A stretch of DNA of 45,897 nt. Origin: a virus. This document shows, one piece after another, positions 1 to 45,897 of the stretch. The DNA lies in the IMG/VR virus record IMGVR_UViG_3300033144_007607, positions 1 through 45,897 of that record; one strand, 5' to 3'. How positions within the stretch are numbered: position 1 is the first letter of the stretch; every line of letters begins with the position of its first letter. The notes under the pieces are model-generated. The model worked only from the letters and a program-made list of their open reading frames with translations. It was not told the origin of the DNA and made no database searches. The translations under genes were made by a program, and so were the position numbers.

Positions 1-783
1 GATGAAGTTCATACATCAGTTGGAGCACCAAAGTTTTCAGAATGCTCAATTCATATGCCATCTAAATATACATATGGTTTAAGTGCTACTCCATATCGGT
101 ATGATGGTAATGGAGATATTATTAAATATCATTTAGGAAAAATTCTTGCAGATGATGATATTGAAGGGACGATGGATGCAAAAGTCACAGTATTACTTTT
201 AGATTATGAGATAGATACGCCACGCAGGTACAAGTATATATGGTGGGGAGGCGATTTCCAGCGTTCTAGATACCTTAATATGATTAGAAAATCAAACCCC
301 TACACGACCGCTATAAAGGGTTTATTAGGCCGTTTAAAAAGCGATAGGAATCTTATTTGTATGATAGAAAGAATCAAACAGATTGAAGACTTGTATGAAT
401 GGATTGATTCAGATAGTAAATCTAAATTCTGTGGTACAGCAAAATTAGACACTTTAGAATCTAAAATTACATTCGCCACGCCTGGTAAGTGTCGTGATGG
501 AATTGATGCTCCAGATAAAGACTGCATCATAATGACATCCCCTATTTCTAACATTGAACAACTAGCTGGGCGTGTAGTAAGGGAAGCTGAAAATAAGAAG
601 ACTCCAATTGTCATTGATATGGTCGATTATGGATGCCATCGTATTGCTAGTACATTTTTTAGTAGAAAAAAATTCTACGAGCAGAGAGGGTGGGATATCC
701 AATATCTATTATATGTAGAAAACAAGGGTCTTAAGCAAATAAATTTTAAGGAAGCTACAAGGATAATTAACAATGAAGATTAA
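1..783 (+). CDS. SF2 DNA/RNA helicase, C-terminal part (5' end outside window)
   Basis: The reading frame is open from the first base, so the gene starts upstream of the window. The first four residues are the DEVH box (motif II). Motif III follows as GLSATP at residues 26-31, and motif VI as QLAGRVVRE at 187-195, preceded by a GIDAPD motif V region. These are superfamily 2 helicase signatures. ATP-dependent unwinding or annealing of nucleic acid is the expected role. The order helicase - gp47/SbcD - gp46/SbcC suggests a replication/recombination helicase comparable in role to T4 UvsW; that specific equivalence is inference. The gene overlaps the next one by 11 bp. Walker A and the rest of the N-terminal domain lie outside the window, so the subfamily cannot be settled. 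Confidence 0.88.
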   Translation, partial: DEVHTSVGAPKFSECSIHMPSKYTYGLSATPYRYDGNGDIIKYHLGKILADDDIEGTMDAKVTVLLLDYEIDTPRRYKYIWWGGDFQRSRYLNMIRKSNPYTTAIKGLLGRLKSDRNLICMIERIKQIEDLYEWIDSDSKSKFCGTAKLDTLESKITFATPGKCRDGIDAPDKDCIIMTSPISNIEQLAGRVVREAENKKTPIVIDMVDYGCHRIASTFFSRKKFYEQRGWDIQYLLYVENKGLKQINFKEATRIINNED

Positions 784-1066
784 ACTTGATTTTATCACAA
801 ATAGTTCTTCAGCCGATTTTGTAATCAATAAGAAACACTTAACAAAAGACGATATTATACTTATCAAAAATCATTTAGAGATTGCAGCAGCAATTAAAGA
901 TAAAGATACTTTGAAATATGCTTCAATATACGATGCATGGAATATAGAAGAAACAACATGGGAAGTTAAAGGTAGGACATCTATGACTAATTTTAATATG
1001 TATCATTATCTTACTAAGATTATGGGGCTTGATCCAGATATTATAGAGTATGAACATCATGGCTGA
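773..1066 (+). CDS. DFITNSSS-leader protein, copy 1 (97 aa)
   Basis: No family function is recognised. The N-terminus MKIKLDFITNSSSADF matches almost residue for residue the starts of the proteins at 4734 and 45664, while the rest of the chain is unrelated to them in any obvious way. After about residue 17 it is a short, mixed charged domain with no membrane segment and no Cys. The start ATG lies inside the end of the helicase gene (11-bp overlap), as expected for translational coupling. The shared N-terminus on different bodies looks like a recognition or leader sequence. Two radical SAM enzymes lie near the other copies. Function remains unknown. Confidence 0.8.
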   Translation: MKIKLDFITNSSSADFVINKKHLTKDDIILIKNHLEIAAAIKDKDTLKYASIYDAWNIEETTWEVKGRTSMTNFNMYHYLTKIMGLDPDIIEYEHHG

Positions 1067-1523
1067 TTTAAGAGAATTATTTGAGGTGGATTTTCCATGT
1101 GATACTTGTATCATTCAAACTATGTGTAGTAAATCATTTGTTGATAATACAGCATGCGAAAAGCTTAGAGATGTAGTTTTAAAAAAATTGAAAAAAAGAT
1201 ATGGAAAAGAGGAAAAGAAAATTACCAAGAAAGATAATTCTGGCCAGCATAAAGAAAAAAAGAGAAGAAAAGATAAATATGTTAATCGTAAAACAAGAAC
1301 AAGGAGGATAAAAATGTTGAAGAGATTAAAGAGGAATAGAGGATTTACATTGATCGAGCTTATTATAGTTATAGCAATAGTATTTATATTGCTAGCCATT
1401 GGTATACCACTGCTTACGAGCGAAAAAAATGAATTGAGACAAGAAAGAACTGAAGAAACAATGAAAAAAGAAACTCCAAAATCGGATACACAACCGGATA
1501 AACCCAAATATAAACCTCTATAG
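1059..1523 (+). CDS. four-Cys small domain read in frame into a prepilin-like membrane tail (154 aa)
   Basis: The N-terminal part carries PCDTCIIQTMC followed by a fourth Cys (spacing C-x2-C-x5-C-x9-C), a likely metal or Fe-S site. The same pattern forms a free-standing 53-aa protein at 44038. A Lys/Arg-rich linker follows, then without any stop codon the membrane segment and tail described for the internal start at 1314. I chose ATG 1059, which overlaps the previous stop; ATG 1050 is an in-frame alternative. In the cassette near 44 kb the two parts are separate genes with a stop between them. Here they are either a fusion or two in-frame products. No function is known. Confidence 0.6.
   Translation: MADLRELFEVDFPCDTCIIQTMCSKSFVDNTACEKLRDVVLKKLKKRYGKEEKKITKKDNSGQHKEKKRRKDKYVNRKTRTRRIKMLKRLKRNRGFTLIELIIVIAIVFILLAIGIPLLTSEKNELRQERTEETMKKETPKSDTQPDKPKYKPL
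1314..1523 (+). CDS. prepilin-like membrane protein, internal in-frame start (69 aa)
   Basis: A strong AAGGAGG at 1301-1307 sits 6 nt before ATG 1314, in frame inside the longer reading frame, so a separate short product is likely. The short form begins MLKRLKRNRG followed directly by FTLIE and a hydrophobic stretch to about residue 34. This is the classic class III (type IV prepilin) signal, with the cleavable Gly at 10 and the conserved Glu at mature position 5. The rest is a charged tail rich in Lys, Glu and Pro that ends KYKPL. Real pilins have a globular domain of about 100 residues; this has none, so it may be a membrane anchor or a pilin mimic. The tail end resembles KYTPL of the 44202 protein. 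Confidence 0.6.
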   Translation: MLKRLKRNRGFTLIELIIVIAIVFILLAIGIPLLTSEKNELRQERTEETMKKETPKSDTQPDKPKYKPL

Positions 1524-1531
1524 GAGAAAAT

Positions 1532-2548
1532 ATGAAATTTGCAATAACAGCGGATGTTCATCTGTCAAGATATGGTCAAGATAAAGTAGAAAGTAAAAGT
1601 AATCTACCTGAAAGATTACATAGTATCAAGGGAGCTTTATATAATGTGGCAGATTATTGTTATGATAATGATATTCCCATGGTTGTAATCGCAGGAGATT
1701 TAATTCATACAAAGTCCTTGATTTATACTATTGCTCAAAAGTTGATACTTGACTATTTTGACCAATACGAGGATTTAGAATTTATTGTTTTAGATGGAAA
1801 TCATGACTTAGCCGGAAAAGGTCAAAATGAAATTTCATCCTTAAGATTCTTACAGAATATAAAGAATGTAGAGTGGGTAACACAGGCACCTGCTGGTAAT
1901 GGGGATGTATTATGGATTCCTTATTCTTATGATATAGTGAACCAAGTAAAAAGCAACCACAGTAAAATTCTTATATCACATTTCGGGTTAAGCGAAGCAA
2001 TGCTAAATTCTGGAATAAGTATTGTATCCGATATTAGTCTTCGATCTCTTGTAAATCAATATGATCTTGTTCTTCTGGGTCATTATCACAAACCTCAAGA
2101 AATTATTACAGAGGATATAAGATTATTTTATGTCGGGTCTGGGATTCAATTGGACTGGGGTGAAAAGGGAGATGAGAAAAGATTCCTAGTTGTCGATACA
2201 GACACTCTTGATGTTCAAAGTATTCCAACAACAGGTTATAAAAAACACATTGAACTTGAAATTGATTCATCTAATAAATCTAAAGTTTTAGAAGAAGCTG
2301 GAAAAGCAAAAGAAAAAGGTCATCATATAAAGATTCTGAAAACAGAAAATATTTCAATTGAATCAGATGAGTTTAGGATTATAGACAAAACTGAAAGAGA
2401 TATAACCAATAGAGGAATTGACAGTTCAATGTCAATGGAAGATAAACATAAACAATATCTAAGTATAAGAGATATTCCAGAAGATGAACGTGAAGAATAT
2501 TTGAAAGTAGCCCTTGAAGAAATACTTCAGGATTGTGAGGAATTATGA
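1532..2548 (+). CDS. SbcD/gp47-like recombination endonuclease subunit
   Basis: Metallophosphoesterase that pairs with the downstream SbcC/gp46 ATPase to process DNA ends. The phosphoesterase motifs are visible in order: ADVH at 7-10, GDLIH near 60, GNHD near 88, SHFG, and GHYHKPQ in the second half; these bind two metal ions. At 338 aa it matches the T4 gp47/SbcD size range. It is preceded by AGGAG and overlaps the next gene by 4 bp (ATGA), so the two are probably made together. In T4-like phages this pair serves recombination-dependent replication and host DNA degradation. The family call is sure; the substrate in this phage is inferred. Confidence 0.93.
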   Translation: MKFAITADVHLSRYGQDKVESKSNLPERLHSIKGALYNVADYCYDNDIPMVVIAGDLIHTKSLIYTIAQKLILDYFDQYEDLEFIVLDGNHDLAGKGQNEISSLRFLQNIKNVEWVTQAPAGNGDVLWIPYSYDIVNQVKSNHSKILISHFGLSEAMLNSGISIVSDISLRSLVNQYDLVLLGHYHKPQEIITEDIRLFYVGSGIQLDWGEKGDEKRFLVVDTDTLDVQSIPTTGYKKHIELEIDSSNKSKVLEEAGKAKEKGHHIKILKTENISIESDEFRIIDKTERDITNRGIDSSMSMEDKHKQYLSIRDIPEDEREEYLKVALEEILQDCEEL

Positions 2549-4737
2549 GACAAGTAACTTTTTTAGAAGTAGGAATGGAAAACTATGGTTTATATATTGA
2601 TCCAATGGTTCTTCCTTTCAACAACAATACACTAACTTTGATAGTCGGTCCAAATGGTATTGGTAAAACAATGGCATTGGAAGCTCTGACTTTTACTCTT
2701 TATGGTATGACAAGTAAAGGGCAAAGAGGAGATGATGTTGTAAATAATGTTGTTGGAAAGAATTGTCATACATGGTCAAAGTTTAAATTAAATGATGATA
2801 ACTATAAAGTCGATAGGTATCATAAACACACCAAACTAGGGAATACCGTAATCCTGAATAAAAATGGTGTTGATATAAAAAAGGGTAGTAAAGAAGTTAT
2901 TCCCGAAATTGAAAGGTTAATTGCTCCAAGGAAACTATTCACAAATACTTTAATGTTTGGACAAAAAGTAAAGGATTTCTTTACAGATTTAATTGATTCC
3001 GATAAAAAAGAAATATTCAGAATGATCTTAGCTTTGGATATTTATCAAATACTATACAAAATTACAGATGGAAAAATAAAGGCAGTTGAAACATTAATGG
3101 AAGAATTAGGAACAAAAATAAAAGTGAATACAGAGTTGGTCGTTGATTGTAGAAATCAACTTGCTATCCTTGAAAAAAGGAAACAAGAATTCTTAATTGA
3201 TCAAAGTAAACAAATACAAGAAATCAAAACAAAGATTGAAGATAATGAAAGAGTAAAAACAACTTGGGAAGAATCTTTAAAAACATTACGAGAATCAAAT
3301 AGTGACGTGGACGAAGCGAAAAGTAAATTACAAACTCTCAATAACTCTTTAGAGTCCCTGTCAAAAAACAGAGAAAATATATCCAAAGATTTAGAAAACC
3401 AAAAATCTCTGAAGATTGCAGAGGTAGAAAAACAAGCATCTATAACAACCAGTGGTATTATTGATATTTTTCATTCTGCAAAAGAAGAAGCAGATGCAGT
3501 CCATACTAATGAAACACAAGAAATACTAGATCATATTATGAAGATAGAAAAAGAGAAAAGTAAAACTAATAGCGCAGCTAGTGGTTTAATTTCTAGTATT
3601 CTTATGGTCGATAAACAAAAAAAAGAATTGGAGGAAAGTTTAAATCTTGAAGATCCAATTTGTCCAACTTGTTTTCAGTTTATGGATGAGGAATGTAAAG
3701 AAAACTTACAAGATCAAATAGGAGATCTGGGTACAGAAATTGGTCAATATGAAAAAAGATCAAAAGATCATGATATAGATCTAGAGAAGTTTGAAGCAAT
3801 TACAGCATCTTTAAATGAAAAACTTACCAATGTTGTAAACAGAGATCATCGAATTGAAATCGAGGATCTTACTAAAATAAAAGATAATAATATAAAGAAC
3901 GTAGATGATAGACTCATAGTCGCCATGCAAAGGGTACAACTATTAGTCATTGACAAAGAGGCAGAGATAGAAAATCAAACTAAATCTGATTTTGAGGAGA
4001 TACAAAAAGAAGTTGATAATCTAAATCAAGTCTTAGAAGAAACAGAAAGAAATGCAAGATTAATAAATCAAGCAGAAGAGACTATAAAGAATTTAGAAAA
4101 CCAACAAAAATATAATGATAAACTTCTTAAAGATGCTGAAGAGATGGAGTTTGATAAGAGTCAAACAGATACTCAAATCAACCGTAAAATAACTCTAGAG
4201 AATGAGATTAAAGAGCATGATACACAATTACAAATACTAAGCAGAAAATTGATTATCTTAGAATTCTGGAAGAAAGCTTATTCTCCAACAGGAATTCCTG
4301 CAATATTAATTGATGAAGCAGTTCCATTTATGAATGAAAGAATTGCTGAATATCTTGAAAAATTAACAAATGGAAGGTATATCGTTTCATTCGATACATT
4401 AGCTTCAACAAAGTCTGGTGAATTTCGAGATAAAATTTCTGTCAATGTGGTTGATACTTTAACAAGAGCAAATTCAAGAATACAACTCTCTGGTGGTCAA
4501 ACAAGAATTATTGATATAGCTACAATACTAACTCTTCGAGACTTGCAATCAAACATTCAAGATGTTAACTTTAATATACTTATATTTGATGAAATCTTTG
4601 ATAGTTTAGATGAAGAAAATATTGGATTTGTGTCCAAAGTTTTAACACAACTAAAAATCGGGAAATCAATATATCTAATTTCTCATAGACATGAGGATCA
4701 ACTTGAAACCGATGAAACCCTAGAGCTAAGAAGATGA
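2545..4737 (+). CDS. SbcC/gp46-like Rad50-type ATPase
   Basis: Large SMC-like ATPase subunit of the SbcCD/gp46-47 nuclease. It has Walker A GPNGIGKT at residues 35-42 and long Gln/Glu/Lys-rich coiled-coil arms. A zinc-hook motif CPTC sits at 373-376, almost at the middle of the 730 residues. Near the C-terminus are the ABC signature LSGGQ at 648-652 and Walker B IFDEIFDSLDE about 30 residues later, with a D-loop and a terminal His switch region (ISHRHE). Zinc hooks join two Rad50-type dimers. The gene overlaps SbcD upstream and the DFITNSSS gene downstream, both by 4 bp. Confidence 0.95.
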   Translation: MRQVTFLEVGMENYGLYIDPMVLPFNNNTLTLIVGPNGIGKTMALEALTFTLYGMTSKGQRGDDVVNNVVGKNCHTWSKFKLNDDNYKVDRYHKHTKLGNTVILNKNGVDIKKGSKEVIPEIERLIAPRKLFTNTLMFGQKVKDFFTDLIDSDKKEIFRMILALDIYQILYKITDGKIKAVETLMEELGTKIKVNTELVVDCRNQLAILEKRKQEFLIDQSKQIQEIKTKIEDNERVKTTWEESLKTLRESNSDVDEAKSKLQTLNNSLESLSKNRENISKDLENQKSLKIAEVEKQASITTSGIIDIFHSAKEEADAVHTNETQEILDHIMKIEKEKSKTNSAASGLISSILMVDKQKKELEESLNLEDPICPTCFQFMDEECKENLQDQIGDLGTEIGQYEKRSKDHDIDLEKFEAITASLNEKLTNVVNRDHRIEIEDLTKIKDNNIKNVDDRLIVAMQRVQLLVIDKEAEIENQTKSDFEEIQKEVDNLNQVLEETERNARLINQAEETIKNLENQQKYNDKLLKDAEEMEFDKSQTDTQINRKITLENEIKEHDTQLQILSRKLIILEFWKKAYSPTGIPAILIDEAVPFMNERIAEYLEKLTNGRYIVSFDTLASTKSGEFRDKISVNVVDTLTRANSRIQLSGGQTRIIDIATILTLRDLQSNIQDVNFNILIFDEIFDSLDEENIGFVSKVLTQLKIGKSIYLISHRHEDQLETDETLELRR

Positions 4738-5102
4738 AAATTAAGATTGACTTTATTACTAATAGCTCATCTGTCTCATTTATCTTATCATGTGATATAA
4801 AAACTTTAAGAAAGGATATTCCATTCACATTTCGTAATGGGGAGTCTTTTAGATGCTTTGATAAAAAGGAACAATTAATTTCATATTGTCAAAATACCCC
4901 ATGTGATTGGATAGATGCAGTAATAGGTCCTCGTGCTTTTTGGAATTTATCAAAGGAAAACTATAATAAAATGTCAGAAATAATAAATAGTAGAGAATTT
5001 GTAATGCATGCTGTCATTGAAAGAGATAGGGACAGAATAGAAAGATTTCAAACAGTTGTCGAAAATCATGGATGCATAATATTACAGTGGGAGTCAGACT
5101 AA
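4734..5102 (+). CDS. DFITNSSS-leader protein, copy 2 (122 aa)
   Basis: Begins MKIKIDFITNSSSVSF, nearly identical to the starts of the 773 and 45664 proteins. The body (from about residue 18) has CFDKKEQLISYCQNTPCDWID and is clearly paralogous to the next gene, which lacks the DFITNSSS start. Its ATG overlaps the stop of the SbcC-like gene (ATGA). Two genes downstream lies a radical SAM/SPASM enzyme in the same direction. No membrane segment or signal peptide is visible. The function is unknown; the arrangement is what one would expect of a modification substrate or a partner of the radical SAM enzyme, but nothing in the sequence proves it. Confidence 0.82.
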   Translation: MKIKIDFITNSSSVSFILSCDIKTLRKDIPFTFRNGESFRCFDKKEQLISYCQNTPCDWIDAVIGPRAFWNLSKENYNKMSEIINSREFVMHAVIERDRDRIERFQTVVENHGCIILQWESD

Positions 5103-5103
5103 A

Positions 5104-5472
5104 ATGGCAAATAAAACAGCTTATTACATAGCTTATATAATAACCTCAGACAAAAAACTCTTAAGGAAAAATTTAGATTTTGAATTTTTTCCATCAGGTG
5201 AGAATTTCTGCTGCGTTAAAACCAAAAAAGCTCTTATCGCATATTGTCAGTTTAAAGCATGTGATTGGGTAAACATAATAACTGGTCCACAATATTTCTA
5301 TCATGTTTCAGAATTATGTTACTCTAAAATGTTGGATCTAATAAATGATGGGAAATATGTAACATATGCAAAAATTTATAATGAGACTTACTGGTTTAAA
5401 GGAAGACTAAAAAGATTTACAGATGCGGTCCAACATATCGGAGGTATAATAAGTGTGAGAGAGGAGTTATAA
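5104..5472 (+). CDS. leaderless paralog of the preceding DFITNSSS protein (122 aa)
   Basis: Aligns with the 4734 product over nearly the whole body. Shared elements in order are LRK near residue 22, a Cys/Lys/Ala-rich stretch ending IAYCQ.xACDW, then GP.xF, a Ser-x-x-x-Tyr-x-K-M helix, and RxxRF near the end followed by HxGxII. The first 15 residues (MANKTAYYIAYIITS) do not contain DFITNSSS, so the tandem copy has lost or never had the leader. It lies 1 bp after the preceding stop and overlaps the radical SAM start by one base. Function unknown. Confidence 0.78.
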   Translation: MANKTAYYIAYIITSDKKLLRKNLDFEFFPSGENFCCVKTKKALIAYCQFKACDWVNIITGPQYFYHVSELCYSKMLDLINDGKYVTYAKIYNETYWFKGRLKRFTDAVQHIGGIISVREEL

Positions 5473-6506
5473 TGATACGAATAGTCAATTGGTTATTAAC
5501 TAGAAAGTGTAACCTTAAATGTGAGTATTGTGCTATTGTAAAAAACTATAAAAACAAACCACCAGAATATCCAGATATGAAATATTATCATTTCAATGAA
5601 ATGAAAACCGAAAGTATCATTGAAGGGTTGAGAAAATTTAATATTCATAATCCAGATATGTTTCATATCTTCTATGGTGGTGAGCCAATGTTAAGAAAAG
5701 ATCTTCCTGCTATTATTAACTATTGTAATACAGAAAATATTCATTATACGATTATATCTAACAACACACCAGAAGTTCAACCAATGATAATGAACCTTAT
5801 CGAAAAAACAGAAAAGGTAGAAGGGTTTACAGCTTCAATTGATCCGGTTTTTAATGAATCCTCTTCTGACGATAGAGTCCTTAAAAGCATACATGGGCTA
5901 AAAAATCTTGTTCTATTAAAAAATTATGTTGAAGATGTTGTCGCAGAAATAACTGTGATGAAGCAGAATGTATCTCATCTATACAGTTTAGTAAGACAAC
6001 TAACAGATATGGGAATCAATAGTGATATAACATTTATTGACATTGCAAAAAATATATTCTATGATTTTTCAGATATATCAGATCCAAATCTATTAGTCCG
6101 TAGATCTCAAACTCTTTCAGAACAGTTTAGCTTTATTCTTGATAAGGATCTTGATGTTCATATGAAAGAGATTTTAATACCAGAGACTTGGGATATTCTT
6201 CCCTCAGATATGGATTGTAAAATCAATGAAAATCTTCATAATATTTCTGTTGATTCAGACGGGACTATTCGGCTGTGTCTGAGAATAAGAGGATATGACA
6301 CCCCACATAATTTAACAATAGAAAATCTTTTAGATGACAATGGAAAGATAAATAATTTGGCTCATATGACAATCTCAAAAGATAAAAAAATAATGTGTAA
6401 GTTATGTAACCATACATGTCAGATTATGAGTAGAGTTATAGATGAAAAAAACTTAGACCCTGATGACTTAATTCATATAGAAAAACGGGTCAACTATGGA
6501 GGATAA
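5472..6506 (+). CDS. radical SAM enzyme with SPASM-like C-terminus (344 aa)
   Basis: Radical SAM proteins cleave S-adenosylmethionine at a [4Fe-4S] cluster to start radical chemistry. The cluster motif CNLKCEYC places Cys at 13, 17 and 20, and GGEP follows at 69-72, as in peptide-modifying members. The C-terminal 100 residues have a Cys-rich SPASM/twitch-like pattern: DC, a VDSDG strand followed by RLCLR, and CKLCNHTC near the end, suggesting auxiliary Fe-S clusters. Members with this layout commonly modify peptides or proteins. A preceding GAGGAG and the overlap with the 5104 gene put it in one operon with the DFITNSSS pair. It is too long and has the wrong C-terminus for QueE. Confidence 0.85.
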   Translation: MIRIVNWLLTRKCNLKCEYCAIVKNYKNKPPEYPDMKYYHFNEMKTESIIEGLRKFNIHNPDMFHIFYGGEPMLRKDLPAIINYCNTENIHYTIISNNTPEVQPMIMNLIEKTEKVEGFTASIDPVFNESSSDDRVLKSIHGLKNLVLLKNYVEDVVAEITVMKQNVSHLYSLVRQLTDMGINSDITFIDIAKNIFYDFSDISDPNLLVRRSQTLSEQFSFILDKDLDVHMKEILIPETWDILPSDMDCKINENLHNISVDSDGTIRLCLRIRGYDTPHNLTIENLLDDNGKINNLAHMTISKDKKIMCKLCNHTCQIMSRVIDEKNLDPDDLIHIEKRVNYGG

Positions 6507-6511
6507 TAAAA

Positions 6512-6835
6512 ATGCCAGAAGAAATAGATTCCAATATAATAACCAGTGCTGTAATGTTTTGGAAAACAGTATATGATGCAGATGAAGTAAAAATTAAGTT
6601 TGAAAAGAAAGACAAAACAGAAAGAATTATGAGATGTACTTTAAACTTTAAAAACATTCCAGTAAAAGATCATCCAAAAAGTGTCAATTTCCCACAGATC
6701 TTAAAATTGATTCAAAAAAACAAAATTATGCATGTATATGATCTAGATAAGAAGGACTGGAGATCGGTTCCATTTGATAGAGTAGAATGGTTAGATACTC
6801 CAGTAAGAAGATACTACATAAAGAAACGGGGGTAA
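6512..6835 (+). CDS. unrecognised small protein (107 aa)
   Basis: I do not recognise the family. The sequence has a basic, beta-rich look: KIKFEKKDKTERIMRCTLNF in the first half, FKNIP, then YDLDKKDWRSVPFDRVEWL toward the end. The RxMxCT...IP...WRS pattern recalls small SH3-like proteins seen in phages, but this is only an impression. No membrane segment is visible. A GGAGG motif lies in the end of the radical SAM gene, 6-10 nt before the ATG. It heads the genes leading into the ubiquitin-like cluster, and no link to that system can be shown. Confidence 0.7.
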   Translation: MPEEIDSNIITSAVMFWKTVYDADEVKIKFEKKDKTERIMRCTLNFKNIPVKDHPKSVNFPQILKLIQKNKIMHVYDLDKKDWRSVPFDRVEWLDTPVRRYYIKKRG

Positions 6836-6844
6836 AAATAAAAA

Positions 6845-7228
6845 ATGGGAATTCTGGATCTATTACTTAAAGAAATTTCAAGCAACCATTTAACACAACA
6901 GGTAAGAGAAATATGTTCTAAAATAGCTGAAGAAGAAAAGGATAATACTGAGCACAAAGAATGTATACTAAAAGGTCCAAATATCTTCTTATGTTTGGAG
7001 ATTCCTGGAAGAAGACTAAATGAGGTAGCGGTTTTAACTCTTGAAAGAGAGTATGAAGAAATATATGTTGTAGGCCTTTGGACCTGGACAAAAAGTCAAA
7101 TTAAATTTTTTAAAGATGGGGACTTACCTAGACCCAAAAAACAAAAAACCTGGGTCATTCAGGAAAATAAAGCAACAAAAATATTAACGGAATATGCGAA
7201 AATTGTAAAAACATTAAGAGGAGAATAA
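6845..7228 (+). CDS. unrecognised protein upstream of the E2-like gene (127 aa)
   Basis: Not recognised. A helical N-terminus (LTQQVREICSKIAEEEK) is followed by a strand-rich centre (NIFLCLEIPGRRLNEVAVLTL, VVGLWTWTKSQIKFF) and a basic helical end. A GGGG-type ribosome binding site lies before the ATG. The stop is one base before the GTG of the large E2-like gene, so the two are likely co-translated and may work together. Nothing in the residues suggests an enzyme. Confidence 0.7.
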   Translation: MGILDLLLKEISSNHLTQQVREICSKIAEEEKDNTEHKECILKGPNIFLCLEIPGRRLNEVAVLTLEREYEEIYVVGLWTWTKSQIKFFKDGDLPRPKKQKTWVIQENKATKILTEYAKIVKTLRGE

Positions 7229-7229
7229 A

Positions 7230-10139
7230 GTGGACGATCAAAGAATAGGTAGATTACCAACACCTGAAGAAGATCCAAGAGATACAATAGAACCATCAAC
7301 TGAAAGAGTTCAAAGATATGCAGAAGATTCAATAGATACAATAGAATCATCAACTGAAGAAGTCGTGCCAGCAATGGAAGGAGCAAGATATGCAGAAGAT
7401 CTAAGAGATACAATAGAACCACCAACTGAAAGAGTTCCAAGATATTCAGAAGATCTAAGAGTTGAAGCAGCTCCAGGAGGTGAAAGAGCTCCAAGAGCAG
7501 AAGATACAATGGATATAGGAGAACCAGATACAATGCCTGATGATGTAGATGATGATGATAAAGATGTAAATGATTATGATAAAGAACCAAAAGTAAACTC
7601 AGTACAGCAAGAAATTAGAATTAACAATCAATTTGCCAGCATTCTTTACTCAGATTATGAAGGGCCTATGGATGGAGAATCAGTTCCTAAAATAAGACAG
7701 AGGGTTGTTCCATCAGGTGAATATTTAGAAAGAATGGTTCAATCAATTAGTTCAACTGATGCTCCTTCAGTTCTGCCAATGTATTGCAGATATAAAGAAA
7801 CATTGGGTAGTCATACCATTTATGTATTGGAAGAACCTCCAGCTTTTAGAACAATCTGTCTAGAGCTTAGTTTAAAAGGCGAGATAGAGAATTTAAAACA
7901 AAGTGGAAAACTTAAAGAGTATGGATATGAAAATTTTGAAAAAGAAAACAAGCACCCATATATGATAACTGTTGCAGTACCTTTCACAATCTTTATCTTA
8001 ATGGTATACCCACCGGAAAATAGAGTAGTAGAAGGATGTCTTTTCTTTCGTACTCAACCACTAACTGGATTAGGAGACTATCTACTTAAAACTCCATTCC
8101 CAAACATAAGCGATGGTCAATATGTATGCTGGGGGGATAAAGTCGGAAATAGCCACCGATCAGAAATTGAAGCTGTAGATCAAGCTAGATCAGCATGGTG
8201 GACAACAAAATTTAATGTAGACTATCTCTATAACTATAATGCATATCAAAATATCCCTGGAGTGTCTAATTTTCTAACCTGGCAATATCTTTCTAAACAA
8301 GATCCTATGTTTATATATAAGGTTGATTGGCTTAAACATGACAACACTCTAAAAGAACAAATACATCTTATGGGTGACAGAAATCGTCGCAGTGGTATTT
8401 TATTTGGATATGACAAAATGTTTAATTTATTTAATACCCCAGCTAAAGTTGGAAAATCTATAGAAGTAGAAAAGGGGTATTTTAGAGAAATGTTCTATGA
8501 CATCAGTAATGGTTTTATGCATGGTACACATCAAATTAACGTGGGAGACTCCTTTAAATATAAGGGGGATGAATCAGCTTTTATATGTTCTTTTGCTGGG
8601 TATGACTCAGGATATGTTCAATATAGTCTATTATCATATAAAGGTAAAGAATTTTTGTTCAAACTAACTCCAAAATCTAGAAAATACATTACAGACAAAA
8701 TTATAGAAGAGAGGTATCTTCCAGAAGTTGTAACTCCTGCTGGTATTACTTTAAAAGCCGAACAAATTCTTTGTCTGGATGGCCCTTTTAATTCAAAATC
8801 CTATAAACGAGTAGGTTATATAAGAGCTGCAATTGATGGAAAACAAGAAGTAAGTATCGGAGGCGAATTCTATCTTGTAGAAAGTTTAACAGAAAAATAT
8901 GAAATTGTAGATATATCAAAACCAACATATTATGACATACCACTGAAAAAAGGACAAAACTATATTTTTGATCGAAGTATGAGTGGAAGATCTAGAATTT
9001 ATAATACAGTAATATTTGATAAAGTCGAAGTTTCCAGAAATGGATCTCTATTATTTCAATTTAATGATCCTGAAAATCGTAGCGGGCATATCTCTATAGA
9101 TCCATCTATAGTTAATCCTCGTGGGAGTCAAATTTTTCTAGAGGAAGAACTTATACCAATGCCAAAAGTTTTTATGTCTGGAAGAAAAATTTTCTCTGTT
9201 AAAGACAGGAACTCAGGAAGGGTTATTGATTCATTTTCAAGAAATAACTGTAGTTATATTCCAAGAAATTCAAGGATGGTAAGTCCTACTATGGAAATGC
9301 TACTGGAGGAATGCTTAAAGGATGATACATTTAGTATCACATCAGGTAGTCATACTGAAACCTTTAAAATTGGGGATAAAGTTGTTGTAGTAGATTCATT
9401 GAATCCAATCAATACTCTTAATGTTAAAACCATAGAGGGATTCAATACAAATACTAGTGAGTCTACTATACGTTTCATATTATCTGATAAGCAAGGAACA
9501 ACGTATAATATTCTTTATGCAACAATTGGTTCGCCTTCCAAAATCAATACTGGAAAAATCAGAAAAATAACTAACTTCTTCAATGGTGTTTCTTCTGGAA
9601 GTAAAATAGTGGCCAAAGTTAGCGGCATTCCAGTTTTTCCAAAGAAGGATGCTAATATAATCGTTGGATTTCTTATTGATACTGGAGGAGATGATCCTCT
9701 TGTTCTATGCTCAAATGGATGTACAATATGGTTTAGTGAAATGATGGAAAAATTCGATATAATAACAATGAAAGATATAAGATGGAAAACTCTTCAACAC
9801 GCTCCTTTAGATATGAGTAAGTTAAAAATACAACCAGGTGATATTGTTAATGGAACTAAGTATTATAAAAATACCATGGGATATATAATAAGCAGAAATC
9901 TTCATAATAGAGGATTGAAAGCTATTTATTTAGACTATTTTACATCAAATGAATTTGTAACTGTTGATCAAAATTTCATGAAAGATTTAGTATTCGACTC
10001 TATTCCTAATCCAAGAATATCTTCAACTGTTCAATCAGATATAGGTGTTACTCAAGCAATACCAAACTTTCATGGATTATATATTAGAACATCAACAGAA
10101 ATGTATCTGCTAAATGACAACCCCAGGAGGTTCATTTAA
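7230..10139 (+). CDS. large E2-like (PRTRC-B/Prok-E2 type) protein, 969 aa
   Basis: Probable ubiquitin-conjugating-like component. In the middle, a hydrophobic strand block (ITVAVPFTIFILMVYPP) leads to LLKTPFPNISDG and then YVCWG with Cys300, followed by a Trp-rich segment (SAWWTTKF). This P-N-x-x-D-G-x-V-C-x-G layout is like the predicted E2-fold PRTRC protein B family, whose Cys is the proposed thioester carrier. The N-terminus (18-77) holds three degenerate DTIE...RY.ED repeats followed by an acidic DDVDDDDKD stretch. The C-terminal 500 residues look beta-rich and repetitive (GDKVVVVDSL, PGDIVNG), unlike known short family members. The start is GTG after GAGGAG. The next genes encode JAB, E1 and Ubl proteins, which supports the call. 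The family match is from memory of motifs, so moderately sure. Confidence 0.6.
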   Translation: MDDQRIGRLPTPEEDPRDTIEPSTERVQRYAEDSIDTIESSTEEVVPAMEGARYAEDLRDTIEPPTERVPRYSEDLRVEAAPGGERAPRAEDTMDIGEPDTMPDDVDDDDKDVNDYDKEPKVNSVQQEIRINNQFASILYSDYEGPMDGESVPKIRQRVVPSGEYLERMVQSISSTDAPSVLPMYCRYKETLGSHTIYVLEEPPAFRTICLELSLKGEIENLKQSGKLKEYGYENFEKENKHPYMITVAVPFTIFILMVYPPENRVVEGCLFFRTQPLTGLGDYLLKTPFPNISDGQYVCWGDKVGNSHRSEIEAVDQARSAWWTTKFNVDYLYNYNAYQNIPGVSNFLTWQYLSKQDPMFIYKVDWLKHDNTLKEQIHLMGDRNRRSGILFGYDKMFNLFNTPAKVGKSIEVEKGYFREMFYDISNGFMHGTHQINVGDSFKYKGDESAFICSFAGYDSGYVQYSLLSYKGKEFLFKLTPKSRKYITDKIIEERYLPEVVTPAGITLKAEQILCLDGPFNSKSYKRVGYIRAAIDGKQEVSIGGEFYLVESLTEKYEIVDISKPTYYDIPLKKGQNYIFDRSMSGRSRIYNTVIFDKVEVSRNGSLLFQFNDPENRSGHISIDPSIVNPRGSQIFLEEELIPMPKVFMSGRKIFSVKDRNSGRVIDSFSRNNCSYIPRNSRMVSPTMEMLLEECLKDDTFSITSGSHTETFKIGDKVVVVDSLNPINTLNVKTIEGFNTNTSESTIRFILSDKQGTTYNILYATIGSPSKINTGKIRKITNFFNGVSSGSKIVAKVSGIPVFPKKDANIIVGFLIDTGGDDPLVLCSNGCTIWFSEMMEKFDIITMKDIRWKTLQHAPLDMSKLKIQPGDIVNGTKYYKNTMGYIISRNLHNRGLKAIYLDYFTSNEFVTVDQNFMKDLVFDSIPNPRISSTVQSDIGVTQAIPNFHGLYIRTSTEMYLLNDNPRRFI
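7281..7460 (+). repeat. three degenerate in-frame repeats (18-24 codons)
   Basis: Codons 18-35, 36-59 and 60-77 of the large E2-like gene each start DTIE[P/S] and run to YAED/YSED. The DNA repeats too (gatacaatagaa, tcaactgaaag, gatatgcagaagat recur). This looks like a low-complexity, variable linker rather than a folded domain, and it also creates a long spurious open frame on the other strand. Confidence 0.75.
10125..10130 (+). promoter_or_regulatory. AGGAGG ribosome binding site deciding the JAB start
   Basis: A perfect AGGAGG inside the end of the preceding gene lies 10 nt before ATG 10141. A more upstream in-frame ATG at 10114 lies before this site and has no comparable motif, so 10141 is the likelier start. 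Confidence 0.7.
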
Positions 10140-10140
10140 A

Positions 10141-11628
10141 ATGTTTAAAGTGTTTGTGAACGATGGAAGTGAAAAATTACCTACAGACGATATAATGTAT
10201 ATTGTCGCTAAGGATGGAATATTTTTAAAGAAAAAATTGGGAGTTATGGAAAGCATTGCACCGGTTAAGAACATCTCTATTTTAAAAGAAATAGAAACAA
10301 TGGCTAGGATGCACATTACTAAAATCCCAACACCGATGATAGCTAAAACCCTTGAATTTTTCAGAACTGTTAATACAGATATTAAAGGATCTGAAGCTAT
10401 TGTTCTTAACTACTATAATGAAGAAAATGGAAAACATAAAATAGAGGCGCCATTTCAAAAAGTTAGTGGAGCAGCTCTAGATTATACTAAACCAGCATCA
10501 CCAGAAGGATGGACTATGATAGGAACAATTCATAGTCATAACACTATGTCTGCATGGCATTCAAGTATTGACGATGCTGATGAAAAACATTTTGATGGTC
10601 TTCATATAACAATCGGAAATGTTGATGAAGAATATGCAAGTATATCAGCATCAATCGTTTCAAATGGAACTCGTTTTATGGTTGACCCACGTGATTACAT
10701 AGATGGAATAAGGCTTGTCGTAGATATTGATGAAATAGAAAAAAGACCATATGGAAATACTTGGAAGTGGGATTCAAAACTAAAAAAATCAATAAAAGTC
10801 GAATCCACATATACATACAGTGTAAGAAAATATGATAAACGATATGCAGTTGATGCTACTGATAAACAAAAAACATTTAATAAAAAATGGATGAAAAAAG
10901 TAGAATATTCAACTCCAACATACAAATATGGGTATGGATATTGGGGTGGATACGGTGGCGGATACGGTAGAACTAGTGGTGCATATACTAGGAGTGGTAC
11001 ACAACCTAGTGGATGGAATGGATCATTTGATCCAGGTGTTTGGGCACAATGGAAAAAAGATCAAGAGAAAAAGACCGAAGAGAAAAAATCTAAAGAGGTC
11101 GTGAATACATTCACCGGTACTGTTGAAGTTATAGAAGAACCAGATGTGAACCCCTGTGAAGAATGTGCATTTAGAGATGCTAAATTAGAATGGATGTTTG
11201 ATCAGATGCTCGAAGAAGAATATGATGGAAAAGAATATTGGGAATGTGTAGGATGTCAGTTAACTTTCTGTATAGATGAGAGTGGAGAAGGAGAAGCGAT
11301 TTGCCCAGAATGTCATAGCGATGACTATGTAGTTGAATCGTGCAAACAAGATTTTGAGAAAGAATCAGAAACCTACAAATGTAGTGCATGTGGAAGCGAA
11401 ACTAAAACAGAACATTTTAACGAAGGCTTGTGCCCATTCTGTGGTTCTTCAATAGATGGTGATGAAACAGAAGAAACAAGAAAATTAACTGAAGATGAAC
11501 AACATTTTCTGGAAGTAGCTAATGAAGAAGTAGAAAGAATTCCAATTCCAGGAACTAATGCAATTCCTTTACCAAAACCCAAAAAACCAAAAGGTTTATT
11601 TCAAAGATTACTTAATAGGGGTCAATAA
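10141..11628 (+). CDS. JAB/JAMM metallopeptidase with C-terminal zinc ribbons (495 aa)
   Basis: Predicted deubiquitinase-like isopeptidase. The JAMM zinc motif is complete: HSH at 131-133, then seven residues, then S141 and D144 (HxH-x7-SxxD). A Gly/Tyr/Trp-rich low-complexity linker follows (around 265-300). The last third has several CxxC pairs: CEECAF, CVGCQLTFC with CPEC, and CSACGS with CPFCG, giving probably two or three zinc ribbons that could bind a partner or nucleic acid. JAB enzymes in prokaryotic ubiquitin-like operons process or remove the modifier. The gene sits between the E2-like gene and an E1-like gene. The start was chosen by the AGGAGG at 10125. Confidence 0.88.
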   Translation: MFKVFVNDGSEKLPTDDIMYIVAKDGIFLKKKLGVMESIAPVKNISILKEIETMARMHITKIPTPMIAKTLEFFRTVNTDIKGSEAIVLNYYNEENGKHKIEAPFQKVSGAALDYTKPASPEGWTMIGTIHSHNTMSAWHSSIDDADEKHFDGLHITIGNVDEEYASISASIVSNGTRFMVDPRDYIDGIRLVVDIDEIEKRPYGNTWKWDSKLKKSIKVESTYTYSVRKYDKRYAVDATDKQKTFNKKWMKKVEYSTPTYKYGYGYWGGYGGGYGRTSGAYTRSGTQPSGWNGSFDPGVWAQWKKDQEKKTEEKKSKEVVNTFTGTVEVIEEPDVNPCEECAFRDAKLEWMFDQMLEEEYDGKEYWECVGCQLTFCIDESGEGEAICPECHSDDYVVESCKQDFEKESETYKCSACGSETKTEHFNEGLCPFCGSSIDGDETEETRKLTEDEQHFLEVANEEVERIPIPGTNAIPLPKPKKPKGLFQRLLNRGQ

Positions 11629-12324
11629 ATGGATATTGCAATAATCGGTCTTGGAGGAATCGGTTCTATTTTATGTGGAAGATTAGGAAGGTTTTTAAAC
11701 TATTCAAGAGAACTCAGAACCGCGAATGTTGCGTTAGTCGATGGAGATGAATACGAAGATAAAAACTATGAAAGACAAGAATTTAGTTCAATCGGGAACA
11801 AAGCGAAATCTAAATCAATTGATCTTAAAATGAAATACCCCGCGCTTAATGTAACTGCCCATGAAGTATTTGTAAATGACACTACAGCAGCTGATACTAT
11901 TAAAGAGGGCAGTGTAGTACTATTGTGTGTAGATAATCATAAAACCAGAAAAATCGTATCGAATTACTGTCAACAATTACAAGATGTTACTCTCATTTCT
12001 GGCGGGAATGATTTCATAGATGGGAATGTTCAAATTTATGTCAGGAAAGGCGGCAAAGATTTAACACCAGACTTATGTTCATACCATCCTGAAATTGCCA
12101 ACCCGGACGATAAGTTACCCGAAGAAATGAGTTGCGAAGAGTTAGCAAACTCAAGTCCCCAATTATATTTTGCAAACCTGGGGGCTGCAACTTTGATGTG
12201 TTGGGCTTTTTACAACTTTGTTGTAACTGGCCAGGCGTTAGAAGGAGACGGACCATATATATCAGATGCATATTTTGATATAACAACAATGACTATCGTC
12301 ACTTCAGCGCGTGTAGTAAAATGA
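11629..12324 (+). CDS. E1/ThiF-like adenylyltransferase with a candidate catalytic Cys (231 aa)
   Basis: Rossmann-type E1/ThiF fold that should adenylate the C-terminus of a ubiquitin-like protein. The sequence shows GLGGIGS at 7-13 (nucleotide loop), VDGDEYEDKNYERQ (D38/D40, N46, R49), the lysine region GNKAK near 57-60, and VDNHKTR at 101-107. Further on, LCSYHPEI and then EMSCEELANSSP align with the ThiF/MoeB region around the catalytic Cys, so Cys169 is the candidate. The distal CxxC pair of ThiF is absent. At 231 aa it is shorter than MoeB. It lies directly downstream of JAB and upstream of the Ubl gene. Its GC content is somewhat above that of most neighbours. Confidence 0.88.
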   Translation: MDIAIIGLGGIGSILCGRLGRFLNYSRELRTANVALVDGDEYEDKNYERQEFSSIGNKAKSKSIDLKMKYPALNVTAHEVFVNDTTAADTIKEGSVVLLCVDNHKTRKIVSNYCQQLQDVTLISGGNDFIDGNVQIYVRKGGKDLTPDLCSYHPEIANPDDKLPEEMSCEELANSSPQLYFANLGAATLMCWAFYNFVVTGQALEGDGPYISDAYFDITTMTIVTSARVVK

Positions 12325-12353
12325 TTTGCAAATCAAAATTCAAGGAGTAACAA

Positions 12354-12833
12354 ATGTCTTACAAAAGAGAAACATTAGAAGCAAAAACCTCAAAGGATCT
12401 TAAAAGAATGTGTGCGCATCGCCTGGGTCTTCCCGGGATGTGGAAGAAAACCAAAAGTGAAGTGATTGATGCGATTATGGGAAAATCTGCCAATGCACCC
12501 GGAAAGAAAACAAGACGGGCCGCAGCAATCGAATCGGATACCTCAGCCCCATTGACAGCAATCGGCGGGTCATTCCAAAGCACCATCACAAAACCGGGAG
12601 AAGACTTCGGTTTTAAAACCTCCACCGCGGTTCAAGTAACATGCGGCGCCAATACAGGAAAATTCCCTGTTTCGGGGCGCAAAGTAACCGAAGTTGGTGA
12701 GTTACTTCGTGAGGTTTTTAACGTATCCAAACTTTCTACAGGTCTGGTAAACGGGAAAGCAGTTGATGGCGACTATGTCATCAAAGATGGAGATGTACTG
12801 GAGTTCCTAAAACCCGCAGGACGTAAGGGTTAA
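12354..12833 (+). CDS. ubiquitin-like modifier with SAP-like N-terminus (159 aa)
   Basis: Residues about 92-159 read as a beta-grasp (MoaD/ThiS/ubiquitin-like) domain: two opening strands (VQVTCG, FPVSG), a helix (VGELLREVF), VNGKAVDGDYVIKDGDVLEFL, and an exposed tail ending AGRKG with the terminal Gly exactly at the stop. Residues about 13-43 resemble a SAP/Rho-N helix-extension-helix, often a nucleic-acid binder, followed by a disordered Lys/Arg/Ala/Pro linker. It follows AAGGAG at a good distance. E1-like genes on both sides and the JAB upstream identify it as the likely modifier. Base composition is strikingly higher in GC: 34 of 60 bases in 12541-12600 versus 19 of 60 in 13141-13200. Confidence 0.78.
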   Translation: MSYKRETLEAKTSKDLKRMCAHRLGLPGMWKKTKSEVIDAIMGKSANAPGKKTRRAAAIESDTSAPLTAIGGSFQSTITKPGEDFGFKTSTAVQVTCGANTGKFPVSGRKVTEVGELLREVFNVSKLSTGLVNGKAVDGDYVIKDGDVLEFLKPAGRKG

Positions 12834-12841
12834 AAGGATCT

Positions 12842-12877
12842 AATATTTTGGGGGCTCAACTTGAGTCCCCAAATATT
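12842..12877 (+). terminator. hairpin after the Ubl gene (partial terminator or mRNA stabiliser)
   Basis: GGGGGCTCA at 12850-12858 pairs with TGAGTCCCC at 12862-12870 (one G-T pair, 3-nt loop). The stem extends downward through an AT-rich base (12842-12849 with 12871-12877, one bulged T). Only TTTT follows, before the next ribosome binding site, so it may be a leaky terminator, or protect the Ubl message 3' end and let that gene be expressed more than the downstream ones. Confidence 0.65.
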
Positions 12878-12890
12878 TTAGGAGTTCTAT

Positions 12891-13133
12891 ATGGCATATG
12901 ACCAAAATAAAGATAAAGTAATGAAAGTTCTCACATATGAATATGAGGGAGGTTCTTTATTATTTGCAATAATTTCGTATAATGGAGGAGAACCTAAACT
13001 GCAAATATCAAGAACATATGATAAAAAAAATGACGAAATAGGTTATGCTAAAATTGGAAGACTAACTAAAGAAGAAACGCAGTTCTTTCTAGATCATTCT
13101 GGAGAACTAATTGATAATATGAAAGGAGACTAA
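12891..13133 (+). CDS. small protein in the Ubl cluster, possibly PC4/YdbC-like (80 aa)
   Basis: Not firmly recognised. The middle (SYNGGEPKLQISRTYDKKNDEIGYAKIGRL) resembles the strand pattern of PC4/YdbC single-strand-binding coactivators, W/Y-N-G-x-P-K-x-x-I-R followed by G-x-x-L-T-x-E-E, and a helix (LTKEETQFFLDHSGELIDNM) completes it. If so, it would bind single-stranded nucleic acid. The evidence is only a pattern impression. It has AGGAG before the ATG and ends 3 bp before the second E1-like gene. Confidence 0.65.
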   Translation: MAYDQNKDKVMKVLTYEYEGGSLLFAIISYNGGEPKLQISRTYDKKNDEIGYAKIGRLTKEETQFFLDHSGELIDNMKGD

Positions 13134-13136
13134 TGT

Positions 13137-13997
13137 GTGAATTATAAAAGTATTGCTATAATTGGAATAGGAACACTAGGTGGATTTGTAACAGAAACCC
13201 TTTCTACTTTAGAAACCACAGAATATCTTACTCTTATCGACCATGATATAGTTGAAACAGAGAATTTAAAAAATACAGTATATCGACAAATTGATATTGG
13301 TCTTCCAAAGACAGAAGCTTTAGCCGATATAATATCTTCAAGGCATCCATCTATATCTATCAAAAGATTTACTGAAAAATTTATTGAAGGGAAAACTTTC
13401 TTCCCAACATGTGATTTAGTTTTGGACTGTAGAAACTATACCTACGATAGACTAGGGATGGTTGATGTTAGATTATATATCTCATCTCGATATTTGATAG
13501 TCGACTGTAGGAAAAAAGTTATTTATAAACTAAAACGAAAGGGAGAATATCTAACTACCTTAACAAAAGATGATCTTCGTAGTGCTGCTTTTATTGTATC
13601 TATGCTCATTAATGGAAATACAATTACATTATTGATGAAAGATCAAGCTGTACAGAGATATGAGTTGGATTGTTTTAAAAAAAGAGACGATAGTTGCTAT
13701 GATATACTATATGAAAATCATCTAGGTGGAGATAGATTTATAAATCTAGCTGATAAAATAATTCCAATGATTGAAATGAATAAAAAATCAGATCTAAATG
13801 TTATAGTTGGAAATAGAGAATCCCCAGCTTTACAAACCCTTATTCCAAAACAAACATTAAGGTCAAGCGGAGATGTTGCTTTGAATCTAGCCGCTCTAAC
13901 AAACTTACAAAGCGAGTTTAACAATTACATAATTGCTATTTATCAAGATAATAGAAAGATGACAGTTGAATTGATACCTGAAACTGGAGCTGCTTAA
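13137..13997 (+). CDS. second E1/ThiF-like protein, apparently lacking catalytic Cys (286 aa)
   Basis: The N-terminal half has the E1 nucleotide fold: GIGTLGG at 10-16, LIDHDIVETENL with D35, D37 and N43, YRQ with R50, GLPKTEAL with K58, and DLVLDCRNYTYDR as the next motif. The second half does not resemble the ThiF/MoeB Cys region, and no CxxC zinc pairs are present. It may be an inactive or regulatory partner of the first E1, as in heterodimeric E1s, or act on a different modifier; both are inference. The start is GTG. Composition is AT-rich like the phage average, unlike the first E1 and Ubl. Confidence 0.75.
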   Translation: MNYKSIAIIGIGTLGGFVTETLSTLETTEYLTLIDHDIVETENLKNTVYRQIDIGLPKTEALADIISSRHPSISIKRFTEKFIEGKTFFPTCDLVLDCRNYTYDRLGMVDVRLYISSRYLIVDCRKKVIYKLKRKGEYLTTLTKDDLRSAAFIVSMLINGNTITLLMKDQAVQRYELDCFKKRDDSCYDILYENHLGGDRFINLADKIIPMIEMNKKSDLNVIVGNRESPALQTLIPKQTLRSSGDVALNLAALTNLQSEFNNYIIAIYQDNRKMTVELIPETGAA

Positions 13998-14341
13998 TGG
14001 TAATAAGCAAAGTAGAAGTAAACACTTTGTTAGTTCCAAAGTATATGATATATAAAAATGAATTATATAACATAACAAATCTTGATAGAAAGTATGTTGT
14101 AAAAGGATATATAGTTGAATTATTAGACGGAAAAATATTCAACATAATTCTTAAGGGAGTACACCCAAATTCAAATCCATCGAATAATGATTTTTGTATT
14201 CCAGAAAGCTTATATGATAAAAAGCTAACCGATGAAATAAAAATCAATATTGAAAATATGATACGCACTTTTAATGTTGATGATTGTTATTTTACTCCGT
14301 GGGGGGAGATAGAATATGACAAAGGAGAAATGAATGGATAA
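13997..14341 (+). CDS. unrecognised protein (114 aa)
   Basis: No family recognised. Strand-rich N-terminal half (KVEVNTLLVPKYMIYKNELYNI) with a pattern that could be a small beta barrel, then an acidic C-terminus containing FTPWGEIEYDKGEM. The ATG overlaps the preceding stop by one base (TAATG) and the end overlaps the next gene by 8 bp. It lies between the Ubl cluster and the RNA polymerase genes and could belong to either. Confidence 0.7.
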   Translation: MVISKVEVNTLLVPKYMIYKNELYNITNLDRKYVVKGYIVELLDGKIFNIILKGVHPNSNPSNNDFCIPESLYDKKLTDEIKINIENMIRTFNVDDCYFTPWGEIEYDKGEMNG

Positions 14342-14624
14342 AAAGAAAAAAGTAATTTTGACTAAAGAAATGAAAGAAAGTATAAACAAAAGTATTGACG
14401 AACTTGATACAACAATTAGAACAGGAGGACAAAGATTTTTAGATGTCCTCGTTAGCACAGTTGTTAGTAAAGTTGCATCAACGTGGGAAGTCAAAAAAGA
14501 AATGTTACAGGATGCAATAAAAGAAGGGAGAGAAGATGGCAAAAACAAGCGACAAGCTAAAAAAGAGTCAGGAAATAAAAAGTCCCCTAGAAAAAGAAGT
14601 AATAAAGATAATAGAATCCCATGA
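14334..14624 (+). CDS. unrecognised Lys-rich protein (96 aa)
   Basis: Helical, very basic: begins MDKKKKVILTKEMKESINKS and ends in a Lys/Arg/Asn-rich tail (KNKRQAKKESGNKK). No motif recognised; the tail could bind nucleic acid or simply reflect the 89-bp overlap with the next gene, whose coding constraints fall on the same bases. A GGAG lies before the ATG in the end of the preceding gene. Confidence 0.6.
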   Translation: MDKKKKVILTKEMKESINKSIDELDTTIRTGGQRFLDVLVSTVVSKVASTWEVKKEMLQDAIKEGREDGKNKRQAKKESGNKKSPRKRSNKDNRIP

Positions 14625-14754
14625 AAAAGAAGTAACAAAAAAAGATGTAAAAAAAATAGTAGATGAAATGATGCCAGATCTCGATAAAATGATAGCAAGA
14701 CATGTTAAAGATCATTTTACAGCAATAGCAGACTATATAAAAGATTCATTCTAA
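14536..14754 (+). CDS. unrecognised helical protein just upstream of RNAP beta-prime (72 aa)
   Basis: Starts at an ATG with GGGAGAG just upstream, inside the previous gene in another frame. The whole chain looks helical (EKEVIKIIESHEKEVTKKD, DEMMPDLDKMIARHVKDHF). Small size and position next to the polymerase gene invite comparison with a small RNAP subunit, but I see no omega signature. Function unknown. Confidence 0.65.
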   Translation: MAKTSDKLKKSQEIKSPLEKEVIKIIESHEKEVTKKDVKKIVDEMMPDLDKMIARHVKDHFTAIADYIKDSF

Positions 14755-14771
14755 AGCAAGGAGATTCATTA

Positions 14772-17432
14772 ATGCCAAAAATTTTAAACTATGATACATT
14801 TTGTGAAGACTTAGAGGAAATAACCTCTCTAAAAACAATGAGCAAGAAAAAGTTTCATCCAAAAGGATTATTCTCTGAACAAATATTCGGTCCTATCAGA
14901 AATTATACCTGTCAATGTGGAACCTATTATGGAGTATCAAAATCAGGAGGAACATGTAAAGAATGTGGGGTTGATATTATAAATAGCGACTCCAGAAGAA
15001 AGCGTTTTGCTAAAATAACATTACCAATTCCTGTAGTCAATCCTTTGTTATTTGACCTTCTAGTTGAACTTGGAGGAAGTGGATTAAAAAAAGCTATGTA
15101 TGATTTAATGGAAAAGGATAAAAGTATTCTTTATAAAGATGGTGACGATCATATTGTAGTTTTAAATTCAGAACACGTACCAGAAGGATGTAGAACATGG
15201 GAAAAAACAGAAGCAATTTATGAACTTATCAAAAATATTGCAGATGAAGCTGAAGATATTCCAGAGTGGAAAATAGTAAAAGATAACATTGATAGTCTTT
15301 TAATAACCAAAGTTATAGTTCTACCCCCTGATCTTAGACCAACTTCAAAAAGGTCCGGAGAAGCAAAACAGTTAATGGATAAAATTAATAGATATTACAT
15401 TCAAATATTAACTAAAAAGGAAGCAATGCGAGAAACTATTATAGATATAAATAGAGATAAAACTCTATACTATACTTACTTTAGACAATTGCAGAAAGAT
15501 GTTAATGAGCTTTATCATCGAGTTTTAGAAAAGATGGCCAAAAAAGAAGGGTTGATTAGAGGAAATATATTAGGAAAAAGAATTGACTTTTCAGGAAGAG
15601 CCGTTATTACACCTGATCCAACTTTAAATCTTGATGAATGTCGTCTTCCATATTTGATGCTTTTAGAACTATACAAACTCCCAATAGCAAAAAGAATTAT
15701 TGAATTGGGTAAATTTAAACTGTTAAATAAAGCAATAAATTTTGTAGATAAATGCATTGATATAAATGACCCTTCTTTATTTCAAGTATGTAAAAGTATT
15801 ATTGAAAATGAAATATGCATTTTAAACAGACAACCATCTCTGCATAGACTAGGAATGTTAGGTTTCAAAATTAAATTAACTCTAGATAAAGTAATAAAAA
15901 TTCATCCATTATCATGTCCTCCATTTAATGCAGATTTTGATGGAGATCAAATGGCAGTTTATATTCCTATAACCAATGAAGCCAAAGACGAAATAATTGA
16001 GAAAATTTTAATAACAAAAAACTTAAGCAGTCCAGCGAACGAATCATTAACTACTACTCCAAGCCAAGATATTATCTTGGGAATATATTTTCTAACAGCA
16101 GAAAAATTTGAAGGAATAGATAGTCAAAAAATATTCAACGAATGCTTACCAGATGATTTTCCAGAAGTAACGGGAGTAGTTGATAACCAAAAACTTTTAG
16201 AAATTTTAAATAAGATAAAAAATACATACTCAAGCGAAATTACGAAGAATGTTTTAGATAATATAAAAAGAATAGGGTTTAAATACTCAACATTATACGG
16301 TTGTACTCTTTCACTAGATGATTGTAATATGGAAGGATCTACAGAATTAAAAGAAAAGATATATTCTACTGATAACATAAGAGAACAATTAATAAGGTAT
16401 TCAGACCCCGAAATTAACAATGCTATGAAAGAGCAATTCAATTATTCGTATATGATTGAATCGGGAGCAAGAGGTAGTTGGGATCAAGTAAAACAACTTG
16501 TATTAACAAGAGGATTTATTTCAAACTTTGATGGGGAGATTTTACCATTACCAATCAAACACAGCTTAATTGAAGGGTTAGACCAAGAAGAGTTTTTCTA
16601 TTCAACTTACGGTTGTAGGAAAGGTCTTTTAGATGTTGCTCTAAACACAGGAACATCTGGTTATCTTTCAAGAAAATTAATATTCACTTGTGCAAACTTA
16701 CAAATTGATACTGAGTTAGTAGATTGTGGAACAACAGATTCCCTAGATGTTGAAGTTGATAGCAAAATAAAAGCAAGGATGTTAATTAATAGATATCACT
16801 TTGTAGATGGTTCTCTACAAAAAATAACTGAAGATAATTGCCTTGAATTATTGAATAAAAACATTTCTCTAAGAAGTCCAATATTATGTACATCTCCACA
16901 AATCTGTCATACTTGTTATGGTGATCTTCATAAAAGTATTAATAGCAGGTTTATTGGAATTTTGGCAGCTCAAACTCTTGGAGAAAGAGGAACCCAATTA
17001 GTTTTAAGAACATTTCATACATCTGGATCTGCTATGATTCAAGGAGCTGAAGATAACACCTCAATGAAACAGAAAGATATTATCGGTGATCTTGCAGCAG
17101 TAGCAGGTTTATTACATAAATTTAAGAATAAAACATATACAGATATAGTTAAAGAATTATTTGATGTGTATGCTAAGAATATTTATCATGTCCATTTCGA
17201 GTGTGTAGTAGCTCAATTAATGTGGGATGGATACAATAAATGGAGATTACTTTCGGACAGAAATACAATAACCCCAACATTTCATAGCATTCAATCAGTT
17301 CCAAATAAGGAGAGCTGGATTCTTGCTATGGCATTTTCAAACCCAAGACGCTCTATTCTTCAAGGAATATTATACGAAGGGCGGTATTCTGGTGTTATGG
17401 ACAAAATACTAAAAGGAGAGCAAATATCATGA
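14772..17432 (+). CDS. RNA polymerase beta-prime-like subunit, compact and unsplit (886 aa)
   Basis: Catalytic subunit of a bacterial-type multisubunit RNA polymerase. The N-terminal zinc site is intact (C47, C49, C62, C65). ILGKRIDFSGRAVI precedes the active site NADFDGDQMA at 386-395, whose Asp residues (388, 390, 392) bind the catalytic Mg. The bridge-helix/trigger-loop region (GARGSWDQVKQL, STYGCRKGLLDVALNTGTSGYLSRKL), the second zinc region (CTSPQICHTC) and QTLGERGTQLVLRTFH follow in the normal order. E. coli beta-prime is about 1,400 aa, so many lineage insertions are absent. Unlike phiKZ-type phages the chain is not split. The beta gene is 0.6 kb downstream. Alpha and sigma genes are not in the window. 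Confidence 0.96.
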   Translation: MPKILNYDTFCEDLEEITSLKTMSKKKFHPKGLFSEQIFGPIRNYTCQCGTYYGVSKSGGTCKECGVDIINSDSRRKRFAKITLPIPVVNPLLFDLLVELGGSGLKKAMYDLMEKDKSILYKDGDDHIVVLNSEHVPEGCRTWEKTEAIYELIKNIADEAEDIPEWKIVKDNIDSLLITKVIVLPPDLRPTSKRSGEAKQLMDKINRYYIQILTKKEAMRETIIDINRDKTLYYTYFRQLQKDVNELYHRVLEKMAKKEGLIRGNILGKRIDFSGRAVITPDPTLNLDECRLPYLMLLELYKLPIAKRIIELGKFKLLNKAINFVDKCIDINDPSLFQVCKSIIENEICILNRQPSLHRLGMLGFKIKLTLDKVIKIHPLSCPPFNADFDGDQMAVYIPITNEAKDEIIEKILITKNLSSPANESLTTTPSQDIILGIYFLTAEKFEGIDSQKIFNECLPDDFPEVTGVVDNQKLLEILNKIKNTYSSEITKNVLDNIKRIGFKYSTLYGCTLSLDDCNMEGSTELKEKIYSTDNIREQLIRYSDPEINNAMKEQFNYSYMIESGARGSWDQVKQLVLTRGFISNFDGEILPLPIKHSLIEGLDQEEFFYSTYGCRKGLLDVALNTGTSGYLSRKLIFTCANLQIDTELVDCGTTDSLDVEVDSKIKARMLINRYHFVDGSLQKITEDNCLELLNKNISLRSPILCTSPQICHTCYGDLHKSINSRFIGILAAQTLGERGTQLVLRTFHTSGSAMIQGAEDNTSMKQKDIIGDLAAVAGLLHKFKNKTYTDIVKELFDVYAKNIYHVHFECVVAQLMWDGYNKWRLLSDRNTITPTFHSIQSVPNKESWILAMAFSNPRRSILQGILYEGRYSGVMDKILKGEQIS

Positions 17433-17647
17433 GCGAAGATATAGATAAGGAAATTTTTGATATTATATTTAATGAGAAACATAGTAATGAATGGGATCTC
17501 ACAGAACCAACATATGATCTTTCAAATATAGGAGGATTGGATATAACAATCTATCCGAAAGATGCCAAAACTATAGAAGAAGTTGAATCATTTGAAGTCA
17601 AAGAGGATGTCCACGGTTCGATATTTTGGTCATGTAAGAGGTCATAG
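17429..17647 (+). CDS. small acidic protein, tandem paralog A (72 aa)
   Basis: Overlaps the beta-prime stop by 4 bp (ATGA). The C-terminal half (LDITIYPKDAKTIEEVESFEVKED) matches the next gene product (FDIEPEDAESINEVKSFKI), sharing I-x-P-x-D-A-x-x-I-x-E-V-x-S-F, so the two are a tandem pair. Not recognised otherwise. The pair sits between the two large RNAP subunits, which makes a polymerase-related role conceivable but unproven. Confidence 0.65.
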   Translation: MSEDIDKEIFDIIFNEKHSNEWDLTEPTYDLSNIGGLDITIYPKDAKTIEEVESFEVKEDVHGSIFWSCKRS

Positions 17648-17648
17648 T

Positions 17649-17858
17649 ATGAGCGATCTCATAGGAGAATTACTAGATATATACTATAGCACTGCTGACG
17701 GTTGGAGTAAACAAGATGTCTTTAGTAAAGAAAAACATCTATATCCTGTTGTATTCGATATAGAACCAGAAGATGCAGAATCTATAAATGAAGTTAAATC
17801 ATTTAAAATTACATATGAAATTTCCAAAGCTAAAGAACTTCTTTTTGAGAGGAAATAG
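17649..17858 (+). CDS. small acidic protein, tandem paralog B (69 aa)
   Basis: Paralog of the preceding product (shared P-x-D-A-x-x-I-x-E-V-x-S-F near residues 38-52). I chose ATG 17649, which follows directly on the preceding TAG and has AGAGG upstream; a frame extending back to ATG 17583 would only add shadow sequence inside the previous gene. Function unknown. Confidence 0.65.
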   Translation: MSDLIGELLDIYYSTADGWSKQDVFSKEKHLYPVVFDIEPEDAESINEVKSFKITYEISKAKELLFERK

Positions 17859-17859
17859 T

Positions 17860-18051
17860 ATGAGAGACCTAAAAAGAATTGATAGACTTTTGGGATTAAT
17901 CGGAAATGTCTGGAAACAAAATCCAGACCTCCGATTATTACAACTATTAGAAAATGCTATTCCGGATCAAAAGTGGTATTATGTTGAAGATGATGAGTTA
18001 GAAGATTATATAAAAAGCTATGCTAAATGGGCTATGGAGGAAGAAGATTGA
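17860..18051 (+). CDS. small helical protein (63 aa)
   Basis: Begins MRDLKRIDRLLGLIGNVWKQ, then NPDLRLLQLLENA and an acidic end (VEDDELEDYI). This layout recalls a widespread class of roughly 60-90 aa bacterial proteins with the core PDLxLxQLL (the YihD/DUF1040 type among them); the match is from memory and weak. GAGAGGA precedes ATG 17860. The stop overlaps the proposed TTG start of the beta subunit. Confidence 0.65.
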   Translation: MRDLKRIDRLLGLIGNVWKQNPDLRLLQLLENAIPDQKWYYVEDDELEDYIKSYAKWAMEEED

Positions 18052-21047
18052 AAATTATAAACCCAAACTTTAAACTACAAGAGGAGAATATCTTCTCAAT
18101 AAGGCAGAAAGATTATGAACAGATTTTACCATTAGTAGAAAAAATAGTTAAACCCGTTGAAGAAATCGGGTTCAGTATAAATGAAATAAGTTTAAAAGAC
18201 TCTAGATTTTCATCAGGAGAACTGTTGAAAACAATAAAACAAACCCTAGTAATTAAATTACAAAAGGGTTCGTCAAACATTGACTTGAGTCTTTTTATTC
18301 CAAAGTTAATAGATGATAACTATATCATTATAAATGGAAGAAGGAAAGTTCCTTTATTTCAATTATTCGATATTCCAATTGTTACCAGAGGGGAAAATAT
18401 TAAATTAAGAACCAATGTTGCAACTCTAATGATTTTTAAAGATAAGCAACCACCATATGTTCAATTAAGTTTCTTAGGAAAAAAAGTCTCCCTCGCTTTA
18501 TTTCTTCTAGCGTATTATGGAATGGAGGAAATCATCAAAAGATTTGAATTAGAAGATCTTGAGATACAAGAAGGTAGTGATGTATTATATGAGAATCTTA
18601 TTGAAGACTTGAAAGTTGCTTGCGATGAATCTATCGGATATACGCAAGACGATTTTATATTAGAACTTGGAAGAATATATTCTAAATTCAATGCTAGATC
18701 AAAAGGAGAGGATATTATATATGCCCTTGATCTAATTCCAAAAGTTGACATTATAACAGCAAAATTTCTAACACAACCATCAATATTAGAAGAATTAGTA
18801 GCAACAATTCAAAATGACTTTATTGATGATACAATGTTTACAAATAAAAGAGTTAGATGTTGGGAATATATGGTAGTATCAAAAATATCTAAAACGATTT
18901 TTGATTTATGTTTTTCAAATAGAACAGCACGACAACCCAAGTTCAATATAAGTTCAACACAAATTTTGTCAGAGTGTAATATATCCGATATAGTCCAGTT
19001 CGACTTTTCAATAAATCCAATTGAAGAGTTAACCAAATTAACAAGAATTAGTTTATTAGGTCCAGGAGGTTTCAAGAGAGAAAATATTCCGAAGCACTTA
19101 AGGGATATATATCCTTCAATGTTTGGAAGAGTATGCCCAGTTGATACTCCAGATAGAGATAACTGTGGGGTATTACAAAATCTTTTACCAAATGTTAAGA
19201 TAGATGAGGACTTAAGATTTAAAAGTGAATCTCTTGATAAATCACCAGTTTCAATTCCAGTTTCAATGACACCGTTCCTACAAAATGATGATCAAACAAG
19301 ACTTCAAATGGCATCATCACAAATGAGACAAGCTATAATGTTAAGCGAATTTGATACTCCTCTAATTAGCTCTGGATGTGAAAATCTTTATACAGATCAA
19401 ACTCAATTTATTAAAAGAGCACAAAAAGATGGAGAAGTTATATACATTGATAAACACTATATCATTGTAGCTTATAATGATAACGAAATTGAAATCTTTG
19501 ATGTTAATTACAGAAAAATATATGTTGAACATTTAGATTTTATGAAAATATATGTTAATGTTGGAGATAAATTCAAAACTGGAGATATCTTAGCTGAAAG
19601 TAATTTCTGCAAAGATGGAAATATAAATATTGGACGAAACTTGTTAACTGGCGTTATGATTCATTATGGAAATAACTATGAAGATGGAATTGTTATTTCT
19701 GATCGTTTGCAAAAAGAAAAAATATTTACTTCAGTTCACTATAAAGATTTATCATTTAATTTGACTCCCGATAAAGTTTTATTATCATTAGAGAAAGATA
19801 CATACAGACCCCTTCCAAATGAATACGATACAATTCAAACTGGCAACCCGTATGCTATCATTAAGAAATTAAATTCAGATGATTTCTATTCAGTTTTTTC
19901 AGATAGTTTAACATTAGAAGCAAAGAAAAAGTTTTTAATATCAGAAGTAAATGTCTTTGCTAATAATTGGAACACAGAGGTACCAGAATTTCAAGACTGG
20001 ATTGAAAAAAGAATCGCCAAACAGCAGGAGAAAGAAAATAATCTCCAAAAAGTTATTAAAGATCATTTACCAAAAGAGCAAGCAGCAACATTCATTAGAG
20101 AAAATAGTTTAGATAAATTTTCATATGTTGGAAAATATAAAGAGAAAAGAGAACGACTTAACGGAGTTGATATTCACATAGTTGGAATCCATTTTAGACC
20201 AATTCAAGTTGGAGATAAAATTGCAAATCGTCATGGGAATAAAGGAGTAATTTCTCAAATTATTGCTCATGAAGAAATGCCCAAACTTGATGACGGAAGA
20301 CATCTAGACATCTGTATAAATCCCCTTGGAATAATATCTAGAATGAATGTTGGACAAATTTATGAGCTTCATTTAGCAATGTCTCTTACAGACTTAAAAA
20401 ATAATATGGAGCAAATGCTAATAGATAAAGCTGACCAAAATATCATAAAAGATTACCTTAAAATGTATATAGAAACCATAGACGTAACAAACGACAAATG
20501 GTTTTATAATCAGTTTATACAACAAATACCAGAAACAATTGATAAAAACTTTATAGATAAAATAACTTTAATACAACCTCCATTTGAATCTTCTAGATTT
20601 GAAGAAATTAAAAAAGCTCTTGAATATACTGGAACATCATATAAGTACAATATATATGATCCAGTTTCAAAAGTCTATATAATAAACAAAATCGCTGCTG
20701 GGTACATATACTTTTTCAGAATGGTTCATATGGCTGAAGAAAAATTGGCTGCAAGAGGGATAGGAGCATATGCCAGAAGAACTCTACAACCTCTTGGAGG
20801 AAGAAAAAATAAAGGTGGACAAAGATGTGGAGAAATGGAAACAGCATGCTTGATAGGGCATGATGCTCCAAAAAATTTATTCGAGTTTTTCACCACAAAG
20901 TCTGATTGTATAGATTTAAAGAATAACTATATAAGAAACTTTATTGAAAGTGATTTTGTAGAAGACAAACAGAAACTAGATACAGTCCCGGAATCAGTTA
21001 AACTTTTAAATTCATATTTAACGATTATAGGAGTGGATATAAAATGA
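18048..21047 (+). CDS. RNA polymerase beta-like subunit, compact and unsplit (999 aa from TTG)
   Basis: Partner of the beta-prime-like subunit. Conserved blocks in order: LLGPGGFKRENIPKHLRDI with GRVCPVDTPDRDNCG (fork loop 2 region), a GDKIANRHGNKGV block at 722-734, a CINPLGIISRMNVGQI block, and QPLGGRKNKGGQR at about 914 with GEMETACL near the C-terminus. E. coli beta is about 1,340 aa. GGAGG at 18036-18040 lies 7 nt before TTG 18048, which overlaps the previous stop; ATG 18027 in the same frame has no ribosome binding site, so TTG is preferred. With its own core polymerase the phage can transcribe at least some genes independently of host beta/beta-prime. Confidence 0.95.
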   Translation: MKIINPNFKLQEENIFSIRQKDYEQILPLVEKIVKPVEEIGFSINEISLKDSRFSSGELLKTIKQTLVIKLQKGSSNIDLSLFIPKLIDDNYIIINGRRKVPLFQLFDIPIVTRGENIKLRTNVATLMIFKDKQPPYVQLSFLGKKVSLALFLLAYYGMEEIIKRFELEDLEIQEGSDVLYENLIEDLKVACDESIGYTQDDFILELGRIYSKFNARSKGEDIIYALDLIPKVDIITAKFLTQPSILEELVATIQNDFIDDTMFTNKRVRCWEYMVVSKISKTIFDLCFSNRTARQPKFNISSTQILSECNISDIVQFDFSINPIEELTKLTRISLLGPGGFKRENIPKHLRDIYPSMFGRVCPVDTPDRDNCGVLQNLLPNVKIDEDLRFKSESLDKSPVSIPVSMTPFLQNDDQTRLQMASSQMRQAIMLSEFDTPLISSGCENLYTDQTQFIKRAQKDGEVIYIDKHYIIVAYNDNEIEIFDVNYRKIYVEHLDFMKIYVNVGDKFKTGDILAESNFCKDGNINIGRNLLTGVMIHYGNNYEDGIVISDRLQKEKIFTSVHYKDLSFNLTPDKVLLSLEKDTYRPLPNEYDTIQTGNPYAIIKKLNSDDFYSVFSDSLTLEAKKKFLISEVNVFANNWNTEVPEFQDWIEKRIAKQQEKENNLQKVIKDHLPKEQAATFIRENSLDKFSYVGKYKEKRERLNGVDIHIVGIHFRPIQVGDKIANRHGNKGVISQIIAHEEMPKLDDGRHLDICINPLGIISRMNVGQIYELHLAMSLTDLKNNMEQMLIDKADQNIIKDYLKMYIETIDVTNDKWFYNQFIQQIPETIDKNFIDKITLIQPPFESSRFEEIKKALEYTGTSYKYNIYDPVSKVYIINKIAAGYIYFFRMVHMAEEKLAARGIGAYARRTLQPLGGRKNKGGQRCGEMETACLIGHDAPKNLFEFFTTKSDCIDLKNNYIRNFIESDFVEDKQKLDTVPESVKLLNSYLTIIGVDIK

Positions 21048-21259
21048 CATTATTAGATTATTATAATACTCGTTATACTACATCGTCTAGTACATATTCT
21101 TCTCCACCATTTCCAGATAGTTATACATCAAAACAGAAATTCAAAGTTATGCTAGATGAAATGTTTATAATGGATAAAAAAATTGAAAAGGATATTGAAG
21201 ACATACAAGAAGACAAAAAGGAAGAAGTTTTCTTTAATCCTGAAAATCTAGACATTTAG
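21044..21259 (+). CDS. unrecognised small protein (71 aa)
   Basis: Starts inside the beta stop (ATGA overlap). The N-terminal 25 residues are Tyr/Ser/Thr/Pro-rich (a probable flexible region), followed by an acidic Lys/Glu/Asp helix. No family or motif is recognised. Position only suggests co-expression with RNAP beta and FolE2. Confidence 0.6.
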   Translation: MTLLDYYNTRYTTSSSTYSSPPFPDSYTSKQKFKVMLDEMFIMDKKIEKDIEDIQEDKKEEVFFNPENLDI

Positions 21260-21268
21260 GAGAAACAT

Positions 21269-22141
21269 ATGGAAAAACTGCCCGATATTCAAGAAACAAA
21301 GCCTAACATTCCAATACCTATTATGCAAGTCGGAGTCGAGAATGTAGAAGTTCCTTTTACACTAGAATCTAAATATGGGGGATTCAATCAAATGGTTGCT
21401 AATGTCTCCATACGAACTAGTTTAGACTCACAAACAAAAGGAATTTCTATGTCAAGACTTCTATTAACTCTTAAACCTTATCTAGACTTACCATTAAAAA
21501 GTAAGTTAATAGAAGAAATATTAAAAGAGATAATAAAAAATATTGGATGTAATACTGCATTTATGAAATTTGAGTTCCGTCTTCCTATCAAAAGAAAATC
21601 TATTGTTTCAGATAATGAATTTCCAATTTATTACAAATGTAGATTTGAAGGACAATTACATAGGGTACCAACTACCGACCTGACAAAAGAAGAGAAAGTA
21701 TTAAAAGATTACTTCACATTCTATGAAGGAGTTATAATTCAATATGCATCTTACTGCCCATGTTCTGCTGAATTATGTGAAGCTGCTGGAGTAGGTTTTC
21801 CACACAACCAAAGATCATTTGCCAACATTTTAGTCCAAGGAGATGGTTCATATTATCTTTGGTTAGAAGACATTATTGAACAAGTAGAAAATCGTTTAAC
21901 AACTCTTCCATACCCTATAATAAAAAGAATTGATGAACAAGCAATTGGAAAACTTGGAGCAAAACACCCAATGTTTGTTGAAGATGCAATCAGAGAAATT
22001 TCTTATACTTTGAACTCAATACCTGGTGTAGTTGATTGGATTGTAAAGTGTATTCATGAAGAATCAATTCATACATCCGAAGCTATTGCAATTAATTATA
22101 GAGGCATCCAAGGAGGATTCGATGGAAGGAGATTTATATGA
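21269..22141 (+). CDS. folE2: GTP cyclohydrolase FolE2 (type IB)
   Basis: Catalyses opening of GTP to dihydroneopterin triphosphate, the first step of folate and of 7-deazaguanine (queuosine-type) synthesis. The active-site block is clear: YCPCSAELCE with Cys163 and Cys165, then GFPHNQRS. An early VPxTLESKYGGFNQMVANV strand and a GISMSRL segment are also typical. The length, 290 aa, is normal for FolE2. FolE2 works with various metals, unlike zinc-dependent FolE. In phages such genes usually feed 7-deazaguanine DNA modification, but QueD, QueE, QueC and a transglycosylase are not in this window, so the pathway end is open. AGGAG precedes the ATG; the end overlaps the next gene by 4 bp. Confidence 0.9.
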   Translation: MEKLPDIQETKPNIPIPIMQVGVENVEVPFTLESKYGGFNQMVANVSIRTSLDSQTKGISMSRLLLTLKPYLDLPLKSKLIEEILKEIIKNIGCNTAFMKFEFRLPIKRKSIVSDNEFPIYYKCRFEGQLHRVPTTDLTKEEKVLKDYFTFYEGVIIQYASYCPCSAELCEAAGVGFPHNQRSFANILVQGDGSYYLWLEDIIEQVENRLTTLPYPIIKRIDEQAIGKLGAKHPMFVEDAIREISYTLNSIPGVVDWIVKCIHEESIHTSEAIAINYRGIQGGFDGRRFI

Positions 22142-22494
22142 ATCAAATAGATATAATAGAACTATATAAAAAAGAGAGAGAATATGAAAGAAGCACATTT
22201 GGAGATTATGAAGATATAAAATCTTTATCATTTCCGAGTTTTGTTATTTTAATAAGACAATACCTAGAAAAAGTTGAAAAAGCATATGCCGGTAAATGGT
22301 CAAGAGAGTTACCAGATTGGCTAATAAATTGTGCTGAATTTGAACAAAGCGGAACAGCACCCGTTGAAGCATACGAGCAGATGATAAAATTGATGACTCT
22401 TGCTGGAGCTGCACTTGAAACTTTTTCTAAAATAGACACAGACAAATGGCGGGAGGATCCAGAAATAGACCGCATGAAATGGATCGAGAAATAA
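22138..22494 (+). CDS. conserved-looking helical phage protein (118 aa)
   Basis: All-helical pattern: YKKEREYERSTFGDY, SFPSFVILIRQYLEKVEKAYAGKW, ELPDWLINCAEFEQ, then APVEAYEQMIKLMTLAGAALETF. The spacing of Glu, Lys and Trp residues and the position after FolE2 would fit a MazG-like nucleotide pyrophosphohydrolase relative, but the exact E-x-x-E metal motif is not evident, so I leave the function open. It is translationally coupled to folE2 (ATGA). Confidence 0.68.
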   Translation: MNQIDIIELYKKEREYERSTFGDYEDIKSLSFPSFVILIRQYLEKVEKAYAGKWSRELPDWLINCAEFEQSGTAPVEAYEQMIKLMTLAGAALETFSKIDTDKWREDPEIDRMKWIEK

Positions 22495-22516
22495 AACAAA
22501 ACTACAGGAGATTAAC

Positions 22517-23275
22517 ATGAACGAAAATTTATTCGATATGGTACAAGAACAAGGAGTAAATGAGCCGCCTCAAGTATTTTCAGAAAAAGATCTTTCTTTG
22601 CCTGAAGCCGATAGTACCGTAGAGGAAACAGAAGAAGTGGTAGACACAACTCCAGCGGTTCCAACTATTGGGGTATCTGCATTATCTGATTGGTTTGGAA
22701 CAAACTGTGAAACCTTTGATAACATTAATGAAGTTAATGTTTCAATTCGTGGAGTTGATCCGACTAATACTCTCATTATGGCTGTTAAAGAAGAATCAGA
22801 CGAATTAGATGGAGAAGGGAACGAAAAGAGAATTCTAAGAGTCTTTGACAATGCAGACATGCTTCCAATTCTAAACCTTCCAGGATCTGGAATGGACATC
22901 TACAATAAAGGATTCCAAGTTACATATGATTATGACGAGGATACCTTTATCAAATGTTATGGAATAAAATTTGGACTGATTGTTGTATTCTGCAACAAAA
23001 TCAATGATCAAGCCATCCCTCACCATATCGCTCGACTAAAGAAAAAAGATTCTGAAGTTGAAGTGGTTAGCAATGAAGTAGAACCAATAGTACAAAAACT
23101 TACTGAGGATATAGATGTAGAGAATCTACACATTCTGTATCCCCAAAGTTCAAAAGCTGAAGGTCTAACAACAATTCAATCGGCAGTTGATTGGTTATTG
23201 GAAAGGCAATCAGGTGTTACAGACATAAATCACTTACTTCAAATCGACAACGTTATTATCACTATCTTAACATAA
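22517..23275 (+). CDS. unrecognised acidic protein (252 aa)
   Basis: Acidic, probably disordered N-terminal 50 residues (PEADSTVEETEEVVD), then a folded region with hydrophobic strands (NTLIMAVKEES, IKFGLIVVFCN) and a C-terminal segment ending INHLLQIDNVIITILT. No catalytic motif seen. An AGGAG precedes the ATG. It is followed by the structured element at 23281, so the next gene is under a separate translational control. Confidence 0.68.
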   Translation: MNENLFDMVQEQGVNEPPQVFSEKDLSLPEADSTVEETEEVVDTTPAVPTIGVSALSDWFGTNCETFDNINEVNVSIRGVDPTNTLIMAVKEESDELDGEGNEKRILRVFDNADMLPILNLPGSGMDIYNKGFQVTYDYDEDTFIKCYGIKFGLIVVFCNKINDQAIPHHIARLKKKDSEVEVVSNEVEPIVQKLTEDIDVENLHILYPQSSKAEGLTTIQSAVDWLLERQSGVTDINHLLQIDNVIITILT

Positions 23276-23358
23276 GGAGTTTGAGCGGGGGCGTTTTAAC
23301 TGGATATATTGCTTCGGGGTGCGGCTGCCCATAAGCGAGTGCCATAGCCCCCGCTCAA
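23274..23358 (+). promoter_or_regulatory. Shine-Dalgarno separated from start codon by a GC-rich structured RNA
   Basis: AAGGAG at 23274-23279 is followed by TTGAGCGGGGGC (23281-23292), which pairs perfectly over 12 bp with GCCCCCGCTCAA (23347-23358). Inside, TTGCTT (23309-23314) pairs with AAGCGA (23333-23338, one G-T pair), and GGG/CCC within its loop can pair further. Removing the folded element leaves 8 nt between AAGGAG and ATG 23366, an ideal distance, so the fold would bring the two together, as described for hairpins in T4 genes 25 and 38. There is no T-run after it, so it is not a terminator, and it lacks tRNA features. The complex interior could also bind a ligand or protein; that is speculation. 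Confidence 0.75.
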
Positions 23359-23365
23359 TTCAACT

Positions 23366-24097
23366 ATGAAAATAAATGAAAAACTAAAGCTAGTTCTTAG
23401 AGATGTATATCTTTATGATATTGAAGCTTGTCATTATACTATTATGAAAAAATTAGGTTATGATTTATCAGATTTAGATCAAAATGATAAACTCCAAAGA
23501 AATATTCAAATTGGTCAAATGATGAGAAAAAATCCAAAACTAACTACTGTACTAAGAACTACTACAAAAACATTAATTGATGAATATATGTTGAGGAATA
23601 ACATCAAAGATGATGATATTGTCATAAGACAATATGATGGAGTTCTTCTAATGAAAAGATTACATGAAACAAATATTCAAGAAATTCCATTAAACATGAG
23701 AAAGTATTTTGAGATTTTTATTATATCAATTGATCGAAAAATGTATATTGCGTGTGATAGTAATCGAGAAATAACAATAAAAGGCGTTCCATTTAGATAT
23801 GAAAAAATGGATCAAATTTATAAAAGATTATGTCAAATTAATTTTGCAAATAAAACATCAATATTCAAAAGTCTTCATAAGTTAAAATATGATTTTCTAC
23901 ATTCAAACGATGCAAATCTTTTTGGAGTTCCTGTAAAGGGAGACAAATATAATGTCTACCTAAAAGGATATGGGGAGATTGAAATATCAAAACAAACTCT
24001 GAAGATCATGGATACAGATGACATAGATAAAGAAAGGTATTTTAATTTCTATATAACTCCTTTTACAAAAAGTATAGTAATCGAAAACGTGAGGTAA
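23366..24097 (+). CDS. possible polymerase palm-like protein (243 aa)
   Basis: Unproven. Near the N-terminus YLYDIEACHYTIM (D18, E20) resembles motif A of family A/B DNA polymerases (hydrophobic-D-x-x-x-x-Y), and DDIVIRQYDGVLLMKRL (about 83-99) resembles a motif C hairpin with an acidic residue in the turn; between them lies a helix-rich stretch (RKNPKLTTVLRTTTKTLIDEYM). At 243 aa it could only be an isolated palm, a primase-like or degenerate module. The second half (KGVPFRYEKMDQIYKRL, FGVPVKGDKYNVYLKGYGE) is not recognised. Translation probably depends on the hairpin at 23281. Other folds are possible. Confidence 0.6.
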   Translation: MKINEKLKLVLRDVYLYDIEACHYTIMKKLGYDLSDLDQNDKLQRNIQIGQMMRKNPKLTTVLRTTTKTLIDEYMLRNNIKDDDIVIRQYDGVLLMKRLHETNIQEIPLNMRKYFEIFIISIDRKMYIACDSNREITIKGVPFRYEKMDQIYKRLCQINFANKTSIFKSLHKLKYDFLHSNDANLFGVPVKGDKYNVYLKGYGEIEISKQTLKIMDTDDIDKERYFNFYITPFTKSIVIENVR

Positions 24098-24101
24098 TAA
24101 T

Positions 24102-24365
24102 ATGATTATAATAACAGATGACTATTCCATTATTAACAAACCAAAGATGACAAGCAACTTTATCATAAGATTAAGCGATCTTAAAAAAATATATGATATA
24201 AATGAGGGTGAAATTGGAATATTATTCAAACGGAGCTTTAGTCTTAACGAGTGTCAAATTCAGGTAAAGGGCAAGGATAAAAATCTCCTAGCAAAAGATA
24301 TTTTAAAGATGTTATTAGAAGACGAAAAAATTTTCAATATAACAGGAGATATATCATTAAAATAA
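24102..24365 (+). CDS. unrecognised protein (87 aa)
   Basis: Mixed alpha/beta small protein: MIIITDDYSII opening strand, then TSNFIIRLSDLKKIYD and a helix LLAKDILKMLLEDEKIF. GAGG lies before the ATG, 4 bp after the preceding stop. No motif or family recognised. Confidence 0.65.
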   Translation: MIIITDDYSIINKPKMTSNFIIRLSDLKKIYDINEGEIGILFKRSFSLNECQIQVKGKDKNLLAKDILKMLLEDEKIFNITGDISLK

Positions 24366-24373
24366 ACAAAATT

Positions 24374-24565
24374 TTGGAATCCCCATCAGATTATATTTTT
24401 TATATAGATGAAGACAAATGGGTTGTATTTAAAAGAAAGGATGACATCTCTGAGTTAAGTATAAAAGAAATTCTAGAAAGTAACTCTTTTGATTGTCTAG
24501 ATCCGATAGACTTAATAAAAACATTATTATCAAATTTAAAAATTGAGGAGCTAGAATATGAATAG
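24374..24565 (+). CDS. unrecognised small acidic protein with uncertain start (63 aa)
   Basis: Frame open from a TTG at 24374 (product starts with ESPSDYIFYIDEDKWVVF), with a helical end (PIDLIKTLLSNLKIEEL) similar in layout to the end of the preceding protein, so the two may be related. There is no Shine-Dalgarno before the TTG and no ATG in the first part; the start may be misplaced or translation may be coupled to the gene before. The end overlaps the next gene by 8 bp. Confidence 0.5.
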   Translation: MESPSDYIFYIDEDKWVVFKRKDDISELSIKEILESNSFDCLDPIDLIKTLLSNLKIEELEYE

Positions 24566-25154
24566 AATATGCCCAAGTATTTTAAATATAGCAGCAGGGA
24601 AACTAAATCCAATAGGTCTGGATGAGCAGAAACGATATTTTCTTGTTAATTTAGACCCTATGTATTACACCTATAGTAGTGAAGAAATGATTGAAGATCA
24701 TTATAGTAGTCGAAGGTTCATAGAAACTATTACACATTATTGTAATTCTGATGCGTATGAATTTATGGAACGAACTAAAATCATATTTGATAGGGTATGC
24801 ATCTATAGATTTTTAGAGCATGTACCGATGGATAAGGTTCTATATTTCATATATCTCGTATCAACTGTAACTGAAGAAGGTTCTGAAGTTGATGTTATTG
24901 TCCCAAATTATAATGAGTTGGCGCATATGATCTTACATGAAGAAGTAAATAGTGTGAACTTTGAGAGAGATAATGTGCTTTTAACCACAGAATTATTAAA
25001 CGAACCATCATGCCCACATGCTTCAATATGGACAGAAGCTAGAGCAAAATATTTCTGGGAATTTGAAGGAAGATTTAAAGTAAAAGAAATATGGCCATCC
25101 TTTATATTTGATGGAAGAGTTATTTATCTAAGATTCAAGGCGATAAGATTGTAA
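24558..25154 (+). CDS. methyltransferase-fold protein (198 aa)
   Basis: The layout fits a class I S-adenosylmethionine methyltransferase. LNIAAGKLNPIG near residue 9 is in the place of the glycine-rich motif I, RYFLVNLDPMYY of the acidic end of strand 2, FDRVCIYRFLEHVPMDKV of the FD-x-V...LEH motif, and GSEVDVIVPNYNELAHMI of the following strand and helix. Motif I is atypical (AAGKL rather than G-x-G-x-G), so SAM binding is not assured. Many phage enzymes of this type modify DNA, RNA or small molecules; the target is unknown. It overlaps the previous gene by 8 bp and abuts the next. Confidence 0.6.
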   Translation: MNRICPSILNIAAGKLNPIGLDEQKRYFLVNLDPMYYTYSSEEMIEDHYSSRRFIETITHYCNSDAYEFMERTKIIFDRVCIYRFLEHVPMDKVLYFIYLVSTVTEEGSEVDVIVPNYNELAHMILHEEVNSVNFERDNVLLTTELLNEPSCPHASIWTEARAKYFWEFEGRFKVKEIWPSFIFDGRVIYLRFKAIRL

Positions 25155-25459
25155 TGGTGAAAAGAACCGATTATTACGTCACTAAACTTCAGATGGAACG
25201 TGACGCCAGTCTAATAATGTACGTTTATGACCGTAAAAATAGAATTCATATAGCTAAAAATAGACGTTATCCTCCAATTGGTGATATAAATCAAGAACAA
25301 TTTATAGATATAGCTCTATGTATAATAGCAAGACAAGCTCATCATAATACAGCTAAAGTTTTTCAAGAGGGATTGGTAATAGAAATGAAAGAAGCATTAA
25401 AGAAAGTTTTAGAAAAAAATTCATTAAAGGTGGAAAATAAAAATGATAATACCATTTAA
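25154..25459 (+). CDS. unrecognised basic protein (101 aa)
   Basis: Begins MVKRTDYYVTKLQMERDASLIMYVYDRKNRIHIAKNRR as strands, followed by a helical half (EQFIDIALCIIARQAHH, MKEALKKVLEKN). No motif recognised. It overlaps the gene before by one base and the next by 17 bp, so it is certainly part of the same transcript. Confidence 0.65.
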   Translation: MVKRTDYYVTKLQMERDASLIMYVYDRKNRIHIAKNRRYPPIGDINQEQFIDIALCIIARQAHHNTAKVFQEGLVIEMKEALKKVLEKNSLKVENKNDNTI

Positions 25460-26357
25460 CGAAAGAGCTGTTGAAATGGGATTAGAACCCTTTGCAGGAG
25501 GTTTTAAATATTCTGATCAATATGCAGACATTCTATACAGACCCCTTTCGACATCATACTCTGCTGAAGATAGACATATAACAGATAACTATATGTCTCC
25601 ATACTATGCAATTTTTACAAAAAGTGTAGATCAATCTAATACATCTTTTGTGTATTGCGGGATTGTTTCAAAAATATACAAATTCATGGGTCATGATGTA
25701 TTAAATCAAAGAGCAAGAGATTCTATTCTTGAAATCGGACTACCAGTAGTTCGAGAAAACCCTATATTATCTCAGCGTCTTACCAGTATGAGAAATGAAA
25801 TAATTATTCAGAGCAGTGTTAATGTACCTTCATATGACGATGTTTTTCCAGTTATGATACTCCATAATACATATGACGGAAGTGGAGCAGCAGTGGTGAC
25901 TTTTGGAATTGGAATGTACACCAATGATAGATGGATTACATTCTCATTTAATCTAGGACAATTAAGGCAAGTCCACATTGAAAGTTCAGACACAACTATG
26001 ACATCTTCTGTTGAAACATATCTTGAAACTTTTACTGAAAACATTTCAGATATGATTACACAAAGCTTTAGCGCACAAGTGACAGAAGATGATTTGTTAT
26101 CTACTCTAGATGTGATTGAAGAGCTTGGAAAAGGTCGAAGAAAAGAAATAGCCAAAATTCTTGAAGAACTTCCTCCGAGTCGTACTATAGATCAACTTCC
26201 TCCACTCCCATCTGCGTGGCATGTATTTTTGGCCATTGTTCGATATAGTAGCTTTGAACCCAATTTAAATGTCAAGCGACTATTGGAAAATGTTGCTGAA
26301 CGTGTGTTAGTTATCCCGACAAGAATGCATGAAGTCTTAGAACATCTTCAAGGATAG
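25443..26357 (+). CDS. possible DUF932-like phage/plasmid protein (304 aa)
   Basis: Centre reads VMILHNTYDGSGAAVVTFGIGMYTNDRWITF, which resembles the N-S-H-D-G-S-x-A-x-R block of DUF932 proteins found near replication genes of phages and plasmids; the resemblance is from memory. The C-terminal third is helical (LLSTLDVIEELGKGRRKEIAKILEEL) and ends VIPTRMHEVLEHL. No catalytic site is visible. It is the last gene before the terminator at 26361 and so closes the long + strand operon of DNA, RNA and metabolism genes. Confidence 0.6.
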   Translation: MIIPFNERAVEMGLEPFAGGFKYSDQYADILYRPLSTSYSAEDRHITDNYMSPYYAIFTKSVDQSNTSFVYCGIVSKIYKFMGHDVLNQRARDSILEIGLPVVRENPILSQRLTSMRNEIIIQSSVNVPSYDDVFPVMILHNTYDGSGAAVVTFGIGMYTNDRWITFSFNLGQLRQVHIESSDTTMTSSVETYLETFTENISDMITQSFSAQVTEDDLLSTLDVIEELGKGRRKEIAKILEELPPSRTIDQLPPLPSAWHVFLAIVRYSSFEPNLNVKRLLENVAERVLVIPTRMHEVLEHLQG

Positions 26358-26360
26358 AAG

Positions 26361-26391
26361 ATAGGGGGTTCCCGTACCCCCTATTTTTTTT
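26361..26391 (+). terminator. intrinsic terminator
   Basis: ATAGGGGGT (26361-26369) pairs perfectly with ACCCCCTAT (26376-26384) around a 6-nt loop and is followed by a run of eight T. It ends the upstream operon directly before the structural genes. Confidence 0.93.
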
Positions 26392-26392
26392 G

Positions 26393-26407
26393 GAACAAAA
26401 TATAAAA
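26393..26407 (+). promoter_or_regulatory. GAACAAAATATAAAA motif, candidate late promoter (copy 1)
   Basis: A 15-bp sequence repeated without mismatch on the minus strand at 43836-43850 and with 13 of 15 matches at 27744. It lies immediately after the terminator and 13 bp before the first structural gene. The ATATAAA part resembles a -10 element. A promoter role, probably for the phage polymerase with an unknown specificity factor, is inference; a processing site or 5' leader element is the alternative. Confidence 0.55.
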
Positions 26408-26420
26408 AAGGGAATATATC

Positions 26421-27719
26421 ATGCCAGACAAATTAAGCGATAAACCTGCTGGAAGAACTTATACTCCAACCAGATCATATGATTTGCAACTTTCAATAAA
26501 ACTATTAGATTATAGTGCGGATCTTGTTGCTATGACAGTAAATTCATCCTTATCTACTGGTTACCAGGTTATAGAACTAATTCTTTCATTAGATCCAACA
26601 GATGTTATATTCGGTGAGCTATATGGAGAAAGTCCAATTAAGCTATCAATAACTCTTCTTGGAGAAAGTGAAATACCAGGACCTCGGGTACAAATGGATT
26701 TAATGTATCTGAAATCTGATTTTAAATTAGATGAAAGAGAAGAAATATCTAAAGATAAACAAAATAATCGTGTTATGTATACCGTCACAACAGTAACAAA
26801 GAAGCCATATCATACTTTCACTTCTATGGTTAATGATGTTTTTATAGGAGTAAATCTAAGAAGTATATTAAACAGCTTAGTCTCAAATACAAATGCAACT
26901 CTTCAGTATGATTCTGATGGAGAAAATACTACTCCAATTGATCAAGTGTGTATTCCCCCAACTACATTATATAAAGTCATAAAAGAATATAACAGAATGA
27001 GTAATGATATTTTTGATGGCTTCTTAGATCAACGATTTGGTCTTTTTAATGGAACTCCAGGTGTTTTCTGTCAATTTGATAATAAAGTTTATATAAAGAA
27101 CTTAACTGCTAAAATGTCAAAAAATCAGACCTTTACTATGTATCATCTTGCCTTAAATACCGACAAGACAACTGTAGAGAGAATATTTGAAGAAGTTTAT
27201 GATCTTAATACATCGTTTTACACATATGATCTTGTAGATACTGATTATTCTGGTAATGCTAGATTTGCAACAATTGCCTCTAATTTAAATCATATAGTTA
27301 AACCAAAAAACTCTTTATTTAGTATCATTAATCAAGACTTAAAAACAGTTGGTACCAACTACTCACTCACATACAAAACAAATACAATACCTCGTTTTCC
27401 AATTGATCCAAATGTAGAAAGAACAAGATATTTTAATCAGGACACTGGGTATGAAAATGAACAAACTATATTTAACTCTAGGTTTGGTAGAAGTCTTGCT
27501 GATCTTTCAGCTCTCAGTCTTAATTTAGAAAGAAACTTACCTGTTTTACCTTTACTTAATGTTGGTGAATGTGTTAAATATAAACCGTTAACTTTAGAAT
27601 ATCAAGACTTAGAAGGGAAGTATATTTTATGGAGTTCGGCTATTAAATTCATACGAGGTGGAGCAAGCTGGACCACTACCTGCCGTGTCAATCTTGTTAG
27701 AACCAATAAAACTAAATAA
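26421..27719 (+). CDS. probable baseplate hub-like structural protein (432 aa)
   Basis: Strand-rich protein opening the late gene block. The first 120 residues (RSYDLQLSIKLLDYSADLVAMTV, GELYGESPIKLSITLLGESE) and the last 60 (LPLLNVGECVKYKPLTLEYQDLEGKYILWSSAIKFIRGG) look like the beta-barrel parts of hub proteins such as T4 gp27 or gpD, which join the tail tube to the baseplate and spike. The identification rests on layout and neighbourhood (tape measure, tube cap, J-like wedge), not on a motif. No strong Shine-Dalgarno is visible. Confidence 0.55.
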   Translation: MPDKLSDKPAGRTYTPTRSYDLQLSIKLLDYSADLVAMTVNSSLSTGYQVIELILSLDPTDVIFGELYGESPIKLSITLLGESEIPGPRVQMDLMYLKSDFKLDEREEISKDKQNNRVMYTVTTVTKKPYHTFTSMVNDVFIGVNLRSILNSLVSNTNATLQYDSDGENTTPIDQVCIPPTTLYKVIKEYNRMSNDIFDGFLDQRFGLFNGTPGVFCQFDNKVYIKNLTAKMSKNQTFTMYHLALNTDKTTVERIFEEVYDLNTSFYTYDLVDTDYSGNARFATIASNLNHIVKPKNSLFSIINQDLKTVGTNYSLTYKTNTIPRFPIDPNVERTRYFNQDTGYENEQTIFNSRFGRSLADLSALSLNLERNLPVLPLLNVGECVKYKPLTLEYQDLEGKYILWSSAIKFIRGGASWTTTCRVNLVRTNKTK

Positions 27720-27743
27720 AATGCTTGTACCTTCTAAAAATTA

Positions 27744-27758
27744 GAACAAAAAATAAAG
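27744..27758 (+). promoter_or_regulatory. GAACAAAAAATAAAG, variant of the late motif (copy 2)
   Basis: Differs from the 15-bp motif at positions 9 and 15. It lies in the 48-bp gap before the terminase gene and its 3' end overlaps the AAAGGAG ribosome binding site. The overlap is awkward for a -10 element, since the transcript would start almost at the ATG, so this copy is the weakest of the three. Confidence 0.4.
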
Positions 27759-27767
27759 GAGCATAGT

Positions 27768-29411
27768 ATGGCAGAGAATGTTTTACACGGTCTAGCAGAT
27801 AAGTTTATTACAGAATACTTACGATGTAGAAGTAGTTTTGAATATTTTTGTAGACATTATATCTGGATAGAAGTTCCTGGAAAAGATGCTCATTTAAAAC
27901 CATACAGGAAACAACTTCAGCTTGTAGACTTAATTGAAAAACATCACTATGTTCTAGTTCTAAAAAGTAGACAAATAGGAATATCAACCATTATACAAGC
28001 ATACGCTTCATGGTTAACATTGTTCTATGACAATGCAGTTATTGGAATTATTTCAAAAGATGGTAAAGAAGCTACAGATTTTGCTAGAGCTATCCGTGGA
28101 ATGATAGAAAAAGTTCCTGACTGGATGAAACCCCCAAGAGGACAGTTAGGAAGAGGATTTGCAAAACGAGCAGAACAATCTTTCATTCTTACAAATGGAA
28201 GCAAAGTATTTGCTTCACCTGTCAATCCAAATGCTCCTGATAAAACCCTTCGTGGTAAAGCAATTACCCTATTAGTTATTGATGAAGCGGCATTTGTTAC
28301 TCATATTGATGATGCATGGACAAGTATGGTTCCAGCTCTATCTACTAATCAAATGATGGCAAAAAAGGCTAAAGTACCATTTGGGACAGTAGTATTATCA
28401 ACACCAAACAAAACAGTAGGTCTTGGTAAGTGGTATTTTGAAAGATATCAAAGATCCTTATCTGGAGATGATATTTTCAAGCCATTTGTAATTCATTGGA
28501 AAATGATTCCAGAGTTAGCAGATGATCCAGATTGGTACCAAACACAGTGCTCTCTATTTGATAATGATCAAAGAAAAATTTCACAGGAATTGGAACTAAA
28601 ATTCTTACCGACCGAAGGATCATTCTTTGAAGCAGAAACAGTAGAAAAATTACAAGATGCTACAGTTAAACCAATTTCAAAACTAAAACTTTACAATGGA
28701 GAAATTTGGAAATTTGCTGAAGCAATTAAAGAACGATATTATATACTCGGAGTTGATACCGCTCCAGAGCATGGGGAAGATAAATCAGCAATAACCGTTT
28801 GGGACTATGAAACATTAGAACAAGTTTGGGAATATCAAGGAAAGTGTAAGGTTTTAGACTTTGTAAAAGTTGTAAAAGTTGCAGCTACAGAATATCCTGG
28901 CCTTATAGTTGTAGAATCAAACTCATATGGTAACCAAGTTGTAGAACAATTATATCATAGTGAATTTTCCACTATGATATATCAGGAAAAGAGAGGGCAG
29001 AAAACTATGATTCCTGGGCTTGCAACTAATGTGAAAACTAGACCTCTAATGATAGATGCTTTATATTCATATGTTAGTCAATTTCCTGAGTCTATTAAAT
29101 CAGAAAGACTTGCTCTGGAACTAACTGGATTGGTAACAAAACCAAGTGGAAAAGTTGAAGCTGATCAAGGTTGTAAAGATGACTTAGCTTTGGCAACGGC
29201 AGTATGTTTTTACGTTAGAAAATATGATCCACCTCTTTTAATTGGTTCATTACAACATCAGCTTGTAGCAGAAGAACTAAAAGATATAGTCAAATTCAAC
29301 ACAGGTATAAGTACAGAATTTTCAAATAAAGATATAATGGATCATGTTAAAGATCATATGAGCGAGATGGGTGGTTTTGTAGATGTTATAGGATTATATA
29401 ATAAAGAGTAG
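27768..29411 (+). CDS. terL: terminase large subunit
   Basis: DNA packaging motor that cuts concatemers and pumps DNA into the prohead. The ATPase half has a Walker A-like VLKSRQIGIST at 64-74, Walker B LLVIDEAAF with D172 and E173, and coupling motif VVLSTPN. The nuclease half (RNase H-like) has GVDTAPEHGEDKSA with D330, VVESNSYGNQVVEQ, and KDDLALATA as the last acidic ligand. At 547 aa it is normal in size for the T4 gp17 group. AAAGGAG precedes the ATG. A small terminase subunit and the portal are not recognisable in the window. Confidence 0.94.
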   Translation: MAENVLHGLADKFITEYLRCRSSFEYFCRHYIWIEVPGKDAHLKPYRKQLQLVDLIEKHHYVLVLKSRQIGISTIIQAYASWLTLFYDNAVIGIISKDGKEATDFARAIRGMIEKVPDWMKPPRGQLGRGFAKRAEQSFILTNGSKVFASPVNPNAPDKTLRGKAITLLVIDEAAFVTHIDDAWTSMVPALSTNQMMAKKAKVPFGTVVLSTPNKTVGLGKWYFERYQRSLSGDDIFKPFVIHWKMIPELADDPDWYQTQCSLFDNDQRKISQELELKFLPTEGSFFEAETVEKLQDATVKPISKLKLYNGEIWKFAEAIKERYYILGVDTAPEHGEDKSAITVWDYETLEQVWEYQGKCKVLDFVKVVKVAATEYPGLIVVESNSYGNQVVEQLYHSEFSTMIYQEKRGQKTMIPGLATNVKTRPLMIDALYSYVSQFPESIKSERLALELTGLVTKPSGKVEADQGCKDDLALATAVCFYVRKYDPPLLIGSLQHQLVAEELKDIVKFNTGISTEFSNKDIMDHVKDHMSEMGGFVDVIGLYNKE

Positions 29412-29422
29412 GAGTTTTAATT

Positions 29423-30319
29423 ATGCTAAACACAGATAAAAATTTAGATGAGATTATTGCTTTACCTATTGGTCTTAAACCTCTTGCAAGACTTGATGGA
29501 AAATTAATATACGGTTCTGAAAAGCTAAATACTAACTTTTTGAAAGCAATATCTAAAAGTAAAAGAACAAGTCCTCATTTAGCAAAATTTAGTAGCATGA
29601 TTAATTCTAAAAGGTTGATAGTGTGTTTTAAAAGTAAAACGCTACCGGGATTTATTCAATGGAAAGTATTTGCTCCAAGTGGAGAGCAAAAGATTCTTGG
29701 ATTTTATGATCCGCCTTCAGATAAAATATTTATTTTTATTTCCTCAAACCTAAATATGTTTGCATATGTATCAAACAATTTTCTATCAAAATTATTAATT
29801 CATGAATCAATCCATATGTTTGCAGATGTAAAAAGAGGATCTTTTATATCTTTATTTAAAGCAGATTTAATTAATTACTACAAACATTTATGGACAAACT
29901 ATTTCAAAATGAATAAAAATGACGTTAAAGATGAAACCATTTTAAATGTAGTAAATTTTATATTCAAAAATTTTGAACTAAAATCACCTACAGGTGCTGG
30001 TTTAAAAGCATATTTCACTCTTATTTTTAAAGAATTTTTTCAATACACAACTGTTAGTAAGGATGAATTTGCAAAACTTGTAAGTGACTACCTTCTATTT
30101 GCAACGATTTTTGTTACTGATATGCAGAAGTTTATATCAAGCATCCCTAAATATAAACATGTCTTTACTCCAATATATACAGCATATAAAGAAGCATTTG
30201 GTTTAACAAATCTAACAACCTTATGTGTACAGGAACTTTTATATCCTTCTGAAGTTATTGCTATAATGTCAGAAGGAATAGGTAATAGCAGGATAAATAC
30301 CGCTATTAAAAACCTATAA
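29423..30319 (+). CDS. HExxH zinc-metalloprotease-like virion-module protein (298 aa)
   Basis: The motif LLIHESIHMFADV (H127, E128, H131) is the zinc site of zincin metalloproteases. Further on, QELLYPSEVIAIMSEG near the C-terminus could supply the third ligand Glu. The N-terminal 120 residues are strand-rich and lack a signal peptide or membrane segment. It sits between terminase and tape measure in the structural operon, so it could be a maturation protease or an injected enzyme; both are inference. I know of no standard phage tail gene at this position with an HExxH site. Confidence 0.6.
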   Translation: MLNTDKNLDEIIALPIGLKPLARLDGKLIYGSEKLNTNFLKAISKSKRTSPHLAKFSSMINSKRLIVCFKSKTLPGFIQWKVFAPSGEQKILGFYDPPSDKIFIFISSNLNMFAYVSNNFLSKLLIHESIHMFADVKRGSFISLFKADLINYYKHLWTNYFKMNKNDVKDETILNVVNFIFKNFELKSPTGAGLKAYFTLIFKEFFQYTTVSKDEFAKLVSDYLLFATIFVTDMQKFISSIPKYKHVFTPIYTAYKEAFGLTNLTTLCVQELLYPSEVIAIMSEGIGNSRINTAIKNL

Positions 30320-30331
30320 GGAGATTAATAA

Positions 30332-33300
30332 ATGCCCGATGATGAAACGATTGCTCCAGGTGCTGGAACTTTAGAAAAAGAAGTCAACTCAGCAGAGACT
30401 GGCAGGGCAAGAAGAATTAATAGTCTTACAGATAAAGTGAATAAGATGGTTGCCGAAGAAAATAAAAAGAGACTTCAAATATCGACTGAGATTGATTCGC
30501 TAGCTAAGCAACATCAGAAAGCAATGAAAGAACTTGAAATGTCAAGATCAGAGTTTACTACTGAAACTACATCAAGTTTAAATAGAGTTGTAAAAGGTCT
30601 TGGAAGTGCAGTTGGTGCTTTATCTACTGGTATTGCGAGGATATCGGCAGACACAGCTAAAGCTTCAAGAGAAGCAATATCTCAATATGGAAGAGCAATT
30701 AGTCAAGACATTAGTATCAATAAAACAAACACCATTGCTATGGCTTTATCACAAGCAACTCCTTTATTTGGATATTTTGCCGCCAAATTTATGGAGACAG
30801 ATGTTTTCCGTAAAGCTTCCATAAAAATCCAAGATTCTGTAGCCTCATCAGTTAAAAAAGGATTGTCTGTTGTTTCTGCTCCATTTAGAAGAGAAAAACC
30901 AAAACCAGGAGGCGGGCCAAGATACGAAGAAATATCTACAGGAGCATCAAAAGCACGTATTTCAGCAGCTAGTATTGTAACTCAACAAAATATAGGCAGA
31001 ACTCTAGAAAAAATAGATAAATTCTCAGAAAACTTTGGAACAAATCTTGAAACTACTCTAATCGAAGAAGTTAAAGAGCAAAGAGTATCTCAGCAAAGTA
31101 TGTTTAAAACTTTTATTAAAAATTTTATTCACGCACGAGATGTAAAAGAAGAAAAATGGAATATGAGATTAACAAAAGCTATTCTAGACTTAAGAGTTGG
31201 TCTTATTGGTCTTTCATCAAGATTCAATATTGCCTGGAAGAAAACCCTATTATCACATCCTACATTTAGAACTATTCTCACAGTATCTGATATGATGTGG
31301 CGATTCTTTTCAGTACCAGTGGGTGGTATTCTTAGAGCAAGAGGTGGTTATCAGGGTCCCCTAAATAGAGCTATGAGAACTAAGAATGTTATGATGAAGT
31401 CAGCAAATGTTCTTGGTTTAATATATTCAACGGGAATTCCACTTCTTGATGAGATACGTCAATCTACTACATATTTAGCTGATTATTTTAGTAAAGGTAC
31501 GTTTGAAACAAAACTGAAAAAGAGCTGGACAATCGCTGGTAAATTATATAGAGGCACTAAAGCAGGAATGAAATTTGCTGGAGAAGCTGGAGAAGGAATA
31601 GGAGAATATCTTAGAAGTGAATTTAAAGAAAGAAAAGGAATGGAACCACGTGAAGCTCTTAGAAGAAAAGCATTTGAAATGAAAGAGAGAATCGCAAAAA
31701 GTAGATTAGGAAGAAGCTGGTTGGGAAGAACTATGAGAGGATACCAAAGGGAACAAGGTTGGCAAGATTATCCAGGTGCACCTCCCGTTAGACCTTCTGG
31801 ATATTTGGGAGCTGGTGGCGCGCCTGCTGGTCTTTTGGGTGAAGGTGCGATACGAATGGGATCTGGAAAAACGGTTCTTTCAAGATCATCTGGAAGAACT
31901 GCAGAACAAACAGCTTCTTATATGAAGAGAACAGGAAAAACAGTTACTGATATAGCTAGAGAAAATGTAATGAAACAAGGTGCTATGTATGAAGGAAGAA
32001 GTGCATTTTCAAAAGGTGGACCGGCACGTTCTCCTGAAGGAACAATAGAATCTTTTAATACTCAAAGTCGTATGCAAGAAGAAGTTAGAAATCTTCTTCA
32101 ACAACTTGTTGAAATGAAACAAGATCAAGAAAAAAGAGAGGGACCTCATTCCCCAAGTATGGCAAAAAATATAGCCAACTTAGCAGTCGACTCAAAAGAA
32201 AATATAGAAAAAGAAGAAGAAATATCAAGTAAAGGAAAAAAGAAATCAGAAAGTATAGAAAGAAAAGCGAAATCAGCAAAACATAAAGAACTAAAAAAGG
32301 AATCTTTCCTTAAAAAATACCGTAAGAAAGCTATGCGTCTAAATCAAAAAAGAACTCGTTTTATGGGTAAAATGTCAAAGAGATTAAAAAGTGTGGGAAG
32401 CTGGCTTTGGAAAGGTGTATTATTTTTATTCTCATTTGTTAAACCGTTCTTTAAAAGTCTTGGACCAGCATTGAAATGGATAGGAATGCTGAGTTCAGGA
32501 GGTATAGCTGGACTTATTGCAGCCGCCGGAGGTCTTACTTTTGTTATTGGTATTATAACAGCAGCTTTGACTGGACTAGGAATTGGAACTCTAGTAAATA
32601 GATGGTTAAATAGGGCTTATGATAAATGGGAGAAACAAAAGGAAGAGAGAGGAAGAAAATATAGTGCAACAGAAGCGGATAGATGGAAAGAAATCCAAGA
32701 AGAGAAAAAGACAGGTGGCTTTAAAACCAAGATGCTTGCTAAAGCAAAGACCCAAACATATTTAAGTCTAACACGTACTCGACCAGAAGCAGAAAAGAAG
32801 ACATTCACTTCATCAATTACACGATATGGCTTGTCTTGGTTAGATGCAAACGCTGGTCAACAAGCATATATGAAATCTAATATGGACAAATATTTACAAT
32901 ATAGACCATCTGAAATAACATCTCTGAGAAGCCAGTGGATAGCAGAAGGTGGCCCACCATGGTATTTAGGGTCGGGTATTGAAAATTCTTATGAATATGG
33001 AGAAAGACGAGAAAAAAGATTTTTAAAGTATCTTCAGAAAAAAGGAATGAAAGTAGGAAAAGCAGGTGCAATAGCAGATGTAATAGGCAGAGATATAAAA
33101 ATAAAAGCTCAACAAGTAAAAATAAAAGCTCAACGAGCAGCAAAATTTATTAAAGAAAAAGCTATTACATTTCTAACAGCTACAGCAAGACAAGCAAAAT
33201 TAAGAGCCCTTCAACTTACAGCATTTGGAGCAGATAGAGGAGTTTGGTTAGCTAATAAGTTATCAGAAGTAAGAATAAAAGGAAAATGGTTCGATATTAA

Positions 33301-34258
33301 AAACCTAGATACAGGCAAGTATGAAAAGAAATTTAAAGAGTTAAAAAAGAAAGCCGAAAAAGAAATAAAAATAATGAAGATGAGTGAAAAAGTTAGAATA
33401 GAAAGGGCTAAGGTTTTAGCAAGCTATGGAGCAGAAGGTGGGGACTGGGTTAACGGAAAACTAAAAAGAATAAAAATAAATGGGAAATGGATAGAAGTTA
33501 AAGAGGGTACTAAAATCACATCTCTTACTAAAGAAGAACTAGATGAACTAAGAAAATGGAAGAAGACACACCGACCACCTACTCCAAAAAAACCAAAAGA
33601 GGTAGTGGATCCTTATCTATATAATAAACTTGGAGAAATAGTAGGGACTAAACCAGGCGCAGAATATAAAAGAGAAAAAGGAATGTCTGGTGCCGGAGGA
33701 AGTTTTAATGTAGAAGGTCTAAAACCAGGTGAAAGTTATACCAAAGGAAAGACAACATCCACAAAGATGACCGAAGCGATGGTGGCTCAAAGTAGAAGAA
33801 GACGTACATGGAAAGAGAAAGCTAGACAAAAAATGAAAGAAAAAGCTGCTGAGGTAAAATCATATGGAGGAACTAGAGGAAGATGGAGATTTGGGCAATT
33901 AAGAGAAGTTTATGTAGACGGACAATGGAAAAATGTCAAAAGTCTCGAACAAACAGGGGTTACGTCAATGAAAGATCTTGCCGGAAGAGATGCCAGAAAT
34001 AAAATGATTGAAGCATCCACTACAGGAAAAATGATTGACAAAACAAACAAAAAACTAACTGACGCAATGGGCAAAGACCAAGGCAAGATGGTGAATGCTA
34101 TAGTTCAAAATGTTAGTAATACTATGCTTAGTTCTAATAATAATTCACAAACCAGAGCTGTTGTCGGTGGAGGAGGTGGAGGAGGCGGAGGAGCTGCTGG
34201 AACAGCATCTTCCGGAGGAAATTCAGTAGCAAGTGTAGTACATTGTAATGTAGAGTAA
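30332..34258 (+). CDS. tape measure protein (1308 aa)
   Basis: Longest gene in the window, preceding the tube-cap-like gene. The chain is helical and rich in Lys, Glu, Ala and Arg. A small coiled N-terminus (KQHQKAMKELEMSRSEF) is followed by a Gly/Ala-rich region, and a hydrophobic segment (SGGIAGLIAAAGGLTFVIG and onward, roughly residues 725-760) is typical of tape measures that enter the host membrane. Three 28-30 aa repeats lie in the last third. A run of nine Gly precedes the C-terminus VASVVHCNVE. Tape measures set tail length and leave with the DNA. GGAG precedes the ATG. The role is inferred from size, composition and position. Confidence 0.82.
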   Translation: MPDDETIAPGAGTLEKEVNSAETGRARRINSLTDKVNKMVAEENKKRLQISTEIDSLAKQHQKAMKELEMSRSEFTTETTSSLNRVVKGLGSAVGALSTGIARISADTAKASREAISQYGRAISQDISINKTNTIAMALSQATPLFGYFAAKFMETDVFRKASIKIQDSVASSVKKGLSVVSAPFRREKPKPGGGPRYEEISTGASKARISAASIVTQQNIGRTLEKIDKFSENFGTNLETTLIEEVKEQRVSQQSMFKTFIKNFIHARDVKEEKWNMRLTKAILDLRVGLIGLSSRFNIAWKKTLLSHPTFRTILTVSDMMWRFFSVPVGGILRARGGYQGPLNRAMRTKNVMMKSANVLGLIYSTGIPLLDEIRQSTTYLADYFSKGTFETKLKKSWTIAGKLYRGTKAGMKFAGEAGEGIGEYLRSEFKERKGMEPREALRRKAFEMKERIAKSRLGRSWLGRTMRGYQREQGWQDYPGAPPVRPSGYLGAGGAPAGLLGEGAIRMGSGKTVLSRSSGRTAEQTASYMKRTGKTVTDIARENVMKQGAMYEGRSAFSKGGPARSPEGTIESFNTQSRMQEEVRNLLQQLVEMKQDQEKREGPHSPSMAKNIANLAVDSKENIEKEEEISSKGKKKSESIERKAKSAKHKELKKESFLKKYRKKAMRLNQKRTRFMGKMSKRLKSVGSWLWKGVLFLFSFVKPFFKSLGPALKWIGMLSSGGIAGLIAAAGGLTFVIGIITAALTGLGIGTLVNRWLNRAYDKWEKQKEERGRKYSATEADRWKEIQEEKKTGGFKTKMLAKAKTQTYLSLTRTRPEAEKKTFTSSITRYGLSWLDANAGQQAYMKSNMDKYLQYRPSEITSLRSQWIAEGGPPWYLGSGIENSYEYGERREKRFLKYLQKKGMKVGKAGAIADVIGRDIKIKAQQVKIKAQRAAKFIKEKAITFLTATARQAKLRALQLTAFGADRGVWLANKLSEVRIKGKWFDIKNLDTGKYEKKFKELKKKAEKEIKIMKMSEKVRIERAKVLASYGAEGGDWVNGKLKRIKINGKWIEVKEGTKITSLTKEELDELRKWKKTHRPPTPKKPKEVVDPYLYNKLGEIVGTKPGAEYKREKGMSGAGGSFNVEGLKPGESYTKGKTTSTKMTEAMVAQSRRRRTWKEKARQKMKEKAAEVKSYGGTRGRWRFGQLREVYVDGQWKNVKSLEQTGVTSMKDLAGRDARNKMIEASTTGKMIDKTNKKLTDAMGKDQGKMVNAIVQNVSNTMLSSNNNSQTRAVVGGGGGGGGGAAGTASSGGNSVASVVHCNVE
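33221..33950 (+). repeat. three imperfect protein repeats in the tape measure gene
   Basis: Three copies of a G-[A/G]-x-x-G-x-W-x-x-x-x-L-x-x-[V/I]-x-[I/V]-x-G-x-W-x-x-[V/I]-K unit start near 33221 (AFGADRGVWLANKL), 33419 (ASYGAEGGDWVNGKL) and 33860 (SYGGTRGRWRFGQL). Each follows a basic helix. They look like a small repeated beta module separated by helices. Confidence 0.72.
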
Positions 34259-34270
34259 GGAGATAAAAAA

Positions 34271-35512
34271 ATGGCAACAATAGAAGTTAATCCTTTTAGA
34301 GGGATTATAGGATTACCACCACGTTCACATATAAGTGATGATGAAATTATAAATAGTATGCCTATCTTAAAAATTACACCAGGTAAACCTTATCGTTCTG
34401 AGGGGATAACTGTATTTAGAATAAAACCAGATTGGAATTTGTATGGTGACATTCTTGGTAATAACGGTTATAAAATAGGTGCACAACCAATTAGAATAGC
34501 ATATCTAGCAGATAATTTTCCAACAGATTCATTTACAAATGAATATAGTGAAACATTTCTTCAAAATATTACACAGGCCGCATCAAGTGGTATGTCTCAA
34601 GTATCTCAAATGTTAGGTTCTCGTACTATTGGTGAAGGCGCACAAACCTTGATAAATGAGATAGCTGGTCTTGGAAGTGCAGTTGGTGGATTTACAGGAG
34701 ACATTATAACTGGTGGTGCCAATATGATGCAATCAGGTATGGCAACTGCGAACAAGTTCATGAAAACCATGGAAGAATCAGGGGGTGGCCAGGGTATACT
34801 TGCAAGTGGAGCAAAAACAGTAGGTGAATTATTAGCTGGTCATAGAATTGACTTTCCTAAAGTATGGGTAAATAGTGGATACGAACCTTCATATACAATA
34901 ACTGTTAGATTATATAATCCTTTTCCTGGTAATAATGATGCTCTAAAGAAATATATAATAGGTCCTCTTGCAGTAATATTAACTCTAGGACTTCCTATTG
35001 ATCAAGATCCAAGTTCCGGTGCCGCTTATAGTTGGCCATTTTTTCACAAAATAGTATCTGACGGTATTTTTGATTTAAATCCAGGAATTATTACAAATAT
35101 AACTGTAATAAAAGGAGGGGATCAACAACAAATATCTCACGCACAAACTATGGGAATAGTAGATGTAAGAATTGATTTCGGAAGTGTATATTCAAGCATG
35201 TTCTCAGAAGCAGGAAAACCATATGTAAAGGAAAGACCAACTCTTTATAACTATTTAAATGCAATGGAAAGGAAATTCGAACCATATACTAGAACTAGCC
35301 TTCAAATAGATTCTGCACTGGCGGCCGGAGCCGTTAACGCAAGCGCAAGAAGAAACATAGTAGACGAGATTGAAAATCAAGTAAGAATAGACAAAGGTGT
35401 ATCAGCACGACAAGGGGTTACTGCTCCATCCCCAACATCCATTACTAGATCTCCAACTATTACTCTAGAAGAAGAACTACTATCTGAGACTCAAGCTGGT
35501 GTGGGGGTTTAA
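34271..35512 (+). CDS. probable tail tube cap/baseplate protein (413 aa)
   Basis: Strand-rich ends around a central Gly/Ala/Ser/Met-rich low-complexity region (FLQNITQAASSGMSQVSQML, GGANMMQSGMATANKF). The second half (VWVNSGYEPSYTITVRLYNPF, ILTLGLPID, SWPFFHKIVSDGIF) resembles the tube-like fold of T4 gp48/gp54 tube-cap proteins. It follows the tape measure, as expected for such a protein. The call is by layout and context, not by a motif. Its stop codon overlaps the stop of the convergent minus-strand gene. Confidence 0.52.
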   Translation: MATIEVNPFRGIIGLPPRSHISDDEIINSMPILKITPGKPYRSEGITVFRIKPDWNLYGDILGNNGYKIGAQPIRIAYLADNFPTDSFTNEYSETFLQNITQAASSGMSQVSQMLGSRTIGEGAQTLINEIAGLGSAVGGFTGDIITGGANMMQSGMATANKFMKTMEESGGGQGILASGAKTVGELLAGHRIDFPKVWVNSGYEPSYTITVRLYNPFPGNNDALKKYIIGPLAVILTLGLPIDQDPSSGAAYSWPFFHKIVSDGIFDLNPGIITNITVIKGGDQQQISHAQTMGIVDVRIDFGSVYSSMFSEAGKPYVKERPTLYNYLNAMERKFEPYTRTSLQIDSALAAGAVNASARRNIVDEIENQVRIDKGVSARQGVTAPSPTSITRSPTITLEEELLSETQAGVGV

Positions 35513-36621
35513 CATATAGTATTTCTGAATACCATCGTTAAATAATAGGCAAGAAATAAATTGATAAGGAATTGTGTTTGGCTGGTTAGTTTATTATACT
35601 TAAACATAAACTTTTTATCTTTAAGGACCTCTACTAAAAGAAGATTTACTTGTTGTTTAAAATAAACTTTCGATACAGTTCTTTTTAATGCCATTAAACT
35701 TCTGATATTAGTGTAATATTTTTTTCCACATAAAGAATCAGCATTATCTAAACTCTTCACAAACAACTTTAAAACTATTTTAATTGAATCTATATATTTG
35801 GTATCGTTTAAACCTTTCGTAATCAAATCAGCTAAAATAGTATTTATTTTAGAGATTTTTCTAGCTTCTTCTTTTGCTTTCGTATCAACAACTCTGTAAA
35901 CAGTAATCTTTCTAATAATAGTGTCTATCGCTTTAGTACCCTTCTCTACTACTTGAGTTTTAAAACCATCCTCATCCTCTTCACTCACTTCAATATCAGT
36001 TCTAATTTTTGGACCTTCTTCGGCAACTCTAAAATATGTGGCAAGAAAACTTTTCAAACTTTGACTTATACTAGTTCTACTACCTTGAATGAATTTTGAA
36101 ATTTGATCAATATTATCTTCTTTTATAGCTGTAGTATATCTTCTTAACATAGCTTGACTAAGAAAATATATAGCATTAGAAATTGTTTTTTCTCTAGAAA
36201 AAAGATGAGTTTTACTTAATGTTTCAAGAGCATACTTAAAAGTATCATCAATACAATATTTTAATCTTCTATGAATAAGATTTGTATATTGACGTATCAT
36301 ATAGAATAACATTAAATTTCTGTATGTTATTTGATCTCTTTTCTTAAGAAAATAATACATTAAAAAAATTAGATAATTAGATTCAGCCTCATTTTGAAGA
36401 AGAAATTTGGATTCCTTTCTTCCCATCCACCTTCTCTTGGTAAATTCTCTTACATCTTTTTCTGTAAGATTAGAAACTTTTAAAAAATCATAGTAATGTT
36501 TTTTTAAGTCTGGACGATAACAAGGTTCAGATAACATACTAAGATTTCTAGCGACAAAACTGGCCAATAGTCTTTTAAATTTCGTTTCATCAAGTCGCAT
36601 CTTGTCTAATAAGATTTTCAT
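35509..36621 (-). CDS. unrecognised basic helical protein, end of minus-strand structural operon (370 aa)
   Basis: Mostly helical and Lys/Arg/Tyr-rich (KKHYYDFLKVSNL, FLMYYFLKKRDQITYRNL, RRYTTAIKEDN), with one acidic patch in the middle (EVSEEDEDGF). No membrane signal or catalytic motif. It ends the minus-strand block downstream of the J-like wedge gene (2-bp gap), so it is probably a virion or tail assembly protein. The stop overlaps the stop of the convergent + strand gene. Confidence 0.7.
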   Translation of the reverse strand: MKILLDKMRLDETKFKRLLASFVARNLSMLSEPCYRPDLKKHYYDFLKVSNLTEKDVREFTKRRWMGRKESKFLLQNEAESNYLIFLMYYFLKKRDQITYRNLMLFYMIRQYTNLIHRRLKYCIDDTFKYALETLSKTHLFSREKTISNAIYFLSQAMLRRYTTAIKEDNIDQISKFIQGSRTSISQSLKSFLATYFRVAEEGPKIRTDIEVSEEDEDGFKTQVVEKGTKAIDTIIRKITVYRVVDTKAKEEARKISKINTILADLITKGLNDTKYIDSIKIVLKLFVKSLDNADSLCGKKYYTNIRSLMALKRTVSKVYFKQQVNLLLVEVLKDKKFMFKYNKLTSQTQFLINLFLAYYLTMVFRNTIC

Positions 36622-36623
36622 AA

Positions 36624-39101
36624 TTAAATCACCCGAACAGTTATATTATCCTCTGTAAAATACACATATTCAGGACCATATCTAAGTAACTGACTTTGCG
36701 TTAAATTTTTAAGTTCAAAATTAAAGAATATGCTAGTCTCTGGCAATATTAATCTACAATGACTTATTCCTTCAATATCTTGAACTACATCAATAATTTC
36801 AGATCTATAAAGAAACGCATTTGTACCGAACCTGTCTTTAAATGCATCGTATATAGTCTCTTGAACTGTAGTAATTAAAGAAGATAAAGTTCCACTATAT
36901 GTCACTTCTCTAAACACCTCGACTTCAATAAGCAGAGGAATTGTATATAAAGGAATTAGTATCCATCCTCTTTCTGAATATATATATTTTTCACCCTCAT
37001 CGGTCACATAAACAATAGAATCAGCAGTAGGTTGTTCATATGTAAAAATTAGACTAGTTGAGTCAGTACATCTTATAATATCATCTCTATGTATTCCTTC
37101 TTCTGTAATAATAAATCTGTCTCCAACATTACACACAAGAGGTTCTGTTTCTAAAATAGAAATAACTGGAGTCTTAGTTGTTGGATTTAATTTCATTCCT
37201 GAAAGAAGACCATATGTATTAGTAAATTTTAGATTAATAAAGTCAGTCAACATTCGTTTATCTGATAAATCAACTGTAGTTACTAAAGATTGTAAAACCT
37301 CAAGTTCAAAATTTACTTTGTTTATTCCATCATAATAGGTCTTCTCTATAACAGGCACATCATATACAATCAATGCAGTTGTATCATCTATAACATTTGA
37401 TCTCATAAAGGCACTTAAATCTTTTCTAAATGTTACTTTATTTGAATATTTAGCAACAGGATTGCCCCCTGGTTCATAAATTGTAAAATCATATGTTTGC
37501 TCACCTTCAGGTATATCTGTGAAAGGATCGAATGTATAAATAAAGCTTCCGGCTGTAGTATCATTCGTCATATCAAATGTAGCACCAGTTGATTGAATAA
37601 GCATTTCACAAGTAGTAAGATCTGCATTTGACTCTGTAGACTTATAAAATAATTCAAAAATTCCTTCAGTCCCAGATCGAGTCACTGTTAATAAATCTGC
37701 ATATAAATCATAAACAGTTGGATAACTAGTTTCTAAGGCTGGAATTAATTGAACTGCATAAATTATATAATCATATAATGCTACAGTATTCAATGTCTCT
37801 ATATTCAAGTCAAATAGAGTATAATACTGATCTGCCCCAATTGTAACAACTGTATCTCTAGGAATTCTATCAGTAGTTGGAGGGACAGTCAAAACTGCAT
37901 TTCTAGTTGGTACTAGATTGTCAACTTCTTCTGTACCTGTTCCATATAAAATTCCACTAAATAATTCAATCTCATTGACTTGTAAATCTGATCTCTTTAA
38001 AATTGGTAATGAATTTTGTGCAATAGGAAGGTTTGGTTCAATAACATTTATATTTTCATAATCCCCTTCAGTTACTAATCTTCTAAGCGCAGTTATAGAA
38101 GCTATAGCATTACTTCTAATTGCTTCTAGAGATTCTTCATCAGCTCCTCCAATAGCAGGAGCATTATTAATGACTTCATAGTTTACAATTTGATTCAACC
38201 CTGCTAAAGTGGATACATAAATTCTTTCTCCTTCTCTAATAGACCCAGCAATAACATTTCCAGAAGCTCCATTAGTAACCTGTGCTGTAACCAATACAGT
38301 AGCGCCTGGATCTGGTTGAACTCCTATCAATCCATTTCCAAATGATAAACGTCTTCCAGTATCAGTTCTCCTTGAAGTATATCCTTTATCAGATGGGTCC
38401 ATTAAAAATAAACTGCTAAATTCAGTCCATAGTGTAAATCCGGCATCTCCAGGATTTTGTATTTGAACAGCCAACCCAGCAACTTGACCACCAAGGGGAA
38501 CATCAAGAACCACAAACTGATATTGTTGTGTGTCTCCATCAATTTGAAACTCTTGTACTACTAATTTTAACTGTCTAGCGGGCATAACAAAACTAAAACT
38601 TTCTCCACCTGGATCAATAGAAACAGGAAGAATAAATCGTTTGTTTCCTTCTAAATAAACTATTTCAACAGTAGCATTATTTGTTACAGTTATTGTTAAG
38701 GTGTAATATGTTATAAATTCTTGTTCTCCTCCAGCTGTAAATGTAAAACCTTCAGGAATAGTAAAAGTTGTTAGGGGATCATCAAAACCAAAAGGGATTG
38801 TCATAAGTAAATTTACATTTGCATAATTCGCTTCTTGAGTATCATATCCGAGAAAAGATGAAAGATTTAAAATAGATTCGGGGAGTTGTGCTGTAGTAAG
38901 AAAAAATTCTCTATATGTAGAAAGCTGATAAAATAGAAGGTTACTAGTTAAAGTTGAAACCGTATCAATGATAAAAGATAAAAATGAAGATTTCGTTAAA
39001 TCTACATTCTCCAGTTCAAGATATACTTTTAATAAATCACTAACCTGTGTTCTAATTGATTCTCTAGAAACATAGATTTGACTTGATAATGTATCTGCCA
39101 T
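36624..39101 (-). CDS. baseplate J-like wedge protein (825 aa)
   Basis: Large baseplate protein of the gpJ/gp6 group that forms the wedge ring. A characteristic block reads RLSFGNGLIGVQPDPGATV followed by a GNV turn, and ENINVIEPNLPIAQ lies about 60 residues on; both correspond to the V-x-F-G-[D/N]-G-x-x-G-x-x-P-x-x-G and post-core regions of baseplate J proteins. The C-terminus is built of strands and helices (LITTVQETIYDAFKDRFGTN, DIEGISHCRLILP), also as in J-like proteins. Long size is like T4 gp6. It follows the gp25-like gene in the same operon, as in many contractile systems. AGGATA precedes the ATG. Confidence 0.85.
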   Translation of the reverse strand: MADTLSSQIYVSRESIRTQVSDLLKVYLELENVDLTKSSFLSFIIDTVSTLTSNLLFYQLSTYREFFLTTAQLPESILNLSSFLGYDTQEANYANVNLLMTIPFGFDDPLTTFTIPEGFTFTAGGEQEFITYYTLTITVTNNATVEIVYLEGNKRFILPVSIDPGGESFSFVMPARQLKLVVQEFQIDGDTQQYQFVVLDVPLGGQVAGLAVQIQNPGDAGFTLWTEFSSLFLMDPSDKGYTSRRTDTGRRLSFGNGLIGVQPDPGATVLVTAQVTNGASGNVIAGSIREGERIYVSTLAGLNQIVNYEVINNAPAIGGADEESLEAIRSNAIASITALRRLVTEGDYENINVIEPNLPIAQNSLPILKRSDLQVNEIELFSGILYGTGTEEVDNLVPTRNAVLTVPPTTDRIPRDTVVTIGADQYYTLFDLNIETLNTVALYDYIIYAVQLIPALETSYPTVYDLYADLLTVTRSGTEGIFELFYKSTESNADLTTCEMLIQSTGATFDMTNDTTAGSFIYTFDPFTDIPEGEQTYDFTIYEPGGNPVAKYSNKVTFRKDLSAFMRSNVIDDTTALIVYDVPVIEKTYYDGINKVNFELEVLQSLVTTVDLSDKRMLTDFINLKFTNTYGLLSGMKLNPTTKTPVISILETEPLVCNVGDRFIITEEGIHRDDIIRCTDSTSLIFTYEQPTADSIVYVTDEGEKYIYSERGWILIPLYTIPLLIEVEVFREVTYSGTLSSLITTVQETIYDAFKDRFGTNAFLYRSEIIDVVQDIEGISHCRLILPETSIFFNFELKNLTQSQLLRYGPEYVYFTEDNITVRVI

Positions 39102-39113
39102 ATTGATATCCTT

Positions 39114-39764
39114 TTATATATAATAAAATCCAGTTCTTTTATCGTGTAAATTAGATAGAACGCCTCTTAAATTAGCATCCTTGGATAAAAGTTTTGCTAT
39201 AAATTGAGAGTCTCCAAGAGTATGAATATTTTTATCATAATCAACAAATGAATATATATTTTCAACTTGAGCTTCAACTTCAGGAAGAGCTACACTTTGC
39301 ATAGTTTCAACTTTTAGTTTCCAGAACCTCCTATCAGTATTAACTGAAAGCTCTACTCCAGAAACTTGAAACACTGGATATGTATCATTAGTAGGTCTTA
39401 AATATTCCTGCTCCATTTTTACAACATCGTTTGGATAAGGAACTATTCCATATGAATTTGGAATAATTAATGAAGTAACATTTTCTTTGTTATACCCAGT
39501 TTCTTGACCATCAAATGCAGTAGATACATCCTCTATAAAATAAACAGGAAGAAGAAGAACTTTATTTCTTTTAACTCCTGAAAGATCTCCAGTAAATTCG
39601 TAAGGACCTCCATAAAGTAAATCATCTTCCCAAACAGTATCTGGAATATTCAGGTTGTAATATGTAGTTAAAAAAGCTACTACATGTTTGCTATAATAAT
39701 CGTATATTAAGCTTTGATACTCATGGATATAAAAATACAGTTGCTCATAATTTTGGAATGCCAT
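39114..39764 (-). CDS. baseplate-cluster structural protein (216 aa)
   Basis: Not recognised. Aromatic-rich N-terminus (YEQLYFYIHEYQSLIYDYY), then strands (RNKVLLLPVYFI, FWKLKVETMQ) and a helix-rich end. It lies between J-like and gp25-like genes, where contractile phages place wedge proteins such as gp53 or gpI, but no clear match is visible. The start overlaps the preceding stop by one base. Confidence 0.65.
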   Translation of the reverse strand: MAFQNYEQLYFYIHEYQSLIYDYYSKHVVAFLTTYYNLNIPDTVWEDDLLYGGPYEFTGDLSGVKRNKVLLLPVYFIEDVSTAFDGQETGYNKENVTSLIIPNSYGIVPYPNDVVKMEQEYLRPTNDTYPVFQVSGVELSVNTDRRFWKLKVETMQSVALPEVEAQVENIYSFVDYDKNIHTLGDSQFIAKLLSKDANLRGVLSNLHDKRTGFYYI

Positions 39765-40519
39765 TATTTATTTCCTATAGACTTGAAAGTATGATAAAAA
39801 AGTAAATGATCTCTGAATGAAAAAGCTTCTCTTATTTGTTTATTATCAATTATTATTTTTAATACATCAGACCCTTTTAGGTTAAGATTTGCAGCAAGAC
39901 GAGTAGCTTTGTTTTGTCGTTCAGTTTCAGCTCTCTTTCTTTCAGTATCTGCAAGTCCTGTTTTAGAGCTCTGAACTTTTTCTACTAAAGCTTTTGTTTT
40001 ATTAGTCCATTTTTCAAATTGATTTTTAAGTTTACTTTCACATATATTCGGTCTCTTAAATCCTCTACAACGTGATACTTCATTTCGTATATTACGAGTA
40101 ACAACAGAGGCTGCTCTAGCTTGGCAAGTATATCGACATATTTTTCTAGCTGCGCCATCTTTAAATCTATCCATGCAAGGTCTTGAGCATGTATCGGTAA
40201 GTTTTCTATAATGATATAAAGTCATCATTGCGACAGTTGGTGCTGGAGTTGCTCTTGTAGCTGACAAAGCAGTTCCTATAGCTGCTAACTCAGCATAACC
40301 ATATCTTAAATATGGTCTGAATTTATTTTCAAATGCTGTAACATCCTCAGTTAATAGCTTAATGACATCATTATATTCTAATGTAAGAACCTCTTTACAT
40401 AAATTTAGATGGTCTTTAAACGATAATTTTTCTTTTAATATTTTACTGTTAATAACTATATCAAAAATAATCTCTTTTCCAGCTTCAGTAATATTTATTT
40501 TATCTTTTTTTGAAATCAT
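39764..40519 (-). CDS. Cys-rich structural-module protein, copy B (251 aa)
   Basis: Function unknown. An Ala/Thr/Pro-rich moderately hydrophobic stretch around residues 75-100 is followed by a basic Cys-rich segment: CSRPCMDRF, KICRYTCQ, VSRCRGFKRPNICESKL. The VSRC-x7-C block resembles SRC-x7-C of the 42007 protein, which also has a hydrophobic Ala-rich segment just before its cysteines. The two may be paralogs with a disulfide- or metal-stabilised helical hairpin. The N- and C-terminal ends share a helical FxDHL motif (SFKDHLNL, SFRDHLLF), an internal repeat within this protein. Confidence 0.68.
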   Translation of the reverse strand: MISKKDKINITEAGKEIIFDIVINSKILKEKLSFKDHLNLCKEVLTLEYNDVIKLLTEDVTAFENKFRPYLRYGYAELAAIGTALSATRATPAPTVAMMTLYHYRKLTDTCSRPCMDRFKDGAARKICRYTCQARAASVVTRNIRNEVSRCRGFKRPNICESKLKNQFEKWTNKTKALVEKVQSSKTGLADTERKRAETERQNKATRLAANLNLKGSDVLKIIIDNKQIREAFSFRDHLLFYHTFKSIGNK

Positions 40520-40524
40520 AATAA

Positions 40525-40977
40525 TTAGATCTCCGTGTCTACCACAGGAACTTCAAAAAATTTAAAATATATAGATTCATCTACAGTGACGCTTAAATCT
40601 CCAGTATCACCTTGATAATCCACTTGAATTGCAAGATTGAATCCTTTCCTATTAGAAAGAAATGATACCTCGACGCTAGTAATTGTAGCTCTATCATCAT
40701 ACGTTGTAATAGAGTTTATAACTTCTTCTTTAATTTTTTCAGCGGTATCTTGATCTGCAGGATCAAAAATTAATTTATAAAGATCGCTACCGTACTCGGG
40801 ATCAAAAATATAAGTTCTGGTTGGAGTTAAAAGGATATTATTCCAAGAATTTAAAATTACATTTAGATCTTTAATCCTTCTAAAATCTCCAGATGGGGCA
40901 ATAGTTGAAACATAATCTGCAAGTTTATCATTTGATCCCACTACTGCTTGATTGAATCTATCTAATAAGTTTGCCAT
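40525..40977 (-). CDS. GPW/gp25-like baseplate wedge protein (150 aa)
   Basis: Small baseplate component of the gp25 family, part of the conserved inner wedge of contractile tails. The signature region is FDPEYGSDLYKLIFDPADQDTAEKI followed by EVINSITTYDDRATITSVEV, as in gp25/GPW proteins (F-x-P-x-Y-G-S-x-L near residue 60). The C-terminus is a strand with a charged tail. The length is typical (about 130-150 aa). It lies upstream of the J-like wedge gene in transcription order. Confidence 0.85.
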   Translation of the reverse strand: MANLLDRFNQAVVGSNDKLADYVSTIAPSGDFRRIKDLNVILNSWNNILLTPTRTYIFDPEYGSDLYKLIFDPADQDTAEKIKEEVINSITTYDDRATITSVEVSFLSNRKGFNLAIQVDYQGDTGDLSVTVDESIYFKFFEVPVVDTEI

Positions 40978-40989
40978 TTATAAGTCCTA

Positions 40990-41184
40990 TTATATTGCAT
41001 TGCTTTGTTCTTCAAACTTTTTTTGTTTCTCCTCTTCTAAATCAGATTTCCATTTTAAGTAATCAAGAAAGCGTTTATACGGCATCATCATTATATCAAA
41101 ATATGATTGTTTGCTCATCTCTATACAAGCATAAATATCTAAAGCGAAAGTATTTTTAAACTTTCCTATTTCATCATGCTGCAT
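40990..41184 (-). CDS. small tail-assembly protein candidate (64 aa)
   Basis: Helical, Met/Lys/Glu-rich: MQHDEIGKFKNTFALDIYACIEM and LKWKSDLEEEKQKKFEEQ. The start overlaps the end of the gp26-like gene by 11 bp in the +1 frame. In T4-like phages the gp26/gp51-type chaperones and in siphoviruses the G/GT pair are overlapping tail assembly factors, so a related role is plausible. No ribosome binding site is obvious, which suggests coupling. Confidence 0.6.
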   Translation of the reverse strand: MQHDEIGKFKNTFALDIYACIEMSKQSYFDIMMMPYKRFLDYLKWKSDLEEEKQKKFEEQSNAI

Positions 41185-41965
41185 ACAATGCGCGAAAAAA
41201 GCTGTCGACCAAATCTATATCATAATCGTCTTCATTACCACAACTAGTACAATAGCTTTTCATCTTTAGCTCTATTCCATATATACCGAACTTCTCGCTG
41301 TAATGATTGTAAATAGCTCTCTTATCTCTAGCAGGAAGAGACATATATGCCTCCATAACATCTAATCTATCAGAGTAAGCAATTGGAGTTGTCTTATCTG
41401 GAAGTTCCTGCTTAAATTCCTCAATAATCAATGTTTCTGTTATCATATCCATCGAACTTCCAGGTCTTGAACCAAGCTCTTTAACTGATGTAATTTCATC
41501 AAATAAAGTTGGTTGTTTCACAACTACTGAAACTCCTTTAGAAACAGGTAGAGGAATTTCGCTCCTATCTGAGAGTATATTTGTTCCTGGATATGCGTTA
41601 AAATTAAAAGTTTGAGATGCTTGAACAGTAACTGAATAACCAACATTACATGAAGAACAACTAATTTCATAATTTCGTATTTCTTCATAAGTAATATGAT
41701 ATAGACCAAATATTAATGCGTCTCTATCTTTTAAAGTCACATTTCTGAGAAAATCATCCATACTTTTAATTGTTTTGGGTTTATTAACTATAGAGTCATA
41801 TAAGCATTTATTTAAATGGTCAGCAATTTTAGAGGGAGTTATAAGACTTCCTTTGAGTCTTTCTTCTTCAGAAACGCTCAAGGATCTTAAAGTATAAGAC
41901 TGATTTGTTTGTGGAGTTATTACTTCATACTCCGGATACGCAATATTAAATCCTGTAAATGTCAT
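41174..41965 (-). CDS. gp26-like baseplate hub assembly protein (263 aa)
   Basis: Resembles the T4 gp26 / baseplate hub chaperone family. A helix-rich N-terminal half contains a zinc-type CSSC (YEISCSSCNVGY), with a second CTSC near the C-terminus (KSYCTSCGNEDDYDIDL), so a four-Cys zinc site is likely. The middle has a strand/PTLFDEI segment. The ending DLVDSFFRAL is like the chaperone C-terminus. GGAGA precedes the ATG. It belongs to the minus-strand structural operon between the Cys-rich gene and gp25-like gene. Function by family: assembly rather than virion component. Confidence 0.65.
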   Translation of the reverse strand: MTFTGFNIAYPEYEVITPQTNQSYTLRSLSVSEEERLKGSLITPSKIADHLNKCLYDSIVNKPKTIKSMDDFLRNVTLKDRDALIFGLYHITYEEIRNYEISCSSCNVGYSVTVQASQTFNFNAYPGTNILSDRSEIPLPVSKGVSVVVKQPTLFDEITSVKELGSRPGSSMDMITETLIIEEFKQELPDKTTPIAYSDRLDVMEAYMSLPARDKRAIYNHYSEKFGIYGIELKMKSYCTSCGNEDDYDIDLVDSFFRALYAA

Positions 41966-42006
41966 TTGATTAATCTCCTTTCATTCATATCTAATTGAAA
42001 AATTTC

Positions 42007-42489
42007 TTATTTTCTTTTTAATCTTAAAATTTTATTTGAAATCTTTTTCTTAGCTTTAATAAACATAGTTCTACATCGCTCGGGGTCTGATGTCTGTGAG
42101 CATCTGGAACCAACTCTATCAAATTCATTCATCTTTCTTTCCAGCGCCCTTTTCTTATACATTATTAAACATTCTGGTCTTTCTAATGCTGGTACTGAAG
42201 CACATTCTTTTGAAGCTTTACTAAAAACTGTATGATATGCAACTTTACCAACTGCAGCGGCAGAAGCAATTAAAACAGCTACGGTAGTAATAACAGGTTC
42301 CTCTCTTAGAGCTATCTCTTTTGCTTCACTCTCGCTGCATATTTTACCGGTGGATATTAAGGCTTTGAGTTGTGCTTCACTAGCATCATCCGTAATAAAG
42401 TTATATAATTGTCGTTTAGCTAATGGACTTAACTCAGATTCAGAAACAAAAAAGATTGTAATAACCTTTAGATGCCTTAGTGATAACAT
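42007..42489 (-). CDS. Cys-rich structural-module protein, copy A (160 aa)
   Basis: Start taken as ATG 42489, with AAAGGGG 7 nt upstream; a TTG two codons earlier would crowd that site. Residues 70-90 form an Ala/Val-rich hydrophobic segment (ITTVAVLIASAAAVGKVAY), and a Cys pattern follows: KECASVPALERPECL, then VGSRCSQTSDPERCRTMF, and a basic end (KKKISNKILRLKRK). The paired Cys resemble the 39764 protein. Could be a membrane-active or internal virion protein; unknown. Confidence 0.68.
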   Translation of the reverse strand: MLSLRHLKVITIFFVSESELSPLAKRQLYNFITDDASEAQLKALISTGKICSESEAKEIALREEPVITTVAVLIASAAAVGKVAYHTVFSKASKECASVPALERPECLIMYKKRALERKMNEFDRVGSRCSQTSDPERCRTMFIKAKKKISNKILRLKRK

Positions 42490-42513
42490 TTTCAACCCCT
42501 TTAATTTTTAATT

Positions 42514-43284
42514 TTATGTTTCTCTTGGGCCATATGATGCAACTTGAGCTTTTATTGGTCCCATAGCGTTTGCTAGCACTGTACATTTATCTTTTACCCA
42601 AGGTTCATGCCAGGCATAATCAACATTAAATTCGATCTCTACATCCAACCTACCAACAGTTTCAACATCACTAGTATATAGATCCTGTGGATCTTTTGTT
42701 GGAAATACTCCATCATATACTGCATAATATTCTACTGTTCTGGCATCTGGTGCTGTAGTCCAGTAATACATTAGAGCAGCATATGTCTTTTTAGAGTATC
42801 CGGCTCCATTATCACCATCTATAAGATCCGTAGTACCTGTTCGATAATCTCTAATCATTTTGACCCAACCATGTATAATATCTAAGATTGGAGTCCTATT
42901 GAATTCTAGAAACTTTACAGAAACTGAATTTCCATAATCAATGTTTCCAGGTACTGCCCATTTTACACCACCAAGCCCAGTAAATTCTACCTTATTTAAT
43001 GTTCCCCCAGGTGGAGTAACAGAAAGACAAGAAGCTGCTAGAACATTTGAAATAAGACCCGCATCTCCGATACCACTCGAAGTTTTTGCAGGACCCGTGT
43101 TTAGCCCGCCTCCCTTTTCAACATATATCGGTAACCCTACTGGAATTTTATCAAACCAAATAAAATGATATCCAGTTACATAGGGGTCAGCAACACCCGC
43201 AGATGTCCCTCCAAATTTTCTAGTTAATCTTTGGCTTCCAAGCTCAGCAAAAGCATACTTTATACTACTATTAGATCCAGCCAT
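42514..43284 (-). CDS. tail tube protein (256 aa)
   Basis: Matches the T4 gp19-like tail tube type: a mid-protein block VPGNIDYGNSVSVKFLEFNRTPILDIIHGW, then VKMIRDYR, and a strand/acidic end (VGRLDVEIEFNVDYAWHEPW). Tube proteins polymerise around the tape measure and are surrounded by the sheath. AAGGAGG lies before the ATG and it is near the upstream end of the minus-strand operon, as expected for an abundant protein. No sheath gene is in the window. Confidence 0.85.
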   Translation of the reverse strand: MAGSNSSIKYAFAELGSQRLTRKFGGTSAGVADPYVTGYHFIWFDKIPVGLPIYVEKGGGLNTGPAKTSSGIGDAGLISNVLAASCLSVTPPGGTLNKVEFTGLGGVKWAVPGNIDYGNSVSVKFLEFNRTPILDIIHGWVKMIRDYRTGTTDLIDGDNGAGYSKKTYAALMYYWTTAPDARTVEYYAVYDGVFPTKDPQDLYTSDVETVGRLDVEIEFNVDYAWHEPWVKDKCTVLANAMGPIKAQVASYGPRET

Positions 43285-43306
43285 TATACATATTCCTCCT
43301 TACTGC

Positions 43307-43816
43307 TTAAGCAGCATGTTTATATTTGATTCGTTTTTTAATAACGTTAAAAACTACTTTCCAATCGCCATTTGGTATATGAATGGCCTTGTCATCTATA
43401 TAGAAATCAGCTGCTAATTTTTCAGCTGTAATTCTATCAAAATAAATATCATGCTTTTGTAACCATTCTCCGACCTTTTTAATTTGTTCTAAATAATTTG
43501 GTCCTCCCATCTCATCTGCATTTTGCTTAGAGGCTCTAGTTGTAAAAATAACTATTTCGTAACCATGATTTTTTAGGAAATTGATAACTTCTTTTGCTCC
43601 TTTAAATGGATCATCATAAATCGAACCATCTTCATATCCTTTTGAATACTTATGAATAGTTCCATCCAAGTCTATCATCACTCGGCGCTTAAGTCTTTCA
43701 TCTTTATTTTCGGGATAGATAGTTCTAATGACTTTTCTTTTTCGTGGTTTCGGAAAGGAATCTATTGCAAATCCAAAATCTTCATCCATTTTTCGAGCAG
43801 AATGTAAAGGTATCAT
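43307..43816 (-). CDS. HAD-superfamily phosphatase-like protein (169 aa)
   Basis: The motif VMIDLDGTIHKY (D-x-D-G-T, nucleophile and acid Asp) is HAD motif I, VIFTTRASKQN is motif II (T-T/S), and ADFYIDDKAIH is motif IV (D-D). The conserved Lys lies before motif IV. The first 45 residues are a basic extension before the catalytic domain. HAD enzymes of this length act on phosphates of nucleotides, sugars or polynucleotide ends; the substrate is unknown. It is the first gene of the minus-strand structural operon after the motif at 43836, which is a surprising place for a phosphatase. There is no obvious ribosome binding site. Confidence 0.82.
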   Translation of the reverse strand: MIPLHSARKMDEDFGFAIDSFPKPRKRKVIRTIYPENKDERLKRRVMIDLDGTIHKYSKGYEDGSIYDDPFKGAKEVINFLKNHGYEIVIFTTRASKQNADEMGGPNYLEQIKKVGEWLQKHDIYFDRITAEKLAADFYIDDKAIHIPNGDWKVVFNVIKKRIKYKHAA

Positions 43817-43835
43817 AGTTTAACCATACTACTAA

Positions 43836-43850
43836 TTTTATATTTTGTTC
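43836..43850 (-). promoter_or_regulatory. GAACAAAATATAAAA motif, candidate late promoter (copy 3)
   Basis: Identical over 15 bp to the copy at 26393, but on the minus strand, ending 19 bp before the start codon at 43816. Both perfect copies thus precede the first gene of a structural operon and point into it. Confidence 0.6.
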
Positions 43851-43949
43851 TAAAGAACTTCTAAGTTTGGAACGTAAAACTATATATATTAATAATTGTA
43901 AAACAGAGAATTCGTTTATTTTTTTTCAATAATTTTAGAAAGGGGACTA

Positions 43950-43982
43950 ATGAAAATTCCATGTGAAAAAATAGCAGTATAA
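43950..43982 (+). pseudogene. 10-codon frame, possible remnant of a four-Cys gene or leader peptide
   Basis: AAAGGGG precedes an ATG whose product MKIPCEKIAV ends at TAA. Its PCE start resembles PCDQC/PCDTC of the four-Cys proteins, and reading on past the stop gives T-V-L-I-H-F, which can be lined up with T-M-C-S-K-S and P-I-C. Two Cys positions would be lost. Only a few residues agree, so a leader peptide or chance frame is equally possible. Confidence 0.3.
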
Positions 43983-44037
43983 ACAGTCTTAATACATTTC
44001 CTGTTTCTGAATTTTATGTTTCTAGAGGGTAAAAATA

Positions 44038-44199
44038 ATGAGTCATCCATGTGACCAATGTATTGTTAGACCGATATGTCAGATTGAAAGAGAGGGAGAA
44101 TGCCCGAATTTAGATAGATGGATGAATCTAAGTCTGTTAGAAAGATGGGTTGAACTACATCCAGAAATATTAGATTATATGAAGGGTTCTGGAGTATAA
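44038..44199 (+). CDS. four-Cys mini-protein (53 aa)
   Basis: Begins MSHPCDQCIVRPICQIEREGEC: Cys at 5, 8, 14 and 22, the same C-x2-C-x5-C-x7-9-C pattern as in the 1059 product (which has x9). Four Cys in 20 residues suggest a zinc or Fe-S site. The rest is a short amphipathic helix (LSLLERWVELHPEILDYM). AGAGGG precedes the ATG. It is 2 bp before the membrane-protein gene, which parallels the fused arrangement at 1059-1523. No database function can be given; ferredoxin-like electron donation to the nearby radical SAM enzyme is a conjecture. Confidence 0.78.
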   Translation: MSHPCDQCIVRPICQIEREGECPNLDRWMNLSLLERWVELHPEILDYMKGSGV

Positions 44200-44201
44200 G
44201 A

Positions 44202-44606
44202 ATGTCAAAGTCAAGTAGCGGTATCAGTTGGTTTACAATCCTTATTGCGGTGGGTGTTCTTTTCGGCATATTTGGAGGTGATGATGATGATGAAGAAGAG
44301 AAGTCTTCAAAAACAGAAGTTGTTATTGAGGAAGAATTTAAAAGTACAGTAAAGTCTGACTTGAAAAAAATTCTTAATGAAGTCAAAGAGGGTGTGATGG
44401 ATATTAAAGAGGAAATCACACCTGTAGTGAAGCAACTTGGAAAAGACGCAAAAGAAGCGATAGTGGCATCTAAATCTGAAGTAGAAAAGGAAGAAGATGA
44501 GATCCAAAATCCGGAGGAGATTAAACCTGAAGAAGAAAAAGAAGAAGAGCCACCAGAGAAAGAAGAAGAACCAGATGACGGAAAAATAAAATACACACCT
44601 CTATAA
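44202..44606 (+). CDS. membrane-anchored acidic protein ending KYTPL (134 aa)
   Basis: Short N-terminus, then one hydrophobic segment (FTILIAVGVLFGIFGG at about 11-26), followed by DDDDEEE and a long Glu/Lys-rich, Pro-containing tail (EEKEEEPPEKEEEPDD) that ends KIKYTPL. No signal peptidase site is clear. The prepilin-like protein at 1314 has the same plan: anchor, charged tail, and KYKPL end. The terminal K-Y-x-P-L is therefore a shared C-terminal tag on two proteins in two related cassettes. A spanin role is possible, but no lysin or holin is nearby. Confidence 0.72.
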   Translation: MSKSSSGISWFTILIAVGVLFGIFGGDDDDEEEKSSKTEVVIEEEFKSTVKSDLKKILNEVKEGVMDIKEEITPVVKQLGKDAKEAIVASKSEVEKEEDEIQNPEEIKPEEEKEEEPPEKEEEPDDGKIKYTPL

Positions 44607-44616
44607 AGGATAAACA

Positions 44617-45636
44617 ATGAAACATTTTAGAAAAGTCTTAGTGAGTAAAGACTATACCTTAATCTTTGATTCTGAGCTTGCATTAGAAATCTTAGAGGGA
44701 AATAATGGAAAACCCGATCCATTTTATCTACATCTTCCATCAGCAATAGATGTAGGTATTATGGGTCATTGTATAAATTCTTGTCATATTTGTTATCAGG
44801 GGCATATAAAAGAAGCAAATATGAAGCTTGATGATTTTAAATTGATAATTGATCAAACTCATACTCATACAAATCAGGTAGCGCTTGGAGGGAGAGGAGA
44901 TCCAAATCTACATGAAAATTTTAAAGAAATACTTGAGTATGCAAGAAATAACAATGTAGTACCCAACTATACAACAAGTGGTAATGGACTGACTGATGAG
45001 CAGATTGAAATTAGTAAACTTTGTGGGGCAGTTGCAGTTAGCGACTACGGCCAACCATATACATATGATGCAATAAAAAGATTTATGGATGCAGGAATTA
45101 AAACCAACATTCATATTATCTTTAATAAGTTCAATTATGAAAAATGTATAAAACTGCTATCAGGATTTGATCCATGGGAACCAACACATTCAAAAGTTAA
45201 AAAAGAAACCGACGTTGATATTAACAGGATCAATGCTATTATCTTTCTACTCTATAAAGCTGTTGGAGAAGCAAAAGATAAACCAGAGCTGTTTCCTACA
45301 AAATATCAAATGAATACCTTTATAGATCGGGTACTTAACTCAGAATGTAAATTTAAAGTAGGGATTGATAGTTGCTTAACAAATCATATTATAAAATCAG
45401 GTGTTGATCTAAGCGAAGAGTTTTTTATGACAACTGATTCATGTGAAGCTGCTAGGATGGTAGCTTATATAAGCCCTTCTCTTCAACTGGTACCTTGTAG
45501 TTTTGCTGACAATGATGTTTATGGAGTTAAAATTAAGAAAAAAAGTATTCAGAATATATGGAATAAATCTAAAAAATTCAAATCATTTCGGTCTATGTTA
45601 AGAAAAAAACCATGTGATTGCCCATTAGGGGTTTAA
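44617..45636 (+). CDS. radical SAM enzyme with SPASM-like C-terminus, second copy (339 aa)
   Basis: Cluster motif HCINSCHICYQG with C52, C56 and C59, then GGRGDP in the place of GGEP. The C-terminal third has the SPASM-like pattern IDSC, TDSCEAARMVAYISPSLQLVPCSF and KKPCDCPLG, which would ligate auxiliary Fe-S clusters. Such enzymes typically modify peptides. An N-terminal 45 residues before the cluster is unlike the 5472 enzyme, so the two are not close copies. GGATAAAC precedes the ATG. It is followed in 27 bp by a DFITNSSS protein gene. Confidence 0.82.
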   Translation: MKHFRKVLVSKDYTLIFDSELALEILEGNNGKPDPFYLHLPSAIDVGIMGHCINSCHICYQGHIKEANMKLDDFKLIIDQTHTHTNQVALGGRGDPNLHENFKEILEYARNNNVVPNYTTSGNGLTDEQIEISKLCGAVAVSDYGQPYTYDAIKRFMDAGIKTNIHIIFNKFNYEKCIKLLSGFDPWEPTHSKVKKETDVDINRINAIIFLLYKAVGEAKDKPELFPTKYQMNTFIDRVLNSECKFKVGIDSCLTNHIIKSGVDLSEEFFMTTDSCEAARMVAYISPSLQLVPCSFADNDVYGVKIKKKSIQNIWNKSKKFKSFRSMLRKKPCDCPLGV

Positions 45637-45663
45637 TGTCAACAAAGGAGAAAAATAAGTAGT

Positions 45664-45897
45664 ATGAAAATTAGGGTAGACTTTATCACAAATTCAAGTT
45701 CAAGTGGGTTTATTGTAGCGTGGCCATCACATATTAAAACCATAGCTCAGGTAGAAAAATTCATACCGTGGAAAAGTAGAGCAAAAATTGTTTTCAGAGA
45801 TTCTATAAATCAGAGAGGTAGAAAAGTTACGAAGAGTCCAGCAGTAATTAAAGTATTACAAGAGGCAATGGAGAATGGCTCCTTTAGTTACTATGAT
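45664..45897 (+). CDS. DFITNSSS-leader protein, copy 3 (3' end outside window)
   Basis: Begins MKIRVDFITNSSSSGF, matching the 773 and 4734 starts, then a distinct body (VAWPSHIKTIAQVEKFIPW) that continues past the window end. It is directly downstream of the second radical SAM gene. AAAGGAG lies 14 nt before the ATG, a long spacing. The serines at the conserved positions use AAT-TCA-AGT-TCA here, versus AAT-AGT-TCT-TCA and AAT-AGC-TCA-TCT in the other two genes, so the match is at protein level, not recent DNA copying. Confidence 0.8.
   Translation, partial: MKIRVDFITNSSSSGFIVAWPSHIKTIAQVEKFIPWKSRAKIVFRDSINQRGRKVTKSPAVIKVLQEAMENGSFSYYD

Follow-up and report, generated by a model that had tools for sequence, protein, structure and literature searches.

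The right end of a viral DNA record (IMG/VR IMGVR_UViG_3300033144_007607, 45,897 bases, analysed over its full length and hereafter called the window) raises the question of which of its neighbouring genes act together, and by what means. The initial annotation had placed four ORFs at 44038-45897, and all four are there on the plus strand, the last interrupted by the contig end. It had also regarded them as a second cassette of four gene types recurring at the left end of the window, at 773-1523 and 4734-6506. The core of the locus is in fact composed of two genes, the radical SAM/SPASM enzyme at 44617 and the tag protein at 45664, where tag denotes an N-terminal stretch of 16 codons. The features at both ends are the following:

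773-1066, plus strand: second tag protein, cluster 3, with a DFITNSSS N-terminus
1050-1523: ORF combining a four-Cys motif at its N-terminus with a prepilin-like hydrophobic segment (PF07963, 4e-8) and a KYKPL end
1532-4737: SbcD/SbcC-like pair, between the tag proteins at 773 and 4734
4734-5102, plus strand: third tag protein, cluster 2, with a DFITNSSS N-terminus
5104-5472, plus strand: paralogue of the 4734 protein that lacks the tag; the two are 37% identical over 108 aa
5472-6506, plus strand: radical SAM protein, family B, adjoining SbcC and weakly tied to the tag
44038-44199, plus strand: four-Cys mini-protein, 53 aa, outside the conserved core
44202-44606, plus strand: transmembrane/acidic protein with a C-terminal KYTPL, 134 aa, outside the conserved core
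44617-45636, plus strand: radical SAM/SPASM enzyme, family A, PHROG_7293, 339 aa, CxxxCxxC at residues 52-59; putative tag reader or modifier
45664-45897, plus strand: tag protein, cluster 0, PHROG_7397, N-terminal 78 aa of an ORF interrupted by the contig end
45664-45711, plus strand: N-terminal tag, 16 codons, common to at least 457 proteins in at least 103 clusters and conserved as amino acids

The radical SAM/SPASM enzyme

The 44617 enzyme belongs to the radical SAM superfamily, as indicated by its CxxxCxxC motif, a Pfam match and fold matches. The Pfam Radical_SAM profile scores slightly below its gathering cut-off (E 1.3e-5; 25.9 bits against 29.5), and the SPASM profile PF13186 scores over its own (7.6e-5; 23.4 bits, cut-off 21.5). 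C52, C56 and C59 of the CxxxCxxC motif are invariant among 20 relatives, as are C276, C294 and C335 of the SPASM/twitch region among 51 relatives, and the enzyme thus carries the C-terminal SPASM/twitch region characteristic of radical SAM/SPASM peptide maturases. Its nearest PDB entries by sequence are 5v1q (6e-13), 6efn (4e-11) and 6c8v (8e-8), corresponding to SuiB, SkfB and PqqE. These peptide-modifying maturases are also its nearest folds, with 4k39 as a further fold match. The AF2 model (pLDDT 94.8) has three N-terminal strands and no helices ahead of the barrel. In NCBIfam, all maturase-family matches to the enzyme are sub-threshold.

Prokaryotic viperin (pVip) was considered and rejected, as matches remain below the curated family cut-off: the NCBIfam model (cut-off 180 bits) is not among the matches listed for family A and gives 44.9 bits for family B, and the PADLOC pVip match amounts to just 26.6 bits over 85 residues. 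As a separate observation, a phage radical SAM gene of 778 codons (locus L082, 3795-6131) has its radical SAM domain interrupted by an intein-like insert.

The N-terminal tag

The 45664 protein, whose first residues are MKIRVDFITNSSSS and whose N-terminus is given as MKIRVDFITNSSSSGF, belongs to a BLAST cluster of 61 members and matches PHROG_7397 over residues 1-34 (4.8e-4). The tag consensus is M-K-[IV]-[KR]-x-[DG]-F-[VI]-[TS]-N-S-S-S-x-x-[FY], or in short MKIRxDFVTNSSSSSF. Scans with the pattern ATG-AAR-ATH...F-[VI]-T-N-S-S-S retrieved at least 117 stretches from IMG/VR and at least 118 from GTDB genomes. Over all loci, at least 457 distinct tag proteins were found, ranging in length from roughly 80 to more than 600 aa; 450 of them were comparable once the tag had been removed, and BLAST placed these in at least 103 clusters, some of which may be remote homologues left unjoined. 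Tag genes may form tandem arrays of up to seven, and reading of the ORFs reveals products alike in their first 16 residues and in little else. When cluster representatives are compared, 95% of the residues in the FVTNSSS segment are identical, a value for which the pattern scans themselves select. The N-terminal position of the tag is not merely a product of the search pattern, since among loci for which the enzyme was the sole search criterion 94 of the 102 tag matches fall in residues 1-12 and one beyond residue 45.

The tag is conserved as protein and not as DNA. Where cluster representatives have the same tag residue, the third base of the codon is also the same in 41% of cases, and AGY and TCN codons are about evenly represented (~50:50) at the three tag serines. 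Codon identity in the tag is 0.48 within a locus, 0.45 between loci and 0.45 by codon-usage expectation. Because the within-locus value is so near the other two, the tag is not explained by 5' ends having been copied recently within arrays, and that idea was set aside.

Mean family conservation is 0.93 for residues 1-16, the tag, versus 0.47 for the remainder. In the model of the tag protein from the nearest relative (locus L130), mean pLDDT is 93, but residues 1-10 fall to about 49 and are predicted to be disordered. A near-invariant N-terminus that is nevertheless predicted to be disordered would be the expected appearance of a recognition or modification site. For the folded domain of the same protein, Foldseek found no significant match in the PDB, and VIA-align matched a helical hairpin alone, with Z under 8. 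C-termini are also conserved within tag-protein clusters 0, 4, 10, 12, 16, 18 and 22; cluster 0 proteins end in His in 59 of 59 cases, and other conserved ends are CNHMG, GAGRxG, FPHL and DLSY. No description of the tag motif was found in the open-access papers searched.

Association of tag and enzyme in viruses and cells

The pair occurs in many large phages and in a number of bacterial and archaeal genomes. Tag and enzyme can each be used to look for the other. Among the viral loci selected by the tag (at least 117, many of them short), a radical SAM protein of family A, B or C is present in 76 of the 117 listed, always on the same strand. Conversely, 45 of 80 viral loci selected by the family A enzyme alone contain a tag protein, in every case downstream and on the same strand, and within 500 bp in 42. 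In the other 35 no tag protein lies nearby, and a search for tag genes farther away on their contigs, which are fragmentary, gave chance matches only. The tag-less exceptions that were read are mostly phages with an adjoining tail-sheath gene, and several have other small genes downstream, some encoding tag-less proteins that resemble the tag protein. Many of the family A loci read have a tail-sheath gene on the opposite strand close after the enzyme, and the small genes in between vary in the manner of a cargo slot.

Tag variants also follow enzyme subtypes. In viral loci, Arg4 of the tag occurs in 19 of 19 clusters with a type C enzyme versus 1 of 28 with A/B, and Ser14-Ser15 in 17 of 19 versus 3 of 28 (Fisher 5.8e-8, a value that overstates independence because shared phage ancestry is uncontrolled). 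The stronger point is that clusters 0, 2 and 3 occur both with type C and with A/B enzymes, and that their tag variant switches accordingly.

In bacteria and archaea, an enzyme homologue is present in 91 of 118 tag-selected loci (8 kb) among the matches listed. The enzyme was found in 6 of 293 Clostridia genomes, the seed included; the strict tag pattern matched 3 of these 6 versus 0 of the 287 without enzyme, and a tag protein stands beside the enzyme in 5 of the 6 when the loci are read. Among 296 Bacteroidia genomes the enzyme was found, at the threshold used, only in the seed genome, and the module is therefore rare and patchy in bacteria.

Sixteen loci have the order STAND NTPase, tag-less small protein, tag protein and enzyme, in organisms as diverse as Clostridia, Bacteroidales, Methanosarcina and Omnitrophota. 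An identical order was seen in three loci read on Agrobacterium, Rhodobacter and Rhizobium plasmids, which were retrieved by a search with the enzyme only; the plasmid-operon tag is MK[IL]KMDFVSNSSSTSF. The tag-less paralogue at 5104 in the window parallels the tag-less small protein of this operon. The operon NTPases match Avs2 profiles (up to 9e-32) as well as NACHT/STAND Pfam families, and their N-terminal domains vary (SMEK, DUF4062, trypsin-like, TIR), as the exchangeable effectors of Avs proteins do. Judged by its predicted domains, the operon is of the Avs type, with a STAND NTPase and a putatively exchangeable N-terminal effector domain. It differs from Avs STAND defence in adding three genes in fixed order, the tag protein and radical SAM enzyme among them, and is a candidate defence system. 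A profile HMM of the operon NTPases matched neither the ORFs of the window nor other viral loci. For the vWA-MoxR FtsH ternary conflict systems, Kaur et al. (2020; PMC7159879) proposed a radical SAM protein that modifies a peptide effector encoded by a separate gene. Those systems, compared here by their description, are built on vWA, MoxR and FtsH, and the parts of the description consulted mention no N-terminal NSSS tag.

Cultured phages also possess both components. In RB43-like T4-type phages the enzyme is represented by a distant homologue (PHROG_7293, 173 records), and about 20 kb from it lies a tag protein that belongs to the same cluster as the 45664 protein of the window (PHROG_7397) and starts MKIRSGFVSNSSSSSF. 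This pair resembles that of the window in that distant homologues of enzyme and tag protein occur together in the same genomes, and differs in the distance between the genes and in the tag sequence. The PHROG_7397 search, made with a full-length relative as query and E up to 10, gave 172 records that are mostly weak singly; nearly all belong to the RB43 group, which also has the enzyme. With the incomplete window tag protein (78 aa) as query, tblastn gave no match in phages. A second RB43-like tag protein lies about 4 kb from the first, and the two have their first 17 residues in common. Co-occurrence in this group partly reflects shared descent; still, the pair persists without adjacency. All three genes are present in Escherichia phage Lw1, first isolated as a contaminant in E. 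coli BL21(DE3) (PMC3861415); the enzyme there is gp161 (YP_008060683.1), and the tag proteins are gp116 (YP_008060639.1) and gp111 (YP_008060634.1). The listed function of PHROG_7293 and of PHROG_7397 is unknown.

Possible roles of the tag and its neighbours

We favour, as somewhat the likelier account, a two-component protein-modification module in which the enzyme acts on the N-terminal tag of unrelated small proteins. The radical SAM/SPASM enzyme at 44617 would recognise and bind the tag of the 45664 protein, and perhaps also that of the 773 and 4734 proteins, and would install a covalent modification at the tag or beside it. The chemistry may be side-chain oxidation or cross-linking within F-V-T-N-S-S-S. 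Modified proteins would serve in phage-host conflict, a role that we infer from the operon in which related enzymes and tag proteins are combined with an Avs2-like STAND NTPase.

SuiB/SuiA, SkfB/SkfA and PqqE/PqqA are similar to this module in their radical SAM core, their SPASM-type C-terminus and the location of the enzyme beside its putative substrate. They differ in that their substrate is one short precursor peptide, whereas here the candidates are folded proteins of at least 103 clusters, several per genome. The neighbours of the enzyme are also not short leader-core precursors of the RiPP kind, as their lengths run from about 80 aa to more than 600, and in the only one modelled all but the N-terminus is predicted to be folded. 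Another parallel is the anaerobic sulfatase-maturating enzyme (anSME), also of the radical SAM/SPASM type, whose substrates are full-size proteins modified at a short motif; it is represented by the fold match 4k39. The target of anSME is an internal motif in one protein family, versus an N-terminal tag on many families here.

Several points weigh against the modification module. Among them are the group of 35 in 80 enzyme-selected viral loci without a tag protein, the uncontrolled phage ancestry behind the subtype coupling and the partly shared descent of the pair in RB43-like phages. A further one comes from the enzyme model, in which the predicted absence of helices before the barrel is unlike SuiB, where a winged-helix domain binds the peptide.

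A wider proposal is that a tag written by radical SAM enzymes on about a hundred unrelated families constitutes a novel covalent mark, and that phages and STAND-NTPase immune operons use the same pair; we put this forward tentatively, as something that may well prove wrong. If it is true, phages and bacterial immune operons have in common a modification system whose single enzyme marks proteins of many unrelated kinds via an N-terminal tag. Two conserved T4-like phage families, PHROG_7293 and PHROG_7397, would then acquire a likely function, and the operon would become a candidate for Avs-like defence with a radical SAM enzyme among its parts. The tag could also be grafted onto other proteins for directed modification.

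Among the alternatives, the tag may be a recognition leader, as in RiPP precursors, with the modified part elsewhere, for instance at a conserved C-terminus. The nearest PDB enzymes do process leader-core precursors, and several clusters have conserved C-termini (the final His of cluster 0 being the clearest), but many clusters lack one, and in phages with several tag clusters a single enzyme would have to handle many different ends. The invariant T-N-S-S-S run also appears to exceed what recognition needs. We consider such a leader unlikely. A reaction at the tag or close to it is the more economical assumption, given that one enzyme type serves proteins of differing domains and C-termini.

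Alternatively, the tag may be a sorting or packaging signal, or a handle for another partner, with the radical SAM enzyme linked but independent. A short common N-terminus on unrelated proteins has the anatomy of a targeting signal, as exemplified by the capsid-targeting sequence of the internal proteins of T4, and in some loci one of the two parts is missing. However, bacterial, archaeal and plasmid operons contain the tag without phage structural genes, so that the tag proteins are unlikely to be of the T4 capsid-targeting type, and the tag is linked to one enzyme family, with coupled tag and enzyme subtypes. A sorting role is, for these reasons, a doubtful explanation, ranking just behind the leader.

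A complex of all four gene products, in which the four-Cys protein, the KYxPL membrane protein, the radical SAM enzyme and the DFITNSSS protein form one unit, is highly improbable. Four gene types can be listed at each end of the window, as the initial annotation had done, and the tag is indeed common to both ends, far beyond what chance would give, on three DFITNSSS proteins that otherwise fall in three BLAST-unrelated clusters. The remaining resemblances are slight: the four-Cys proteins have a 14-residue stretch with PCDxCI in common and nothing more, and the KYxPL likeness is a short match. The radical SAM proteins at 44617 and 5472 gave no BLASTP match to each other, have a profile comparison probability of 5% and form separate HMM families; by sequence, they are not detectably related beyond the superfamily. 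The left-end genes are thus no first copy of the cassette, the 5472 enzyme being of a different family, adjoining SbcC and often lacking a DFITNSSS neighbour. Nearly all of the 12 distinct four-Cys proteins found come from loci of the window's own phage clade, with a tag protein or radical SAM B as neighbour, and the KYxPL protein, searched for in other loci, was seen in the window alone. The closest relative of the 44617 locus (radical SAM 67% identical) has neither gene upstream of its enzyme. The locus census therefore contradicts the cassette as a unit. The annotation had proposed that its parts act together, and had named rare co-occurrence outside this genome as the refutation; for the radical SAM/DFITNSSS pair, joint action is strongly supported and co-occurrence extends to phages, bacteria and archaea, but neither holds for the quartet. 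Its remark that no named system has these components agrees with the literature searched, PADLOC, NCBIfam and PHROGs, where none is named.

Radical SAM B was also weighed as a second writer of the tag and is a weak candidate. Its best PDB relative is MoaA, its neighbourhood with SbcC is conserved throughout the phage clade, and a tag protein lies near it in 21 of 44 loci and is absent from the vicinity in 23. Its association with the tag may be synteny.

Finally, a DNA or RNA signal in the conserved 5' end, such as a translation start or recombination site, would suit a sequence that always begins with the start codon and precedes unrelated domains, but free synonymous positions, the even split of serine codon classes and a within-locus codon identity close to codon-usage expectation rule it out for practically any signal not blind to synonymous sites.

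Other genes of the window deserve mention. The region 10114-13997 encodes a ubiquitin-like set with a JAB-domain protein (PF14464), two ThiF/E1-like proteins (PF00899) and a ThiS-like small protein that ends ...GRKG and matches PF02597 below threshold. A phage multi-subunit RNA polymerase lies within 14772-21047, with beta-prime-like (14772-17432) and beta-like (18027-21047) subunits recognised by Pfam. At 21269-22141, the window encodes a GTP cyclohydrolase FolE2 (PF02649, 5e-58), which could feed deazapurine or folate synthesis.
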